Of a DNA stretch of 64,000 nucleotides, positions 1 through 64,000 are shown piece after piece. Every line of letters starts with the position of its first letter. Positions within the stretch are counted from its first letter, which is position 1. Both the position numbers and the translations under genes were made by a program. Source of the DNA: Parvularcula bermudensis HTCC2503 (lineage in GTDB: Bacteria > Pseudomonadota > Alphaproteobacteria > Caulobacterales > Parvularculaceae); NCBI RefSeq assembly GCF_000152825.2, contig NC_014414.1, positions 1,922,001 to 1,986,000 on the forward strand, written 5' to 3'. A model generated the notes under the pieces. It saw only the letters and a list, made by a program, of their open reading frames with translations, was not told where the DNA came from and searched no databases.

Positions 1-671
1 GGCCAGGATCTCAACCCCGGCATTGGCGGCGGTGAGAAGGCCGCGGGCATAGGCCGGATCGAGATCGGCGGCGATCGAGACCGCTTTCGCATCGGCCCGC
101 TGTACGACGAACAAAAGGACCGCTCGGTGTCCAGCGGCGATCACGCCCATGAGTTCCCGTAAGTGTTTCAGCCCCCTGGCGGTGACGCAATCAGGGAACT
201 CCGCCACCGCATCCGGGCGGCGGAGCAAGTGGCAATTCTTTACCTCAAGATAGATCGCCCCCTGCGTCTCGCCTTTGTGGAAAAAATCGATACGGGAGTT
301 TTCCTGGCCGTAGCGCACCTCCCGCGCCCACCCTTCAAGGGGAAGATCGGGCAGGAGCCCCATCGCCAAGGTTTCGGCCGCCAGCGTGTTGGGGTGCATG
401 GTGTTGATGCCGACGAGGGTTGTTGCCGCCTCGTCGGGAGGGCGGCCTGGGACCGGGCACTCCACCAGCTCAAGCGTATAGGGCAGCTTTCGCGTTTTGT
501 TGGGGGATCGGCTCACAAAGGCCCTGGCCCCCGCCGGTGCCACGCCCATCATGGCGCCGGGATTGGGGCAATGCACGGTGATCTCCGTGCCGTCGGGAAA
601 TCGGACATCGGCGAGGAAGCGCTTATATCGACGCAGGAGAACGACTTCTTCGAGGGGACTGGCGAACTGCA
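1..671 (-). CDS. sfsA: SfsA family protein (3' end cut by window edge)
   Basis: Reads on the minus strand from ATG at 671 (MQFASPLEEVVLLRRYKRFL) to the window edge without a stop, giving 223 codons. The SfsA family is about 235 residues long, so only the last dozen or so are missing. Family landmarks are visible: an N-terminal OB-fold-like part with RRYKRFLADV and CPNPGAMMG, then a nuclease-like part with RIDFF, YLEVKNCHL, a basic FPDCVTARG and FVVQRADAK. E. coli SfsA was described as a DNA-binding sugar fermentation stimulation protein; the E-x-K core suggests a nuclease fold. The true substrate is not settled. Identification is firm, function uncertain. Confidence 0.9.
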
Positions 672-729
672 TCGGTGCCCCCTAGGCGAGACATTCGGCG
701 ATGACGAGGGACAGGTGAGCGGCGCATCG

Positions 730-981
730 ATGGCGGATGAAAGAAACGCAGCAGGGGAGGCGGCGATCCTCGCGCTGTTGTCAACAAGGCGGCAAGGCGC
801 AAGCATTTGTCCGTCAGAGGCCGCGCGCGTGCTCTCCGACCAAGACTGGCGCGATCCCATGGAAAGGGGACGCGAAAGCGGGCGCCGCCTGTCTGAGGAT
901 GGGAAGATTGAGATCACGAAGGGCGGTGTGCCGGTATCTGCCGACGCAAGCGGCCCCATTCGCTATAGATTGAGTTCATGA
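730..981 (+). CDS. DUF3253 domain protein
   Basis: An 83-residue protein matching the DUF3253 pattern: an N-terminal helix with ILALLSTR, the SICPSEAAR motif at about residues 25-33, DWRDPM at 39-44, then a basic wing (GRRLSEDGKIEIT) and a GPIRYRL end. The layout resembles a small winged-helix fold, but no function is established. ATG at 730 is chosen because the domain begins right after it; an in-frame GTG at 715 would add five residues. The frame stays open far upstream across sfsA, but that part is antisense shadow. The stop overlaps the ATG of the next gene by four bases, so the two are probably co-transcribed. Confidence 0.75.
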   Translation: MADERNAAGEAAILALLSTRRQGASICPSEAARVLSDQDWRDPMERGRESGRRLSEDGKIEITKGGVPVSADASGPIRYRLSS

Positions 982-1784
982 CACCGAGCCTGATTGAGAC
1001 CGTCGACCACCTGTTGCGAGAGGCCAGCGCCGACTTTGTGCTGCCGCGATTTCAGTCCTTGTCAGCGGCGGACATCGAGACGAAATCGGGGCCCAACGAT
1101 TTGGTGACCGTGGCCGATCGCGAGGCGGAGGCGTGGCTGACGCCGCGGCTGGCAGCCTTGGTGCCGGGGTCGACCGTGATCGGAGAAGAGGCGGTGGCGG
1201 CCGACCCCGCCAGGCTGCGCCATCTTGAAACCGCGGGGCCGGTCTGGCTGGTCGACCCCGTCGACGGCACCGCGAATTTCGTCAAAGGCCAGCCGCAATT
1301 CGGTCTGATGGTGGCCCTTATCGACGAGGGGGTGACCAAAGCTGGCTTTATTTTCGCGCCGATTGAGGATGCGATGGCCGTCGCGATCAAGGGCGAGGGG
1401 GCACGCCTTAACGGTGCGCCGCTCTCGGCCAGGCCGCAGCGGCAATTCAGTGAGGCCGTTGGGGATTATTCCTCCCGCTATGTGCGGGCGCCTTTGCGGC
1501 AAAAACTGACCTGCGCGGTCGAGCGGGCGCAAGCGACGCGACAGGGGCATTGTTCCGCCTACGCCTATCTCGATACGGCGCGGGGCAAGATTGATTTTGT
1601 CCTGCAATATTTGATGAATCCGTGGGATCACGCTGCCGGTGCGCTGCTCGTCGAGGAAGCGGGCGGGGCGGTCCGCTTTCTACAGGACGGCCGCCCCTAT
1701 ACGCCCGAGAATAGGGCACCCGAGGCCATGCTGGCGGTCGGCGTGGCGGAGGATTGGTCCGATTACAGCGAGTGCCTAAAATGA
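978..1784 (+). CDS. Inositol monophosphatase family phosphatase
   Basis: 268 residues with the metal-binding signatures of the Mg-dependent, Li-sensitive phosphatase superfamily: GEE at about 70-72, WLVDPVDGTANF at about 89-100 and the C-terminal WDHAAGALLVEEAGG. These supply the acidic ligands for two or three Mg ions. Members act on inositol-1-phosphate, histidinol phosphate, PAP or fructose-1,6-bisphosphate, and sequence alone does not separate these well. The protein is cytosolic with no signal peptide. The start overlaps the preceding DUF3253 gene by ATGA, and the stop overlaps the start of the metallopeptidase gene, so this is the middle of a three-gene unit. Confidence 0.85.
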   Translation: MTPSLIETVDHLLREASADFVLPRFQSLSAADIETKSGPNDLVTVADREAEAWLTPRLAALVPGSTVIGEEAVAADPARLRHLETAGPVWLVDPVDGTANFVKGQPQFGLMVALIDEGVTKAGFIFAPIEDAMAVAIKGEGARLNGAPLSARPQRQFSEAVGDYSSRYVRAPLRQKLTCAVERAQATRQGHCSAYAYLDTARGKIDFVLQYLMNPWDHAAGALLVEEAGGAVRFLQDGRPYTPENRAPEAMLAVGVAEDWSDYSECLK

Positions 1785-2206
1785 TCGATACGAGCCCGGA
1801 CGGGTTTGCCGAGATTGCGCGACAGACCTATCAATCTCTCCCCAAGGCGTTCAGGCAGCTGAGCGCCGATGTGGTGATCCGTATTGCCAATGTCGCTGAA
1901 TTGGCCGTCCTGGAAGATTTGGGCATTCAGGATCCGATGGAGTTGCTCGGTCTCTATCAGGGGATCGACGTAACCCAAAAAAGCGGCTTCGATGTCATTC
2001 CCGCTCATGACATGGTCTTTCTCTATCGGCAGCCGATCCTCAATTATTGGGTCGAAGGGAACGACGCCCTCGAGGACATCATCGCCCATGTTCTCATCCA
2101 TGAGATCGGCCATCATTTCGGCCTCTCCGACGACGCGATGCATGCCCTCGAAGAGGAGGCGCGCGCCGAAGACCGAACCTGGTATCGTGGTCGTTCCGAT
2201 GACTGA
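1781..2206 (+). CDS. Small zincin-like metallopeptidase family protein
   Basis: 141 residues with HVLIHEIGHHFGLSD near the C-terminus, an HExxHxxG zinc-binding site followed by an acidic residue. This matches the short acidic metallopeptidase family (formerly DUF1025) common in alphaproteobacteria and actinobacteria. The N-terminal part (DVVIRIANVAEL, LLGLYQG) is the usual region of that family. ATG at 1781 overlaps the TGA of the phosphatase gene; a longer reading from 1754 is possible but would overlap that gene by 30 bases. There is no signal peptide. The substrate of the family is unknown. Confidence 0.85.
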   Translation: MIDTSPDGFAEIARQTYQSLPKAFRQLSADVVIRIANVAELAVLEDLGIQDPMELLGLYQGIDVTQKSGFDVIPAHDMVFLYRQPILNYWVEGNDALEDIIAHVLIHEIGHHFGLSDDAMHALEEEARAEDRTWYRGRSDD

Positions 2207-2623
2207 CGAGGTCGCGGTTTAGCCGCGAGGAGGGGAGCCTCCATCGCCTGCTCGTCGTCTCTCACGCCCCCTCTGGCCCACATCCCCTGATTTGCAACCT
2301 TCGGTATTTTGGCGCGGCAGCGTGGGCGAAGGACAGCCTTGGCTTGTGCCGCCGCCGATAGGGAGACCCGCTTAACGAGCGCTGTCGGCGTCACCAAACT
2401 GTAATATTTTCGGCTCGATTGTGGGGCATTTAGTGACATTTCCGTCCAATGGTCTGCAAATAATTGGTTTAATGAGGTTTTTTGTATTGCGGTTTTGTGA
2501 ACTTTCGTTGACGTTAAAGTTACACTGTGGGAAGGCCTAGATATGCGGGTGGCTGGGGAAATTCTCGGTACATCCTTGGCGGGAGATCCCGCTTTCTTCG
2601 ACGATATAATCAGGGAAGTCACA
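2207..2623. other. Intergenic region upstream of the TonB-dependent receptor
   Basis: About 417 bases without a convincing gene. A short hairpin (CGCGG...CCGCG, about 2211-2226) lies just after the metallopeptidase gene but lacks a T-run. The stretch 2395-2525 is clearly more AT-rich than its surroundings and probably holds the receptor promoter: TTGACG at 2508-2513 could be a -35 element, but I find no good -10 at standard spacing. I see no riboswitch or recognised operator. Confidence 0.4.
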
Positions 2624-5515
2624 GTGAACAGACAATTCCACTTGCTCGGTGCAGGGGTTGCCGCGCTCATGACCGCGATTCCGGCCATGGCCTCCGCCCA
2701 AGAAACGGCTGGCGCCTCCAACGACGTCGTTGTCGTGACGGGGTCGAAAATTCCGCGTGAAGATCTTGAGGGGCCAAGCCCCGTCGCCGTTTTCGGCGAA
2801 CAGCAGATCGACCGCTCCGGTGCCGTTTCGATCGGTCGCCTGTTGCGGGAGATCCCGTCCGTGGCCGGCGCCGGTGAAACCCGCGCCATCAACAATAGCG
2901 GGGCCGGGTCCCAAGAGGTGTCGTTGCGGGGCCTTGGTTCCCAGCGGACGCTCGTCCTCATCAACGGTCGCCGCGTTCCCGACAGCTCCGCTGGCCTTGA
3001 AGGTCAGGTTGATCTCAATACGATCCCGGTCTCTCTGATCGAGCGGGTCGAGGTCCTGAAAGATGGCGCGTCCACGGTTTACGGGGCGGATGCGGTCGCG
3101 GGGGTTGTCAATGTCATCCTCCGCCGTGATTTTGAGGGGATTGCCCTCGATTATCAAAAAGGGATTTCGGAACAGGGGGATGCGGAACAAGACAGCGTCT
3201 CGCTGACCCTTGGCGATACCTTCGACAAAGGGAACTTTGTCATCAATTTCAGCCTCACCGAAGAAGGCGAAGTCTCCGCCGGTGATCGCGAGTTCTCCAA
3301 GCAAGCCCGCGATATCGAGCTTGGTGAGCTTATTCCCGGCGGTTCCTCCGCACCGCCCTGGGGACGCTATTTCGTGACCGGCGGTCCGGAACCGTCGGTG
3401 ACCCTTGGGCCGGACTATTCCGGTGGGCCGTTCTTCGGCTACCAAGGCTTCCAGTTTGCGGAAGACGCCTACAATTTTGCGCCGATTAACCATCAGGCCC
3501 AGCCGCTGGATCGCTGGTCGGCGACCTTTATCGCGAACTACGATGTGGACGTCCTGTCCGACGGTCCCTTCTTCCTCGATACAGAGCTGTTCACCGAAGT
3601 CAGCTATGTCGACCGGCAAAGCCAGCAACAGCTCGCTGAGGTACCCCTCGCGCCGCTCGCCTTCTTTGGATTCGATGCGCCTTATTCGGCGGATAACGGG
3701 TATAACCCCTTCGGTCAGGAGATCAGTGACTGGCGCCGCCGGATTGTGGAAACCGGTGGCCGGACGGATGACGTCCAGGTCAAGACCTTCCGTACGGTGC
3801 TCGGCGCCCGGGGTGAGCTGCCGCGCGATTGGTCGTGGGAGTTCTCTTACTCTTACGGTGATGTCGATCGGACTTCGTCCTTCTTCCCGATCATCGACCT
3901 GAACAAGACCGCCTTGGCGGTGGGGCCGACGGCGATGGACGGCGACGGGGTGCTCCGTTGCGATACCGACAGCGACGGTGACTTTACGGACGCGGACGAT
4001 CAGACCTGTGTGCCCCTCGATGTCTTCGGCGAGAACTCGATCACCCCTGAGATGATCGATTACATCGCGATCACCCAGAACGAATCGACCGAAGCGACCA
4101 GCGAAATCTTCGCCTTGGACCTGGTCAATCCATCGATCTTTACCCTGCCTGCTGGGGATGTCGGCATCGCGGTCGGTTATGTTCACCGGTCCGAAGAGGG
4201 GACGTTCACGCCGGACAGCCAGGTGGCGGCCCTTGGTGGGGCGGCAACCGGGACACCGTCCCAGGCGACCGTCGGCGGCTATGAGCTTGATGAGTTCTTC
4301 GGAGAGGTCCGCGTGCCGATCCTCGCGGATCGTCCACTTGCTGATGAGTTGACCGTCGAGGCGGGGATCCGGTGGTCGGATTATGACACCTTCGGTGACA
4401 CCACCAATTACAAGGTGGGTCTGACCTATCGTCCGGTTTCGGATGTCCTGCTGCGCGGGTCGGTCAACACCGCTTTCCGGGCACCGCAGATCGAGGATCT
4501 GTTCGGGGGAGCTGAGTTCTCCTTCCCGTCCACGACCGACCCGTGCGCCTCGAACCCGAGCCAGTTCTGTATCGACGATGGCGTCCCCCCCGGCGGCTTC
4601 GACCAATTGTCGAGCCAGGTGCGGACAATCGAAGGCGGGAACGTGGATCTCCAACCCGAAGAGGCGGATATCTTCACGGTCGGTGCCGTCTACACGCCGT
4701 CACAGATTCCCGGCCTGGCCCTTGGTCTCGACTATTACGATTATGAGATCACCGATGCCATCACCACCATCGGGGCCAGCGTTATCCTGCAGGAATGTGC
4801 CGCGACGGGTGAGTTCTGTGAGCTGATCGATCGTCTCGACAATCCCGGCGAAGTGACGGACGGGGCGCCGATCCTGGTCGACAACCGCACCACCAATGTG
4901 GGGCAGATCGAAACCCAAGGCGTCGATTTCTTCATCGAATATGTCGACATTCCCGCCGGTCCGGGCGAGATCACGGCCCGCCTGCAAGGGACCTATACCG
5001 ATACCTTTGACCTGACCCAGGCCAATGGAACGGTCGTTCCCCATGCCGGTTATTTCCGTGACGACAATGAGGGGCACTTTGCCAAGCTGCGCCTCAATTC
5101 CGAACTGGCCTATACGGTGGGCGGGTTCACCGGCTCGATCACCGGGCGGTTCATCGACAGCGTCGAAGAGTTCGGCGAAGATCTCTTCGGCTCATGCGTC
5201 AATGATGGCGGTTTTGTTATCACGCCGGGCGTCAATGCAGGGCTCACTTGCGTTGGCGAGCGGAGCAGCCTGGCGGCGTCTCCGGTCGATGTCGGCAAGT
5301 TCCATCGCCGCATCGAAGCGGTCACCTACTGGGATGTGTATGCGGAATATCTGATGCCCATCGAGCAGGTCGAAACCATCCTTTATATGGGGATCGACAA
5401 TCTGCTCGACGAGCAACCGCCCCTCTCGGTCGATGGGTTCAACGACAACACCGATGTGCGGACCTACGACACGATCGGTCGCTTCCTCTATGGCGGGATC
5501 CGGACGAAGTTCTAA
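2624..5515 (+). CDS. TonB-dependent outer-membrane receptor
   Basis: 963 residues from GTG at 2624, chosen because it gives a clean Sec signal peptide (MNRQFHLLGAGVAALMTAIP, cleavage about AMASA-QE). A plug domain follows: VVVVTGSKIPREDLEG, IGRLLREIPSV, VSLRGLGSQRTLVLINGRRV, and the ERVEVLKDGASTVYGADAVAGVVNVI block that characterises plugs. The rest is a 22-strand barrel with RGSVNTAFRAPQIEDLF and the C-terminal aromatic end GGIRTKF. The class is like the large marine alphaproteobacterial receptors for peptides or carbohydrates rather than a recognised siderophore receptor. No regulator or transport partner lies beside it. An Asp-rich, Cys-flanked loop sits near 3950-4020. Confidence 0.93.
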   Translation: MNRQFHLLGAGVAALMTAIPAMASAQETAGASNDVVVVTGSKIPREDLEGPSPVAVFGEQQIDRSGAVSIGRLLREIPSVAGAGETRAINNSGAGSQEVSLRGLGSQRTLVLINGRRVPDSSAGLEGQVDLNTIPVSLIERVEVLKDGASTVYGADAVAGVVNVILRRDFEGIALDYQKGISEQGDAEQDSVSLTLGDTFDKGNFVINFSLTEEGEVSAGDREFSKQARDIELGELIPGGSSAPPWGRYFVTGGPEPSVTLGPDYSGGPFFGYQGFQFAEDAYNFAPINHQAQPLDRWSATFIANYDVDVLSDGPFFLDTELFTEVSYVDRQSQQQLAEVPLAPLAFFGFDAPYSADNGYNPFGQEISDWRRRIVETGGRTDDVQVKTFRTVLGARGELPRDWSWEFSYSYGDVDRTSSFFPIIDLNKTALAVGPTAMDGDGVLRCDTDSDGDFTDADDQTCVPLDVFGENSITPEMIDYIAITQNESTEATSEIFALDLVNPSIFTLPAGDVGIAVGYVHRSEEGTFTPDSQVAALGGAATGTPSQATVGGYELDEFFGEVRVPILADRPLADELTVEAGIRWSDYDTFGDTTNYKVGLTYRPVSDVLLRGSVNTAFRAPQIEDLFGGAEFSFPSTTDPCASNPSQFCIDDGVPPGGFDQLSSQVRTIEGGNVDLQPEEADIFTVGAVYTPSQIPGLALGLDYYDYEITDAITTIGASVILQECAATGEFCELIDRLDNPGEVTDGAPILVDNRTTNVGQIETQGVDFFIEYVDIPAGPGEITARLQGTYTDTFDLTQANGTVVPHAGYFRDDNEGHFAKLRLNSELAYTVGGFTGSITGRFIDSVEEFGEDLFGSCVNDGGFVITPGVNAGLTCVGERSSLAASPVDVGKFHRRIEAVTYWDVYAEYLMPIEQVETILYMGIDNLLDEQPPLSVDGFNDNTDVRTYDTIGRFLYGGIRTKF

Positions 5516-5537
5516 TCCATCGCTTACTGACGAAACG

Positions 5538-5569
5538 AAACACCCGGCAGCGATGCCGGGTGTTTTTTT
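5538..5569 (+). terminator. Intrinsic terminator of the TonB-dependent receptor gene
   Basis: Nine-base-pair stem CACCCGGCA / TGCCGGGTG with a GCGA loop, preceded by AAA and followed by seven T. It lies 23 bases after the receptor stop codon. Confidence 0.92.
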
Positions 5570-5741
5570 GTTTATGGAGATGGGCGCGAGAAGGAGAGCG
5601 TCCTTTATCTTTGGGGTCGTGACGGTCTGCCGACGGTCCGTGAGAGCCGTTTCAATGCGATGGACGTTGCGGAACGTCTCCAGGGTCTTGGTTAACCGTA
5701 TTTCCGCCGTGCGAATCGGTAAGCACTTCGCTGAAATGGCA

Positions 5742-6683
5742 CTAGGCCATTGACCATTCCCGACCTGTGGCCTCTTCGCAGACCGACCATAATTGCTTGG
5801 CGACCTGCGGATCCTTTGCCCACGGTTTGATCGCGGCTTCGCCAACCGGACCTTTCATCTCTTGAAAGCCAGTGGGGCCGTAGAGGACGCCGGGTTGTGC
5901 CTTTGGATAGGCGGCGGCTAGTACCGTCGGCAAAGCACCTTTCTCAGCGGGCTGAGAAAATATCATCGTAAATGGTTTGATGAGCGTGCCTAAGATCGCG
6001 CCGGGACCGGCGCTTTGCAGATTGGTATCGGAATACCCCGGATGGGCGATATAGCTGCCGGCGGATTTTCCCGCCGCACTCAACCGACGATGTAGCTCCA
6101 GACCAAGCATCAGATCGGCTAGCTTCGATTTAGCGTAGGACGATGTCGGGGAGTAGCCCGCCGCATAGCCAAGATCGGTGAGCTTTGGGTGCTTGGCATA
6201 ATGGTGCGCGATGCTCGACAGCCACACGAACCGCCCGCTTGCCGTTTCGACGAGATCGGCCAGGGCGGCGGCGAGGGCGAAATGCGACAGGACATTGACC
6301 TGATACTGCATCTCAAACCCGTCCTTGGTAATCTGCCGCCGTGGCAGCATCATCACCCCCGCATTGAGGATCAGCCCATCGAGGCGGTCGGTGGCTTGTC
6401 TGATGGCATCGGTGGCGGGGGACAGGGTCGAAAAATCGGCCAGGTCGAGGGAGATCGTCTCGTATTTCCCGCCCGGCGCCGACTGGCGCAGCGCGTTCCT
6501 GGCACTTTCCGCCTTACTCGCGTTACGGCAGAGCATCAGAACGGTGGCATTGCGACCGCCAAGATAGCGTGCCGCCTCAAGCCCGATACCGGAATTGGCG
6601 CCGGTAATGGCAAAGGTTTTGCCCGTCAAATCAGGCAAATGCTCTGCCGTGAACCCGTCGCTGCCAAATTGCTTATCCGCCAT
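5742..6683 (-). CDS. Short-chain dehydrogenase/reductase
   Basis: 313 residues of the classical SDR fold: cofactor motif GANSGIGLEAA at about 28-38, the NAG motif (LILNAGVMM), the Ser of WLSSIAHHY and the YAKSK catalytic Tyr/Lys pair. Length and C-terminal layout resemble the retinol dehydrogenase/WW-domain oxidoreductase-like branch, which is NADP-dependent, but the substrate cannot be read from sequence. Its ATG lies inside the last 11 bases of mazG, so it is the downstream gene of a mazG-SDR pair. There is no signal peptide. Confidence 0.88.
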   Translation of the reverse strand: MADKQFGSDGFTAEHLPDLTGKTFAITGANSGIGLEAARYLGGRNATVLMLCRNASKAESARNALRQSAPGGKYETISLDLADFSTLSPATDAIRQATDRLDGLILNAGVMMLPRRQITKDGFEMQYQVNVLSHFALAAALADLVETASGRFVWLSSIAHHYAKHPKLTDLGYAAGYSPTSSYAKSKLADLMLGLELHRRLSAAGKSAGSYIAHPGYSDTNLQSAGPGAILGTLIKPFTMIFSQPAEKGALPTVLAAAYPKAQPGVLYGPTGFQEMKGPVGEAAIKPWAKDPQVAKQLWSVCEEATGREWSMA

Positions 6684-7500
6684 TCATTGTCTCCCGTTCC
6701 ACTCGTTTTGCGTCCTGCCAATAGGCCTCGAGCTCTTCGAGCCGGTGGTCGTCCCACCCCCGGCCGCTCCGCTGAACCTGCCGTTCAATATGGCCGAACC
6801 GGCGCGCGAATTTCTGATTGCCGCCGCGCAGAATGTCTTCAGCATGCAGCCCCAGATGTTGGGTTAAAGTGGTGACGGTAAAGAGGACGTCGCCGATTTC
6901 ATCAGCGATGGCCGCCTCGTCGCCGGTGGCGAGGGCCTCCTCGACCTCTGCAATTTCCTCGTGCAACTTCTCAAGGACGGCGTCGGGGGTCGGCCAGTTG
7001 AACCCTAAACGGGCCGCCCGCTTGCAATATTTCTCCGCTCTTGTCAGCGCGGGGAGGGTGAGGGGCACGTCGTCCAGGACACTCGCGTCCTTGCCCTTCG
7101 CTGCCCGTTCCGCCGCTTTATGATCCTCCCACGCGGTGGCCTGGCCCTCGGCGGAGCGCTGCGCCGCGGCGCCGAAAACATGGGGATGACGGCGGATCAT
7201 CTTGGTCGAGATACTGTCGAGCACATCTTCGAGCGTGAAGGCGCCGCGCTCCTTGGCCATTTGGGCGTGAAAGACGACCTGTAACAGGAGGTCGCCCAGC
7301 TCTTCACACAGGTCGCGATCATCGTCCCGTTCAATGGCATCGACCACTTCATAGGCTTCTTCGAGAGCGTAACGGGCAATCGACCGATGGGTCTGGGTCA
7401 CATCCCACGGGCACCCCGTCTCGGGGTCGCGTAGCCGAGCCATAATCTCGACCAGCGCATCGAGGGTACGAGGCGGGGCGTTCAGCGGGGCGGTGGTCAT
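6673..7500 (-). CDS. mazG: Nucleoside triphosphate pyrophosphohydrolase MazG
   Basis: 275 residues with two tandem MazG folds. The first carries CPWDVTQTH, LEEAYEVVDAIE and EELGDLLLQVVFHAQ, giving the ExxE...ExxD metal-binding pattern; the second repeats it with LHEEIAEVEEAL and DEIGDVLFTV. MazG hydrolyses NTPs and dNTPs to the monophosphate and pyrophosphate as a house-cleaning enzyme. ATG at 7500 is preceded by AAAGGA at good spacing; a TTG two codons upstream is less likely. It is divergent from ilvE and overlaps the SDR gene downstream. Confidence 0.93.
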   Translation of the reverse strand: MTTAPLNAPPRTLDALVEIMARLRDPETGCPWDVTQTHRSIARYALEEAYEVVDAIERDDDRDLCEELGDLLLQVVFHAQMAKERGAFTLEDVLDSISTKMIRRHPHVFGAAAQRSAEGQATAWEDHKAAERAAKGKDASVLDDVPLTLPALTRAEKYCKRAARLGFNWPTPDAVLEKLHEEIAEVEEALATGDEAAIADEIGDVLFTVTTLTQHLGLHAEDILRGGNQKFARRFGHIERQVQRSGRGWDDHRLEELEAYWQDAKRVERETMNGG

Positions 7501-7589
7501 GGGCAATTCCTTTCGGGGACGGCGGCGACGCTTGCAGGGGGGCGCCCCACCCCATAGAAGGCTTTTTCTTAGAGCGGAGGAATGATGCC

Positions 7590-8525
7590 GTGCCGATACA
7601 GGAAGCGGACTTCATCTGGAAGAATGGCGAGCTGATCCCTTGGGCCGAGGCGACGACCCATGTTCTGACCCATGCTCTGCTTTACGGGACCTGCGCCTTC
7701 GAGGGCAGCCGCGCCTATCAGACCCATAAGGGGACCTGCATCTTTCGGACGGCGGCGCATGTTGAACGCCTCATCTATTCCTCAAAGATCTACCACATTC
7801 CGGTTCCCTATACCGCCGATGAGATCATTGAGGCGACGCGCCGGACCGTGCGTGAGAACAACCTGCCGGAGGCCTATATCCGGACCAACGTCTATCTCGG
7901 TTATGGAGAAATGTCGCCGGCGGCGGTCAATGCGCCAACGGATGTGACCATCGCTGCCTTTCCCTGGGGGCGATATATGGGCGCCGATGCGATTGAGCAG
8001 GGGGTGCCCGCGGCGATTTCGAGCTGGCGCCGTCTGGCCCCCTCGACCATGCCGGCGGGGGCAAAGCTCGCCGGGAACTATCTCTCCTCGCGGCTGATCG
8101 CTCTTGAGGCGCGGCGGGCCGGCGTCACCGAAGGGATCGGCCTGACCGCCGAGGGCATGGTCTCCGAAGCGGGCTCTGCCAATTTGTTCGTGGTCAAGGG
8201 GGGGCGGCTGATCACACCGCCCGTGGCCGCCTCGATCCTCAACGGCATCACCAGAGATACCGTCATTACCCTGGCGAAGGATCAGGGGATCGATGTGGTT
8301 GAGCAGGAGATGCCGCGGGAATTGCTCTACGGGGCCGACGAATTGTTCTTCACAGGGACCGCCGCCGAGATCACGCCCATCAATCGGGTCGATGGGCTGC
8401 CGGTCGGCCCGGCATCAGGCGAGAATGCCCGGCCGATCACGGGCGCGTTGCAAAAGGCGTTTTTCGGCCTGTTCACGGGCGAAACGTCCGACAAATGGGG
8501 CTGGCTCGATCCGGTCGAGGCCTAA
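7590..8525 (+). CDS. ilvE: Branched-chain amino acid aminotransferase
   Basis: 311 residues of fold-type IV PLP aminotransferases. It aligns well with E. coli IlvE: LLYGTCAFEGSRAY, RTNVYLGYGEM, KLAGNYLSS around the PLP lysine region, ITRDTVI, and FFTGTAAEITPI at the phosphate-binding end. It transfers the amino group between Glu and the 2-oxoacids of Val, Leu and Ile in the cytosol. The start is GTG at 7590, nine bases after GGAGG; the nearby ATG at 7582 is in another frame. It stands alone, divergent from mazG. Confidence 0.93.
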   Translation: MPIQEADFIWKNGELIPWAEATTHVLTHALLYGTCAFEGSRAYQTHKGTCIFRTAAHVERLIYSSKIYHIPVPYTADEIIEATRRTVRENNLPEAYIRTNVYLGYGEMSPAAVNAPTDVTIAAFPWGRYMGADAIEQGVPAAISSWRRLAPSTMPAGAKLAGNYLSSRLIALEARRAGVTEGIGLTAEGMVSEAGSANLFVVKGGRLITPPVAASILNGITRDTVITLAKDQGIDVVEQEMPRELLYGADELFFTGTAAEITPINRVDGLPVGPASGENARPITGALQKAFFGLFTGETSDKWGWLDPVEA

Positions 8526-8554
8526 AGGGCGCGCTTCGCCCCGCCCCAGGGGGC

Positions 8555-9277
8555 TTAGCGCTCTTTGGGGCTAAGGGTCGGCTCGAACGCGATCTGCTTA
8601 ATCATCAGCGCGTTCCCTCGAGCCGAATCTGAGGATGTCTGGCCTGGAGACAGAGTCACCAAATGCGGGTCGGCGGGGTCAGCCGGGGCCGCGATCGCGG
8701 TGGCCTCCTTCAGGTGGGTGTCCTCTTTCCCTTCGGAAACAGGAGGTCCATCGGGAACCAGCGGGGTGAAGGAGACCACCCGAGACGAGCCACGGCCGGC
8801 GACGCTTTCCCATTTTTGGGTCGAACTCGCAAAGGCGCGGAGATTGACCATGAGCGACCCCTGGGTCACGCCGTGGTCGCCAATCACATAATGATAGAGC
8901 ATGGCCCCGCCATCGGGCCCTGGGGTCACCCGCGCCACCGGGGTTGTCCGATTGAAGTCGGTCATGACGGCGGTGGTGCCCGCCATGGGAGAGAAGGCGT
9001 ATAGGCTTAACCCGGCACAGCGATGATCGGCGGTGCAGACATTGGGCACCAAGGTCACCTCCGTGCCGCCCATATAGGCTTTGGCGACCGGGCGGCCGCC
9101 CATATCGCCGACCTGATAATTGACCCCATAGCGCTGCAGGACGGGGAGGATATCGCCAAAAGACAGGGTCTCGACAATCCGTTGTTGATCGATATCGGTG
9201 CTTAGCTGCGTCAAGGCGAGGGCAGGCGCCGCCGCCAACATCCCGACCCCGATCATTGCCGCTATTTTGCGCATCAT
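8555..9277 (-). CDS. Secreted YbjN-domain protein
   Basis: 240 residues with a signal peptide (MMRKIAAMIGVGMLAAAPAL, cleavage around ALA-LT), so it is probably periplasmic. The middle, with a VLQRYGVNYQ helix, AYMGGTEVTLVPNVC and LSLYAFSPM, resembles the YbjN fold, a domain related to type III secretion chaperones. The C-terminal 70 residues are low in structure and acidic. ATG at 9277 is preceded by GGAGG five bases upstream, which beats the longer readings from 9304. It converges on ilvE. Function unknown; domain call moderate. Confidence 0.65.
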   Translation of the reverse strand: MMRKIAAMIGVGMLAAAPALALTQLSTDIDQQRIVETLSFGDILPVLQRYGVNYQVGDMGGRPVAKAYMGGTEVTLVPNVCTADHRCAGLSLYAFSPMAGTTAVMTDFNRTTPVARVTPGPDGGAMLYHYVIGDHGVTQGSLMVNLRAFASSTQKWESVAGRGSSRVVSFTPLVPDGPPVSEGKEDTHLKEATAIAAPADPADPHLVTLSPGQTSSDSARGNALMIKQIAFEPTLSPKER

Positions 9278-9385
9278 GGCCCCCTCCATGGGTGTTTCCC
9301 TCACACCTTGGGCGTTGTGACACGGCGGCGGACGACAGGCAAATGATGGGGCCGGCGAGAGGCGCCCCTATTGCCCCTCCAAGTC

Positions 9386-10828
9386 TTACGAGGACGCAGC
9401 GGTCCCCGCCGCCTCGGCGCGGTCGAGAAGGGGGGGGAGGTGCCCACCGAAGCTCCCCGAACTGAGGATCAAGAGAAAATCCTTTGACGGCGATAGCGTT
9501 GGTAAAATATCGACGATCGCCGCCGGATCGGGGAGGGGGGTAACCGTCTCGTTGTTTGCCCTAATCCGTTCGACGATCTCATCGAGGCTCGCCTGGTCGT
9601 GACTGCCCGCCGCGGTCTCAGGGGGGGCGGCGACATAGACCTGATCGACCCCGTCGAAGGCCCGGTCATATTGGTCCAGGGCCTTTTTGTTCCGCCAGGT
9701 GAAGGTATGGGGCTCAAACAGGACCACAAGTCGGCGATCGGGAAAGTGCAGGCGGGCCGCCTCGATTGCTGACCGCGCTTTTTCGAGGGAGGAGCCGAAC
9801 CCCTCGTAAATGAGATAAGGTCCGTTCTCCGCCTTTCGGTCGAGACGTCGGGTCAGCCCCTGAAAGGCGCCCACCGCTTCCCTGAACAGGGCGGGGCTCA
9901 TTTGCTTTTCGCCGAGCAGATAGGCGGCCGCCCCGCAGATATTCTGGACCGCGTGGCGGCCCAGCTCCAGGGTTTGCATGCCGGCGATCAACTCGCCGCG
10001 GGCCAGCAGGTCAAAACGCGTTGGCGTTCCCTCGAGCGGATCTCCCGGCTTAATGGCTCGCGCGGTGAAATCGGCCCCCTCGACCAACCCGTAGCTGACT
10101 TTCGTGCCGTCATAATCATCAAAAAAACGGGCCGCGTGCCGTTCGTCCGTACACGCAACAAAACACCCCTCACGCGTCGCCAGGTCTTGAAGAAGGGCGC
10201 CGAAAGGGCGGTGATAATCGGCAAGGGTCGGGAAGACGTTTACGTGGTCATGGGTGGCGGAGGTCAAGACCACTGTATGCGGCTGATAATGAAGAAACTT
10301 CGAGCGATCGTCAAAATTCGCACTCGGATATTCATCGCCCTCGAAAATGAATGGACCGGTCCCCCCAATATGGGAGGAATGGGAAAGGCCGCGGGGGATG
10401 GCGCCGATGAACCAGCCTGGATCACGCTCGGCAAACAGCAGCGCGTGGGTAATGAGAGTGGAGAGGCTCGACTTACCGTAAGACCCCGCAACGACCGTCC
10501 GCCGCCTGTCCTCGGTCAGTTGCGCCAGGACTTGCGGAAAGGATCGTACACGATCGGCGTAGTACGAGAACGCCGCGCGCACCTCTTCATTGGTTTCGGG
10601 CACCAGGGTTGCATGCTTGCCGATCACGATGAGATCGGGATCACTCGGCAGATTGTCGGCGCGGTGCCCCTCGATCGGGTGGAGGCCGAGTTGGGTCAGG
10701 TAGGTACTGACCGGCGGATAGATCCCACTATCGCTGCCGGTCACTTCATATCCGGTTTGTTGAAGCAGGCGAGCGACGGCCGACATGCCGGCGCCGCAAA
10801 TTCCGATCAGATGCGCGCGTTTGGTCAT
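9386..10828 (-). CDS. mpl: Mpl-type murein tripeptide ligase (atypical motifs)
   Basis: 480 residues of the Mur ligase family, MurC/Mpl branch: HLIGICGAGMSAVARLL at the start and FEGDEYPSANFDDRSKFLHY, whose DEY...DxRSKF block is an Mpl hallmark. Mpl joins UDP-MurNAc to the tripeptide L-Ala-D-Glu-mDAP recovered from wall turnover. Odd points: the P-loop is GSYGKSS rather than GTHGKTT, and the usual DFAHHP-type site reads EGFGSS. FEPHTFTWRNK resembles the subtype I remember from Bacteroidetes (LHTFSS). It lies just before rnpB and the dcw cluster but on the opposite strand. Family certain, exact substrate less so. Confidence 0.8.
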   Translation of the reverse strand: MTKRAHLIGICGAGMSAVARLLQQTGYEVTGSDSGIYPPVSTYLTQLGLHPIEGHRADNLPSDPDLIVIGKHATLVPETNEEVRAAFSYYADRVRSFPQVLAQLTEDRRRTVVAGSYGKSSLSTLITHALLFAERDPGWFIGAIPRGLSHSSHIGGTGPFIFEGDEYPSANFDDRSKFLHYQPHTVVLTSATHDHVNVFPTLADYHRPFGALLQDLATREGCFVACTDERHAARFFDDYDGTKVSYGLVEGADFTARAIKPGDPLEGTPTRFDLLARGELIAGMQTLELGRHAVQNICGAAAYLLGEKQMSPALFREAVGAFQGLTRRLDRKAENGPYLIYEGFGSSLEKARSAIEAARLHFPDRRLVVLFEPHTFTWRNKKALDQYDRAFDGVDQVYVAAPPETAAGSHDQASLDEIVERIRANNETVTPLPDPAAIVDILPTLSPSKDFLLILSSGSFGGHLPPLLDRAEAAGTAASS

Positions 10829-10952
10829 GATCACGGGCTAGCAAGTGCCGCGGCCAGGGCGAAGCAAAATGCGTTTCTTCTGCGATTGACGGCTTGTCGG
10901 CGAGCGATCCTTATCGCTTGACCTCTGGTCTCTGGCGACGGACATGACCTCG

Positions 10953-11322
10953 GTCAGATGGCCGGACGGCCGCAGGTCCTACCTGAGGAAAGTCCGGGCT
11001 CCCTGGCGGCAGGGTGCCGGGTAACCCCCGGCCGGAGCGATCCGAGGGAAAGCGCCACAGAGATCGAACCGCCTCGGTCCGCCGAGGTAAGGGTGAAAAG
11101 GTGCGGTAAGAGCGCACCGCCGCATCGGCAACGCTGCGGGCATGGCAAGCCCCACCTGGAGCAAAACCGAATAGGGATGGGAGGGGCCCTTGGGCCCGGG
11201 GGCGCCGCCACCCCTTACCCATCCGGGTTGGTTGCTTGAGGCCGCCCGCAAGGGCGCGTCCCAGATGAATGGTCGTCCTCCGCCACGGCAGAGACAGAAC
11301 CCGGCTTACGCGGCCGTCTGAC
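10953..11322 (+). ncRNA. rnpB: RNase P RNA, bacterial type A
   Basis: The universally conserved core is present: GAGGAAAGTCCGGGCTCC at 10986-11003, GGTAAGGGTGAAAAGGTGCGGTAAGAG-like block near 11087-11115, the ATAGGG element, the GAATGG-type element and ACAGAACCCGGCTTA near the 3' end. The P1 helix closes it: GTCAGATGGCCG at 10953-10964 pairs with CGGCCGTCTGAC at 11311-11322. This catalytic RNA removes 5' leaders from pre-tRNA. A possible -35 (TTGACG, 10886-10891) lies upstream with a weak -10 about 17 bases later. Placement upstream of mraZ is common in alphaproteobacteria. Confidence 0.95.
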
Positions 11323-11421
11323 ACTTCTTCCCTTGGCCACACATGTTCCGCGCTCTCGCCCTGTTTGGTCGTCTTTCTGCGGTGGGCGCGCGCAAGGCAA
11401 GTGCTGCCAAGCTCGATTGTG

Positions 11422-11456
11422 TCCCATGCGAAACCATGATATCCCATGCTATACCA
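11422..11456 (-). promoter_or_regulatory. Putative MraZ operator: four TGG(G/T)N boxes at 10-bp spacing
   Basis: On the minus strand the region reads TGGTA-N5-TGGGA-N5-TGGTT-N5-TGGGA. On the plus strand the boxes are at 11452-11456, 11442-11446, 11432-11436 and 11422-11426, exactly one helical turn apart. MraZ of E. coli and Mycoplasma binds direct TGGGN repeats separated by five bases, so this is very probably the autoregulatory operator. It lies 76 bases before the mraZ start and overlaps a possible promoter (TTGTGT at 11417, TATCCC at 11440). Confidence 0.8.
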
Positions 11457-11531
11457 AATCATGCCTGGGACGGGCCATGCCCCGCATTGATCTCGGCACC
11501 GCTGGGGACTGACGAGAGGAGCCGACAAAAG

Positions 11532-12077
11532 GTGAGCGACGCAGGGACGCAGATTGCTGTCGATCTCAATGCCCCGTCGCGGTTCGTCGGGAATTTCGAG
11601 GCGCGGATAGACACCAAGGGGCGTGTGTCGGTCCCGGCGGAGTTTCGACGATTGCTGGTGCCCAGCCAGGCGGAGCCTGCTGCCGCTCTTTATGCCTGCC
11701 GCTCGTTTTTCGCGCCGGAGATCCAATGCGGTGGGCCCGACCTGCCCGATATCCTGCTCTATCTGGTCAAGACCCAAGATCTGATCGACGATGAGGGGCG
11801 CCGAGCAAAGCTCGAACGTGCAGTCACCGCCTTCACCCAGCGTTTGGGGTTCGACGACACAGGACGGGTCGTTCTGCCAAAGCCCTTTCGTGACCATGCG
11901 CGATTGGCGGGCAAAGCTGCCTTTATCGGGGCGGGGGCCTTCTTCACGATCGCCGTGCCGGAGGATCTCGACGATCTGTGGGCAAGTGTGACCGATATGA
12001 ACGCCGATCAGAAAAAAGTGTTCGAGGCGCGCGCCATGCCCTCGACCCTGGCGCGGCGGGGGCGGGGCGATGACTGA
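11532..12077 (+). CDS. mraZ: Transcriptional regulator MraZ
   Basis: 181 residues with two SpoVT/AbrB-like halves: DTKGRVSVP at 27-35 and DDTGRVVLP at 108-116, the two copies of the DxxGR motif that make the DNA-binding face. MraZ forms a ring-shaped oligomer and represses the dcw operon in other bacteria. It is longer than the usual 140-150 residues, with an N-terminal tail and a C-terminal extension. The start is GTG at 11532 after GAGGAG; the frame is open further upstream but without family similarity. It is the first gene of the dcw cluster and overlaps rsmH by eight bases. Confidence 0.93.
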   Translation: MSDAGTQIAVDLNAPSRFVGNFEARIDTKGRVSVPAEFRRLLVPSQAEPAAALYACRSFFAPEIQCGGPDLPDILLYLVKTQDLIDDEGRRAKLERAVTAFTQRLGFDDTGRVVLPKPFRDHARLAGKAAFIGAGAFFTIAVPEDLDDLWASVTDMNADQKKVFEARAMPSTLARRGRGDD

Positions 12078-13065
12078 CCTCCACCAGCCGGTCCTCCTCG
12101 ATGCCGTGATCGATCGGTTGTCGCCCCAGCCCGGAGAGATCCTTGTCGACGGGACGTTCGGCGCGGGGGGCTACACCCGCCGCCTCCTGGAGGCTGGCGC
12201 GACCATCATCGCTTTTGACCGGGATCCCACGGCCATTGCGGCAGGGCGGTCGCTCGAACGGGAATGCGGGGACGCTCTGACCCTCGTTGAAGCCCCGTTC
12301 TCGGCGTTGGCCGAGCATGTCGCCCCACCGATCAACGGGGTGGTGTTCGATTTCGGCGTTTCCTCGATGCAGCTCGACCGGCCGGAGCGCGGGTTTTCCT
12401 TCCGCGCAGAGGGGCCCCTCGATATGCGGATGGGGGCGGGGCGTCCGGCGGCGGACTTTGTCAACCAGGCCGAGGAAGCGGCGCTTGCCGACGTTTTTTA
12501 TCATTATGGTGAGGAGAGACGGTCCCGCGCTCTTGCTCGCCGTATCGTGGCGCAGCGCGAGACCACGCCGTTCGAAACGACGGCGCAATTGGCGGCTGTG
12601 GCGGAGGCGGTGCTGGGCACCAGGGACAAGATCCATCCGGCGACCCGTATGTTTCAGGCGCTTCGCATTCTCGTGAACGATGAGCTCGGCGAAATCGTCA
12701 GGGCGCTGATCGCGGCTGAAAAGGTCTTGGCAGAGGGGGGGCGTCTTGTGGCGGTCTCGTTCCATTCGCTGGAAGACCGGATCGTCAAAAGGTTTTTCCA
12801 AGTGACGGAGGGGCGGGCGCAAACGGCCTCTCGTCATGAGCCGCCGGTGGATAAAATACTGCCTCGCTTTGCGCCTCTCGGTAAGGCGCTCTCCGCCGAC
12901 GAGGCGGAGATTGCCGGCAATCCAAGGGCGCGGAGCGCGCGATTGCGGGCTGGTGTCCGTACGGCCGCACCGCCCACGGATTGGACGGAGGCGGCATTGG
13001 CGCAATTGGGCCTGCCGGCTCTTGTTTTTTCCCCTCTTCAAGACGCTTGGAGGCCCTCCCCATGA
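12070..13065 (+). CDS. rsmH: 16S rRNA (cytosine1402-N4)-methyltransferase RsmH
   Basis: 331 residues, normal length. It opens with HQPVLLDAVIDRL and the SAM-binding DGTFGAGGYTRRLLE, then FDFGVSSMQLDRPERGFSF, DMRM and the C-terminal VSFHSLEDRIVKRFF; all are family landmarks. It methylates N4 of C1402 in the decoding centre of 16S rRNA. It sits in its standard place between mraZ and ftsL, overlapping both (8 and 4 bases), which implies translational coupling. Confidence 0.97.
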   Translation: MTDLHQPVLLDAVIDRLSPQPGEILVDGTFGAGGYTRRLLEAGATIIAFDRDPTAIAAGRSLERECGDALTLVEAPFSALAEHVAPPINGVVFDFGVSSMQLDRPERGFSFRAEGPLDMRMGAGRPAADFVNQAEEAALADVFYHYGEERRSRALARRIVAQRETTPFETTAQLAAVAEAVLGTRDKIHPATRMFQALRILVNDELGEIVRALIAAEKVLAEGGRLVAVSFHSLEDRIVKRFFQVTEGRAQTASRHEPPVDKILPRFAPLGKALSADEAEIAGNPRARSARLRAGVRTAAPPTDWTEAALAQLGLPALVFSPLQDAWRPSP

Positions 13066-13448
13066 GGATTATTCTTGCCCTGCTCATCATTGCGACCGCC
13101 GGTTCCTCTGCTTTCCGTTTCCTGACCGAGGCGGAGATCCAGAGCCTCGAACGGAAGAGGTCTTTGTTGATCGCCAAAGAGGAGGCGTTGGTCTCGGACG
13201 TTCAGCAATTGGAGCTGTCGGTCGAAGTCCTTGAATCCGCCCGCCGACTCAGTGAACTCAATGCGTCTCATTTGACGTTGGGCACAGTAAAGTCTGGACA
13301 GCTTTTGGATGATCGGGCCTTCGCCGATGTCATCGGCATGGATGAATCGCCGATTCCCAATGATTTGGGGCCTGAATCGGACGTGATCGGAAATATGATC
13401 GGCATGGTCGACCCCAATCTCGGTGAAAAGGAATTGGTCCATGAGTGA
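13062..13448 (+). CDS. ftsL: Cell division protein FtsL
   Basis: 128 residues. A single membrane segment lies right at the N-terminus (ILALLIIATAGSSAF), followed by a heptad-rich stretch about 27-60 (EIQSLERKRSLLIAKEEAL) that would form the coiled coil with FtsB, then an acidic tail. Sequence identity in this family is always low, so the call rests on size, topology and position between rsmH and ftsI. FtsL is part of the FtsQLB complex that activates FtsWI. ATG at 13062 overlaps the rsmH stop. Confidence 0.85.
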   Translation: MRIILALLIIATAGSSAFRFLTEAEIQSLERKRSLLIAKEEALVSDVQQLELSVEVLESARRLSELNASHLTLGTVKSGQLLDDRAFADVIGMDESPIPNDLGPESDVIGNMIGMVDPNLGEKELVHE

Positions 13449-15129
13449 GCCGATCTCTCCCGAGGCCGATGTCACCTTCAGGCTCAAGCTCTGCGCCGTC
13501 GCTTTCTTCGGCCTTTTCGGTCTTTTGCTGCTGCGGTTGGGGATGGTGTCCTTTGGCGGCGAGGTGAGCCTTCGGTACGACCAGGACGCGCGCGCCGAGA
13601 TCAGAGCCCCAAGGGCGATCGTCGACCGGGTGGGCCGTCCCTTGGCAATGAATACCAACCTCATCGGTCTGGCCGTCGATGGGCGGGAGGTAACGGACCC
13701 CGAGGAGATCGCCGCGCGTCTCTTGCCGCTATTTCCCGATCTCGATACGGCGCGTCTGACTTCTCGGCTGGCGCGTGGCCGCTATGTCCATTTGTTCAAT
13801 GCGATCACGGACAAAGAGCGTCAGGCGGTGATTGCCCTTGGTCTGCCGGGGGTCCGATTCCCTGAAAGCCAGGGCCGGGCCTATCCGCAAAAAAGCCTCG
13901 CAGCCCATATTGTGGGCTATCGCATTCCCGGCGAAGGGGGGGCGGTGGGCGCTGAAAAAGCCCTAGATGCGGGCTCCCTGTCCCCCGGAGGGAGAGAGCC
14001 GGTGGCCCTCTCGATCGATCTGGTGGCGCAGCAAATCCTCGAAGAAGAACTGGCGCGTGCCCTTGAGACCTTTTCGGGCAAGGCGGCGTGGGGGGTCCTT
14101 CTCGATGTCCATACGGGGCAGGTCCGCGCCTTGGCCAATCTGCCGACCTTCAATCCCAATCGTCCCGGGGCCTTCCCGGCGGCCTCCTGGCGCAACCGGG
14201 CCATGTCCGACCGGTATGAGCTCGGCTCGGCTTTCAAGCCCTTGACCGTCGCGGCGGCGTTTGATGCGGGGGTGATTGCGCCATCTGAAACCTTTGATGT
14301 CGCCACACCGCTTGAGATCGGCGGGTGGGAGATCGATGATTACAGCCGCAAAAAGCCCTTCATGACGCCCGCTGAAATCGTCCAATATTCGTCGAATATC
14401 GGGACGATCAGGATCGTTCAACGATTGGGAACGGCGCGCTTTACGCAAATGTTGGAGGCGCTCAATCTCTCCTCTCCGCTTTTTACTGAGTTGCCGGAGG
14501 CCCGCGATCCGGCCCTGTCGACGGAATGGCGGCCGTCGGAATTGGCCTCCAGTTCCTATGGCCACGGCATCGCCGTCAGCCCCTTACAATTGACGGCGGC
14601 CTTTGCGGCAGTGGTCAATGGCGGTGTCTACCGTACCCCAACCTTCCTGAATGAGGCGACTGTTCCTGGTCGGCGTATCTTCCGTCCCGAAACCAGCAAA
14701 CGCATGAAATTGATTTTAAGGCGGACGGTTACGGACGGTACTGCGCGCAATGCCCGCGCCCCAGGCTATTATCCGATCGGGAAAACAGCGACGGCGGACA
14801 AGCCTGTCGCGGGCGGATATCGCGATGAAGGGGGGCAATTGATCTCAAGCTTTATCGGTGCCTTTCCCGGCTACGACCCTCAATACGTCCTTTTGGTCTC
14901 CGTGGATGAGCCGAAGGGCACGCGTGAAACCTATGGATTTGCCACCGCGGGCTATGTCGCGGCGCCCGCCTTTTCGCGAATTGTGGAGCGCGTGGCGCCG
15001 ACCCTCGACATCATGCCCGCCTCCGACGCCGTGGCGGCCGACGGGTTTTTAGGGCTGCGTCGGGAAATCGCTCAACGACCCGCCGAAACCGATGCGCTGG
15101 CCCGCTTAATGGAAGAGGCGTTGCGGTAA
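13441..15129 (+). CDS. ftsI: Septal transpeptidase FtsI (PBP3) with altered KTG motif
   Basis: 562 residues: a membrane anchor at 17-34, a pedestal domain (RAPRAIVDRVGRPLA), then the transpeptidase domain. Catalytic motif 1 is SAFK at 263-266 and motif 2 is SSN at 317-319. Motif 3 reads GKTATA at 447-452, so the third residue of the normal KTG triad is Ala. The end VDEPKGTRETYGFATAG is typical FtsI. ATG at 13441 is chosen over the GTG at 13423 because it overlaps ftsL by eight bases like its neighbours. It cross-links septal peptidoglycan with FtsW. The KTA change is confirmed directly in the bases 14782-14790. Confidence 0.93.
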   Translation: MSEPISPEADVTFRLKLCAVAFFGLFGLLLLRLGMVSFGGEVSLRYDQDARAEIRAPRAIVDRVGRPLAMNTNLIGLAVDGREVTDPEEIAARLLPLFPDLDTARLTSRLARGRYVHLFNAITDKERQAVIALGLPGVRFPESQGRAYPQKSLAAHIVGYRIPGEGGAVGAEKALDAGSLSPGGREPVALSIDLVAQQILEEELARALETFSGKAAWGVLLDVHTGQVRALANLPTFNPNRPGAFPAASWRNRAMSDRYELGSAFKPLTVAAAFDAGVIAPSETFDVATPLEIGGWEIDDYSRKKPFMTPAEIVQYSSNIGTIRIVQRLGTARFTQMLEALNLSSPLFTELPEARDPALSTEWRPSELASSSYGHGIAVSPLQLTAAFAAVVNGGVYRTPTFLNEATVPGRRIFRPETSKRMKLILRRTVTDGTARNARAPGYYPIGKTATADKPVAGGYRDEGGQLISSFIGAFPGYDPQYVLLVSVDEPKGTRETYGFATAGYVAAPAFSRIVERVAPTLDIMPASDAVAADGFLGLRREIAQRPAETDALARLMEEALR

Positions 15130-16571
15130 TGCGTTTGTCCGACCTCATCCCCCTCGACGGCCATCTGGATGCGGAGATTACCGGCCTGACGGCGGATTCC
15201 CGTCAGGTGAAGCCAGGCTTTCTCTTTGCGGCCCTGCCGGGGGAGACGACCGACGGTCGGCGGTATATCGATCAGGCCATTGCGGCCGGGGCGGCGGCCA
15301 TCTTGGCGCCGACAGGGACGACCGCGACAGTCCCCGTCCTGGCCGACGACAATCCTCGCCAGGCGCTGGCTATGCTGGCCGCCCGTTTTCACGCGGGCCA
15401 ACCAAAGTGCATTGTCGGCGTGACCGGTACGAACGGGAAGACCTCCGTCGCGCGGTTCGTTGCACAGCTTTGGTCGGCTTTTGGCCATTCTGCGGGCACG
15501 GTCGGCACCTTGGGGGCTAGCGCCCCGGGCTATGATTACGCGCTGCGCCACACGACCCCCGATCCCGTGGAGCTGCACCAGGTGATCTCCACCATGGCGG
15601 CGATGGGAACGACCCATCTGGCGATGGAAGTGTCCTCCCACGGTCTTGCCCAACATAGGGCCGACGGCGTCCGATTTTCCCATGCCGGCTTTACGAATAT
15701 TACCCAGGACCATCTCGATTATCATCCAAGCTTTGAGGCCTATTTCGCCGCCAAAATGCGCCTACTGACGGCCCTTCTTCCCGAGACGGGCCAAGCGGTG
15801 ATCACCACCGACGGTGCCGGCGCAGAGGGGGCAATCGAGGCCGCGCAGGGGGCGGGCAGACGGGTGCTGACCGTTGGACGGCGCGGCGAGACGCTCAAGC
15901 TCTTATCGTGTGTGCCCCATCAAGGCGGATTGGCATTGACAGTGTCCGTCGAGGAGGGCCCCGCCCAGAGTGTCGCGCTTTCATTGATCGGTGATTTCCA
16001 GGCGGACAATGCTCTTGTGGCGGCGGGGTTGGTCATCGCGTCGGGGGCGGAGCCGGAGGCGGTTATCGAGGCGATGGCCAAGCTCTCCGCCGCGCCGGGG
16101 CGTATGCAGCCCGCCGGGCAAAAATCATGTGAGGGGGGGATGGCATCGGCCTTTGTCGATTATGCCCATACCCCCGATGCCATTGCGACCGCCTTGCGGG
16201 CCATCAAACCCCATGTCCCCGGCGGGCGTGTGGTGGTGGTGATCGGGGCCGGCGGTGATCGCGACCGGACCAAACGGCCCTTAATGGGGCGGGCGGCGGC
16301 GGCGGGCGCCGATCTGGTCATTGTCACCGACGACAATCCGCGTTCTGAAGACCCAGCGGCGATCAGATCCCAGGTCGCCGAGGGCGCCCCCGGGGCGCAG
16401 ATCATCGGCGGGCGCGAAGCGGCGATCAGAGCGGGGGCCGAGGCCTTGAAGGCGGGGGACGTTCTCCTGGTGACCGGCAAGGGCCATGAGCAGACCCAGA
16501 CCATCGGCCACGTGACCTATCCCTTCGATGATGTGTCGACGACCCTTGCGGCCATGGGAGGTGAGGGATGA
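15129..16571 (+). CDS. murE: UDP-MurNAc-L-Ala-D-Glu:meso-DAP ligase MurE
   Basis: 480 residues with canonical Mur ligase motifs: P-loop GVTGTNGKTS, NITQDHLDYH with the following KMRLL lysine, VDYAHTPDA and GAGGDRDRTKRPLMG. The DNPRSEDP motif marks specificity for meso-diaminopimelate rather than lysine. It adds the third residue of the stem peptide in the cytosol. The ATG shares one base with the ftsI stop and the end overlaps murF by four, in the usual dcw order. Confidence 0.97.
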   Translation: MRLSDLIPLDGHLDAEITGLTADSRQVKPGFLFAALPGETTDGRRYIDQAIAAGAAAILAPTGTTATVPVLADDNPRQALAMLAARFHAGQPKCIVGVTGTNGKTSVARFVAQLWSAFGHSAGTVGTLGASAPGYDYALRHTTPDPVELHQVISTMAAMGTTHLAMEVSSHGLAQHRADGVRFSHAGFTNITQDHLDYHPSFEAYFAAKMRLLTALLPETGQAVITTDGAGAEGAIEAAQGAGRRVLTVGRRGETLKLLSCVPHQGGLALTVSVEEGPAQSVALSLIGDFQADNALVAAGLVIASGAEPEAVIEAMAKLSAAPGRMQPAGQKSCEGGMASAFVDYAHTPDAIATALRAIKPHVPGGRVVVVIGAGGDRDRTKRPLMGRAAAAGADLVIVTDDNPRSEDPAAIRSQVAEGAPGAQIIGGREAAIRAGAEALKAGDVLLVTGKGHEQTQTIGHVTYPFDDVSTTLAAMGGEG

Positions 16572-18004
16572 CCGACGCCCCCCTCTGGACCGTGCGAGAA
16601 ATCATTGCCGCCACCGGCGCCGCCTTAAGAGGGGCAGGGGAGGGGGAGACCTTGGGCGAGCGGCCGGTTTACGGTCTTTCCTTCGATACGAGAAGCTTGG
16701 CCAAGGGCGATCTGTTCATCGCCCTCAGCGGGGCGCGGGATGGGCACGACTTTGCCCAAGCCGCGGCGGATAAAGGCGCCGCGGCGGCGCTGTTGACCCA
16801 TCGCCCGGCGGATCTTTCCGAGGCGCTGCCCGGCCTGATGGTCGATGACCCCTTGCGGGCGCTTGAGGATTTGGCGCGGGCGGCACGGCAACGGTGCTTC
16901 GGGGCCCTGGTCGCCGTGACGGGAAGCGTTGGAAAGACGACGACCAAGGAGATGCTTCGGGCGGCGCTTTCCCCTCTGGGCGAGGTTCATGCCGCGGCGA
17001 AGAGCTTTAACAATCATATCGGCGTCCCGATTTCTCTTGCGAGCCTGCCTCAACAGGCGGCCTTTGGCGTGTTCGAAATCGGCATGAATCACGCCGGCGA
17101 GATCACCCCGCTCGTCGATCTCGTCCGCCCGCATGTGGCGATCATCACGAGTGTAGCGGCGGTTCATTTGGAAAACTTCTCCTCCGTGGACGGGATTGCC
17201 GACGCCAAGGCCGAGATTTTGTCGGGGATCCGGCGCGGCGGCGCGGCTGTCCTGCCGTCGGATAATCCGTATTATGAGCGGCTGGTGTCGCGCGCTCGGG
17301 AATGCGGTGTCGAGCGCATCGTGCCCTTTGGCTTTGGCGATGGCGCGCGGCCCGGTATCTGGGGCACCGCACCAGTGATGATTGAGGGCGGGAGCAGAAC
17401 CGAGATCGCCATCGCCGGGGAGCGCCATGTCCTGGAGCTGGGCGTGCCTGGCACCCATCAGGTCTCCAACGCCCTTGCGGTCATCGCGGCCGGCGCGGCC
17501 CTCGGCCTCGACCTTGAGTCGATGATCGAGGGATTGGCCTCCTTCAGAGCGGGGGCGGGCCGCGGGGCGCGCCATCATGTGACGATCAGGGGCAAAAAAG
17601 TGCTCGTCCTCGACGAAAGCTACAACGCCAACCCCACCTCGATGGCCTCGGCCCTGGCGCAATTGGGCGAGACTGAGCCCGTGGCAGGAGGACGCCGCCT
17701 CGCCGTCTTGGGGGAAATGAAAGAGCTCGGGCCGACAAGTGACGCGCTCCATGCCGGTCTTGCCGGCCCCATCGAAGACGCGGGCACGGCCAGGGTCTGG
17801 CTGGCCGGCAGCGGGATGGCGCCGTTGCGCGACGCCCTGCCTGCCGATCGCGTGGCGGAATGGGCGCCGAAGGCCCCGGATCTCCTGTCAAATCTCGTAG
17901 ATTCGCTCGAACAGGGTGACGTTGTTCTCTTCAAGGGGTCCAACGCGGCCGGAATCGGCGCACTGCTTGAGGCGTTTCTAGCCAAGACCGATAGGGCGGG
18001 GTAG
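16568..18004 (+). CDS. murF: UDP-MurNAc-tripeptide:D-Ala-D-Ala ligase MurF
   Basis: 478 residues. Intact catalytic motifs: P-loop [49 protein letters not shown] and [13 protein letters not shown]. It attaches D-Ala-D-Ala made by Ddl (encoded later in the cluster) to complete UDP-MurNAc-pentapeptide. ATGA overlap with murE; nine bases separate it from mraY. Nothing unusual. Confidence 0.97.
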
Positions 18005-18012
18005 CGCGCGTT

Positions 18013-19119
18013 ATGTTGTATCATCTTCTCACCCCGTTCGCCGAAGAGATCATTCTCTTCAACGTCTTCAACTACATCACCTTCAGGACCGGGGGCGCGT
18101 TGATGACGGCGCTCCTGATCTCTTTCGTGATCGGTCCGCCACTTATTCGGTGGATGCGCGTGCGCCAGGGCAAGGGCCAGCCGATCCGCACAGACGGGCC
18201 GCAATCCCATATCATCGAAAAGGCAGGGACGCCGACAATGGGCGGGGTCCTGATCTTGCTCAGTGTGGTGATCGCCGTTCTGCTCTGGGCGCCCCTCGAT
18301 AATCCCTATGTCTGGACCGTGCTCGGTGTGACCGTGGGGTTCGGCCTCCTTGGTTTTGTCGATGATTATCTCAAGGTCACGAAGCAAAATACCAAAGGGG
18401 TCGTCGGGTCCTCTAAACTGGTGTTTCAGTTTGCCCTTGCGCTGCTGGCCGGGGCGGTTTGCGTGGCCGTCCTGCGCTCCACCGAAGGGGTGGATCCGGC
18501 GGTGGCGACGGCGGTGGACGTGCCGTTCATCAAGGAGTGGATGATCCCCCTTGGGCTCTTCATTTACCCCTTCGCCGCCCTCGTGATCGTCGGCTCTTCA
18601 AACGCGGTGAACATGACCGACGGTCTCGATGGGCTCGCCATTGTGCCGGTGATGATCGCGGCCGCCAGCTTCGCCTTGATCGCCTACCTTGTGGGGCGGG
18701 CGGATTATACGGCCTATCTGGGACTGATCTATGTCCCCGGTGTCGGAGAGCTGGCCGTGATCGGCGGTGCCATTCTAGGCGCAGGCTTGGGCTTTTTGTG
18801 GTTCAACGCGCCGCCGGCGATGATCTTTATGGGGGATACGGGCTCCTTATCCCTGGGCGGAGCGCTTGGCGCCATCGCGGTGGCGGTAAAGCACGAAATC
18901 GTCCTTGCGATCATTGGCGGGTTGTTCGTTTTCGAGGCTGTCTCGGTGATGATCCAGATCGCGTCGTTCAAGCTGACGGGCAAACGCGTGTTTCGCATGG
19001 CGCCCGTACATCACCATTTCGAACAACTCGGCTGGAAGGAATCGACCATCGTGATCCGGTTCTGGATCATTGCGGTCATCCTTGCCCTGATTGGTCTCAG
19101 CTCACTCAAATTGCGATAG
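18013..19119 (+). CDS. mraY: Phospho-MurNAc-pentapeptide translocase MraY
   Basis: 368 residues with about ten membrane segments. All catalytic signatures are intact: [12 protein letters not shown], the DD pair in [32 protein letters not shown] and APVHHHFE. It transfers phospho-MurNAc-pentapeptide to undecaprenyl phosphate on the inner face of the membrane, making lipid I. It lies between murF and murD. Its intact motifs are a useful contrast with the degenerate WecA-like protein at 42368. Confidence 0.98.
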
Positions 19120-19131
19120 GAAGAAAAGGCC

Positions 19132-20484
19132 ATGATCCCCCTCCCCCTGTTCGATCAACGTATCGTGGGCGTCCTCGGCCTCGGGCCCTCCGGCCTCGCG
19201 GTGGTGGAGGCGCTGACGGCCGGCGGGGCGCGGGTGATCGCGTGGGATGCCGAAGAAGCCGCTCGGGCGAGCTGCGGTGCCGACATTCTCGCTGTCGAGG
19301 ATTGGCCGATCGCCGAGATGGCCGCAATCATCCTGGCGGATGGGGACCGTGATGGTCTGTCGCGCCAGGTGGTGGTCGCCGCGGGGGAGGGGGAGACGGA
19401 AGTCCTGACCGATCTCGATCTCTTTGCCTTGGGCCTCGAGAAATCCGGTCATCGTGACGATGTGAATGTGATCGCCGTGACGGGGGCGGCGGGGAAATCC
19501 GTCACCATCTCGATCATCGCCCATATTTTGCGGGAGCAGGGCCGCGCGGTCGCCATCGGCGGCGATCTTGGCGCGCCATTCCTTGGCTTGCCCGCCCCGA
19601 ATGAGGGGATGACCTATCTGCTCGAACTCCCCGTACGGCGTCTGACCACGGTTCGCCGGATGCGGACGGACGTTTCCATCGTTCTCAATGTGGCGGGTCG
19701 TCGACCCACGGCGGAAATCGAACTCGCCCTCCGGTCTCTTCTCAAGATCTATCGCTCGCAAAATGCGGGGGACACGGCGATCGTCGGTGTCGATGATCCG
19801 ATCGGGCAGAAGGTTTGCACATTGCTGCGGTCCGGTCGGGCGGATGTTGCGACCATCGGGACCGTGATCCCCGTTTCCGGTGAGGCCAGCCTCGGCCATG
19901 GGGTCTTTGTGCTCGACGGGGCGGCGTATTCGGCAAAACGCGGTCGAACCCAGACCTTGGGCGATTTTTCGAGAGCGGATGGATTTTTGGGGACGCATTT
20001 CAATCAGGATGCGGCGGCGGCGACCGCCGCGTGTCTCAGCATGGGGATTGCCCCAGCGATGATCGTGAAATCCCTGCACAGCTATTCAGGGCTCCCCGGC
20101 CGGTTCGAATGCCTCGGCGCGGCGGGCAAGGTCATTTTCGTCGATGATAGCTATGCCAGTTGCCAGACGGCGGCGGAGCGGGCGGTCAATGCCTGTCCCA
20201 ATGTGTTCTGGATAGGCGGCGGGCCGGTTTCAGAGGGGGGAGAGGTGCCGATCGCCGCCTCGGCGATCAACGGGGCCTATTTCCTTGGCGACGGCAAATC
20301 CTCTGGTGAGACCCTGCCCTCCGCCTTCGAAGCCGCTTTCCTCGATGCAAGAGCCTTTGCGGACAAGGATCCCGATGCGGCGCCTGTTGTCCTGTTCTCC
20401 CCCGGCGTGCCCGCCGCTCAAGGCGGGTTTGCCCCAGACGAATTCCGCAGCTTGGCCGCGCAGGTCATCGATACGAGATATTGA
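19132..20484 (+). CDS. murD: MurD homologue with degenerate catalytic motifs
   Basis: 450 residues in the exact dcw position of murD (after mraY, before ftsW). The N-terminal Rossmann part (VGVLGLGPSGLAVVEAL) and overall length fit MurD, but key sites have changed. The P-loop is TGAAGKSVT (117-125) instead of TGTNGKSTT. ELSSFQL is ELPVRRL (165-171). NISPDHLDRH is replaced by NVAGRRPTAE (186-195). The carbamylated Lys site near RSLLKIY is not conserved in my alignment by eye. DSKATN is DSYASC (339-344). The final SPACAS block is SPGVPA. The frame is open and codon use is like its neighbours. It may be a pseudoenzyme or a strongly diverged ligase; a normal MurD may lie elsewhere. Confidence 0.75.
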   Translation: MIPLPLFDQRIVGVLGLGPSGLAVVEALTAGGARVIAWDAEEAARASCGADILAVEDWPIAEMAAIILADGDRDGLSRQVVVAAGEGETEVLTDLDLFALGLEKSGHRDDVNVIAVTGAAGKSVTISIIAHILREQGRAVAIGGDLGAPFLGLPAPNEGMTYLLELPVRRLTTVRRMRTDVSIVLNVAGRRPTAEIELALRSLLKIYRSQNAGDTAIVGVDDPIGQKVCTLLRSGRADVATIGTVIPVSGEASLGHGVFVLDGAAYSAKRGRTQTLGDFSRADGFLGTHFNQDAAAATAACLSMGIAPAMIVKSLHSYSGLPGRFECLGAAGKVIFVDDSYASCQTAAERAVNACPNVFWIGGGPVSEGGEVPIAASAINGAYFLGDGKSSGETLPSAFEAAFLDARAFADKDPDAAPVVLFSPGVPAAQGGFAPDEFRSLAAQVIDTRY

Positions 20485-20485
20485 T

Positions 20486-21634
20486 ATGGCGGATACGGCG
20501 GTTTTTGAACAACGGTTGGCGGCGGCGGCCTCACCTGGGCGGGAGGGGAGCCTCAAGACGTGGTGGCGATCCCTCGACAAGCCCCTCCTCGGGGCGATCG
20601 GCAGTCTTATCTTGATCGGGGTGGTGCTGGCCGCGGCGGCGGGGCCTGTGGCGGCGTTCCGAAAAGGGATCGCCGATCCGCTGCACTTCGTCGAACGGCA
20701 ATATCTTTTTCTGGGCCCGGCGCTTCTGTGCTTGGGGTTCACTTCGCTCTTGGCGGTCAGGCAGGTGCGCGCCGCCGGAATCGTCCTTGCCGGGATGGCT
20801 TTCGGGATGATGCTGCTCACCCTGATCCTTGGGGAGACGATCAACGGGGCCAATCGATGGCTCTCCTTTGCGGGGTTTAGCCTTCAGCCGTCGGAGTTCT
20901 TCAAGCCGGGCTTTGCGTTGATGGCCTCACTGCTGCTTGCCGAGCAGGCGCGGACCAAGGATTTCCCCGGCGGCATGATGTCCGCCGCTCTGTTTGCTGC
21001 GGGGGCGATCGTCCTGCTCTTACAGCCCGATTTCGGACAGCTCTTTCTGCTCACCGCCATTTGGGGCACGGTCTTCTTCGTTGCGGGGTGGAATTGGCTG
21101 TGGATAGGCGGGCTTGGCACTGTGGTGTCCGGGATTTTAGCCTTCGGGTATACATTCGCGCCCCATTTCCGCAGTCGGATCGACCGGTTTTTCGATCCCT
21201 CTTCGGGGGATACCTATCAGGTCGACATGGCGCTCAAGACGGTGGCGGCCGGCGGGGCGGCTGGGTATCGGCTGAACGATGCGCAAAGCGTTAAGAACGC
21301 GCTTCCCGATGCGCACACGGATTTTATCTTTGCCGTCGCGGCGGAGGAATTTGGTTTCTTGCTGGGGGCCATCATCATCGGCTTGTTTGCGACCATCGCC
21401 TATCGGTGTCTCAAGGCGGCCTTCTCAACGGAAGACGTCTTTTGCCGCTGCGCCATATTGGGCCTTGCGGCGCATCTGTGCTTCCAGGCGTTCATCAATA
21501 TCGGTGTGACCCTGTCTGTGCTGCCGGCCAAGGGGATGACCCTTCCCTTTATCTCCTATGGCGGCTCGTCGCTCATCGGGGCGGCCCTGTCGGCAGGATT
21601 TCTTCTTGCATTGACCCGTCGACAGCCGGCGTGA
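20486..21634 (+). CDS. ftsW: Septal glycosyltransferase FtsW (SEDS family)
   Basis: 382 residues with about ten membrane segments. SEDS landmarks: INGANRWLSFAGFSLQPSEFFK, the LLLQPDFGQ motif holding the proposed catalytic Asp, the PDAHTDFIFAVAAEEFGFL loop and the end LPAKGMTLPFISYGGSS. It polymerises septal glycan from lipid II together with FtsI. ATG at 20486 begins two bases after the murD stop and precedes a short cytosolic tail; the longer reading from 20285 overlaps murD and is rejected. The stop overlaps the murG start. Confidence 0.96.
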   Translation: MADTAVFEQRLAAAASPGREGSLKTWWRSLDKPLLGAIGSLILIGVVLAAAAGPVAAFRKGIADPLHFVERQYLFLGPALLCLGFTSLLAVRQVRAAGIVLAGMAFGMMLLTLILGETINGANRWLSFAGFSLQPSEFFKPGFALMASLLLAEQARTKDFPGGMMSAALFAAGAIVLLLQPDFGQLFLLTAIWGTVFFVAGWNWLWIGGLGTVVSGILAFGYTFAPHFRSRIDRFFDPSSGDTYQVDMALKTVAAGGAAGYRLNDAQSVKNALPDAHTDFIFAVAAEEFGFLLGAIIIGLFATIAYRCLKAAFSTEDVFCRCAILGLAAHLCFQAFINIGVTLSVLPAKGMTLPFISYGGSSLIGAALSAGFLLALTRRQPA

Positions 21635-22722
21635 CGGCGACGATCGGGTTCGCCGCGGGGGGAACGGGGGGGCATATGTTCCCCGCCCAGGCGGTTGCCC
21701 ATGCGCTGAAGGCGAGGGGGCACCGCATCATCCTTTTCAGCGACGCCAGGGGCATGCGTTATGCGGACGATTTCCCCGCCGACCGTATCGTTCTGCTGGA
21801 GGCCGCCAACCCCAATGCCAAGGGCCTATGGGCGAAGGCGACCGCCGCCTTCACCCTGCTCTCCGGCCTCAGGACCGCGCGGCGGGCGCTGAAGGAGGAG
21901 GCCGTTGATCTGATGATCGGCTTTGGCGGTTACCCCTCGGCCCCTGGCTATTTCGCGGCGCGGACCCTGCGCCTCCCCACGGTTCTGCATGAGGCCAACG
22001 CCATTCTCGGGCGCGTCAATCGCCGCGCCGCGCCGGGGGCCGATCTTGTCGCCCATGGTTTCCCTTCCCTCGCGCGGCTGCCCGATACATCGGCGGCGAT
22101 CGTCTTTACGGGGAATCCGGTGCGGGAGGCGGTGCGGGCCGCTGCCGCCTTGCCCTGGCCCTCGACGGCATCGGACGCCCCGCTCAAACTCCTGATCTTT
22201 GGGGGCAGCCAGGGGGCGGCGCTTTTTGGTCGGGTGTTTCCCGCGGCGATCTCCCAGCTCCCCGCCGAGATCAGGTATCGATTGGTGGTGACCCATCAGG
22301 TCACCGACGATCACAGAGAGGCCGTGGCCGCCGCCTATGAGGCGGCTGGGGTCGAAGCGGTGCTGGCTCCCTTCTTCCCTGATTTGCCCGCAAGAATTGC
22401 CGACAGTCATCTTGTGGTGGCGCGAGCCGGGGCGGGGACGGTCACTGAATTAAGCTTGATCGCGCGCCCCGCGATCCTGGTCCCCCTGGCCATTGCGATG
22501 GACGACCATCAGCGCCTCAACGCCGAAAGCCTCGCAAAAAGCGGTGCGGCCGATATTCTCCTCGAAGCCGAGGCCACGCCGGAGGCCGCCGCGGCCCTAT
22601 TGCTGCCGCGTTTGCGTGATCCACAAAGGTCGTTGGAGCTCGCCGCGGCGGCAGGGCAAGGGGTGCCGCCCGAGGCGGCGGCGGACCTTGCCGAGCGCAT
22701 CGAAATGCTGCTTGAAGGCTGA
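21631..22722 (+). CDS. murG: Lipid II synthase MurG
   Basis: 363 residues of the GT28 family. Landmarks: FAAGGTGGHMFPA (first glycine loop), FGGYPSAPGYFAA, HEANAILGRVNR, TGNPVREAV, FGGSQGA (second glycine loop), RAGAGTVTEL and the nucleotide-site region PLAIAMDDHQRLNAE. It adds GlcNAc from UDP-GlcNAc to lipid I at the inner membrane face. The start is GTG at 21631, overlapping the ftsW stop by four bases. A 45-base gap before murC is the widest inside the cluster up to ddl. Confidence 0.97.
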   Translation: MTATIGFAAGGTGGHMFPAQAVAHALKARGHRIILFSDARGMRYADDFPADRIVLLEAANPNAKGLWAKATAAFTLLSGLRTARRALKEEAVDLMIGFGGYPSAPGYFAARTLRLPTVLHEANAILGRVNRRAAPGADLVAHGFPSLARLPDTSAAIVFTGNPVREAVRAAAALPWPSTASDAPLKLLIFGGSQGAALFGRVFPAAISQLPAEIRYRLVVTHQVTDDHREAVAAAYEAAGVEAVLAPFFPDLPARIADSHLVVARAGAGTVTELSLIARPAILVPLAIAMDDHQRLNAESLAKSGAADILLEAEATPEAAAALLLPRLRDPQRSLELAAAAGQGVPPEAAADLAERIEMLLEG

Positions 22723-22767
22723 TCTCCGCTCCGTCGGGAGCTTCCTCCCATTTGCAGCTGTTCGGTC

Positions 22768-24189
22768 ATGCGTATGCCCAACCCCGAGACCATCAAGATC
22801 AATGTGCCGTTTCCGGTCGGCACCATCCATTTCGTCGGCATTGGCGGCATCGGGATGAGCGGCATCGCCGAGATCATGAACAATCTCGGCTATCGTATTC
22901 AGGGAAGCGATATTCAGGACGGCCCCCAGGTCGCGCGCCTGCGGGAGCAGGGGATCAGCGTTCAGATCGGTCACCGGGCGGCGAATGTCGAGAATGTCGA
23001 CGCCGTGGTGGTCTCGACGGCGATCGGCCAGGACAATCCCGAATTGGCCGCGGCGCGCGCGCGCCACGTCCCCGTGGTTCGCCGTGCCGACATGCTGGCG
23101 GAACTGATGCGCCTCAAATGGAATGTGTGCGTTGCGGGGACGCATGGAAAAACGACAACGACCTCGATGATCGGGAGCCTGCTCGATGCCGGCGATCTCG
23201 ATCCCACGGTCATCAATGGCGGGATCATCAATAATTACGCCTCGAACGCCCGGCCGGGCACCGGCGATTGGATGGTGGTGGAGGCTGATGAGAGCGATGG
23301 GACCTTTATCCGCTTGCCCGCCACCGTGGGGGTCATCACCAATATCGACCCTGAACATCTCGACCATTATGGTGATTTTGCAGGGGTTCGGGCGGCATTC
23401 GATCAATTCGTGGCCAACTTGCCGTTCTACGGGTTCGCCGCTGTGTGTCTTGACCACCCCGAGGTGCAGGCGCTGGTGGGGCGGGTGACGGATCGACGGC
23501 TGATCACCTATGGCTTTAACCCGCAGGCCGATGTGCGGGCGGAAAATCTCGACCCCACCGAAGAAGGATCTCGGTTCGACATTATTTTCCGTAAGGACGA
23601 TATCGTCCGGCTGGAAGGGATCACGCTGCCCATGCCCGGGCGGCACAATGTCTTAAACGCGCTCGCCGCGGCGATTGTCGCGCGGGAAATGGGGGTCCCC
23701 GAAGACGCGATACGAGACGGCTTTGCCCGCTTTCGCGGGGTTCGCCGACGGTTCACCGAAGTGGGCAAATACCGTGGGGCCCGGATCATTGACGATTACG
23801 GTCATCATCCGGTGGAAATTGCCGCGACCCTGTCGGCCGCGCGCACGGTGGCTCGGGGGCGGGTGATCGCCGTCATGCAGCCCCATCGCTATACACGCCT
23901 CCAGCAGCTGTTTGATGCTTTTTGCGGCTGTTTCAACGACGCCGACCTCGTGATGGTCGGCGATGTGTATCCGGCGGGCGAAATGCCGATCGAGGGGATG
24001 GACAAACGCGCCCTGGCCGATGGCATTGCCCGCCACGGCCACCGTGGGGTTGAGGTGATCGAGGCATGGGGGGGCTTAAGCCAGCGTCTTCGGGATGAAT
24101 TACAGGATGGCGATGTGGTCATTTGCCTTGGCGCCGGGGACATCACCAAGCACGCCGCGACCCTGTCTAAGGAGCTGACGGAGGTATGA
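22768..24189 (+). CDS. murC: UDP-MurNAc:L-alanine ligase MurC
   Basis: 473 residues with standard MurC motifs: [17 protein letters not shown]-loop [47 protein letters not shown] and [12 protein letters not shown]. It starts the stem peptide by adding L-Ala to UDP-MurNAc. The end overlaps murB by four bases. Its complete motifs show that the lineage does not generally tolerate loose Mur-ligase signatures, which sharpens the contrast with the MurD homologue upstream. Confidence 0.97.
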
Positions 24190-25076
24190 GCGGGGGCGGC
24201 AAGCTGCTGACCGATGCACCCCTGGCGCCCTATACCTGGCTCAGGGTCGGCGGGCCGGCGGACCGATTGTTTCTTCCCAATACAGAAGCGGAATTGAGCG
24301 CGTTTCTGGCCGACATGCCGGCGGATGAACCGCTGAGCGTTATCGGCATCGGCTCGAATCTGCTGGTCCGCGACGGCGGCATCCGCGGCACCGTCATTCG
24401 GTTGGGATCGGGCTTTGGCACCATCGAGGTCGAAGGCTGCCGGGTGCGGGCGGGGGCGGCGGCCCTCGATGCGTCAGTGGCGAAGGCGGCGGGTCGGGCG
24501 GGGATTACCGGCCTCGAATTTTACCGGGGCATCCCCGGCTCGATCGGCGGGGCGCTGCGAATGAATGCGGGGGCCTATGGCGGAGAGACCAAGGACGTTC
24601 TCGTAGAGGCGACGGTCCTCGACCGGCGCGGAAACCGTCACCTGATGACCGCTGAGGAGATGGGATTTTCCTATCGGCGATCATCCCTTCCCCCCGATTG
24701 GATCGTCGTCTCGGCGGTGTTCGAGGGCCAGGAGGGCGATCCTGCAAGGATTGAGGCGCGGATGGCGGACATCATGGCAAAGCGGGAGGCGACCCAGCCG
24801 ATCAAATCGCGCACGGGTGGCTCGACCTTCAAAAACCCCGACCCCTCGCGCAGCGAGGGGCGGTCATCCTGGCAATTGATCGATGCTATCGGCGCAAGAG
24901 GACGGGTTGTCGGCGATGCGCAAATGTCGGACCTTCACGCCAATTTCATGATCAACCGCGGGGCGGCTACGGCCGCCGATCTCGAAGCGTTGGGCGAGGG
25001 GATAAGGCGCGATGTGAAGGATCGCTTCGGCGTGGAGCTTGAGTGGGAAATTAAGCGTGTAGGAGACCCGCAATGA
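24186..25076 (+). CDS. murB: UDP-N-acetylenolpyruvoylglucosamine reductase MurB
   Basis: 296 residues, type I/II MurB. FAD-binding half: [54 protein letters not shown] (shortened here to family landmarks). C-terminal half: the [12 protein letters not shown] segment with the catalytic Ser, then [11 protein letters not shown] and the final [13 protein letters not shown]. It reduces enolpyruvyl-UDP-GlcNAc with NADPH to give UDP-MurNAc. ATGA overlaps with murC and ddl on either side. Confidence 0.97.
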
Positions 25077-26008
25077 AAGAATTCCGGCGCATCGTTGTCC
25101 TTAAAGGGGGCTGGTGTTCGGAACGAGAGATCAGCCTGATCTCCGGGGCGACGGCGGCTGACGCGTTGCGTGACGAGGGGTACTCTGTCGAGGAGATCGA
25201 TGTCGGTCGCGATCTGGCGACGGTCTTGCCTGCAAGCTTTGATCGGCTGGGGCCGGATGCGGTCTTCAATGCGCTGCACGGCCCCTTTGGTGAGGATGGT
25301 CGGGTCCAGGGGCTCTTGGAGATCCTCAATATTCCTTACACCCATTCGGGGGTTCTCAGCTCAGCTCTCTGTATGAACAAGCCGCGGGCGAAGATGGTTC
25401 TCGCCCAGGCGGGCCTTAAAGTGCCGGAGGGGCGCACGCTGCCTCTCAATTCGCTTACCGGCCGCCATCCGATGGCGGCGCCTTACGTGCTGAAACCGAT
25501 CGGCGATGGCTCCTCCTTTGGGGTGAATATCGTCATGAGCGAGCAAGAGGTCGCCCCAAAGACGGAGGATCTGGATGCGGATCTCTTTGGGACGGAGGCG
25601 TTGGTCGAGACATTCATTCCCGGTCGGGAGTTGACGGTCTCCGTCCTTGGGGCCGTCGCCCTTGGGGTGACCGAGATCGTTCCCAAGAATACCTTTTACG
25701 ATTTTGAGTCGAAATATGCCGAAGGCGGATCGACCCATGTCCTCCCGGCGGATATTCCCGAGGAGGTGGCGGACGCCGTCAAGGCTCAGTCCTTAAAAGC
25801 GGTCCAGGCGCTTGGCTGTCGGGGGCTCAGCAGAGTCGACTTTCGTTGGGATGACCGGTCAGGCGTTAATGGTCTGTTTATCCTGGAGGTGAATACCCAA
25901 CCAGGGATGACCCCCACGTCGCTCTCTCCCGAACAGGCAGCGGCGGCCGGCATCGATTTCGGTGCCCTGGTGCGGTGGATGATCGAGGATGCCTCATGCC
26001 TCCGGTGA
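25073..26008 (+). CDS. ddl: D-alanine:D-alanine ligase
   Basis: 311 residues, ATP-grasp fold of the DdlB type. Visible motifs: LKGGWCSEREISLISG, NALHGPFGEDG, PYTHSGVLSSALCMNK, KPIGDGSSFGV, ETFIPGRELTVSVLG and the metal site FILEVNTQPGMT with TSLSPEQA. It makes the D-Ala-D-Ala used by MurF. It overlaps murB by four bases and ftsQ by 13. Confidence 0.97.
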   Translation: MKEFRRIVVLKGGWCSEREISLISGATAADALRDEGYSVEEIDVGRDLATVLPASFDRLGPDAVFNALHGPFGEDGRVQGLLEILNIPYTHSGVLSSALCMNKPRAKMVLAQAGLKVPEGRTLPLNSLTGRHPMAAPYVLKPIGDGSSFGVNIVMSEQEVAPKTEDLDADLFGTEALVETFIPGRELTVSVLGAVALGVTEIVPKNTFYDFESKYAEGGSTHVLPADIPEEVADAVKAQSLKAVQALGCRGLSRVDFRWDDRSGVNGLFILEVNTQPGMTPTSLSPEQAAAAGIDFGALVRWMIEDASCLR

Positions 26009-26865
26009 AAGCCCGAGCGAAGAAGACCTCACCGCGGCGACGCCGTGGTAAGCGAAAGCCTCAAACGCTGACCGAGCGGGTGGGGAGTGTGCTGGCCGAG
26101 GCGACATCGAATATCGCGTCGCTCTTTGTTCTCTCCTTGCTTGGCCTGGTCGCGGTTGTCTTCATCATGATGCTGGCCGGGGGCTATTTCGCCAATCCCG
26201 GCGAACGCATCGGTCTGCTCACGGAAAAAATCAGCCGCGCCGTCGGGCTCGATGTCACAAGGGTCAGCCTCGAAGGCGGAGAGTATATCGCTCATCGGGA
26301 CATTATGGGGGCGCTACGCGATCCGGTACGGGGCAGTATTCTCGGACGCTCTGTTTTACATGTCGACCTGCCCGCCGCCCGTGCTCGGGTCGAGGAGATC
26401 GGCTGGGTCGAACATGCCGCCGTTCAGCGGCTCCTGCCCAATACCGTTCATGTGTCGATCACGGAGCGTCAGGCCGATGCCCTGTGGCAGAATGAAGCTG
26501 GGGAATATTACGTCGTCGACCGTACCGGTCGGGTCCTCTCCGCCGTCTCACCGACCGCTCACACGGATTTGCCGGTGATCGCGGGGACGGATCGGCCCGC
26601 CGCCGCCTCGCCGCTGCTCGACGCCCTGGCGCAATTCCCTGAACTGCGCGCCCGCGTTGCGGTCATCTTGTCGGTGGGGGATCGTCGCTTCGATCTGCGG
26701 TTCCGCAACGATTTCACCGCCCGCCTGCCGGGCGGCGATCCGATCCCCGCCCTCGAAAAGCTCGAGGGGCTCGGCGCCGGATCGGGCCGACTTGCCGAAC
26801 GGCTCGAATATATCGATCTTAGGGATGCCGATTGGGCGGCGGTCAAACCCAAAACCGGCCTTTAA
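25996..26865 (+). CDS. ftsQ: Cell division protein FtsQ
   Basis: 289 residues. A very basic cytosolic N-terminus (KARAKKTSPRRRRGKRK), one membrane segment about 42-62 (LFVLSLLGLVAVVFIMMLAGG), a POTRA domain from about 80 (VTRVSLEGGEYIAHRDIM ... VHVSITERQADALW), then the beta domain (YYVVDRTGRVLS). FtsQ is the scaffold that recruits FtsL/FtsB at the septum. ATG at 25996 gives the basic tail; the reading from 25975 adds seven residues inside ddl. In most alphaproteobacteria ftsA and ftsZ follow; here they do not. Confidence 0.93.
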   Translation: MPPVKARAKKTSPRRRRGKRKPQTLTERVGSVLAEATSNIASLFVLSLLGLVAVVFIMMLAGGYFANPGERIGLLTEKISRAVGLDVTRVSLEGGEYIAHRDIMGALRDPVRGSILGRSVLHVDLPAARARVEEIGWVEHAAVQRLLPNTVHVSITERQADALWQNEAGEYYVVDRTGRVLSAVSPTAHTDLPVIAGTDRPAAASPLLDALAQFPELRARVAVILSVGDRRFDLRFRNDFTARLPGGDPIPALEKLEGLGAGSGRLAERLEYIDLRDADWAAVKPKTGL

Positions 26866-26934
26866 TCTGCCGCGTGGCGCGCTCTCGTCATGCGTGACCC
26901 TTGGCAGGGCAGGGGGGCACCCCATTTGTTATAT

Positions 26935-27570
26935 ATGGAAATATTGCCCCCACCTGCCTTCGGCGACCCCCTCGCTTCAGCTCATCCGTCGCCGGAAACC
27001 CTCAAGCTGCTTCAGTTGAGACGGTCGACACCGGCCAAGACCTTAGGAGAGCCCGGCCCCACCCCCGAGGCGGTGTCGGCATTGTTGACGATCGCCTCAA
27101 GGGTGCCGGATCATCGGCAGGTCGAACCTTTCCGCTTTGTACTGATGATGGGGGAGGGGCGAGCCGCCTTTGCCGAGACGCTCAAAATAGCCGTCGGGAA
27201 GGGCGAGAGGGCGGAGGACGCAAGGGGGAAGTCTGAGGAGGAGGCCGCCGCCCTGGCTTTCCGGGCGCCGGTCATCGTCGCCGTCATTTCTTCGCCGAAT
27301 CCCGATCATCGCACCCCGGTATGGGAGCAAACCCTGACGGCCGGCGCTGTCTGCCAAACCCTGCTCATCGCGGCGAACGCTGCGGGGTGGGCGGCGCAGT
27401 GGCTTACCGAATGGCCTGCCTACGACCCGACGATACGCAAGGCCTTTGAGATGAGCTCCGGCGAAGCCATTGCGGGATTTGTCTATATCGGCACTGCACA
27501 GCAGGCGCCGAAGGAGCGCAACCGCCCTCAACTGGCGGCCAAGCTCACAGTTTTTGGACAAACAGCCTGA
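26935..27570 (+). CDS. Nitroreductase family flavoprotein
   Basis: 211 residues of the single-domain FMN nitroreductase family, YdjA-like branch: RRSTPAKTL near the N-terminus (FMN phosphate binding), PDHRQVEPFRFVL, FRAPVIVAVI, and GAVCQTLLIAANAAGWAAQWLT, whose central helix is typical. Members reduce nitro compounds, quinones or enoates with NAD(P)H; the native substrate is unknown. ATG at 26935 is used; an in-frame ATG at 26890 would add 15 residues, and neither has a strong ribosome site. It occupies the place where ftsA normally follows ftsQ. Its end overlaps pgsA tail to tail by 26 bases. Confidence 0.85.
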   Translation: MEILPPPAFGDPLASAHPSPETLKLLQLRRSTPAKTLGEPGPTPEAVSALLTIASRVPDHRQVEPFRFVLMMGEGRAAFAETLKIAVGKGERAEDARGKSEEEAAALAFRAPVIVAVISSPNPDHRTPVWEQTLTAGAVCQTLLIAANAAGWAAQWLTEWPAYDPTIRKAFEMSSGEAIAGFVYIGTAQQAPKERNRPQLAAKLTVFGQTA

Positions 27571-28090
27571 GATAGCTGCCGCCGGTGATCAGCGTCAGCC
27601 CCCCGGCAACCCATAGCAGGGCAAGGCCAACGCTCGCGGCCTGAGGGACGGCGAGGATGCTGAAGGCGACAAACTGAAGAGCTGTTTTGAGCTTGGCGGC
27701 GCGACTGACCGGCAGGGCGACTTTGCCGGCCGCGGCCTCGCGCAACCCCGCAACCAGGGCCTCGCGAAAGAGGATCGCAAGGGCGGGGATAAGATGGATC
27801 CCTTCAATCCGGCCATCGGCGATATAGGCGCTCAGCGCGGCAATCGCGACGAGTTTATCCGCAATCGGATCGAGGGCGGCGCCAAGGGCGGTGACCTCTC
27901 CCCGTCGGCGGGCCAAATGTCCGTCAAGGACATCGGTCGCCGCGATCATCAGCAAAATAAAGACCCCGTACCAGGGCGGGGCCAGTAAGAGGACCGGGGC
28001 CAAGCCGATCGCCATAGCGATCCGGCCCATTGTCACCTTTGTTGCGAGGGTGAGGGGGAGTGATCCCCTCACTCGCTTTCGGCGAGCCAT
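27545..28090 (-). CDS. pgsA: CDP-alcohol phosphatidyltransferase, probably PgsA
   Basis: 181 residues, about five or six membrane segments. The family motif D-G-x2-A-R-x8-G-x3-D-x3-D is complete in DVLDGHLARRRGEVTALG and ALDPIADK. Length and the KVTMGRIAMAIGL start fit CDP-diacylglycerol:glycerol-3-phosphate phosphatidyltransferase, which makes the phosphatidylglycerol precursor. Other CDP-alcohol transferases share the motif, so substrate is inferred. The start lies inside the last 22 bases of accC, which suggests co-transcription with accB-accC. Confidence 0.88.
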   Translation of the reverse strand: MARRKRVRGSLPLTLATKVTMGRIAMAIGLAPVLLLAPPWYGVFILLMIAATDVLDGHLARRRGEVTALGAALDPIADKLVAIAALSAYIADGRIEGIHLIPALAILFREALVAGLREAAAGKVALPVSRAAKLKTALQFVAFSILAVPQAASVGLALLWVAGGLTLITGGSYLRLFVQKL

Positions 28091-29412
28091 TCCTCCAGCC
28101 AGTGGATATGGTAATCCCCTGCCTGGAACGCCTCGTCATCGATGAGATCCGCAAACAGGGGCACGGTTGTTTTCACCCCGGTCAGCGCCGTTTCCGCCAA
28201 GGCCCTGCGCAACCGCGCAATGCAATGATCCCGATCGTCCCCGAAGACGATCAGCTTCCCGATCATCGAATCGTAGAATGGGGGGATCGTATAGCCGTCA
28301 TAGACGGCGCTATCGAACCGCACGCCCGGGCCGCCGGGTTGGTGATAATCGATAATCTTTCCGGGTGACGGGACGAAGGTTTTCGGATCCTCCGCATTGA
28401 TCCGACACTCGATGGCGTGGCCGGAAAAGGTCACGTCTTTTTGGGTCAAGGATAATTTCTCACCCGCCGCGATGCGAATTTGCTCCCGCACCAAATCGAC
28501 GCCGGTCACTTGTTCGGTAATCGGATGTTCCACCTGCAGGCGGGTATTCATCTCGATAAAGTAGAATTGCCCGTTTTCGTAGAGATATTCGACGGTGCCG
28601 ACGCCGAGATAGCCAAGTTTCTCAATGGCGGCGCGCGTGATCTCGCCGATCTCCGCCCGCTGTTCGGGGCTCAGGGCCGGGGACAGGGCTTCTTCCAGCA
28701 CCTTTTGGTGGCGCCGCTGTAAGGAGCAGTCCCGCTCCCCCAGATGGATCACATTGCCGTGGGAGTCAGCCGCAATCTGGATCTCGATATGGCGTGGCTG
28801 AACGAGATATTTCTCCAGATAGACCGCATCGTCGCCGAAGGCCGATTTCGCCTCGGCCTTGGCGGTGGAAATGGCCCGCTCCAGGTCGGCTTCCGTTTCG
28901 GCGAGTTTCATGCCGCGCCCGCCGCCGCCGGAGGAGGCTTTGACGAGGAGGGGGAAGCCGATCTCTTTTCCCACCTTCAGGGCGTCTTCCATGGTCTCCA
29001 CGGCCCCATCGGACCCCGGCACCAGCGGGATCCCGACCCGGCCGACGGTTTCCTTGGCGGTGATCTTGTCGCCCATCACCCGGATATGGTCCGCTGAAGG
29101 GCCGATAAACGTGATATTGTGGGCGGCAATGATGTCGGCGAATTTCGCATTTTCCGACAGGAAGCCATAGCCAGGATGGATGGCGTCGGCGCCGGTAATC
29201 TCCGCCGCCGCGATGATCGAGGCAATGTTGAGATAGCTGTCCTTGGCCGCGGGCGGGCCGACGCAGACGCTTTCGTCGGCGAGGCGGACATGCATGGCGT
29301 TGGCGTCGGCGGTCGAATGGACGGCGACGGTTTGTATACCGAGCTCTTTACAGGCGCGGTGAACCCTGAGGGCGATTTCGCCCCGGTTCGCGATGAGGAC
29401 TTTTTCGAACAC
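28069..29412 (-). CDS. accC: Biotin carboxylase subunit of acetyl-CoA carboxylase
   Basis: 447 residues, full length. ATP-grasp landmarks: KVLIANRGEIALRVHRAC at the start, ADAIHPGYGFLSENA, PLLVKASSGGGGRGMK, EKYLVQPRHIEIQI, ERDCSLQRRHQKVLEE and FYFIEMNTRLQVEHPITE. It carboxylates the biotin on AccB with bicarbonate and ATP in the first step of fatty acid synthesis. It shares one base with accB, its normal partner upstream, and overlaps pgsA downstream. Confidence 0.98.
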   Translation of the reverse strand: MFEKVLIANRGEIALRVHRACKELGIQTVAVHSTADANAMHVRLADESVCVGPPAAKDSYLNIASIIAAAEITGADAIHPGYGFLSENAKFADIIAAHNITFIGPSADHIRVMGDKITAKETVGRVGIPLVPGSDGAVETMEDALKVGKEIGFPLLVKASSGGGGRGMKLAETEADLERAISTAKAEAKSAFGDDAVYLEKYLVQPRHIEIQIAADSHGNVIHLGERDCSLQRRHQKVLEEALSPALSPEQRAEIGEITRAAIEKLGYLGVGTVEYLYENGQFYFIEMNTRLQVEHPITEQVTGVDLVREQIRIAAGEKLSLTQKDVTFSGHAIECRINAEDPKTFVPSPGKIIDYHQPGGPGVRFDSAVYDGYTIPPFYDSMIGKLIVFGDDRDHCIARLRRALAETALTGVKTTVPLFADLIDDEAFQAGDYHIHWLEEWLAESE

Positions 29413-29891
29413 TACTCAACAATCATCAAAACGTCGCCAAACTGCACGGGTTCGGCATCCGCGGCGAGGATTTTTTTCACTGTGCCGGATCGGGGTGACT
29501 TGATTTCGTTCATCGTCTTCATGGCTTCGACGATCATCAGGGTATCGCCCTGCTTGACGCTCGCCCCTTCGCTGACAAACGGGTTGGCCTCGGGGGACGG
29601 CGACAGATAGGCCGTGCCCACCATCGGCGAGGTGACCGCTCCTGGGTGGTTGGCGGGGTCCGGTTCCGCCGCCGGGGCCGGGCTTGCGCCTCCGCTCTCC
29701 GGCACAGGCGCTGCCGCCGGCATCGCCGCGGGCGCAGCCATCTGGGCCGCAACCGTCGTCGCCGTCTTGGCCACCCTAAGACGGGCTTGCCCCCGTTCGA
29801 TCTCAATTTCCGTGAGGCCGGTTTCTTTCAACACATGCGCCATCGCCCGGATGGCTTCGAGATCTTCTTCGATTTCTTTACTACTGCCCAT
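29412..29891 (-). CDS. accB: Biotin carboxyl carrier protein of acetyl-CoA carboxylase
   Basis: 159 residues. An N-terminal region (EIEEDLEAIRAMAHVLKETG) is followed by an Ala/Pro-rich linker about 48-82 and a biotinyl domain with GDTLMIVEAMKTMNEI; the Lys of EAMKM/EAMKT is the biotinylation site. It shuttles carboxybiotin between AccC and the transferase. First gene of accB-accC-pgsA. The 144 bases to the divergent thiS gene must hold promoters for both directions; I see no clear riboswitch there. Confidence 0.97.
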   Translation of the reverse strand: MGSSKEIEEDLEAIRAMAHVLKETGLTEIEIERGQARLRVAKTATTVAAQMAAPAAMPAAAPVPESGGASPAPAAEPDPANHPGAVTSPMVGTAYLSPSPEANPFVSEGASVKQGDTLMIVEAMKTMNEIKSPRSGTVKKILAADAEPVQFGDVLMIVE

Positions 29892-30035
29892 CTACCAGCC
29901 TGCTTTTCCCAAATGAGATCAGTTCAACTAATGGAAAGCTCTAACGCGATGCTCCTCATGCCGCAATCAGGTGAAGCCGATTGTCTTCAGCCTTCTACAT
30001 CGGTGCTTGCGCCCTCTCTCCACGCTCCATAGGTC

Positions 30036-30266
30036 ATGGGCATGCAACAAGAGTTCCAATCGCCAGGGCTGAGCATCACGATTAACGGTCAAAGGCGAGC
30101 GACGGCCGCCACGACGGTTGCGATGCTGGTTGAGGAGTTGAACCTCCCTCCCGCCAAGGTGGCGGTTGAGCGAAATCGGGAAATCGTGCCGAAATCGACC
30201 TACGCCACCGCGCCGATCTCGGAGGGGGATCAGATCGAAATCGTTCATTTCGTGGGAGGCGGGTAA
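30036..30266 (+). CDS. thiS: Sulfur carrier protein ThiS
   Basis: 76 residues of the ubiquitin-like fold: LSITINGQ start, [11 protein letters not shown] helix, [12 protein letters not shown] and the diglycine tail EIVHFVGGG. The C-terminal Gly is thiocarboxylated and gives sulfur to the thiazole of thiamine through ThiG. ATG at 30036 is used; ATG at 30042 is an alternative. It shares one base with thiG. No TPP riboswitch is visible upstream, and no other thi genes are nearby. Confidence 0.93.
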
Positions 30267-31045
30267 TGACGGTCAATGACACGCCCCTGACGATCGCCGG
30301 CACGACCTATACGTCCCGACTGATCGTCGGCACCGGGAAATATCAATCCTATCAGCAAAATGCAGAGGCCGCCCGGGCGGCAGGCGCTGAAATCGTCACC
30401 GTCGCCGTTCGTCGGGTGAACCTGACCGATCCTGACCAGCCGCTGCTCGTCGATTATCTGTCCCCCAAGGAGTTCACGTTTTTGCCCAATACCGCGGGCT
30501 GCTTCACCGCGGAGGAGGCGATTCGCACCCTGCGCCTGGCCCGAGAAGCGGGAGGATGGTCGCTGGTGAAGCTCGAAGTGCTGTCCGATAAGAAAACGCT
30601 TTATCCGGATATGATCGAAACGCTTCGGGCCCTTGAGCTGCTCAAGAAGGAAGGGTTCGAGGTCATGGTCTACTGCTCTGACGACCCGGTCATGGCAAAG
30701 CGGGTCGAGGAGGCCGGTGCAGCGGCGATCATGCCTGTCGGCGCGCCGATCGGCTCGGGACTTGGCATTCAGAACCCGGTGAATATTCGCCTCATCGTGG
30801 AGCAGTCGACCGTCCCCGTTCTCGTCGATGCCGGCGTGGGAACGGCCTCAGATGCGACGATCGCCATGGAGCTTGGGTGTGATGCGGTCCTGTTGAACAC
30901 GGCGATTGCCGAGGCGAAGGACCCCCTTTTGATGGCTGAGGCCATGAAGCATGCCGTGATTGCGGGGCGGCAAGCGTATCTTGCCGGACGCATGGAAAAG
31001 CGGCGCTATGCCGACCCTTCAAGTCCATTGGCCGGCCTTATTTAG
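30266..31045 (+). CDS. thiG: Thiazole synthase ThiG
   Basis: 259 residues, TIM barrel. Landmarks: [20 protein letters not shown]-type strand ([12 protein letters not shown]), [34 protein letters not shown] with the Schiff-base Lys region, [35 protein letters not shown] and [13 protein letters not shown]. It builds the thiazole phosphate from deoxyxylulose phosphate, dehydroglycine and ThiS thiocarboxylate. Its last eight bases overlap the convergent hydrolase gene. Confidence 0.97.
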
Positions 31046-31949
31046 GCGCGGGCCCTAAAAACGCCTTCATCGCCGCGTTCACTTCGTCTGGCCGTTCCTG
31101 TTGGATCCAGTGAGAGCCGTCGGGCAGGAAGGCATATTGCAGATCCTCGACATAGTCGGCGCTGTTAAGGGCGCTCTTTTTCGTCAGGGCGAGGTCTTTT
31201 TCCCCCCAAATCAACAGCGAAGGGGTGATGATTTTCGGCAGATCCTTCATCCGTCCGTGGGCAGATAAGGGATGACGGAAAAACGCGCGATAGTAATTCA
31301 GCATGGCGGTGATCGCCCCGGGGTCGAGGACGTTCTCGCGGAAAATGTCGGTCACTTCCTTGGGGAACATCTCAGGCTTCGTGCTCGACAGCTGAAAGAT
31401 ACGGCGGATCAGCCCCGCCCGATTCGCCGTGAGGGCGAGCTCGGGGAGGCGGGGGATCTGAAACAAAAGGATGTAATAGCTTTTCAGCGCCTGCTCCAAG
31501 GTACGGGTCTTGAGCAACGCATTGGGGTGCGGAATATTCATCGCGACGAATTTGTGGAGGGGCCGTAGCTGGAGCGCGGCGAAGGTCCAGGCGATGATCC
31601 CGCCCCAATCATGGGCGATCAGGACGGTTCGTTTCGCGCCGCTCGCATCGATCAGCCTGGCGATGTCGTCAAGCAGGTGATCGAGACCATAAGCGGCCAC
31701 CCCATCGGGCCGGGTCGTTCGCCCATACCCCCGCAGATTGGGGGCCCACACGCGATATCCCATCTGGGCAAGGGCAGGCAATTGATAGCGCCATGCAAAA
31801 TTATGCTCCGGGAAGCCGTGGAGGCAAAGGGCGAGGGTGTCTCCCCCACCGCACATATCCACCTCAAAGGACATCTCCCCCACGGTCACCATTTCGGTGA
31901 TTATGCCTTCTCGAGGGGTCAGATGCGGGGAAAGGGGGGAGGGGCCCAT
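31038..31949 (-). CDS. Alpha/beta hydrolase, epoxide-hydrolase-like
   Basis: 303 residues. The [17 protein letters not shown] oxyanion region, LRGYGRT, nucleophile elbow [13 protein letters not shown] with Asp as nucleophile, WGEKDLALT acid region and [10 protein letters not shown] histidine fit the epoxide hydrolase/haloalkane dehalogenase branch. Epoxide hydrolysis is the most likely activity, judged from the HGFPE and HDWGG pair. ATG at 31949 follows AGAGGA and starts eight bases after the DsbA-like gene stops, so they are probably co-transcribed. No signal peptide. Confidence 0.82.
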
Positions 31950-31957
31950 GGGATCCT

Positions 31958-32767
31958 CTAGCCGTTGGTCTCAAGGGCGGTGGCGATCGCTGTGCGCACG
32001 GCGTCGGGGTCGAAGCCGCTGACCGTACGGACGAAGGACCCGTCGGGGGAGGCGATGAGGAAAGCGGGGGTCCCGTCGACCCCCAATTGCTCTGCGATGC
32101 TGAGGGATTGATCGAGAGGCTCGTCAAAACTGTCCGTCGCGGCGCTGCCGTCCTCGCCGGTCGAGCTCGGCGTGGCGAGATCGAGGGAATGGGCGATATC
32201 CAGCGCCCGCTGGGCGTCGATCACGCCGCTCTCTCCCATCAGCGCCCGGTGAAGGGGCACGTAATCCGCTGTCCCGGCATAATTCAGCGCGACCTTTGCC
32301 GATCCTCGGCTGTCAGGGTGGGTCACCGGTAATTCTTGGAGGACCAGGGTCATTTCTGGCGTTTCCTCCTTGAGGGTGAAAACGAAATCCGTCGCGCGGC
32401 GACAAAAACCGCAATTGTAGTCGAAGAATTCGACGACAATCACCTCGGCCTCCCCCTCGGCGGGCATGATGTGTCCCGCCTGTGTCGTCAGAAGGGCGGG
32501 AACCAGATCCCGCGCGCTTTCCTGCGCCATCGCAGCGGCAAGTCGTTCCTGGTCGATCCGATATCGCTCGACCGACTCGATGATGATTTCAGGATTCTCG
32601 AGCAGATAAGCTTCGACCTTCGCCGCAAAATCCGCGTCGACGGTGACCTGACTTGCGGGCGAAGGGCTGTCCGCCTCTTCCGGGGATTGCGCCGAGCACG
32701 AGGCGGAGAGGACCACAGCGCCCAAAACGGCCAACAGGGGCTGGGTAGGGCGGACAAGCATGACCAT
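31958..32767 (-). CDS. DsbA-family thiol-disulfide lipoprotein
   Basis: 269 residues from ATG at 32767 (GGAG eight bases upstream). The N-terminus is a lipoprotein signal with LSASC lipobox, Cys24. A Com1-like helical segment follows (AAKVEAYLLENPEIIIESV), then the thioredoxin fold with EFFDYNCGFCRRA, active-site CGFC at 119-122, and the cis-Pro loop DGTPAFLI. Such proteins oxidise or isomerise disulfides in envelope proteins. The longer frame upstream to 32902 lacks a signal and is not used. It lies between the M48 protease and the hydrolase on the same strand, with 131 bases before it. Confidence 0.9.
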   Translation of the reverse strand: MVMLVRPTQPLLAVLGAVVLSASCSAQSPEEADSPSPASQVTVDADFAAKVEAYLLENPEIIIESVERYRIDQERLAAAMAQESARDLVPALLTTQAGHIMPAEGEAEVIVVEFFDYNCGFCRRATDFVFTLKEETPEMTLVLQELPVTHPDSRGSAKVALNYAGTADYVPLHRALMGESGVIDAQRALDIAHSLDLATPSSTGEDGSAATDSFDEPLDQSLSIAEQLGVDGTPAFLIASPDGSFVRTVSGFDPDAVRTAIATALETNG

Positions 32768-32898
32768 CAGACATTCTCCTCTTACTTGGCTCTTATGACA
32801 GCTGGTCGCCGAGCTCAAAGCCCGTTTACGGAAGTCGCCCGAAGAAAGAGGAGCGTGGCGCCGGGGCGCCATGGGGCTGGCCGGCGGAAAGGGGCAGA

Positions 32899-34272
32899 TC
32901 AATTCATGCGGGAAGGACTTCCCTCCGCCCGCGCCCGTCGCGCTGTCTCGACGGTTGCGGCAATGATATCGAGGGCTTGTAGATGTTCGGGGGTGCCGGG
33001 TTCCAGTTTCTCGCTCGCCCGGGTCGCAAAGCGGTGGGCTTGGGCTTCGTTGCCATAGGAAAAGAAGGCCTGCGCCTGGGCCAGACTCGCCAGATCGTCG
33101 CGACCGAGAGCGGCATAGGCGCGGGCAAGTTCGGACCAGCCAAATCCATTATCCGGCTCCAGGGCGAGGCCTGATTTCAGAACCTCCACCGCTTCGTCCA
33201 TGTCTCCCTCCCGCTCAAGGGCAACGAGGGCGCGGCCGAGATTGATCTTGAACAGAGCGACACCTGGGGCGAGGGCGACCGAGCGACGATGGGGGACGAC
33301 ACTTTCGGCGATCTGACCGTGTTCGAACAGCATTTGTCCCTTCAGCTCAGCGAAATAGGGATTGTCCGGCTGTTCATCGATCAGACTGTCAATTTCCTTC
33401 AAGCCGCGCTCAAGCTCACTTTTCCGGTAATAGGCGACCGCCCGAGCGTATCGCGCGGGGGCGCTTTTATCGCTCAAGGGATAGGTCCTTAAGGTAATGT
33501 AGGGGTCTTGCATGAACCCCAGGATCTTGCCCTGTATCATCTGCAAGCGGATGATTTCGTCTTCGCTGTCGGCGCTGTCATAATGCTCAAGACCCTGCAC
33601 CTTGTCGCGCAGGGCATTGATCCGCCGAATCGCCAAGGGGTGGGTCAAGAGATAGGGATCGACATTGCGTGACGAGGCGAGCTGGCGGTTCGCCAATTTC
33701 CCAAAAAACTCAACCAAGCCCTGGCCAGATTGTCCCGTCGCTTCGAGATAGGTAACGGCCGCCTGATCGGCCGACGCTTCCTGTCCGCGGCTGTGGGCGA
33801 GGATGTCGCCAAGGGCGACCCGCTGTCCAAGACCACTGATGGCGATACCGGCTTCGGGGGGCGCGCCGGCGGCAATGGCGGCCGCCCCGAGGACAAGGCT
33901 CAACAGGACAGGACGACTGGCCGTGGCCATGACATCGGCGCCGCGTTGCAGGTGGCCCCCGGCAATGTGGCCAATTTCGTGGGCGATCACCCCTTCAATC
34001 TGATTGGGCGTATCGGCCGCCGTCAGCAGCCCGGTGTGAATGAAGATATTCTGCCCCCCCGCCACAAAGGCATTCAGGGAATTGTCCCCCACGAGATAGA
34101 GGGAGACGGCCTCCGGCTGGAGGCCCGCCGCCTCGAGCAGCGGCGTCGATAGATCTTCGAGGAAGAGTTCGATCTCAGCATCCCGAAGAAGGGATTGCGC
34201 TGCGGCGGTGGAGAGGGCCCACGAGAAGCACGCAACAATGATCGAAAGGGTGCGGAACGGGCGCGCCGTCAT
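32899..34272 (-). CDS. Periplasmic M48 metallopeptidase with TPR domain (BepA-like)
   Basis: 457 residues from ATG at 34272, which has AAGGAG upstream and begins a signal peptide (MTARPFRTLSIIVACFSWAL, cleavage about AAA-QS). The peptidase domain carries NAFVAGGQNIFIHTGLL, the zinc site VIAHEIGHIAGGH (HExxH 98-102) and HSRGQEASADQAA with the third ligand Glu. The second half is TPR helices (about 270-440). The architecture matches BepA/YfgC, an outer-membrane protein quality-control protease that also aids LptD assembly. Confidence 0.93.
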   Translation of the reverse strand: MTARPFRTLSIIVACFSWALSTAAAQSLLRDAEIELFLEDLSTPLLEAAGLQPEAVSLYLVGDNSLNAFVAGGQNIFIHTGLLTAADTPNQIEGVIAHEIGHIAGGHLQRGADVMATASRPVLLSLVLGAAAIAAGAPPEAGIAISGLGQRVALGDILAHSRGQEASADQAAVTYLEATGQSGQGLVEFFGKLANRQLASSRNVDPYLLTHPLAIRRINALRDKVQGLEHYDSADSEDEIIRLQMIQGKILGFMQDPYITLRTYPLSDKSAPARYARAVAYYRKSELERGLKEIDSLIDEQPDNPYFAELKGQMLFEHGQIAESVVPHRRSVALAPGVALFKINLGRALVALEREGDMDEAVEVLKSGLALEPDNGFGWSELARAYAALGRDDLASLAQAQAFFSYGNEAQAHRFATRASEKLEPGTPEHLQALDIIAATVETARRARAEGSPSRMN

Positions 34273-34403
34273 GACCGATCTCCTTAAGCCCAGTATTCCC
34301 CGATAGGGATGTAGCGGATGAATGAGGGGCACGGCACCGGGGGCGGCCGTGAATTGCGCGTAAGCTGCGCGCCACACCGCCGCCTGGTCGTCCTTGACCT
34401 TCA

Positions 34404-34430
34404 GATGACGGCCCGGTTCAGGCCGTCATC
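34404..34430 (-). terminator. Hairpin after rne, possible terminator
   Basis: Perfect ten-base-pair stem GATGACGGCC (34404-34413) / GGCCGTCATC (34421-34430) with a seven-base loop, nine bases past the rne stop codon. There is no T-run, so it may be a weak or Rho-assisted terminator or an mRNA 3' stabiliser. Confidence 0.5.
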
Positions 34431-34438
34431 CTCGTTCT

Positions 34439-37400
34439 TCAGGTCTTATTGCCAAAGGCCCGTTGCCACCAGCCGCCGCGTTTGGGAGCGGGTTTGTCCT
34501 CCCCTTGCGCACTGTCCTCGAGGGGGGCGTGAATGGTTTCCGCGGCCCGGGGCGGTTCTGACGGCTGGGCCTTGTCGGCGGGGGCGTCAGTTTTGGGGGG
34601 GCTGGACTGTCCTGCTTCCTGATCCGCAGTCTCTGTCGCCTTGGCCCTAGGAGCGGCCTGCTGGGGGGAGGGGCTGTCCTTTTCGGTATCGGACGGACCG
34701 CTATCGGTTTCGGCGGCCGGTTGAGCCGGTTTTCTCCGGCGCCGGGCCGGTTTCGGAGCGGCCTCGCTGTCCTTGTCCTTTGCAGCCGTCTGCCCGTCTA
34801 CCTGGGTGCCTGCCTGCTCCTCTGCCGCTCCCTGCTGAGGTGACTGATCCTTGACGGAACCGGCATTTGGCTCGGCGGCACCGGCCTCGATCTGCTCGTC
34901 CTTGGTCTCGTTCTCAGTTGGCTGAGAGGGCGCGCGCGACTCCGTCTCGCCCTTTGTCTCGGCCGAATCAGCATTCCGCTTCCGCCGCCGCCGCCGCCGC
35001 TTTTTGGGCTTTCCGTCACCGCCCTCGGCGGTTTCGTCGTCGGCTTTCTGGGACTTTTGTTCGGGATCATCACTGTCGGAGGCGGCTGCCTCCTTCGGGG
35101 TGTCCCCATCGTCCTGCTGCTCGTCATTCTCAAGCAGGCTGGAGGCATCGACCGCCGCGGCGCTCGACCCCTGGCGAAGGGTTTCTTCCTCTTTCAGACG
35201 ACCAGAGACAGTGAGCTCGTATTGATCGCCATTCTTGTCTGAATCGCCTTCAACGGTGATCCGACATCCATAGGTGGCTTCGATTTGATTGAGCCAATCG
35301 CGCTTTTGATTGAGGATATAGAGGCTGACATCGAGGGCGGCGCTGGCCGTAACGCTCGCCGCCTTGTCGCTCGCCGCTTTTTCTTCGATGGCGCGCAAAA
35401 TGCGCAGCGCCGCCATTTCCACCGAGCGCACAGCGCCCGCCCCGTCGCAGGTCGGGCATGTTCGCGTGGTGCCATCGACAATGCCTGAGCGGCGCCGCTG
35501 ACGCGACATCTCAAGAAGGCCAAAGGTCGAAATCGAGCCCACTTGAATGCGGGCGCGATCTGATTTCAGCGCCTCCTTGAACTTTTTCTCCACCGTCCGA
35601 TTGTTGCGGTTCTCATCCATGTCGATGAAATCCACCACAATCAGCCCGGCGAGGTCGCGGAGCCGGCATTGCCGGGCCACTTCGACGGCCGCTTCGGAAT
35701 TGGTCTTGAGCGCCGTCGCCTCGACATTGCGCTCCTTTGTCGATTTCCCTGAGTTCACATCGATCGAGATCAGCGCTTCGGTCTGTTGAATGACCAAATA
35801 CCCGCCCGATTTCAGGGTCACGACAGGCTGATACATCTCGTCCAATTGCCGCTCGACGCCGTAATGCAGGAATAGCGGCTCTTGCTCGCGATAGGGCTGC
35901 ACATTCTTGGCGTGGCTCGGCATCAGCATTTTCATGAAGTCCTTGGCTTCACGATAGCCGTCCTCGCCCTCCACCAAGATTTCGGCGGTATCCTTGTCAT
36001 AGAGGTCGCGGATCGCCCGCTTGATGAGGCTGGCTTCCTCATAGATCAGGCAGGGAGCAACGGATTGCAGGGTCTGGGATCTGATCGTGTCCCACAGACG
36101 CGCAAGATAATCATAGTCGCGCTTGATCTCGGCCTTGGTGCGCTTGGCCCCCGCGGTGCGGATGATGAGGCCCTGTCCCGCCGGGACATTGAGCTCGGCC
36201 ATGGCCTTGCGCAGACGACGCCGATCGGACTGGTTCGAGATCTTGCGACTTACCCCGCCCCCTCGGGCGTTGTTCGGCATCAAAACACCGTAGCGACCGG
36301 CCAGGGACAAGAAGGTGGTCAGCGCCGCGCCTTTATTGCCGCGCTCCTCTTTGACGACCTGCACCAGCATCACTTGGCGGCGCTTGATGACCTCCTGGAT
36401 GCGATAATTGCGCAAAAGGCGATCCCGTTCGCGCCGCGCCTCGTCGTAGCGCTTTTGAAGGGCCGCAATTTGCGCTTGTTCCGAGGCCGGAGAGGGGGCT
36501 GTGTCATTCGCCTTTCCCTTTGGCTCCTCCGCCGCTGATTCCTCATCGTCGGATGGGGCGCTTTCGCCATCGGCGACCGGTTGGTCGGTCTTCTCCGCCC
36601 TAGGGGCGTTACCGTCGTCGGCGAGGGGGGGGTCGCTCTTTTCCGCGTCCGCTAAGGCTTCATCGGAGAGGACTTCGCTATCGGCCAATCCGTCGGTGAT
36701 ATCCGCCGAGCCGGCCTCGTTCTCCGCGTCATCGGGAAGCGGCGCCGTCACGCTTGAATCGGTCTTCGCAGAGAGCGGGACACTTTTATTGCCCGTTTCT
36801 TCCTGACTGCCGGTCTCGTTGGTGGCCTCGGCGCGGTCCCCCTGATCGTCTTGAGGAGCAGGGGCGGCCGCGGCTTCTCCCTCGGCCTGATCTGCGGTCG
36901 AGGCGGTGGTTTTCTCAGAAGACGGGCTGTCTTGGGTCTGAGCGGGCTCATCCGCCGTGTCGGCCTTTTTTGCCTCATCAGCGGACGATCCAGCGGACCC
37001 CTCGCCATCCTCGTCATTCGCCGCATGGGAACCATCGGCTTTGCTGGCCCCGCGTCCGCGCCGTCGGCCTCGCCGCCGCCGCCGTCCGCGTCCCGACGAC
37101 CGGTTACCGTCATCGCCGCTATCGCCGTCATCATCGTCGGCGGCTGAGGTCGACGACGTTCCGTCCTCGCTCTCAAGATCGCCTTGGGTATCGACGACGT
37201 CACCTTCGTCCTCGATGTCGACGACCCCCGCTTGGTCAAAATCCGCAAGCTTTGCCGCCAATTCGGCTTCGAGCGCCTCTGCGGCTCTCAGAACTTCGCG
37301 ATCGGCAACGGGGATCTGATAGTAATCAGAGTGGATTTCTCCGAAGGCCAGAAAGCCATGGCGGTTGCCGCCATATTCGATAAAGGCGGCCTGCAATGAA

Positions 37401-37555
37401 GGTTCGACCCGGGTCACCCGGGCGAGGTAGATATTTCCCCTCAGCGGTTTGCGCGAGAGGGATTCGAAATCAAAATCTTCGACTTTTCCGTTCGAAAGAA
37501 CAGCGACCCGGGTCTCTTCCGGATGCCGTGCATCGATCATCATCTTCTTTGTCAT
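34439..37555 (-). CDS. rne: Ribonuclease E with a long insertion in the S1 domain
   Basis: 1038 residues. The N-terminal half has the RNase E/G fold: GNIYLARVTRVEPSLQAAFIEYG opens the S1 domain, LTTFLSLAGRYGVLMP, then the DNase I-like core with ISIDVNSGKST and LIVVDFIDMD, which bear the catalytic Asp pair, and the zinc-link RTCPTCDGAG. Residues about 110-362 are a low-complexity acidic insertion, with a basic patch of Gly/Arg at 155-169, splitting the S1 domain. The C-terminal 250 residues are disordered, rich in Lys/Arg and Asp/Glu blocks, and end KRGGWWQRAFGNKT; this would scaffold the degradosome. RNase E starts most mRNA decay and processes rRNA and tRNA. The upstream leader is long and structured. 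Confidence 0.95.
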   Translation of the reverse strand: MTKKMMIDARHPEETRVAVLSNGKVEDFDFESLSRKPLRGNIYLARVTRVEPSLQAAFIEYGGNRHGFLAFGEIHSDYYQIPVADREVLRAAEALEAELAAKLADFDQAGVVDIEDEGDVVDTQGDLESEDGTSSTSAADDDDGDSGDDGNRSSGRGRRRRRGRRRGRGASKADGSHAANDEDGEGSAGSSADEAKKADTADEPAQTQDSPSSEKTTASTADQAEGEAAAAPAPQDDQGDRAEATNETGSQEETGNKSVPLSAKTDSSVTAPLPDDAENEAGSADITDGLADSEVLSDEALADAEKSDPPLADDGNAPRAEKTDQPVADGESAPSDDEESAAEEPKGKANDTAPSPASEQAQIAALQKRYDEARRERDRLLRNYRIQEVIKRRQVMLVQVVKEERGNKGAALTTFLSLAGRYGVLMPNNARGGGVSRKISNQSDRRRLRKAMAELNVPAGQGLIIRTAGAKRTKAEIKRDYDYLARLWDTIRSQTLQSVAPCLIYEEASLIKRAIRDLYDKDTAEILVEGEDGYREAKDFMKMLMPSHAKNVQPYREQEPLFLHYGVERQLDEMYQPVVTLKSGGYLVIQQTEALISIDVNSGKSTKERNVEATALKTNSEAAVEVARQCRLRDLAGLIVVDFIDMDENRNNRTVEKKFKEALKSDRARIQVGSISTFGLLEMSRQRRRSGIVDGTTRTCPTCDGAGAVRSVEMAALRILRAIEEKAASDKAASVTASAALDVSLYILNQKRDWLNQIEATYGCRITVEGDSDKNGDQYELTVSGRLKEEETLRQGSSAAAVDASSLLENDEQQDDGDTPKEAAASDSDDPEQKSQKADDETAEGGDGKPKKRRRRRRKRNADSAETKGETESRAPSQPTENETKDEQIEAGAAEPNAGSVKDQSPQQGAAEEQAGTQVDGQTAAKDKDSEAAPKPARRRRKPAQPAAETDSGPSDTEKDSPSPQQAAPRAKATETADQEAGQSSPPKTDAPADKAQPSEPPRAAETIHAPLEDSAQGEDKPAPKRGGWWQRAFGNKT

Positions 37556-38148
37556 GTAATGGGGCTCCGCGGCGCCACGAGGGGCGACCGCACGAATGGG
37601 CCATGGCGCGCTGGGGGTGAGCGTCTGCGCTCTGCGTCGTCAATCGAACACGGAGAGGAGCAAAAGAGGTCACTGCCGCCGGCAACATGGCATCGGTTCC
37701 AACTGCCCCCGGCATAAGCGGGGGAAAAACGGAGTGGCCCAGGCCAACCAACCGAAAATCGATCGTCGGACCCTCACGGCCACTTTTACGCTTCGATCTC
37801 CGGCTCGTCGCCGCCCCCCTCTTGCGAGGGCGCAGGGCCGCTTCATGCCGCCCGACCGCAGAAGCATCCGGTCGGGATATCCAATGAGCAGACCCATATG
37901 CGTAGAGTCACAGGACCGCTCAGGAAACTGGGGGATAACGGTCAATCCGCCATCTGAGAACGTACTGTGCGCCTATTGTTTTAAAGACACAACCCGCACC
38001 AAGCCGTTCCCGGCCCCCAGCCCATTCAATTTAACCGCGCGTCATTAAAGCGGCGTTAAGGGTCCTGCTGCACCGAAAGCGGGTGTGGGCGCGCGGGACC
38101 GAGTCTGGTACTTAGTGATTCTCGTTCTGCTTGCCCTGGGTCGCTCGG
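37556..38148. other. Divergent rne/amiC intergenic region with structured rne leader
   Basis: About 593 bases without a credible gene. It contains several hairpins: CCCCCG / CGGGGG (37706-37711 with 37719-37724), a CCCTC-TTGC-GAGGG stem near 37815-37830 and CCCGACC / GGTCGGG (37851-37857 with 37870-37876). These lie on the rne side and could form a long rne 5' leader. Long rne leaders mediate RNase E autoregulation in E. coli, but I cannot match this one to a known element. The amiC side is AT-rich and holds a CtrA-type box at 38045-38059. Confidence 0.5.
38045..38059 (+). promoter_or_regulatory. CtrA-type box TTAA-N7-TTAA upstream of amiC
   Basis: TTAA at 38045-38048 and TTAA at 38056-38059 are separated by exactly seven bases, the full consensus half-site spacing for CtrA, the alphaproteobacterial cell-cycle response regulator. 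It lies 89 bases before the amiC start, in an AT-rich patch that also has TTTAA at 38030-38034. Bound by known consensus only. Confidence 0.6.
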
Positions 38149-39480
38149 ATGAAACAAATAATGAAACGTGCGCTCGTATTTTGGTCGGTGGCGGTCCTGT
38201 CGTTCTGTGGCATTCTGGCGATTGCCAGTGAGCAGCCAACGGCGCCGTCCATTGATCAGGTGCGTATCGGCCACCATCAGGCCGGTCACACGCGTCTTGT
38301 GCTCGATTTGGATGCAAAGCCCGCCTATGCGGTCGCCCCCCTCGAGGATCATCGCATTGCGCTGGTGATCGAGCGGGCCGATTGGAGCGGCGCGGATGAT
38401 CTGCCCAAGGGGGTGGGGTTGATCGAGACGATCAAACTCGAAGATAACCGTCGCCTGCTTATTCATCTCTCAAGCGCGGCGCTGCCGGAGCGGAACTTCA
38501 TTCTGCCGCCGGAGGGGGAGATCGATCACTGGCGCCTTGTCATCGATTTCGACGATGTGCCCTCGGCGGTCTATGCGCAGGCGGTCAAAGACGCGGTCGG
38601 GCGGCTGGCCGAGATGACCCCTCCCGTTGCAACGGTGACCGGAACGCCGGCCCCAGCGCCCATTAAGGGGGAGGCGGCGCCGGCCATGACGGCCATGACC
38701 GGGATGACCCGGGTGCCGGGGCTAAAGCCCCAACGCCCTGAGGCCCAACGGGTGGCGGCGGGCGACGAGGATGGTCGTCTGACCATCGTCATCGACCCTG
38801 GCCATGGGGGGCGGGACCCCGGCGCGATTGGCCCGAGTGGATTACTGGAAAAGACCGTGACCTTCGACACCGCGAAGCGCCTTCAGACGGTGCTCTCGGC
38901 GCGGGGCTATCACGCGGTTCTGACCCGCGACGAGGATTCTTACGTGGAGTTGGATGATCGCATCACCCTAGCGCGGGCGCGTCAGGCCAATATGTTTATC
39001 TCGATCCATGCCGATTCCAATCCCAACGATACGGTCCGCGGGGCGTCGGTCTATACCCTGTCTGAAAGTCGCTCTCGCCGCATGGCCGAGGATGCGGTCA
39101 GTGCCGGGGATTTCCGCGTTTTCGATCGGGACTTGAAAAACGAAGCCTCTGAGGTCTCATCGATCTTGATCGATCTTGCCAATACCGACACCAAGAACCG
39201 ATCCGCCCGCTTGGCCACGACGATCATCGATGCGATGGCCGGAGAAGTGCGGATGGTCAATAACACCCACCGCAAGGCGGGACTGGCCGTTTTGCTGTCG
39301 CCCGATGTGCCCGCCGTGCTGGTCGAGCTTGCTTTCATGTCGAACGCCTCGGACGAGGCCAATCTGAAATCACCCCGCTGGCGCGCCAAAATCGCCAGCA
39401 CGATTGCCGATGGTGTCGACACCTATTTTGCCGATATCGCCTCCCAACATGCCGATGCCAGTCGAACCGCGCTGAATTGA
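38149..39480 (+). CDS. amiC: N-acetylmuramoyl-L-alanine amidase (AmiC type)
   Basis: 443 residues from ATG at 38149 (a second ATG lies at 38161; a TTG at 38131 is less likely). Signal peptide (MKRALVFWSVAVLSFCGILA), an AMIN domain about 30-150 that targets the septum or wall, a Pro/Ala linker, then the Amidase_3 catalytic domain from about 205: IVIDPGHGGRDPGAIG with the first zinc His, the Glu of LLEKTVTF, ISIHADSN with the second His, and the final VLVELAFMSN Glu. It cleaves the stem peptide from glycan during daughter-cell separation. In many alphaproteobacteria a PBP1a gene follows; here it does not. Confidence 0.94.
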   Translation: MKQIMKRALVFWSVAVLSFCGILAIASEQPTAPSIDQVRIGHHQAGHTRLVLDLDAKPAYAVAPLEDHRIALVIERADWSGADDLPKGVGLIETIKLEDNRRLLIHLSSAALPERNFILPPEGEIDHWRLVIDFDDVPSAVYAQAVKDAVGRLAEMTPPVATVTGTPAPAPIKGEAAPAMTAMTGMTRVPGLKPQRPEAQRVAAGDEDGRLTIVIDPGHGGRDPGAIGPSGLLEKTVTFDTAKRLQTVLSARGYHAVLTRDEDSYVELDDRITLARARQANMFISIHADSNPNDTVRGASVYTLSESRSRRMAEDAVSAGDFRVFDRDLKNEASEVSSILIDLANTDTKNRSARLATTIIDAMAGEVRMVNNTHRKAGLAVLLSPDVPAVLVELAFMSNASDEANLKSPRWRAKIASTIADGVDTYFADIASQHADASRTALN

Positions 39481-39557
39481 GCTCGCATCTCGGCTTGCCC
39501 CACATGCCACGTAATGGGATGACGAAGGTCTCTCATGTCTTCTAGAGAAGGGTTCCC

Positions 39558-41459
39558 TTGTCGCTCAGCGCGTTTCGTTTCCTGACCCTGATCACCCTAG
39601 GAGCCATGGCCGCCTGTGCGGGCGGGCCGGGGCTCTCCTTATCCTCCGTTGCAGACGGCTATCGCAATCCGCAGACCGTGGCCGGCGATTACCTGCAAGG
39701 AAAATTCGCCGCCAGTCAGCATGATTACAATTTTGCCGCCGCGGCCTTTGACAGGGCTAATCAAGAGTCGGGCGCCCGGGCCTTGAAGGCAGGGGCCTTT
39801 CGGTCGGCCCTTGCGGCGGGGGAATTCGATCGGGCGATCACCTACGCTCATGCCCTTCTTGCCCTTGAGGAGCGCGAGGATACCCCCGCAGAGCTGGAAT
39901 CGCTTCTTGGCTTTCTTGATCGCGATTTGCCGCGATTGACCCTCGCGGCCCAGGCCTTTCGGCGGGACGACATCTCTGGGGCGGATACCGTCCTTGAGCG
40001 ACCCTTTGAAAGCAGTCTTGGCCAAGGGATTGCCGACCTCCTGTCGGCTTGGGTCATCTACGACGCGGAGGGCAGCGAGGCGGCGATTGCGTCCTTAAGG
40101 TCCACGCAGAACCCGGCCATAGCGGCCTTCGCCCCCCTTCATTTGGGATTGATGTTCGATCTCGATGGGGCCAGCGAAACCGCCGAGGTCGCCTATGCGG
40201 AGGCCCTGCGCGGCGATGCGCAGGATCTCGCCCTCGAAGCCTATGGGGGGCTATTGGAGCGGCGCAAACCCCGAGAAGAGGCCATCTCCTTTTACAGTAA
40301 GTTGGCGGAGGATCAGGGGTTTGCCCGTCGCCTCGGCCGGTTAGGTCTTGCCCGGCTGGAGGCGCCCTTGCCCCAGGAAACGGCTGAATTCGTTCGGATC
40401 GCGGAGCGCACCCGCCTTCGGATCGTTCAGAACCCAAGCGAAGGGGCGGCGCTCGTCTTCCTCAATTTCGCTTGGGCCGCCTATGAACAGGCGATCGCCC
40501 GCCAATCCGCCGCCCGCCAGGCTGGCTTTGGCGATCTGCCGATCAATCTCGATGTCCCGCTCTCCCTGGCGCGCCTAGCGGTCGCGATCGATCCGGATCT
40601 CGATGCCGCCCATTATGTGCTCGGCGCGATCAAAGGATTTTATGACCGCCCGCAGGAAGCCGCTGAAGCCCTCGACCGGATCGCCCCTTCTAGTTGGCTC
40701 TATAATTATGCCACCATTGACCAGGCCGACGCCTATCTTGCGCTCGATCGGGCGGACCAGGCCATCGCGCTATTGGAGCGATATCTGACCCATGATGCGC
40801 TGGCGCCGGATGTGGCCCTGACCCTCTCTCAAATCTATGCCGATGAGGGGCGTACCGATAAAGCGGTGTTTACGGCCAATCGTGCCCTGAGCATTGCCAG
40901 CGATCTGTCCTCGGAAGAAAACCGGGAGGCCAATCTTTGGCGGTATTATTTCAGCCGTGGAGCGATCCTGACCGAAGCGGATCGCTGGACGGAGGCTGAG
41001 CCCGATCTGCGCGAAGCCCTGGTGCTCGCGCCGGAGGAGCCGGTCGTCCTGAACTATCTGGGATATAGTTATGTGGAACGGGGACAGCGTCTCGACGAGG
41101 CCTTGGCCATGATCGAGCGGGCCCTCGATCAGCGTCCCGCTTCCGGCGCGATCACCGACAGTCTCGGCTGGGCGCATTATCAGCTCGGCAACTATCAAGA
41201 GGCAGTGCGCTATCTGGAGCAAGCCGTTGAGCTGGAGCCGGGAGACGATGTCATTACCGACCATCTCGGCGATGCCTATTGGCAGGTCGGCCGCCAAGTG
41301 GAGGCGCGCTTTGAATGGCGCCGCGTCTTGCAGATTGATGGCCTGAGCGCGGCGCTTCGGCAATCGGTCGAAGCCAAATTGGCGGGGACGCCGCCGGCGC
41401 CGGGAACCCTCGCCGATCAAGCGGTATCTTCGGGGGACGCGTCTATGTCGGGCCCATGA
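39558..41459 (+). CDS. TPR-repeat lipoprotein
   Basis: 633 residues. TTG at 39558 follows AGAAGG and gives a lipoprotein signal (FRFLTLITLGAMAAC, lipidated Cys20). The remainder is tetratricopeptide repeats throughout, clearest in the last third: EPVVLNYLGYSYVERGQRLDEALAM (about 500-525), GAITDSLGWAHYQLGNYQEAV and GDDVITDHLGDAYWQVGR. This layout matches the large TPR lipoproteins that precede ispE in alphaproteobacteria; they are thought to be envelope scaffolds but have no assigned role. ATGA overlap with ispE. Confidence 0.9.
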   Translation: MSLSAFRFLTLITLGAMAACAGGPGLSLSSVADGYRNPQTVAGDYLQGKFAASQHDYNFAAAAFDRANQESGARALKAGAFRSALAAGEFDRAITYAHALLALEEREDTPAELESLLGFLDRDLPRLTLAAQAFRRDDISGADTVLERPFESSLGQGIADLLSAWVIYDAEGSEAAIASLRSTQNPAIAAFAPLHLGLMFDLDGASETAEVAYAEALRGDAQDLALEAYGGLLERRKPREEAISFYSKLAEDQGFARRLGRLGLARLEAPLPQETAEFVRIAERTRLRIVQNPSEGAALVFLNFAWAAYEQAIARQSAARQAGFGDLPINLDVPLSLARLAVAIDPDLDAAHYVLGAIKGFYDRPQEAAEALDRIAPSSWLYNYATIDQADAYLALDRADQAIALLERYLTHDALAPDVALTLSQIYADEGRTDKAVFTANRALSIASDLSSEENREANLWRYYFSRGAILTEADRWTEAEPDLREALVLAPEEPVVLNYLGYSYVERGQRLDEALAMIERALDQRPASGAITDSLGWAHYQLGNYQEAVRYLEQAVELEPGDDVITDHLGDAYWQVGRQVEARFEWRRVLQIDGLSAALRQSVEAKLAGTPPAPGTLADQAVSSGDASMSGP

Positions 41460-42343
41460 GCCTCTCTTCCTGGCCCGCCCTGGCAAAGATCAATCTCGCC
41501 CTGCATGTCGGGGCGCCTTATCGGAACGGCTATCACCCGGTGGATACCCTCTGTGTCTATGCCGCGGTGGGCGATCGGTTGTCACTGGTGGCGGGATCGG
41601 CGGGGCGGCCTTTGCTGACCCTTGAGGGGAGGTCGGCCCACGGCCTTGATGCAGGACCGTCTAACTTCGTCATCAAGGCGCTTGAGCTCTTCCGTCACCG
41701 GACGGGTCTGTCCCCGGATGTCTCTTTTCACCTGCGGAAAGACGTGCCCCTTGCCTCCGGCGTTGGCGGCGGGACCGCCAATGGCGCGTTGGCGCTCTGG
41801 CTCCTCAATCGCCACCATGGCGATCCCCTGTCGCCGCGACAGCTCATGGCGCTTGCCGTCGGCCTTGGCGCGGATGGACCGCTGTGCCTTGCGCCCCTCG
41901 TCTATGGGGGGGGATGCTGGCGAGGGCAGGGGACAGGGACCCTGATCGCCCCTGGTCCTGTTCTGCCGCCGCTTTGGCTCTGCCTTGCCAATCCGGGCCG
42001 GGCGGTGCCCACGGCCGATGTCTTCCGCGCCTTCGATCAGGCGGGTCCCATAACGGCGCCTTTGGCAATTGATTTGCATCCCCGTCTAAAAGGTTACAAA
42101 GAGGTTAAAAACCTCGTGATGGGGACACGAAACGACCTTGAGGCATCCGCCGTCGGATTGGAGCCGACAATAGGTGAAGTCATCACCAGGCTTCGCCGCA
42201 CCCCTGGATGTCTCGCGGCACGAATGACGGGAAGTGGGGCAACAGCGTTTGGGCTCTTCGCTTCATGCCAGGCGGCCCAAAGGGCGGCTCGGCACTTACG
42301 GTCATCGGGTTATTGGTCAGTATCGGCGCCCCTATCGACGTAA
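41456..42343 (+). CDS. ispE: 4-diphosphocytidyl-2-C-methyl-D-erythritol kinase IspE
   Basis: 295 residues of the GHMP kinase family: PALAKINLALHVGAPYRNGYH with the catalytic Lys, the ATP loop PLASGVGGGTANGA (the usual SSDAA part is TANGA here), LGADGPLCL and the C-terminal MTGSGATAFGLF. It phosphorylates CDP-ME in the MEP pathway to isoprenoids. It fits the nearby octaprenyl/polyprenyl synthase gene. It overlaps the TPR gene by four bases. Confidence 0.95.
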   Translation: MSLSSWPALAKINLALHVGAPYRNGYHPVDTLCVYAAVGDRLSLVAGSAGRPLLTLEGRSAHGLDAGPSNFVIKALELFRHRTGLSPDVSFHLRKDVPLASGVGGGTANGALALWLLNRHHGDPLSPRQLMALAVGLGADGPLCLAPLVYGGGCWRGQGTGTLIAPGPVLPPLWLCLANPGRAVPTADVFRAFDQAGPITAPLAIDLHPRLKGYKEVKNLVMGTRNDLEASAVGLEPTIGEVITRLRRTPGCLAARMTGSGATAFGLFASCQAAQRAARHLRSSGYWSVSAPLST

Positions 42344-42367
42344 AAAAGATAGTGGGAGTGAAGGCCA

Positions 42368-43489
42368 ATGGCCGATTTTTTTGGGTCGATCGTCATTTTG
42401 ACGGTCGGTACTGCGTGTCTCGTATACATGATGAGCGGGATCGCCGTTTGGGCTGGGCTTTTCCTTGTGCCAACGGCGCTTCCCTCCGGCCATTGGGGGC
42501 AGGCCTCCCGGGCAGGGGGGGTGATCCTTGGCGGCACGGTGTTGGTCTTAATGGCGATCATCCTGCTGGCAGGTCATCTGCCGGCGCCGGCGGCGCTGCC
42601 GGCGGCAACCCTGGCTGGTGTCATTGGCATGATTGCCGACGCCCGCCCGCTCAGCCGGAGGGCCATCCCCTTTGTGAACCTTGGTCTGGCCACAGCGGCG
42701 GTTGCCTTGGTCGGACCGATCACGGTCTTTCCTCTGCCTTCGGGAAGCGAGGTGCAATTGCCCGATGCCCTCGGCACCCTCTTTGCCATTGGCTTCATCG
42801 CGTCGATCCTGACCCTTTTTGCCCGTACCGAGGAGGTGAGGGGGCTTGCCAGCGGCGCAGGGTTGATTGGATTATGCCTTCTCACCCTCCTGTGTGGGCC
42901 TCAATTCGGCACCCTGACCTTGCTGATGGCGCTGACCGCTTCGGGGGTCTTTGGTCTTACCGTGCGAAATATCTGGTCCGGCACAATTCGTCTCGGGATG
43001 AGCGGGAGCTTAGGGCTTGGGATGCTCGTCTCGGCTGGGGCAATTGAAATCACCCATCAGACCGAGGCGGCCTTCACCCCTTATCTTCTCGGCCTCGCGC
43101 TTTTGCCGATGCTGGTCGATCGCCTTTATATGGGGGCGCGGCGCTTCGGGATCGGGGCCGTCCGATATGTGACGCGTCAGGAGCTGAGTGCCGATGCGCG
43201 ATCTGCGGGACTGCGGTCCCAAGAAATAGCAGCGCTCTCCATGGTGCTATGCATGATCGCATCGGGCCTTGCCGGTTACGCTCTTCTCGGCAGCGTCAAT
43301 ACTCTTGGGTTTTATCTCGGGGTGATCTTTGGGGTGGCCCTGATCGGGATCTCCGTCCTGACCCTCCTCCTTGCGGGGGAGGAAACTCAGGTCGTCCTCT
43401 CTGCCGAGCCGATGGCGAGATCCTCAAGCGTGCCGCGCAAGTCGCCCACCGGAAAGACAGCGAGTGACGAGGCGGCCGCCTCGGCATAG
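42368..43489 (+). CDS. WecA/MraY-like membrane protein lacking catalytic motifs
   Basis: 373 residues with about ten or eleven membrane segments. Layout follows the WecA/TagO branch of polyprenyl-phosphate phosphoglycosyltransferases: RAGGVILGG near 48-56 (RxGG), VIGMIADARPLS at 85-96 where active enzymes read a DD pair, NIWSGTIRLGMSGSLGLG at 201-218 where active enzymes read xLGDAGS, and RRFGIGAVRY...LSADARSAGL at 258-282 where active enzymes have the HLHH histidines. The NxxNxxDG loop corresponds to ARTEEVRGLASG (152-163). Every catalytic Asp/His is missing by my eye alignment. Its last 103 bases overlap ispB on the other strand. Probably a pseudoenzyme; function unknown. Confidence 0.7.
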   Translation: MADFFGSIVILTVGTACLVYMMSGIAVWAGLFLVPTALPSGHWGQASRAGGVILGGTVLVLMAIILLAGHLPAPAALPAATLAGVIGMIADARPLSRRAIPFVNLGLATAAVALVGPITVFPLPSGSEVQLPDALGTLFAIGFIASILTLFARTEEVRGLASGAGLIGLCLLTLLCGPQFGTLTLLMALTASGVFGLTVRNIWSGTIRLGMSGSLGLGMLVSAGAIEITHQTEAAFTPYLLGLALLPMLVDRLYMGARRFGIGAVRYVTRQELSADARSAGLRSQEIAALSMVLCMIASGLAGYALLGSVNTLGFYLGVIFGVALIGISVLTLLLAGEETQVVLSAEPMARSSSVPRKSPTGKTASDEAAASA

Positions 43490-44406
43490 CCGCGCGCCTC
43501 TTGCAAGCAGGCCTCGACAATCCGATCCCGGCGCATCAACTCATTCGCGCGGGCGAAATCGTCAGGACGCTGGTCTTTGTCACGGATGGTGCGTTGCCAG
43601 AATTGGCGTTCTTCGTCCGAGGTCGAGGCCGCATAGGCGCGGATCACGGGGAGCGTCATTTTCCCCTCACGGAAATCATCGCCTGCGGTCTTTCCGAGCA
43701 CGGCACCGCTGCTTTGATAATCTAGGGCATCGTCCACAAGCTGATAGGCGATCCCGAAATTAAGGCCGTAGGCGCGCATCGCCGCCACCTTTTCAGCGTC
43801 GCCCCCGGCAACGACGGCCCCCGCCTCGGCCGCTGCGGCGAAGAGGGCGGCGGTCTTCGCCGAAATCACGTCGAGGTAAATGGTCTGGGGGGTCTCCAAA
43901 TTTTGCGAGGTGGTGAGCTGCAAGACTTCGCCCTCGGCAATGATGCAGGACGCCTTGCTCAAGATCCCCAGAACCTCGATGGAGCCCGTCCTGACCATCA
44001 ATTCGAAGGCGCGGGCAAACAAAAAGTCACCGACCAGCACGCTTTCCTTATTGCCGAACACGATATTCGCCGTCCGCAAGCCCCGACGCAGCGCGCTTTC
44101 ATCGACGACATCGTCATGCAGGAGCGTTGCGGCATGGATCAGCTCCACCGCCCCCGCAAGGAGGCGTGGGCCTTCACCGGTCTCTCCACACAGCTCTGCT
44201 GCGGCAAGGGTCATGAGCGGGCGGAGCCGTTTTCCCCCGGCAGCGATCAAATGCCGCGCCACTTCGGGGATCAAGGGGACGCTGGAGGCAAGGTGATCAA
44301 GGATCACCTGATTGGTGGACTCAAGCTGCCCCGACAGCATGTCCTTGAGCTGACTGGCCGTATCGCGAAACGGCGCGGAGGGAGGAAGTGCGGCGGTACG
44401 CGCCAT
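43387..44406 (-). CDS. ispB: Polyprenyl diphosphate synthase (IspB-like)
   Basis: 339 residues of the trans-prenyltransferase family. First Asp-rich motif LLHDDVVDES with downstream RRGLRTAN, GKRLRPLM at the substrate site, and second motif LVDDALDYQ followed by GKTAGDDFREGKMTLP. It extends FPP with IPP to the C40-C50 chain used for ubiquinone. ATG at 44406 has AAAAGGA upstream; the frame extends to 44487 but without family similarity. The 3' end lies inside the opposing membrane-protein gene. Confidence 0.95.
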   Translation of the reverse strand: MARTAALPPSAPFRDTASQLKDMLSGQLESTNQVILDHLASSVPLIPEVARHLIAAGGKRLRPLMTLAAAELCGETGEGPRLLAGAVELIHAATLLHDDVVDESALRRGLRTANIVFGNKESVLVGDFLFARAFELMVRTGSIEVLGILSKASCIIAEGEVLQLTTSQNLETPQTIYLDVISAKTAALFAAAAEAGAVVAGGDAEKVAAMRAYGLNFGIAYQLVDDALDYQSSGAVLGKTAGDDFREGKMTLPVIRAYAASTSDEERQFWQRTIRDKDQRPDDFARANELMRRDRIVEACLQEARGYAEAAASSLAVFPVGDLRGTLEDLAIGSAERTT

Positions 44407-44579
44407 CAAAAGGTCCTTTTCTGCCGGGCTGCCGCCGCACTCATGGGTGCGGGCGATCCATCGTGACAGTGGATGAGGCAAAACCACATCGCATAGACCG
44501 GGGGAAGGTTGAACAGGAGATTTCTGCGACCTAGAAGCCGCGATCCCGCCCTCTTCGATCCCGGCGGGGGGAGATCATC

Positions 44580-45422
44580 ATGTTGAAACGCCTTTGGCAT
44601 CGCTTGCCCTTCACCCCTGAGCCGCCGCCCATGATCCATATCGTGCCGATGGAGGGCGTGATTGCCGCCGCCGGTCGGTCGAGCCGCTCGCTCAACCTGT
44701 CGGCTGTGGAGGGGGCGTTGGAAAAGGCCTTCAAGACCGGGGAGCCTCGAGCCGTCCTGCTGTCCATCAATTCGCCGGGCGGGTCGCCGGTCCAGTCGCG
44801 GATGATCCTCCAAAAGGTTCGGGATTTGTCGGTGGAACATAAGGTGCCGGTGATTGCGCACATTCAGGATGTCGGTGCCTCGGGAGGATATATGCTCGCC
44901 CTCGCCGGTGACGAGATCTACGCGGACCCCTTCGCGCTTGTCGGCTCGATCGGGGTGATTGCCGGGGGGTTCGGTCTGCACGAGGCGATTGGCCGTCTGG
45001 GGATCGAGCGTCGGGTCTATACGGCAGGGGAAAACAAATCCCAGCTCGATCCCTTCCGCCCCGAGGATCCACGAGACGTTGCGCATCTGAAAGGCATTCT
45101 CGACAAAAGCCACGCGCTGTTCATCGATCTTGTGAAAACCCGGCGCGGGGATCGCCTGAAAGGCGAGGATAAGATCGTCTTTACCGGGGATTTCTGGATC
45201 GCCGACGAGGCGCAAGCCTTGGGTCTGATCGATGGGGTCGAGGATCGCGATGCATTGTTGAAGCGGCGATTCGGCGATCGGGTGCAGAGCCGTAGCTTCG
45301 ACGTCGATAAGCGCTCTTTGCTGTCCCGCCTTCTGTCTGGGACGATGCCCGGCGCATGGCGCCCGGAGGCCGTGGCGGCCGCTCTCGAAGACAAGGCGCT
45401 TTGGGGACGGTTCGGCCGATGA
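44580..45422 (+). CDS. S49 family peptidase (SppA/SohB-like)
   Basis: 280 residues. HIVPMEGVIAAAG start of the domain, LSINSPGGSPVQSRMI, the Ser nucleophile in VGASGGYMLALAGDEIYA, and GENKSQLDPFRP with the catalytic Lys of the Ser-Lys dyad. There is no strong N-terminal membrane segment. Members degrade signal peptides or membrane proteins. ATG at 44580 follows GGGGGAG. It starts divergent from ispB. Confidence 0.9.
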   Translation: MLKRLWHRLPFTPEPPPMIHIVPMEGVIAAAGRSSRSLNLSAVEGALEKAFKTGEPRAVLLSINSPGGSPVQSRMILQKVRDLSVEHKVPVIAHIQDVGASGGYMLALAGDEIYADPFALVGSIGVIAGGFGLHEAIGRLGIERRVYTAGENKSQLDPFRPEDPRDVAHLKGILDKSHALFIDLVKTRRGDRLKGEDKIVFTGDFWIADEAQALGLIDGVEDRDALLKRRFGDRVQSRSFDVDKRSLLSRLLSGTMPGAWRPEAVAAALEDKALWGRFGR

Positions 45423-45474
45423 GGTTTTTCAGCTGTGACTTTGCGGTGATGGCGACGCGTGTTATCACCCTCTG

Positions 45475-45678
45475 ATGAGTGCGATCGGGACAATTATGGT
45501 GACGGCGGCCTTCTCCGCGGGGGCCCTTGCGGCTGTGCGACAATGGAAGCAGTACCAGCGTCGGCGCCGCCCCTCGGTCGGCGATCACCCGCAGGAGATC
45601 CTTGATCTTGAGAGAGACAGCGGCACCGGTGTGTGGCAGGTGCCCTCCGATGACAGAATGGATCCGTCACGACTCTAG
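45475..45678 (+). CDS. Small single-span membrane protein
   Basis: 67 residues: one N-terminal hydrophobic segment (IGTIMVTAAFSAGALAAV), then a basic patch (QWKQYQRRRRP) and a polar tail with ILDLERDSGTGVWQVP. The positive-inside rule places the tail in the cytosol. Such small proteins are often found next to S49 peptidase genes in alphaproteobacteria, as far as I recall, but I do not recognise a family. The start lacks a clear ribosome site. Confidence 0.5.
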   Translation: MSAIGTIMVTAAFSAGALAAVRQWKQYQRRRRPSVGDHPQEILDLERDSGTGVWQVPSDDRMDPSRL

Positions 45679-45752
45679 TCATTATAGTGGCTTTACGTGC
45701 CGTGGACCCTCGTTTCAGTTGCCCGATAATCAATAAAGATAAGTAGGAACGC

Positions 45753-46292
45753 ATGCCGGAGGCCCAAGCTCAGCCCCCAATCGCCTTTATTGACATTGAG
45801 GCGTCCGGTCTTGGTCCCCATTCCTGGCCGATCGAGGTCGGTTGGGTCTTTGAGACGGGGGACGCCCATGCGCTCTTGGTCAAACCAGCCGATCAATGGT
45901 CGATGAAGGCGTGGGAGAAAAGCGCCGAAGCGCTCCATCGAATCACCCCGAACCGATTGATTACCGAGGGGCGAGATCCGTTGGAGACGGCGCTGATCCT
46001 CAACGCCGCCATCGGCAGCGCCACCGTCTATTCAGACGCCCCCGACTATGACAGTTTCTGGTTGTTCCGGCTGTATGACGCAGCCGGGATCAAGCCGAAC
46101 TACATCCTCAACGACATCGGTGATTTGTTACGGCCGATCTGGCCGCGGGAGCCGAAGGAACTCGTCGCCCTGGCATCGGACGAGAAACCCCATGCCCATC
46201 GCGCCGCCGCCGATGTACTGCATCTGCAGGCGATGTATAGGATTGCGTGTGATGCCTTCGTTCAAGAGCGACCAAATCCCACTCCCCAATAG
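45753..46292 (+). CDS. DEDDh 3'-5' exonuclease family protein
   Basis: 179 residues of the RNase T/epsilon-subunit fold. Motif 1 is FIDIEASGLGPHSWPIEVGW, with the Asp-Glu pair; motif 2 Asp lies in YSDAPDYDSFWL; motif 3 is HAHRAAADVLHL, with His and Asp of the DEDDh type. It would degrade DNA or RNA from the 3' end; substrate unknown. The next gene starts 41 bases before its stop in another frame. Confidence 0.85.
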   Translation: MPEAQAQPPIAFIDIEASGLGPHSWPIEVGWVFETGDAHALLVKPADQWSMKAWEKSAEALHRITPNRLITEGRDPLETALILNAAIGSATVYSDAPDYDSFWLFRLYDAAGIKPNYILNDIGDLLRPIWPREPKELVALASDEKPHAHRAAADVLHLQAMYRIACDAFVQERPNPTPQ

Positions 46293-47133
46293 CGGCGACG
46301 TCTTTCACACCTGGACATCCACCGGCCAGCGGTCCCGTGATCTGGCCTTCTTTCACGCGAACGGGTTCAACGGCGCCACCTATCGCTCTTTTGTCGCGCC
46401 GCTGACCGACACCTTTCGGGTGGGGCTGCCCTCGCTCAGGGGCCATGGCTTCACCACTGTCGGGCCGACACCATCGCTCAGCTCCTGGGAGATTATCGGG
46501 GACGATATGAGGGCGTGGGCAAAGGGGTGGGGGCTCCGCGACGGGGCGGTGATGATCGGTCATTCCCTGGGGGCCTATGCTGCTTTGCGGGTCGCCGCCG
46601 CCTATCCTGAGCGTATCTCCCGCCTGATCCTGATCGAACCGGTATTGCTCCATCCGCTGGCGCGGTGGATCTTTCGAACACCAGTCCGGTATCTCATCAA
46701 ACCGCATCTTCCCCTGGTGAAAGCGACCCTAAGGCGTCGCGCCCATTGGCCGTCCCGCGAGGCGGTGATCGAGAAATTGCGCCCCCACCCCTTTTTCCGC
46801 GACTGGGAGGAGGCCGCATTCTTCGATTATCTAGAGGAGGGGCTGATGCCGGCGGCGGAGGGTGTCAGGCTGTCGTGCCCTCCAAAGTGGGAGGCCGCAT
46901 TATTCGGGGCACAGGGACAACGCATACGATGGGCGATCAAGCGGGTCCTGAAGGCCAAGAGGCCTGTCACCCTGATCCACGCCACCAACGCATCGACCGT
47001 CAGCCGCGTCGAGCGGGAATGGCTCGCCGCCCAAGGGGCGGAAGTCGTCGCCATTGAGGGGGGACATCTCTTGCCGCAAGAACAGCCCCTGCCTACTCGC
47101 GAAGCGGTGCTTCGCTTGCTCTCACGGGGATGA
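46252..47133 (+). CDS. Alpha/beta hydrolase
   Basis: 293 residues. Oxyanion segment FFHANGFNGATYRSFV, SLRGHG, nucleophile elbow VMIGHSLGAYAAL with Ser, and the C-terminal IEGGHLLPQEQP His. It is a serine hydrolase of the lipase/esterase type; substrate not evident. ATG at 46252 lies inside the exonuclease gene (41-base overlap); the frame is open further upstream but that part is antiparallel shadow of the exonuclease codons. No signal peptide. Confidence 0.8.
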   Translation: MPSFKSDQIPLPNSGDVFHTWTSTGQRSRDLAFFHANGFNGATYRSFVAPLTDTFRVGLPSLRGHGFTTVGPTPSLSSWEIIGDDMRAWAKGWGLRDGAVMIGHSLGAYAALRVAAAYPERISRLILIEPVLLHPLARWIFRTPVRYLIKPHLPLVKATLRRRAHWPSREAVIEKLRPHPFFRDWEEAAFFDYLEEGLMPAAEGVRLSCPPKWEAALFGAQGQRIRWAIKRVLKAKRPVTLIHATNASTVSRVEREWLAAQGAEVVAIEGGHLLPQEQPLPTREAVLRLLSRG

Positions 47134-47212
47134 AGGTCCAAGCGGCTTCGTTGACCTTGTCCCGGGGTCTGCTAGGGCGCCGCCAATTCATCTACTGCAA
47201 GGAACAGGATCT

Positions 47213-48025
47213 ATGAGCCAGACCAATCCGTCCGCCGCTGCGAGTCTCGAAGGCTCCATGTTTCTTTTCCGCAGCCCGGCCCTGTTGAATATCGAGCATC
47301 ACGAAAAGCTCGGGATTACACCGCCGAAACGCCCTTTCCAATTCGCGCAGTCGATCCGGGCGGTTCCCATTACCGTCTCCGAAGTCGCCCAGGCGTCCAA
47401 GCACTTTCCGATCATCTTTGCCGATACGGCCAATCCCCTGCCCTTGGCGGTTGTCGGGATCATCGATGACGAGAACCTTTTCGTTGACGAAAAAGGGACG
47501 TGGGAGGCCCCGGCGTACATTCCCGGTTACCTCCGACGCTATCCTTTCGCCCTCGCCGGCGAGCGGACGGGAAATGGCGAGGAGGGGAGCCGCATGGCGC
47601 TGATCGTCGACACCGCCTATGAGGGGATCAATGACAATCCGGCGACCCCCTTCTTCAAGGACGGAAAGCCTAGCGAAGCCACCCAGTTGGCGATGCAATA
47701 TTGCCAGAGCTATGAGCAAGACCGGGCGATGACCATGCGGTTCGCTGCGGAGCTTGCCAATTATGAATTGCTGGCCGAACAGGTGGCGCAATTCACCCCC
47801 GAAGGGGCGACCGAGCCCAAGCCGTTTGCGAAATATAATGGCGTTGACGAGAAAAAATTCTCCGACCTCAGTGATGAAAAATTCCTGGGTCTGCGAAAAT
47901 CCAACATTCTGCCGATCATCTATGCCCAGCTCATGTCTATGGGCAATTGGCGCGGCCTCATGGAGCGGCGGGCCCGGCGGCACAAGCTGACGGGGGCGGC
48001 GGTCTTGGAACCACGGGGGGCCTGA
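47213..48025 (+). CDS. SapC family protein
   Basis: 270 residues from ATG at 47213 after AAGGAACAGG. The block HEKLGI...FAQSIRAVPITVSEV, FPIIFA, PLAVVGIIDDENLFVD and YIPGYLRRYPFAL is the SapC signature. The name comes from a gene near Campylobacter S-layer genes, but in alphaproteobacteria and other marine bacteria it usually lies beside TonB receptors or tryptophan halogenases and its role is unknown. No signal peptide or membrane segment. A 71-residue membrane protein follows 29 bases later. Confidence 0.88.
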   Translation: MSQTNPSAAASLEGSMFLFRSPALLNIEHHEKLGITPPKRPFQFAQSIRAVPITVSEVAQASKHFPIIFADTANPLPLAVVGIIDDENLFVDEKGTWEAPAYIPGYLRRYPFALAGERTGNGEEGSRMALIVDTAYEGINDNPATPFFKDGKPSEATQLAMQYCQSYEQDRAMTMRFAAELANYELLAEQVAQFTPEGATEPKPFAKYNGVDEKKFSDLSDEKFLGLRKSNILPIIYAQLMSMGNWRGLMERRARRHKLTGAAVLEPRGA

Positions 48026-48054
48026 CGCGTTATTACAGGGCAGAGGAGACAATT

Positions 48055-48270
48055 ATGTCCAGTGAGCAGTCAACCGCGTCGGCATCGACCCGAGATCAGA
48101 CCGAAACCGTCGTGGTGTCGGAGGCCGAGCGTGAAGCTGATAAAACGCTGACCGTCGATGAAGTTAGGGGCGCCCGAACCGGCACCAATCTAGGGTCGAT
48201 TTTGAAATGGTCGACCATTGGTGCAGCGGTATTCTTGTTGGGGATGTTCTTGGTGGTCGTCTTATTGTAA
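48055..48270 (+). CDS. Small tail-anchored-like membrane protein
   Basis: 71 residues: a polar, Ser/Thr/Glu-rich first 48 residues and one C-terminal hydrophobic segment (WSTIGAAVFLLGMFLVVVLL) that runs to the last residue. The ribosome site GAGGAG is well placed before ATG at 48055, which supports it as a real gene. It sits between sapC and metA, 15 bases before the latter. No family recognised. Confidence 0.65.
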   Translation: MSSEQSTASASTRDQTETVVVSEAEREADKTLTVDEVRGARTGTNLGSILKWSTIGAAVFLLGMFLVVVLL

Positions 48271-48285
48271 GCGCGTCGGCCTATT

Positions 48286-49257
48286 ATGCCGATCAAGATT
48301 CCAGACCAACTGCCCGCCCGTGAAACCCTCCTCGATGAGGGGATTATGGTCATGGCCGAATCCGCCGCTGCGCGGCAGGATATTCGGCCCATGCGCGTTG
48401 GGTTGTTGAACCTGATGCCCAATAAGGTGCAAACCGAGACGCAATTGGCACGCCTCTTGGCGGCAACGGCGCTTCAGGTGGAGCTGACCCTTGTCCGCGC
48501 GACGACCCACCAGTCCAAGACGACGCCGGCCGCCCATCTCGATGCCTTCTACAAGACCTGGGAAGAGGTTCAGGGCGAGAAATTCGACGCTTTCATCGTT
48601 ACCGGCGCGCCCATCGGCAATATTCCTTATGAGGATATTACCTATTGGAGTGAGTTGAAGACGATCTTCGACTGGACCACGTCAAACTGTCACTCGAGCC
48701 TCTTCGTCTGTTGGGGCGCCATGGCAGCCCTTTATCATTTTCATGGGGTGGGAAAGACGCGCCTTAACGAAAAGGCATTCGGCGTTTTCCCACACAATAA
48801 TTGTCGTCCGGGCTCCCCCTTTCTCGTTGGGTTCGCCGATTCGATCCAGGTTCCTGTCTCGCGCTGGACGACGTTGAAACGAGATGTGGTGGAACAGGTC
48901 GATCAACTTCGGGTGCTTATCGATAGTGCGGAGACCGGGCCGTGTCTCATCCATGAGGCGTTTGCCAATCGGTTGTTTATGATGAACCATTTTGAGTATG
49001 ACGCAACGAGCCTCAAGGATGAGTATCTGAGAGACCGGGCCAAGAATGCCGAGACGCCGCTGCCGAAAAATTACTTCCCCTTCGATGATCCTGACTCAAC
49101 ACCGCCCAACCGATGGCGCGCGCACGCCCATTTATTGTTTGGGAATTGGCTGAACTACACCTATCAGACAACGCCTTTCGATGTGACCAAAATTGGTGAG
49201 GGGCGGGGCGGTGGATCGTCCAATTCCCCTCTTGCAGAACGCCTCGCAGCAGAGTGA
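48286..49257 (+). CDS. metA: Homoserine O-acyltransferase MetA, predicted succinyl-CoA type
   Basis: 323 residues in register with E. coli MetA. The catalytic Cys is Cys142 in FVCWGAMAAL, and the His235/Glu237 pair lies in NHFEYD. Position 111 is Gly (VTGAPIGNIPYED); Gly here goes with succinyl-CoA and Glu with acetyl-CoA in published MetA work, so O-succinylhomoserine is the likely product. First committed step of methionine synthesis. No SAM-II riboswitch fits upstream because only 15 bases separate it from the previous gene. Confidence 0.95.
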   Translation: MPIKIPDQLPARETLLDEGIMVMAESAAARQDIRPMRVGLLNLMPNKVQTETQLARLLAATALQVELTLVRATTHQSKTTPAAHLDAFYKTWEEVQGEKFDAFIVTGAPIGNIPYEDITYWSELKTIFDWTTSNCHSSLFVCWGAMAALYHFHGVGKTRLNEKAFGVFPHNNCRPGSPFLVGFADSIQVPVSRWTTLKRDVVEQVDQLRVLIDSAETGPCLIHEAFANRLFMMNHFEYDATSLKDEYLRDRAKNAETPLPKNYFPFDDPDSTPPNRWRAHAHLLFGNWLNYTYQTTPFDVTKIGEGRGGGSSNSPLAERLAAE

Positions 49258-49275
49258 AGAGGACCGCTTGGTGCC

Positions 49276-49361
49276 GCGGACGTGGTGGAATCGGTAGACA
49301 CACGAGACTTAAAATCTCGAGGCCCTAGGCCGTGCGGGTTCGAGTCCCGCCGTCCGCACCA
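49276..49361 (+). tRNA. tRNA-Leu (anticodon UAA)
   Basis: 86 bases including an encoded CCA. Acceptor stem GCGGACG / CGTCCGC, anticodon stem CGAGA / TCTCG around loop CTTAAAA with anticodon TAA at 49310-49312, a short class II variable arm and a GGTTCGAGTCC T-arm. It reads UUA and UUG codons. Confidence 0.97.
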
Positions 49362-49585
49362 TGTTTCTTGCGCACCCGCCTTCGGCTATTTGAGGCCGTG
49401 CGGTTCGGGGCAGTCCTCTAGGTTCCTCCCTTTCTCCTCTGACGGCGCGGGGCGCGTCCGATGGGGCGGCCTCAGACCGCAAGAACGAGGGCGTGTTTCC
49501 CTCGGCTTGGGGATAACTCATATTTGCGTCTCCCTCGCCGGTAGGGTTTCTTCCCCCCTCAGCCGTCTTTTTGGGGAATTTCCGT

Positions 49586-49876
49586 ATGGCAGATGGTGCC
49601 TCGCATTTCGGTTCCGATTCCGACACCTCAGCAGTGGGCGGCGATGGCGTCGCCGCCGATCGCCTTCGTCTGTTCATTGAGCGGATCGAGCGCCTCGAAG
49701 AGGACAAAAAGGGCGTGATGGAGGATATCAAGGAGGTCTATGCCGAGGCCAAGGGCGAGGGCTATGACACCAAGATTATGCGACAGGTAATCCGTCTGCG
49801 GAAAATGGAATCCCATGACCGACAGGAGATGGAGGCCCTTCTCGACCTCTATCTCTCCGCCTTAGGCGAAGCCTGA
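49586..49876 (+). CDS. gapR: GapR family nucleoid-associated protein (DUF2312)
   Basis: 96 residues. The DUF2312 core is clear: [23 protein letters not shown] coiled coil, then [24 protein letters not shown] and the [12 protein letters not shown] end. In Caulobacter GapR is an essential protein that binds overtwisted, AT-rich DNA ahead of forks and RNA polymerase and stimulates topoisomerases. ATG at 49586 is chosen; an upstream in-frame TTG at 49571 is possible. The first 22 residues are variable. It stands alone after the tRNA gene. Confidence 0.93.
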
Positions 49877-50004
49877 CACTCAGCTGCTCTGCCGGCCCGT
49901 AGGGCCTTGGCGAAATGGGATCGCATCGACAGGGCGGGGGCGCCGGTAGGGCGATCTCAAACGCTCGCGCGCTTGCAAGCCCCCTCCCTGTGAGCTGCTT
50001 TTCG

Positions 50005-50787
50005 TCAGATATGCTCAATCATGGACGCCACCAGCGGATGGCGCACGACATCGGTTCGGGAGAAACGGCAGACACCGATCCCTTCCACCTCTTCGAGCTT
50101 ATTGGTGATATCCTTGAGACCCGAAACGCCGGGAAGAAGATCGGATTGTTCAGGGTCGCCGGTGACCACCATGGTTGAATGCCATCCAAGCCGCGTCAGC
50201 AGCATTTTCAACTGGGCATAGGTGCAATTCTGCGCCTCATCGATCACGACGAACGCATTGTTCAGTGTGCGCCCCCGCATAAAAGCAATCGGCGCCACCT
50301 CGATGACCCCTTCCGCCATCAGGGAACGGACTTTCTTTGCACTGAGCCGGTCGGTCAAGGCATCGTATAGGGGGCGTAAGTAGGGGGACAGCTTGTCCTC
50401 CATATCCCCAGGGAGATAGCCAAGGTTCTCGCCGGCCTCCACAGCCGGGCGGGACAACACGATGCGCCCGACCCGGCCCGCCTCTAGGGCCTCTACCGCC
50501 TTGGCGACGGCGACATAGGTTTTCCCGGTGCCCGCAGGGCCGACCGCGAAGACGACGGAGTGGTCTGAAACCAGCTGGAAGAATTTTTTCTGGGCGTCGT
50601 TCTGAGCCCTGACGTTTTTCCTGAATTTTTGGTCTCGTTGGCCGGTGTCGCTGGGCCCTTCGAGCGACTGCATCGGCGACCAGCCATCCTCAAAGAGGAC
50701 TCTGACATTGTCGGGCATCGAGTCACGATCGTCGCTCACCTGTTTGCCGCTGCGTTTGATTGCTTTCTTGGCTGCACGACGAGTCAT
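50005..50787 (-). CDS. PhoH-like P-loop ATPase
   Basis: 260 residues. A basic N-terminus (TRRAAKKAIKRSGK), then the PhoH domain: AQKKFFQLV, Walker A GPAGTGKT at 83-90, LSRPAVEAGENLGYLPGD, Walker B FVVIDEAQNCT and VVTGDPEQSD. PhoH proteins are predicted RNA helicase-like ATPases. This short type without a KH or PIN domain is a second PhoH class distinct from the ybeZ-type found with ybeY. Convergent with gapR. A strong terminator hairpin lies in its leader. Confidence 0.9.
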   Translation of the reverse strand: MTRRAAKKAIKRSGKQVSDDRDSMPDNVRVLFEDGWSPMQSLEGPSDTGQRDQKFRKNVRAQNDAQKKFFQLVSDHSVVFAVGPAGTGKTYVAVAKAVEALEAGRVGRIVLSRPAVEAGENLGYLPGDMEDKLSPYLRPLYDALTDRLSAKKVRSLMAEGVIEVAPIAFMRGRTLNNAFVVIDEAQNCTYAQLKMLLTRLGWHSTMVVTGDPEQSDLLPGVSGLKDITNKLEEVEGIGVCRFSRTDVVRHPLVASMIEHI

Positions 50788-51131
50788 GGTCTCTACTCCC
50801 TAGTTAGACCTGGAGGAAAAAAAGCCGGCGGTCCGTGGAGACAGACGCCGGCGGAAAAGAGGGAAAGAGGACTGAGCCCCTCGGAGAGGGAAGGCCGGAT
50901 CTGCGGGCGTGGTGCCGTAACCGTCACAACCTGTCCTCGCGCAGCTTATCTACTGCGCATGACTTTCACCTAGGATCGTAGCTGATTCGCGTCGATCCGA
51001 GTCAGAGTTTGCGTCAAACCGATCAATATTGCGTGAAGGCATCCGGGGAAATGGCGCTTTCTTTGCCTCACATATACCGATGGCCGCGCTTTCCCCTTCA
51101 TGACGCGGACAGACCGTGGCAATAAGGCGCC
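50788..51131. other. phoH / cytochrome b561 intergenic region
   Basis: 344 bases with no credible protein gene. It holds a minus-strand intrinsic terminator at 50817-50852 just before phoH, a GAGGAC...GTCCTC long-range complementarity upstream of that hairpin on the minus strand, and two GANTC sites at 50984-50988 and 50999-51003. The minus-strand segment 50853-51000 could be a phoH leader or a small RNA gene. Confidence 0.5.
50817..50852 (-). terminator. Strong intrinsic terminator/attenuator upstream of phoH
   Basis: Read on the minus strand: GCCGGC-GTCTGT-CTCC-ACGGAC-C-GCCGGC followed by seven T. The stem pairs throughout in minus-strand RNA (one G-U pair, one bulged C); the wobble would be an A-C mismatch in plus-strand RNA, so the direction is minus. 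It ends 30 bases before the phoH ATG. No gene upstream on this strand accounts for it. Confidence 0.85.
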
Positions 51132-52349
51132 ATGAACGCTTCGCTCCGATATACCCGTGTCGCCCGCGCGCTGCATTGGACGATCGCTGTCGTGATCATT
51201 TTGATGTTTGTCGGCGGCAAGTTCATGACCCATCTGCCTTTGGGGGTGGATCTGAAATATATTGCTTTTCAGAACCATAAGACACTGGGACTGATCGTTC
51301 TCGTCTTGTCCTTTGTCCGCCTCTGGTGGCGCCTCGGTCATCCGCCCCCGCCCTTGCCCGACAAGATGGCCCGGTGGGAACGAGAGGTGGCGCGGATCAC
51401 GCATATTGTGTTCTACGGTTTCATGATCGGGGTCCCGCTCCTGGGGTGGGCAATGGTGTCCGCAGATCCGGCGGGAATCCCGACCAAGCTTTTTTTCCTC
51501 ATTCCGATCCCGGATTTGCCGGTGCCTGAGGGCGCGGGCATTCGCGCGATCCTGCAGAACGCTCACGGGGCGATGGCAACGGCGATGATCGCGTTGGTCG
51601 TTCTCCATGTCGGCGCCGCGCTGAAGCACCATTATGTCAGCCAGGATGGGACGCTGCTAAGGATGCTGACGGGCCGGTCCGAGGTCACGGGACGGCGCGC
51701 CGTTCCCGCCCTGACAGCAGGTCTCGTCGGGGTGGCCCTTACCTATCTCACCGTGATGCTGGTCTGGGGCAATGAAGATGACGCCGTGACCCTGCCGCCC
51801 CAGCAAGACGCTGAGATGGGATCTGGGGCAGGGCCGCGCGCCGGGGAGGCGAGGGGCCCCCATGCCTGGCGGGTCGACATGGCGGCCAGTCATGTGAGGG
51901 TCGCCGCCACGGCCTATGGCGATGAGTACCAGGCTGAGATTCCGGGCGTCTATGCTGAGATCCGCCTTGACCCCGCAGATCCCGGCGCCGTGGGAACGAT
52001 CCGTGCACGGCTCGACATGACAAGCCTTGAAGGCGGCAGCCGTTCAGTCACGTCCGAACTCGTCAAGCCGAAATGGTTTGACATAGAGCACTATCCAGAA
52101 GCCCGGTTCGTGTCCGAGACGGTCCGCTCCCTGCCGTCCGGCGATTACGAGGCCGAGGGCGTGCTGACTGTAAAAGATCAGTCGGTCCCCCTCACGCTCC
52201 CCTTCACCCTGTCGATCGAAGGGGATCGCGCGGTGGCCATCGCTGATGTGACGCTCAACCGTCTTGACCTCGGACTTGGGGCCCCAGGGGGCGGGATCGC
52301 CGAAGAGGTGGCCATCACTGTGCATCTCGAGGCTGATCGCGCCAATTAG
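51132..52349 (+). CDS. Cytochrome b561 - YceI fusion protein
   Basis: 405 residues in two domains. Residues 1-175 are a four-helix cytochrome b561 (CybB type) with haem-binding His in ARALHWTIA, QNHKTLG, ITHIVFYG and VLHVGAALKHHY. A further membrane helix follows about 190-212. Residues about 240-405 are a periplasmic YceI lipocalin-like domain: WRVDMAASHVRVAA, ARLDMTSLEGG, WFDIEHYPEARFVSE, VLTVKDQSVPLTLPF. YceI barrels bind polyprenoid molecules, so electron transfer linked to a bound quinone-like isoprenoid is a reasonable guess. The two genes are often adjacent in other bacteria and some fusions exist. Confidence 0.92.
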   Translation: MNASLRYTRVARALHWTIAVVIILMFVGGKFMTHLPLGVDLKYIAFQNHKTLGLIVLVLSFVRLWWRLGHPPPPLPDKMARWEREVARITHIVFYGFMIGVPLLGWAMVSADPAGIPTKLFFLIPIPDLPVPEGAGIRAILQNAHGAMATAMIALVVLHVGAALKHHYVSQDGTLLRMLTGRSEVTGRRAVPALTAGLVGVALTYLTVMLVWGNEDDAVTLPPQQDAEMGSGAGPRAGEARGPHAWRVDMAASHVRVAATAYGDEYQAEIPGVYAEIRLDPADPGAVGTIRARLDMTSLEGGSRSVTSELVKPKWFDIEHYPEARFVSETVRSLPSGDYEAEGVLTVKDQSVPLTLPFTLSIEGDRAVAIADVTLNRLDLGLGAPGGGIAEEVAITVHLEADRAN

Positions 52350-52351
52350 CG

Positions 52352-52384
52352 CTCCCCCCCCGCGCGGCGAAGCGCGTAAGGGGG
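52352..52384. terminator. GC-rich hairpin between convergent genes
   Basis: CCCCC-CGCGC / GCGCG-(TAA)-GGGGG around a GGCGAA loop, in the 54-base gap between the convergent b561-YceI gene and the hydrolase gene. No T-run on either side; possible bidirectional terminator. Confidence 0.35.
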
Positions 52385-52403
52385 CGCAAGCCGCAAGAGA
52401 GGC

Positions 52404-53072
52404 TCAGTCCTCGAACAGCAAGCCTTCGGGCGGTTCCCCAAGACGCCGGTCAAGATAGGCGGAGGCCGCGTCCATCAGCTCCTGCTCGTGGTCGACGAAG
52501 AAATGATCGGCCCCTTCGATCGTTTGGAATTCGATGCGTCGTCCCTTTTGCGTGCGGGTTTTCGCCATCACATCGCGGGCAGCATCCGGTGAGCAAATCT
52601 TGTCCGCCGTGCCATTGATCACCACCCCTGATGAGGGGCAGGGCGCGAGAAAGGAGAAATCGAAAATATTCGTCGCCGCTGAGACGGATATGAATCCGAC
52701 GATTTCGGGCCGGCGCATCAGAAGTTGCATGCCGACATAGGTGCCGAAGGAAAAGCCGGCGACCCAGGCAAAGGGCGCCGTGGGATTAAGGCTTTGCAGA
52801 TAATCGAGGGCGGTGGCCGCATCGGACAGTTCACCATGTCCTTGATCGTATTCGCCCTCGGACTTCCCGACCCCGCGAAAATTGAACCGCATCACCGCAA
52901 ACCCTCGCCGGGCGAAGAGATGGTACATTTCATAGGTGATCTTGTCGTTCATCGTGCCCCCAAATTGCGGATGGGGGTGGAGAATGAGGGCAATCGGCGC
53001 ATTCTCCTTACGGGACCGCTGGTATCGGCCTTCGAGGCGGCCTTCGGGGCCAGTGAAAATGATCTCAGGCAT
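52404..53072 (-). CDS. Alpha/beta hydrolase beside the suf operon
   Basis: 222 residues from ATG at 53072 (GGGAG upstream; a TTG at 53075 is one codon longer). HPHPQFGGTMNDKI and NFRGVGKSEG are hallmarks of the small dienelactone-hydrolase-like family, with nucleophile elbow GFSFGTYVG (Ser), Asp in GTADKICSP and His in EGADHFF. No signal peptide. A member of this family sits next to iscR/suf in many alphaproteobacteria, but its substrate is unknown and it is transcribed away from the operon here. Confidence 0.85.
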   Translation of the reverse strand: MPEIIFTGPEGRLEGRYQRSRKENAPIALILHPHPQFGGTMNDKITYEMYHLFARRGFAVMRFNFRGVGKSEGEYDQGHGELSDAATALDYLQSLNPTAPFAWVAGFSFGTYVGMQLLMRRPEIVGFISVSAATNIFDFSFLAPCPSSGVVINGTADKICSPDAARDVMAKTRTQKGRRIEFQTIEGADHFFVDHEQELMDAASAYLDRRLGEPPEGLLFED

Positions 53073-53211
53073 CAAAACTCCCAGTGCGATACGGTCTGCC
53101 GCAGGGTCGAAAGTTGACCGGAAAGGTCGGATTTCTTACGTCCACGGGACGAAGAGGCGGCCTATACCATTTTTTGAGGCCGTGACTAGTGAACTTCAGA
53201 GGGGATGACCC

Positions 53212-53655
53212 GTGAGATTGACGGCAAAGGCACGCGGCGCGGTAGCAGCCATGGCGGATATCGCGACACAGGAGGCCGCAACATTTCCCGTGACGGTCCA
53301 GGCGATCGCCGCGCGTCAGCGTCTTTCGGCCCCTTTCCTCGAGCAAATCCTGCGCAAACTCCGCCGAGCGGGGCTTGTGGAGAGCCGCCGGGGGGTCAAT
53401 GGGGGCTATCGCCTGGCCCGCCGGGCCGCCGAGATCCCGGTCAGCGAAGTGGTGCGGGCCGTAGAGGAAGAGATCCGCTCCACTGCCTGTCAGCCAGGGG
53501 CGGTCTTGGGGTGCACGGGCACAAGCGCGCGCTGTCTCACCCACCATCTATGGTCCGGCCTCGACCGCCATATCGAAAGCTATTTGGCGGATATCTCTTT
53601 GGCTGACATCGCCGACAAAACCTATGAGGCGGAAAGGGCGGTGGATCATGGATGA
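53212..53655 (+). CDS. iscR: Rrf2-family Fe-S regulator (IscR type)
   Basis: 147 residues. Winged-helix DNA-binding half: RLTAKARGAVAAMADIA, IAARQRLSAPFLEQILRKLRRAGLVESRRGVNGGY. The cluster-binding loop has three Cys in C-x7-C-x6-C followed by LTHHLW; this spacing and the LTH histidine are usual for alphaproteobacterial IscR. It senses Fe-S status and controls the suf genes that follow. GTG start at 53212 after GAGGGG. Overlaps the cysteine desulfurase gene by eight bases. Upstream a short inverted repeat (CGGCCT / AGGCCG, 53158-53182) brackets a T6 tract; no certain operator. Confidence 0.93.
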   Translation: MRLTAKARGAVAAMADIATQEAATFPVTVQAIAARQRLSAPFLEQILRKLRRAGLVESRRGVNGGYRLARRAAEIPVSEVVRAVEEEIRSTACQPGAVLGCTGTSARCLTHHLWSGLDRHIESYLADISLADIADKTYEAERAVDHG

Positions 53656-54808
53656 CCGTCTGTATCTGGATCATAATGCGACAAGCCCGTTGCGGCCGCA
53701 GGTACGGGACGTGATGCTCGATGTGCTGTCTTCGGGGCCGTGTAATCCGTCTTCGACCCATTCAGAGGGCCGGGCAGCCAAAGCACGGCTGTCCAATGCC
53801 CGGACAACGCTAGGGGAGGTCCTGTCCGCGCCGATCGAGGGGATTGTGTTTACCGGCGGCGGGACAGAGGCCGTGGGCCTTGCCATCCATTCGGCGATCC
53901 GGGGCGCGGCGGGGGTGAAACGGATTTTCCTTGGGGCCACCGAGCACGATGCCGTGCGGTCCACCGCGCATGCCTATCGTGATCAGGGAGCAGTGGAGAT
54001 CGAGGACGTGCCGGTCTTGCCGACCGGACAAATCGATACCGATTGGCTGGCGCGGCGTCTCGATAGCTATGAGGCGGATACGGACGGACCCTTCCTGCTA
54101 TGCGTAATGCTGGCCAATAACGAAACGGGGGTCATCAACGAGATTGGACAGCTTGGTCCGCTTATTTGGCCGAAGGGCGGATATTTATTCGTCGATGCCG
54201 TGCAAGGGTTTGGCAAACTGCCGATCGACTTTACGGCCTGTGGCGCTGATTTCATGGCGATTTGCGGACACAAGATCGGTGGGCCTGTGGGGGCTGGGGC
54301 GCTCTTGTTGAAGCCTGGTCTTGAATGCGTTGCTGTGCACCGGGGCGGAGGGCAGGAAAGCTATCGGCGGGCGGGGACCGAAGCGGTCGCCGCGATTGCC
54401 GGCCTGGCTAAAGCGGCGGAGTTGGCGTCCCCCCTCGACTATCGGGGGTTGGCGGTGAGCAGGGATGCTATCGAAAAACGACTTCCCAAGGGGGTCACGA
54501 TCTGGGGCCGCTCTGCGCCGCGGCTCGGGAATACCTCCTGTTTTTCCGCGCCGGGGTTTTGGAGTGAAACGCAAGTGATGGTGATGGACCTCGATGGGAT
54601 CGCGGTTTCCGCCGGTTCGGCCTGTTCCTCCGGCAAGGTGCGACGATCGGGGGTTCTGGCCGCCATGGGGGCGAGCGACGACCTGGCTGGATGCGCCATT
54701 CGCGTTTCCTTTGGGTGGTCGACCCCCGAGGGCGCAGCGGACCGTTTCGTTCGTCAGTGGACACAACATTATGAAAGGGTCGTGGGGTCATCCACCGCGG
54801 CAGCATGA
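53648..54808 (+). CDS. IscS/NifS-type cysteine desulfurase
   Basis: 386 residues, class V PLP enzyme of group [13 protein letters not shown] start, [51 protein letters not shown] Lys in [11 protein letters not shown], and the mobile-loop Cys in [11 protein letters not shown]. It supplies sulfur from cysteine. A second desulfurase (SufS, group II) lies later in the same operon, a common alphaproteobacterial arrangement. ATG at 53648 overlaps iscR; one base separates it from sufB. Confidence 0.93.
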
Positions 54809-54809
54809 T

Positions 54810-56329
<1,520 letters not shown>

Positions 56330-56333
<4 letters not shown>

Positions 56334-56596
56334 ACCAGGCCCCATTTCGTAAATCAGCCAAGAAATGGGAGCGACCCTTCGTCCTGCCCAATACAATGGT
56401 GGGAAGCGCGATCTATTTTGGGCTGTTCCTTTTCAGCTATGCCAATTTCTATCTTCCCTTCCGCCGGGCAGGGGTCGAGGTATGGTGGATCAATGGGCTC
56501 ATCGCGCTGATGTCCCTTTTCTTGGTGGCCATCTTGCTCAATCTGGCGCCCTCCCGTCACATTCACGACGAAGCGTCGCCTTCGGAGGATCTCTAA
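56330..56596 (+). CDS. Two-span membrane protein embedded in the suf operon
   Basis: 88 residues. A basic N-terminus ([12 protein letters not shown]), then hydrophobic segments at about 24-42 ([19 protein letters not shown]) and 53-71 ([18 protein letters not shown]), and a short acidic tail. It overlaps the sufB stop by four bases and ends directly before sufC, so it is translated as part of the unit. I do not recognise a family. Being a membrane protein between two subunits of a soluble complex is unusual. Confidence 0.8.
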
Positions 56597-57349
56597 ATGC
56601 CTTTATTGAAGATCGATGACTTGCACCTTTCTATCGAGGGGAATGAAATCTTGCAGGGATTGTCCCTCGAGGTTCCGGCGGGCGAAGTCCATGCGATTAT
56701 GGGACCTAATGGATCGGGCAAATCAACCCTCAGCTATGCCGTGGCTGGTCGTCCCGGATATGCGCCCCTATCGGGGGAGGTGACGCTTAATGGCGAAAGC
56801 CTTTTGGGGCTGACCCCCGAGGAGCGGGCGGCCAAGGGCATATTCCTGTCCTTTCAAAACCCAGTCGCGATCCCCGGGGTGGCGACCATGAATTTTCTTC
56901 GTACTGCCCTCAACGCGCAACGCGCGGCCCGGGGAGAGGAAGAAATGTCCGCCGCAGAGTTTCTCAAAGTATTTCGGGAGAAGGCGGCCCTTGTCGGTCT
57001 CAGTCCTGACAAGCTGAAACGTCCCTTCAATGATGGATTTTCCGGCGGCGAAAAGAAACGCATGGAAATGCTTCAAATGGCGCTTTTCGCTCCACGCTTC
57101 GCCATCATGGACGAAACCGATTCGGGCCTCGATATCGATGCCTTGAAGATGGTGGGGGATGTGGTGAACACGCTACGGGGGCCGGATCGCGGCTTTCTCG
57201 TCATCACCCACTATCAGCGTCTCCTCGACCATGTGAAACCGGACGTCATCCACGTTTTGTCGCAAGGACGTATCGTGAAAACCGGGGGGCCGGAGCTTGC
57301 CGCCCAGTTGGAGGCGGAAGGCTACGATCAGTTTACGGAGGCGGCATGA
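56597..57349 (+). CDS. sufC: Fe-S assembly ATPase SufC
   Basis: 250 residues, ABC ATPase. Walker A GPNGSGKST, Q-loop LSFQNPVAIPGV, signature FSGGEKKRMEML, Walker B FAIMDETDSGLDIDAL and H-loop VITHYQRLL. It binds SufB and SufD and drives cluster assembly. It follows the small membrane protein gene without a gap and overlaps sufD by four bases. Confidence 0.98.
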   Translation: MPLLKIDDLHLSIEGNEILQGLSLEVPAGEVHAIMGPNGSGKSTLSYAVAGRPGYAPLSGEVTLNGESLLGLTPEERAAKGIFLSFQNPVAIPGVATMNFLRTALNAQRAARGEEEMSAAEFLKVFREKAALVGLSPDKLKRPFNDGFSGGEKKRMEMLQMALFAPRFAIMDETDSGLDIDALKMVGDVVNTLRGPDRGFLVITHYQRLLDHVKPDVIHVLSQGRIVKTGGPELAAQLEAEGYDQFTEAA

Positions 57350-58527
57350 CGGCAGCCCCCCCGCTTTCCTTGACCGCAGCGGAAGAAGCGCTGTTGGCGG
57401 ATCTTCCCGAGGGACCGGTGAAGGACCGTCTCGCAACGGAGGGCTTGCCGTCGCGCCGTACCGAGGCGTGGCGCTGGTCGGATATCAGAGCGGCCCTTTC
57501 GTCCGCCTATTCGCCTTCGGCTCCTCTCGCATCGACGGTGCCGCCATCGCTCTGGCCGGAAGAAGAGGCGTTTGTCGTCCTGCTCGGAAATGGGCGGGCG
57601 ACGGTGCCAGCGGACGTGCCTGAGGGGGTGACGATCACTCGTGAACCAGGGCGCCCTGAAATCATCGGCGATGCGCCCTTGGCCTCCCTCCTGACGGCGA
57701 AGGAGGGGCTGAGCCTCACTCTCGCCCCAGGGGTCTCGGCAACAATTGTGCTCAGGCGCATGTCGGATGGTGAGGGTTATCACGGTGACCGTGTACGGAT
57801 CGGTGTTGCGGAGGGAGCGCATCTGCGATTGATCGAAACCCACGAGGTTGCGGGCGGGGGCGCCTTTTCCAATAGCTTGACCGATATCGACCTTGCCGAT
57901 GGTGCGCATCTCGACCGTTTCGTCCTTCAGCCTGCGGCCCAGGGGATTATTGCGGGGCTCGCGCGGCTGCGACGGACGGCCACGGGTTCCGCGCGGATTC
58001 GCCAACTGGTGCTCTCCGGCGGCGCCAAATTGTCTCGCCATGAGACGCTGATTTCGGGCGGTCACGCCGACATCATTCTCGATGGACTTTATCGCTTGTC
58101 CGAAGAGCGGCACGCCGACCTAACCAGTCTCATCGACCATGAGGGGCCGGATGGACGGACCCGTCAATTGGTCAAGGGGATTGTCGGCGATCAGGGCCGC
58201 GGCGTTTTCCAGGGGAAATTCCGTGTTGACCGCAAAGCACAACGGACGGATGCCCAGATGAGCCACCACGCCCTTCTTCTGTCCGAAGGGGCCCAAGTTT
58301 CAGCAAAGCCGGAACTTGAGATCTATGCCGACGATGTCGAATGCGCCCACGGCAATTCGGTCGGAGCACTCGATGATGAAGCGCTCTTTTATCTACGCCA
58401 GAGGGGGGTCCGCGAAGAGGCCGCGCGAGAATTGTTGATCGGCGCCTTCGCCGGTGAGGTTCTGAACCGCATCGAGGACGAGGATTTCCGTCGGGTGGCG
58501 GAGGATATCTGGAAGGGGATGTCGTAA
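57346..58527 (+). CDS. sufD: Fe-S scaffold subunit SufD
   Basis: 393 residues. N-terminal helical part with SRRTEAWRWSDIRAAL, then the beta-helix core shared with SufB: HDFRHADIILDGL-like region (GHADIILDGLYRL), VKGIVGDQGRGVFQGKFRVDRKAQRTDAQ (shortened), and ECAHGNSVGALDDEALFYL with the functional His. The C-terminus AFAGEVLNRIEDE matches. It pairs with SufB in SufBC2D and helps iron entry. It shares a base with the next gene. Confidence 0.96.
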   Translation: MTAAPPLSLTAAEEALLADLPEGPVKDRLATEGLPSRRTEAWRWSDIRAALSSAYSPSAPLASTVPPSLWPEEEAFVVLLGNGRATVPADVPEGVTITREPGRPEIIGDAPLASLLTAKEGLSLTLAPGVSATIVLRRMSDGEGYHGDRVRIGVAEGAHLRLIETHEVAGGGAFSNSLTDIDLADGAHLDRFVLQPAAQGIIAGLARLRRTATGSARIRQLVLSGGAKLSRHETLISGGHADIILDGLYRLSEERHADLTSLIDHEGPDGRTRQLVKGIVGDQGRGVFQGKFRVDRKAQRTDAQMSHHALLLSEGAQVSAKPELEIYADDVECAHGNSVGALDDEALFYLRQRGVREEAARELLIGAFAGEVLNRIEDEDFRRVAEDIWKGMS

Positions 58528-59087
58528 TGGCGCAATTTTTCGATCGCCTTGATGAACGACTGATTCGTTTCATCGAAGCGCAGCCGATGTTCTTCGTCGC
58601 CACGGCCCCCCCGGACGGTCGCGTCAATCTTTCACCCAAGGGGCTCGATACATTTCGGGTACTGACCGAAACATGTGTGGCCTATCTCGATCTGGTGGGA
58701 AGTGGGGCGGAAACGGCGGCCCATTTGAAGGCGGACGGCCGTATCACCATCATGTTCAACAGTTTCGGCGATAAGCCCCTCATCCTGCGACTTTACGGTC
58801 ACGGTCGTTATGAGGATAGGCAAAGCGACTTCGCGCAGCGCAACGGCGCGGCATTTCCCGATCACATTGCGGCGCGCGGCTATGTCGTGGTCGATATCGA
58901 TCAGGCGCAAACCAGCTGTGGATATGCCGTGCCCAAAATGACCCTCACCGAAGAGCGTTCGGTCCTCGATAAATGGGCGGCGCAAAAGGGTGAGAAAGGG
59001 CTCAAAGACTATGTCGATACGCGCAATCGGCGCAGTATCGACGGTCTGCCGACGGGCTTGGGGACAGAGAAAGAGGGGATCTCATGA
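58527..59087 (+). CDS. Pyridoxamine 5'-phosphate oxidase-like FMN-binding protein
   Basis: 186 residues of the split-barrel flavin-binding fold: FFVATAPPDGRVNLSPKGLD near the N-terminus, AYLDLVGSGAETAAHL, and ITIMFNSFGDKPLILRLYGHGRY. Members bind FMN, F420 or haem; the DGRVNLSPKG type is a general-stress family whose substrate is unknown. It sits between sufD and the zinc-ribbon gene with overlaps of 1 and 4 bases, so it belongs to the suf transcript, perhaps in a redox or damage-response role. Confidence 0.88.
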   Translation: MAQFFDRLDERLIRFIEAQPMFFVATAPPDGRVNLSPKGLDTFRVLTETCVAYLDLVGSGAETAAHLKADGRITIMFNSFGDKPLILRLYGHGRYEDRQSDFAQRNGAAFPDHIAARGYVVVDIDQAQTSCGYAVPKMTLTEERSVLDKWAAQKGEKGLKDYVDTRNRRSIDGLPTGLGTEKEGIS

Positions 59088-59359
59088 CCAAGGAATGTCA
59101 CGTCTGCGGGAGCGATGCCCGCTTCTGGCCGCGGTTTGGCGATTATGATCGGGTCACCTGTGAATGGTGCGGTGACTATAAGATTATGGATAAAGTGGTG
59201 CAGTCGGACAAATGGAAAGAGGCGCCGATCGAACGCCGCATGGGCGAACTCGAAGCGGCCCGTCAGGCCGCCTCGGTCGAATTGCCGTTGATCGCCCAGC
59301 CCTTTCGCACAGGGGGAAAGAAAAAGAGCCGGGTTAGACCGGCGGGGAGGGCCGGATGA
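59084..59359 (+). CDS. Small zinc-ribbon-like protein in the suf operon
   Basis: 91 residues. Two CxxC pairs in the first 30 residues (ECHVCGSDARF and VTCEWCGDYKI) can form a zinc ribbon or a rubredoxin-like iron site. A charged helix follows (ERRMGELEAARQAA), then a basic tail (GGKKKSRVRPAGRAG). Overlaps its neighbours on both sides by four bases. No family recognised; the four Cys could equally bind Fe or a cluster, which would suit its context. Confidence 0.8.
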   Translation: MTKECHVCGSDARFWPRFGDYDRVTCEWCGDYKIMDKVVQSDKWKEAPIERRMGELEAARQAASVELPLIAQPFRTGGKKKSRVRPAGRAG

Positions 59360-60579
59360 CGGATTTCGACGTTGATCGCTTCCGGCAACAATTTCCGATC
59401 CTCTCTCGCGATATCGGAAAGTCGCCCTTGGCCTATCTCGATAATGCGGCCTCGGTGCAAAAGCCTCAGGCGGTGATCGACGCCATGGCTACGGCCATGG
59501 CCACCTCCTACGCCAATGTCCATCGCGGCCTTCACACTTTGGCCAATGAGACCACCGCGGCCTTTGAGGAGGCACGGACCATCGCCGCCAATTATCTGGG
59601 GGCGGCCAGTCAGGACGAGATCGTTTTTTGCTCCGGCGGTACCGATGCGATCAATCTGGTCGCGAATAGTCTTGGTCAGGATCATATCGGTGAGGGCGAT
59701 GAAATCATCCTCAGCGTTATGGAACATCACTCGAATATCGTTCCCTGGCATTTTCTGAGAGAGCGGAAGGGCGTGGTCCTCAAATGGCTCGATGTCGATG
59801 AGAACGGTCATATCGATATCGAAGCCTATAAGGCGAACCTGTCCCCACGCACCAAATTGGTGGCGATAACGGGTCAGTCGAACGTGCTGGGCGCCTTCCC
59901 GGATGTCAGGACCATGGCCGATCTTGCGCATGATGTCGGCGCCCTGCTCCTCGTCGATGGGTGCCAGCATGCCGTCCACGGACCGGTCGATGTTCAGGCC
60001 CTCAATTGCGATTTTTACGTCCTTACGGGGCATAAGACCTATGGCCCCACGGGCATCGGGGTTCTCTATGGGCGTCAGTCGGTGCTGGAGGGGATGCCGC
60101 CCTTCCGGGGCGGCGGGGAAATGATTGACCGCGTGGATCTTGACGGCGTCACCTATAATGAGCCGCCGCACCGTTTTGAGGCGGGGACACCGCCCATTCT
60201 CGAAGCGATCGGCCTCGGGGCGGCGCTGTCCTGGGTCATGGAGCAGGATCACGAGGGGCTGCGCAGCCATGAGCGGGCCCTCACCGATCACGCGATGGAG
60301 GCCCTGCGGAGCACCAATATTGTCACGCTCTATGGCGCCTCGCCCGAGAAGGGCCCGATCGTCGCGTTCAATCTCAAAGGGGCCCACCCCCATGATGTGG
60401 CGACCCTTCTGGACAATAAGGGCGTGGCTGTCAGGGCTGGGCACCATTGTTGTCAGCCGCTGATGGCTCGCCTTGGCGTGACCGCCACGGCCCGGGCCAG
60501 TTTCGCCCCCTATAATACCCATGACGAAGTCGATGCGCTGGTTGACGCCTGCGTAAAGGCTCACAACCTATTGAATTGA
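59356..60579 (+). CDS. sufS: Cysteine desulfurase SufS (group II)
   Basis: 407 residues. FPILSRDI and YLDNAASVQKP at the start, VHRGLHTLAN, FCSGGTDAINLVA, MEHHSNIVPWHFL, VDGCQHAVHGPVDV, PLP Lys in LTGHKTYGPTGIG, and the catalytic Cys in VRAGHHCCQPLM. The usual motif is RAGHHCAQPLM, so a second Cys follows the catalytic one here. It delivers cysteine sulfur to SufBCD. Overlaps the zinc-ribbon gene by four bases and sufT by one. Confidence 0.97.
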   Translation: MTDFDVDRFRQQFPILSRDIGKSPLAYLDNAASVQKPQAVIDAMATAMATSYANVHRGLHTLANETTAAFEEARTIAANYLGAASQDEIVFCSGGTDAINLVANSLGQDHIGEGDEIILSVMEHHSNIVPWHFLRERKGVVLKWLDVDENGHIDIEAYKANLSPRTKLVAITGQSNVLGAFPDVRTMADLAHDVGALLLVDGCQHAVHGPVDVQALNCDFYVLTGHKTYGPTGIGVLYGRQSVLEGMPPFRGGGEMIDRVDLDGVTYNEPPHRFEAGTPPILEAIGLGAALSWVMEQDHEGLRSHERALTDHAMEALRSTNIVTLYGASPEKGPIVAFNLKGAHPHDVATLLDNKGVAVRAGHHCCQPLMARLGVTATARASFAPYNTHDEVDALVDACVKAHNLLN

Positions 60580-61073
60580 TGATGACCGATAGTATGCAGA
60601 AAACGCCCGCCGCCGAGGGCCCGGCTTTCGACCCCGAAACCGGAGGGCGGGATATGATCGATCTGAGGGCAACGCCGAGCTCGGCCGCCGCGACGGCCTC
60701 CCCATCAGAGGCTGAGCCCCCTTCAAAGGCCGAACCGCCCGAGGCCATGAGCCTGGACGAGATTGCCCTCGCCAATATCACCGCCAAGATCGTCGAAGCG
60801 CTCAAGACCGTCTACGATCCTGAGATCCCGGTGGATATCTACGAACTCGGGCTGATCTATAAGGTCGATTACGACGATCCCGGGCGCGTCACGATACAGA
60901 TGACCCTGACGGCGCCCGGCTGTCCTGTCGCGGGGGAAATGCCCGGATGGGTGGCCCAGGCGGTGGAGCGGGTTGAGGGGATTGATCGGTGCGATGTCGA
61001 CATGACCTTTGACCCGCCATGGACCCCTGACCGTATGTCCGATGAAGCGAAACTCGAACTGGGATGGATGTGA
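60579..61073 (+). CDS. sufT: SufT/MIP18-family Fe-S maturation protein
   Basis: 164 residues. The first 55 are a variable Ala/Glu/Pro-rich tail; the DUF59 domain follows: IVEALKTVYDPEIPVDIYELGLIY, VTIQMTLTAPGCPVAGEMP and a MTFDPPWTPDRMSDEAKLELGWM end. The Cys of APGCP is conserved. SufT helps transfer or mature Fe-S clusters. ATG at 60579 overlaps the sufS stop by one base; ATG at 60582 is equally possible, and TTG at 60576 is less likely. Confidence 0.93.
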   Translation: MMTDSMQKTPAAEGPAFDPETGGRDMIDLRATPSSAAATASPSEAEPPSKAEPPEAMSLDEIALANITAKIVEALKTVYDPEIPVDIYELGLIYKVDYDDPGRVTIQMTLTAPGCPVAGEMPGWVAQAVERVEGIDRCDVDMTFDPPWTPDRMSDEAKLELGWM

Positions 61074-61074
61074 T

Positions 61075-61440
61075 ATGCCGAGGCCACGACCCAAGGCCCT
61101 GACCCTGACCGATGCCGCCGCCGAGAGAATGCGCGAGATTATGGCGGCCGCCGATGACGCCTTTATCGGCGTCAAGATCGGCGTGAAGAACGGCGGCTGT
61201 GCCGGGATGGAATACACCATGGATTATGCCACGGATCGCGCCCCCCTGGACGAGGTGGTGGAGGATCGCGGCATCACGATCCTCATCGATCCTAAGGCGA
61301 TCCTTTTTCTCCTCGGCACAGAAGTCGATTACGTCACCGAAAAGCTGTCGAGCCGCTTTGTGTTCAACAACCCCAACCAGACCGATGCCTGTGGGTGTGG
61401 GGAAAGCGTGACCATCGTCCCCGCTCGCAACGAAGCCTAA
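61075..61440 (+). CDS. sufA: A-type Fe-S carrier SufA/IscA
   Basis: 121 residues of the HesB/IscA family. LTLTDAAAERMREIM start, KIGVKNGGCAGMEYTM with the first Cys, and the C-terminal NPNQTDACGCGESV with the Cys pair, the three ligands of the family. It carries Fe-S clusters from SufBCD to target proteins. Last gene of the operon, one base after sufT; a strong hairpin follows at once. ATG at 61075 is preferred since the upstream open frame lies inside sufT. Confidence 0.96.
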   Translation: MPRPRPKALTLTDAAAERMREIMAAADDAFIGVKIGVKNGGCAGMEYTMDYATDRAPLDEVVEDRGITILIDPKAILFLLGTEVDYVTEKLSSRFVFNNPNQTDACGCGESVTIVPARNEA

Positions 61441-61469
61441 GGGCTGACCTCACTCGGTGGGGTGCCCTT
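61439..61469 (+). terminator. Terminator hairpin of the suf operon
   Basis: Long stem: AAGGGC (61439-61444) with GCCCTT (61464-61469), and inside it ACCTCAC (61447-61453) with GTGGGGT (61457-61463), loop TCG. It begins in the sufA stop codon and is followed by ATT. The T-tail is short, but the stem has 13 pairs. Confidence 0.7.
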
Positions 61470-61495
61470 ATTGGCCCGCCAAAGGGCGCCGACGC

Positions 61496-61690
61496 TCAAA
61501 AGAAGCACCATACCCCGTAGCAGCGGTCGAAGCCGAAACGGAAAATCAGATAGAGAAGACCGTCGAGGACGGCGAGCCCTGCGATGATCGGCAGGGCCCC
61601 ATAGAGGAGGAGTAGCCTCAAGCCGGTGGGGGTGAGGGCGGGGGCGGGCAAATGTTGCCCCTTGATCGCTTGTTTTTTACGACGGATCAT
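61496..61690 (-). CDS. Small two-span membrane protein
   Basis: 64 residues. A basic N-terminus (MIRRKKQAIKGQ), then two hydrophobic stretches (LRLLLLYGALPIIAGLAVL and LLYLIFRFGF) and an aromatic/Cys end DRCYGVWCFF. The CYGVWC end recurs, as I recall, in small conserved alphaproteobacterial membrane proteins. ATG at 61690 follows AGGTGGTGAG. Its start codon is only 14 bases from the start proposed for the divergent FemAB-like gene. Function unknown. Confidence 0.65.
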   Translation of the reverse strand: MIRRKKQAIKGQHLPAPALTPTGLRLLLLYGALPIIAGLAVLDGLLYLIFRFGFDRCYGVWCFF

Positions 61691-61704
61691 CTCACCACCT
61701 CATA

Positions 61705-62658
61705 ATGGGACGGGAACGGAACAGTCTCGATATCGCTTGGGAAGGCGCGACGGCGAAGAGCTGGAACGCGTCTTACTCTGAGGCGCTTTACGCCCCGCTT
61801 CAACAGTCCTTCGCCTTTGGCGAGGTCATTCGCCGCCATAAGGGCCGGGTGCGACGGGCCGTCATCGCCCGGCAGGGGACACCCGTGGCCCTGGCGCAGG
61901 TGGCGATTCGGCGATTGCCGGGGCTGCAACTGGCCACCATCATTATGGGGCCCTTATGGCTGGTGCCGGCCGATACGGACATGCGGGCCGATGCCCTCAA
62001 GCTTCTGCAGCGCACCTGCCCGGTCAAAGGGCTCACTCTCTTGATGGCCATGCCCCCCGAGGCGGAGGAGAGTGCCGAGCAAATGCTCAGGCTGCGCCGT
62101 ATTGTGTCTCCCTACCACACAATTCTTCTCGATCTGCGGCCAGACGAAGAGACCTTGCGCGGTGCCCTCGACGGCAAATGGCGTAACCGGTTGAACGTGG
62201 CCGAACGGGGAGAGTTGAGGGTGACGCCGCTGGGGCGGCGGCCGGAACAATATGCCTGGTTATTACAGCGAGAAGTCGAGCAGAGACGCGCCCGCGGTTA
62301 TCGGGCCCTCTCGCCGGGGCTGGTTCCCACCCTGCAAGAGCTTGCGGGCAAGGAGAGTGTCCTCGGCGTCGAAGCCAAGCTGGGGGGGGACCGGGCCGGG
62401 GGGATGCTGTTTCTTCGGCATGGATCAACCGCGACCTACCACATCGGATGGAGCAGTCCCGATGGCCGCGAAGAGAATGCCAGCAATCTTCTCCTCTGGC
62501 AGGCCATTCGTCTGCTGAAAAAGAAGGGCGTCGCGACTCTCGATCTTGGGGGCGTCGACACCGATCATGCGCCGGGCCTCGCCCATTTCAAATTGGGGCT
62601 TGGCGGGCGCCCCCTCTCCCAAAGCGGCACCTGGCTGTTGCGGCCAAAACTATTTTAG
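61705..62658 (+). CDS. FemAB/GNAT-like peptidoglycan-bridge-type acyltransferase
   Basis: 317 residues. [16 protein letters not shown] at the start and the double GNAT layout of FemX/FemAB-like proteins: [14 protein letters not shown]-type motif ([24 protein letters not shown]), [32 protein letters not shown] and a [11 protein letters not shown] end. In Gram-positives such proteins use aminoacyl-tRNA to build cross-bridges; in Gram-negatives the role is unknown, sometimes tied to exopolysaccharide. The start has no good ribosome site, so it could begin slightly downstream. Confidence 0.85.
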
Positions 62659-62722
62659 GGGGAGGTTTTTTAAGGGGGAAGAGTGCTGGTCACCCGATCC
62701 GAACACCCCTACGCCCCTCCCC

Positions 62723-63655
62723 ATGACCAGTGACACAACCGCTCTACTAGAACGGATCCTCAGCCACCCAGGCGTGCAAGCGGTGGAGGGCAAGAACCAT
62801 CCTGGTGAGTTCATGCTGAACAGCCATCGGCTCAAATTCTATGATCCGGGAAATGATTATCGGGCTCAAGGCGGGCGCCAATCTGTGCTGGCCCTGACCC
62901 GGATGCGGAATTACGGCGGCCTGCCAAAGAGCAGCGACCTATTGCGGATCGGCGATTTCGTTGAGGTCGCGCGGAAGGTCACCTTCGTCGCCGGGGGCGA
63001 ACATCCACATGCGGAGGTATTGAACACCACCCTTCACAAGCTGTCCGGTATCAATAACCTATACGACATCCCGGCATTTCCCGGCGCTGAGGTCCAAACG
63101 CGCGGGCCCATCACCATTGGCTCAGGCGCCGTGATTTCGTTCGGGGCGACGGTGCTGTCGGGGGTCACTATCGGGGAGGGGGCGGTGATCGGCGCCGGGG
63201 CGTTGGTCACCAAGGATGTCCCCCCCTTCGCCATTGTCAGTGGCGTACCCGCCAAAATCACCCGCATGCGCTTTTCAGACGAGACGGTGGCGGCCCTGTT
63301 GCGGCTCCGGTGGTGGGATTTGTCCTATCCATCGCTTTGCAAGATGGCACCGAAAATCAAGGCGGCGGGCGCCGACGCGATCGCGCTGTCGGAGCTCTGT
63401 GAGGATCGCGACATCGAATACGCCAAGACCGGCGATTATCTCCTCGTATCCATGAGCCCACCGGTGAACGATGAGGTGAAAATGGGGGTCGTCGGGGTCG
63501 AACGCGATGGCCAAAAATGGGTGGGGGACGCCCTGCCGGGACTGTATCAATTCTTCATCGCCCAGTTTAAACCCAATCCAGAGGGTCAAATCCTCTTGAT
63601 GGCGGATGTGTTCGATATTGCGGACGAGTTCGGCGATCTCTCCAAAGCGGCCTGA
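62723..63655 (+). CDS. Hexapeptide-repeat acetyltransferase (CatB/xenobiotic type) with C-terminal extension
   Basis: 310 residues. A left-handed beta-helix with hexapeptide repeats spans about 125-180: [37 protein letters not shown], then the [20 protein letters not shown] end and [10 protein letters not shown] that define the CatB/VatD branch. Such enzymes acetylate sugars or antibiotics from acetyl-CoA, working as trimers. The 80-residue C-terminal extension is unusual and not recognised. ATG at 62723 is used; the open frame upstream lies inside the FemAB-like gene. Confidence 0.85.
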
Positions 63656-63657
63656 CC

Positions 63658-63876
63658 TCAACTACCCTTGTCAGCCGATTGGTCCTCTTCGCCTTCTTCC
63701 GTCACCTCTTCATCGGGGGCGGGGGGAGAGGGACGATCCGGAAAGCGCTCGCTGGCCGCATCATAGCCGCGCGGGGCGCCGCCAAAGGCTTTTTCATCTT
63801 GATAGGGGGCCTGCCCCTCGCGGGCTTCTTCTGCGCGGTCGGCCCGGCTTTTTTTCGACATTTTTGCCTTGGGCAT
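63658..63876 (-). CDS. Small charged protein, unrecognised
   Basis: 72 residues, hydrophilic and mostly disordered: basic start (MPKAKMSKKSRADRAEEAR), then a Pro/Gly/Asp stretch and an acidic tail (DEEVTEEGEEDQSADKGS). A good ribosome site (GGAGG, about eight bases before ATG at 63876) supports it. It converges on the acetyltransferase gene with two bases between. No family recognised. Confidence 0.6.
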   Translation of the reverse strand: MPKAKMSKKSRADRAEEAREGQAPYQDEKAFGGAPRGYDAASERFPDRPSPPAPDEEVTEEGEEDQSADKGS

Positions 63877-64000
63877 GGGACAGTTCCTCCAATTCCTCTC
63901 CTTTAAACGACAAAGGGGGGGGAGGTTGTTCCGGCAAATCAGACAGGCGATTGCTCCCGTCCGGCGGCACGCCTAGACGTCTTGGATGATTACGAGCGTC

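What the first reader, a model, noticed from the sequence alone, without database searches (positions are those of the whole stretch)
19132..20484. dcw-encoded MurD homologue has lost most catalytic signatures
Seen: intact 450-codon frame in the murD slot with P-loop TGAAGKSVT, ELPVRRL for ELSSFQL, NVAGRRPTAE for NISPDHLDRH, DSYASC for DSKATN, and SPGVPA for SPACAS. The Lys that is carbamylated in MurD appears replaced. Known: MurD is essential and these motifs bind ATP, Mg, UMA and D-Glu. MurC, MurE and MurF in the same cluster keep their motifs. Inference: either a pseudoenzyme kept for a structural or regulatory role in the Mur/Fts assembly with a second true MurD elsewhere, or a new catalytic variant.
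Basis: partly seen in the sequence, partly recalled or inferred. Interest (0 to 1): 0.85.

Follow-up and report, generated by a model that had tools for sequence, protein, structure and literature searches.

The report
Retired MurD kept as pseudoenzyme
In one family of bacteria a different route for adding glutamate to cell-wall precursors took over, and the original enzyme gene lost its catalytic parts but usually stayed in place, still guarded by selection, so it probably does a non-catalytic job.

Summary
Window 19132-20484 (+) is an intact 450-codon murD in its usual slot (mraY-murD-ftsW) that has lost Lys198 (carbamylated in MurD), His183 and the D-Glu pocket, yet keeps P-loop Lys115, Glu157, Arg302 and Asp317. 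The genome (one 2.90-Mb contig, 99.99% complete) has a second MurD with an intact site beside a MurL-type epimerase, and no glutamate racemase or D-amino-acid transaminase over cut-off. This is the known MurD2/MurL route, already listed for Parvularcula. Of 60 family genomes, 20 have a MurL match: the dcw murD is degenerate in 16, absent or not found in 3, canonical in 1 (possibly a mixed MAG). The degenerate copies descend from canonical dcw MurD and are not decaying: dN/dS is 0.06-0.08 in two close pairs and 0.20 in the window's own pair, like the neighbouring MurE and MurF. A profile search of 33 MurL+ genomes outside the family found no such copy. Best reading: a displaced MurD turned non-catalytic partner of the cell-wall assembly, probably still binding nucleotide. 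Loss of D-Glu ligase activity is very likely; the present role is inferred.

The parts
19132..20484 (+). Degenerate dcw murD: MurD-fold pseudoenzyme, 450 aa
   Evidence: Open frame; TIGR01087 117.3 bits, under cut-off; residue table; model pLDDT 84.4, MurD fold
19480..19506 (+). P-loop TGAAGKSVT; Lys (E. coli K115) kept
   Evidence: Lys kept in 18 of 18 degenerate copies
19624..19644 (+). ELPVRRL in place of ELSSFQL; Glu (E157) kept
   Evidence: Glu kept in 13 of 18 degenerate copies
19687..19716 (+). NVAGRRPTAE in place of the N(I/L)SPDHxxRH stretch; D182 and H183 lost; the K198 column after it reads Leu
20143..20163 (+). DDSYASC in place of NDSKATN; D317 kept, K319 lost, T321 to Ser, N316D shared by 17 of 18 degenerate copies
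20398..20415 (+). SPGVPA in place of SPACAS; S415 lost, F422 beyond it lost
18013..19119 (+). mraY, upstream neighbour fixing the murD slot
   Evidence: ORF; homologue in 25 of 26 dcw loci searched, one of them a 56-residue piece
20486..21634 (+). ftsW, downstream neighbour
   Evidence: ORF; homologue in 25 of 26 dcw loci searched
15129..16571 (+). murE
   Evidence: NF001124 566.7 bits, over cut-off
16568..18004 (+). murF
   Evidence: TIGR01143 372.2 bits, over cut-off
22768..24189 (+). murC
   Evidence: TIGR01082 518.7 bits, over cut-off

Best explanation
This is the original dcw-encoded MurD of the lineage. [quoted passage not shown] The D-Glu-making transaminase was lost and MurD no longer had its job. 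In one branch of the family murD was lost; in the others it lost His183, Lys198 and the D-Glu pocket but kept the MurD fold, the P-loop and the Arg302/Asp317 part of the nucleotide site, and settled under purifying selection about as strong as on MurE and MurF. Shown: residue losses, second MurD, MurL neighbour, co-occurrence in the family sample, descent from canonical dcw MurD, purifying selection. Inferred: the order of gain and loss, that it binds nucleotide, and that its present job is as a non-catalytic structural or regulatory partner in the MurE/MurF/MurG/MraY/FtsW assembly encoded around it.
For: Residues lost. Second MurD with K115, N138, E157, H183, K198, R302, D317 and T321, plus K348R, next to a MurL homologue (281.6 bits, E=8.6e-84). 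MurI over cut-off in 0 of 60 family genomes. D-amino-acid transaminase NF005209 over cut-off in 0 of 20 genomes with a MurL match and 36 of 40 without. In a tree of 24 family genomes, the 19 with a MurL match or a degenerate copy are one side of a branch (96/92) against 5 without, and the mildest copy, G005, branches first; the MurD tree groups the 16 degenerate copies used (87/86) with G005 at the base and a long stem (0.71, 100/100) for the other 15. dN/dS: Aquisalinus pair 0.063 against MurE 0.068, MurF 0.081, MurD2 0.061; G004/G013 0.075 against MurE 0.097 and MurF 0.091; window vs G011 0.200 against 0.210 and 0.272. In simulation, drift to similar identity nearly always leaves stops, while no stop was found in any of the 18 copies' matched stretches. 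H301G, N316D and A362G (last one window numbering) are uniform in the 15 diverged copies aligned. The model has the MurD fold. Literature: a paper reports, citing earlier work, that MurG binds MurD, MurE and MurF of Thermotoga (PMC6420597, passages).
Against: No interaction or binding data exist for this protein. Three genomes with MurL show no dcw murD (G015, G025, G033), so its role is not universal. One sublineage (G023, G002, G038, G027) lost Glu157 too and diverged fast (stem 2.14), with dN/dS a little over that of MurF (0.291 against 0.252). Outside the family, 33 MurL+ genomes show no such copy, so the assembly does not generally need it. G049 has MurL and a canonical dcw murD.
Confidence: 0.6

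Rival explanations
1. A new enzyme: the copy kept ATP chemistry (P-loop Lys, Glu157, Arg302, Asp317) and now acts on another substrate, a neofunctionalised Mur ligase rather than a dead one.
For: K115 and D317 kept in 18 of 18, R302 in 16 of 18, E157 in 13 of 18 degenerate copies; low dN/dS; shared derived residues H301G and N316D, which look like the PGR and DD forms of other Mur ligases (recalled, not tested).
Against: Lys198, whose carbamoylation is called essential in MurD (PMC4816537, passages), is gone in 16 of 18 copies, and the two with Lys in that column lack Glu157 and His183. Only 4 derived, nearly uniform positions were found, no clear new site. Glu157 is lost in 5 of 18 copies, 4 of them one sublineage.
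Confidence: 0.22
2. A decaying pseudogene or a mere translational spacer between mraY and ftsW, not yet deleted.
For: The gene is absent in G015, where mraY and ftsW lie 166 bp apart; fast divergence of the G023 group.
Against: No stop in the matched stretch of any of the 18 degenerate copies (G019 is cut by its contig end, and matches in the G023 group cover only part of the query); in simulation without indels, drift to 63% identity left no stop in 2 of 200 runs and to 48% in 0 of 200. dN/dS far under 1 and near that of MurE and MurF. A spacer would not conserve amino acids.
Confidence: 0.12
3. A divergent but still active MurD (D-Glu ligase) working beside MurD2.
For: Synteny and fold are those of MurD.
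Against: D-Glu pocket and Lys198 lost; no racemase (TIGR00067) or D-amino-acid transaminase (NF005209) match in this genome to supply D-Glu; an intact MurD2-type enzyme is present.
Confidence: 0.03

Closest known systems
[quoted passage not shown] coli and canonical relatives in the family
   Same: Same cluster slot, MurD fold (Foldseek E=4.1e-22, TM 0.70 to 8v8w), P-loop Lys, E157, R302, D317
   Different: H183, K198, K348, S415, F422 lost, N138D and T321S changed; under the TIGR01087 cut-off
MurD2/MurL route (Xanthomonas; Parvularcula is listed as a holder in PMC8788868, parts 1 and 2 of 3 read)
   Same: Homologues of both genes are in this genome, next to each other, about 134 kb from the window gene; own MurD2 has K348R
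   Different: The window gene is neither of them; own MurD2 keeps Asp at 182 where the 7 other MurD2 rows tabulated (of 18 found) and the reviewed Xanthomonas enzyme have Glu
PAP11/MurE-like subunit of the plastid RNA polymerase
   Same: A Mur-ligase homologue used as a part of a larger complex; it turned up in the sequence search of solved structures (8r5o and others)
   Different: MurE lineage, another complex; its lack of ligase activity is recalled, not tested here

Membership tests
MurD (TIGR01087, D-glutamate ligase) | Score over curated cut-off | tested here: not met
   117.3 against 211.95 bits
MurD (TIGR01087, D-glutamate ligase) | Lys198 (carbamylated) and His183 | tested here: not met
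   Leu and Arg at those columns; a Lys two residues on was not tested structurally
MurD (TIGR01087, D-glutamate ligase) | D-Glu site K348, T321, S415, F422 (the set is recalled; K348 also in PMC8788868) | tested here: not met
   none kept; T321 is Ser
MurD (TIGR01087, D-glutamate ligase) | P-loop K115, E157, R302, D317 | tested here: met
   all four kept
MurD (TIGR01087, D-glutamate ligase) | MurD fold | tested here: met
   AlphaFold2 pLDDT 84.4, pTM 0.85; the first 31 of 50 Foldseek rows shown are MurD structures
MurD (TIGR01087, D-glutamate ligase) | Descent from, and slot of, dcw murD | tested here: met
   mraY-murD-ftsW order; tree
MurD (TIGR01087, D-glutamate ligase) | D-Glu ligase activity | not testable with these tools
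   needs pure protein
MurD2 (L-glutamate ligase) | D182E and K348R with intact catalytic site | tested here: not met
   window copy lacks both and the catalytic site; the second MurD of the genome has K348R and an intact site but D182
MurL (epimerase), neighbour of the second MurD | NF041275 model | tested here: inconclusive
   E=8.6e-84 over 425 of 447 positions but 281.6 bits against a cut-off of 700, in a model named for Xanthomonadales
Pseudoenzyme under purifying selection | dN/dS well under 1 with catalytic residues lost | tested here: met
   0.063, 0.075, 0.200, 0.291 in 4 pairs; in a fifth pair tried the murD row did not pair

The most novel reading that the evidence does not exclude
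MurD has a second, non-catalytic function in the cytoplasmic cell-wall assembly (binding MurG, MraY, MurE/F or FtsW, possibly gated by nucleotide). In Parvularculaceae catalysis was handed to MurD2/MurL and the old protein was kept for that function alone: a natural separation-of-function MurD.
Probability: 0.42. Interest if true: 0.78.

Novelty: new variant of a known kind. Interest (0 to 1): 0.62.

Why it matters
Mur ligases are textbook essential enzymes and drug targets; a structural role for them has been proposed from binding studies but is hard to separate from catalysis. Here evolution seems to have done the separation: a MurD without its ligase site, under selection about as strong as its active neighbours, in organisms where the reaction is done elsewhere. 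Deleting it would test the structural role without touching precursor synthesis. The family also gives a staged record (canonical, just inactivated, remodelled, absent) of how an essential gene is retired after its pathway is replaced.

Tried and rejected
Shifted catalytic residues: looked for in alignments of 22 and 25 rows; in the window protein only a Lys two residues past the K198 column. Simple loss of function without replacement: rejected by the second MurD. MurD2 as a mere duplicate of dcw MurD: rejected, the two form separate groups (MurD2 100/99). Frame or reading artefact: rejected, relatives share the losses. General feature of MurL bacteria: not seen in 33 MurL+ genomes outside the family (6 of them under 90% complete) with a profile that finds the held-out G002 and G023 at 226.8 and 234.4 bits.

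Led nowhere: a degenerate P-loop DNA pattern in the window (0 matches, uninformative); the pdb_via library (not available); a literature search for the residue names together (0 papers). Loci L124 and L125 were fetched and not used.

Results against the reading or left out: G049 has MurL and MurD2 on one contig (C229) and a canonical dcw murD on another (C132) (one alignment column, 415, reads Pro); its MurD2 lies outside the family's group and the assembly is listed as 4% contaminated, so a mixed bin is likely but not shown. G041 and G038 have degenerate copies, no MurL match, and a transaminase over cut-off; G038 is 89% complete in about 320 contigs, G041 6% contaminated in about 700. G009, G015, G025, G033, G052 and G053 gave no match to the window protein. 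G535, outside the family, has both a canonical-scoring MurD and MurD2/MurL. In one search the G031/G035 pair gave no murD row, probably because the murD frame is open far upstream in G031. G041 and G019 were left out of the species tree as too short, and only 5 of the 40 genomes without a MurL match were put in; G013 and G019 are not in the MurD tree. The alignment end of G005 was cut; the full copy was read and has Pro where canonical copies have Ser415. Three rows with dN/dS over 1 and one at 0.55 I take to be spurious frames overlapping genes; I did not check each.

Full report
What is there. The frame 19132-20484 (+) encodes 450 aa between mraY and ftsW in a dcw cluster. TIGR01087 recognises it as MurD-like at 117.3 bits, under the cut-off of 211.95, and Pfam's Mur middle domain barely at all (18.5 bits, cut-off 24). 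MurE, MurF and MurC of the cluster pass curated models.

Active site. Against E. coli MurD and five canonical relatives (numbering without Met), the protein keeps K115, E157, R302 and D317 and has N138D, D182R, H183R, K198L, N268F, N271D, H301G, K319Y, T321S, S415A, with K348 and F422 gone. A crystallographic paper says carbamoylation of Lys198 is essential for activation of MurD and that Lys198 mutants are considerably less active (PMC4816537, passages seen). The functions of the other residues are recalled, except that the review PMC8788868 (parts 1 and 2 of 3 read) places Asp182 and Lys348 near D-Glu. AlphaFold2 with 10 family sequences gives pLDDT 84.4 and pTM 0.85, and the first 31 of the 50 Foldseek rows shown are MurD structures (best 8v8w, E=4.1e-22, TM 0.70): the fold is kept.

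Where the real enzyme is. The genome is one contig of 2,902,643 bases, 99.99% complete. A murD-family search finds a second gene at C1:2075967-2077253 (-), 249.4 bits, over the cut-off, about 134 kb from the window gene. It has K115, N138, E157, H183, K198, R302, D317 and T321 and Arg at 348. Next to it lies a 479-aa MurL homologue (NF041275, E=8.6e-84, 281.6 bits, under that model's cut-off of 700). The review reports that MurD2 adds L-Glu and MurL epimerises it, and names Parvularcula among the holders. So the second MurD and MurL are known biology; the window gene is what is left of the step they replaced. The genome's own MurD2 keeps Asp at 182 where the seven other MurD2 rows tabulated (of 18 found) have Glu.

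Across the family. Of 60 family genomes, 20 have a MurL match. In these 20 the dcw murD is degenerate in 16; in 3 (G015, G025, G033) a search with the window protein finds none, mraY and ftsW lying 166 bp apart in G015, about 5.8 kb apart with other frames between in G025, and mraY not seen on the ftsW contig in G033; in 1 (G049) it is canonical. Degenerate copies were read residue by residue in 18 genomes, these 16 plus two without a MurL match (G041, G038): K115 kept in 18 of 18, D317 in 18 of 18, R302 in 16 of 18, E157 in 13 of 18; H183 lost in 17 of 18; Lys at the 198 column in 2 of 18 (G002, G027), both without E157 and H183. Glutamate racemase passes the cut-off in 0 of 60 (8 weak matches). 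The D-amino-acid transaminase NF005209 passes its cut-off in 0 of the 20 with a MurL match and in 36 of the 40 others. So the genomes with a degenerate MurD mostly have no D-Glu source of the two kinds tested; G041 and G038, both draft MAG-like assemblies, are the exceptions.

History. A tree of MraY+FtsW (24 rows) puts the 19 rows with a MurL match or a degenerate copy on one side of a branch (96/92) against 5 without, G005 branching first; the other 18 join at 100/100. The MurD tree (40 rows) keeps dcw copies and MurD2 apart (100/99), groups the 16 degenerate copies used (87/86), with G005 at the base, a stem of 0.71 for the other 15 (100/100), and 2.14 for the G023 group. G005 looks like an early stage: E157K, K198M, D182V, K319S, T321S and Pro in place of S415, but H183 and N138 kept, and still 309 bits against the model. 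The likely order is canonical, inactivated, remodelled, and in one branch lost.

Selection. Nei-Gojobori dN/dS for the degenerate copy: Aquisalinus flavus vs A. luteolus 0.063 (MurE 0.068, MurF 0.081, MraY 0.019, FtsW 0.042, MurG 0.125, MurC 0.038; MurD2 0.061 and MurL 0.097 from G029 and G007, which the contig coordinates identify as these two); G004 vs G013 0.075 (MurE 0.097, MurF 0.091, MraY 0.015). In more distant pairs, where dS is over 1 and less sure: window vs G011 0.200 (MurE 0.210, MurF 0.272); G023 vs G002 0.291 (MurE 0.200, MurF 0.252). Names come: Parvularcula oceani, P. dongshanensis, a Parvularcula MAG, two Aquisalinus species and Parvularculaceae MAGs. No tool named the window's species; its size fits what I recall of Parvularcula bermudensis. 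A neutral simulation (substitutions only) from a canonical gene left no stop in 2 of 200 runs at 63% identity and 0 of 200 at 48%; the real copies show no stop in their matched stretches. The gene is constrained at the amino-acid level after losing its ligase site. Derived residues uniform in the 15 diverged copies aligned are H301G, N316D and A362G (the last in window numbering), and one more in 14 of 15.

Elsewhere. Class-wide, 17 of 385 genomes had a MurL match, and phylum-wide 20 of 398, the window's genome counted in both. From these I took 33 other MurL+ genomes (15 and 18; G145, a weak match, and G567, a split one, were left out; 6 of the 33 are under 90% complete). A profile of degenerate copies finds no such copy in them: its matches lie at MurD2 places, at one canonical-scoring MurD (G535) and at one place I take to be murC (G352), while it finds the held-out G002 and G023 at 226.8 and 234.4 bits (with places). 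In one of them, G132, the cluster reads murEF-mraY-ftsW-murG-murC with no murD. Retention after replacement is so far seen only in this family.

Mechanism proposed. Shown: no D-Glu ligase site, fold kept, P-loop/R302/D317 kept, selection, replacement route. Inferred: nucleotide binding and a non-catalytic role in the Mur/Fts assembly. A paper reports, citing earlier work, MurG binding to MurD, MurE and MurF of Thermotoga, and proposes MurG as a scaffold (PMC6420597, passages), so a binding role of MurD is plausible. Searches of the open library for MurD with pseudoenzyme (one paper, off topic by title), pseudoenzyme with Mur ligase (none) and MurD with Parvularcula (listing of 7 papers, one on topic by title) gave no report of this; subscription journals, including the original MurL paper, were not seen.

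Noticed in passing
window 9386-10834 (-): A further Mur ligase upstream of the dcw cluster matches both murC (211.1 bits, cut-off 335.1) and mpl (188.9, cut-off 388.7) without passing either; perhaps a divergent recycling ligase.
   Followed up: no
L039:5468-6754 (-): The genome's own MurD2 has Arg at 348 but Asp at 182, where the seven other MurD2 rows tabulated have Glu; the review says these two positions set L- or D-Glu choice in the Xanthomonas enzyme, so this one may be less strict.
   Followed up: partly
L073, about 1110-6900: In G025 about 5.8 kb of other frames sit where murD was, between mraY and ftsW; by eye one looks like an AAA/OLD-type ATPase and one like a hydrolase.
   Followed up: no
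G535:C2:88529-89836 and C3:970964-973671: A genome outside the family holds a MurD scoring 355.2 bits and a MurD2/MurL pair together, a possible earlier stage of the same replacement.
   Followed up: no
G049:C229:17159-19838 (L055): MurL/MurD2 unlike the rest of the family in a genome with canonical dcw murD and no transaminase over cut-off; mixed bin or separate transfer.
   Followed up: partly
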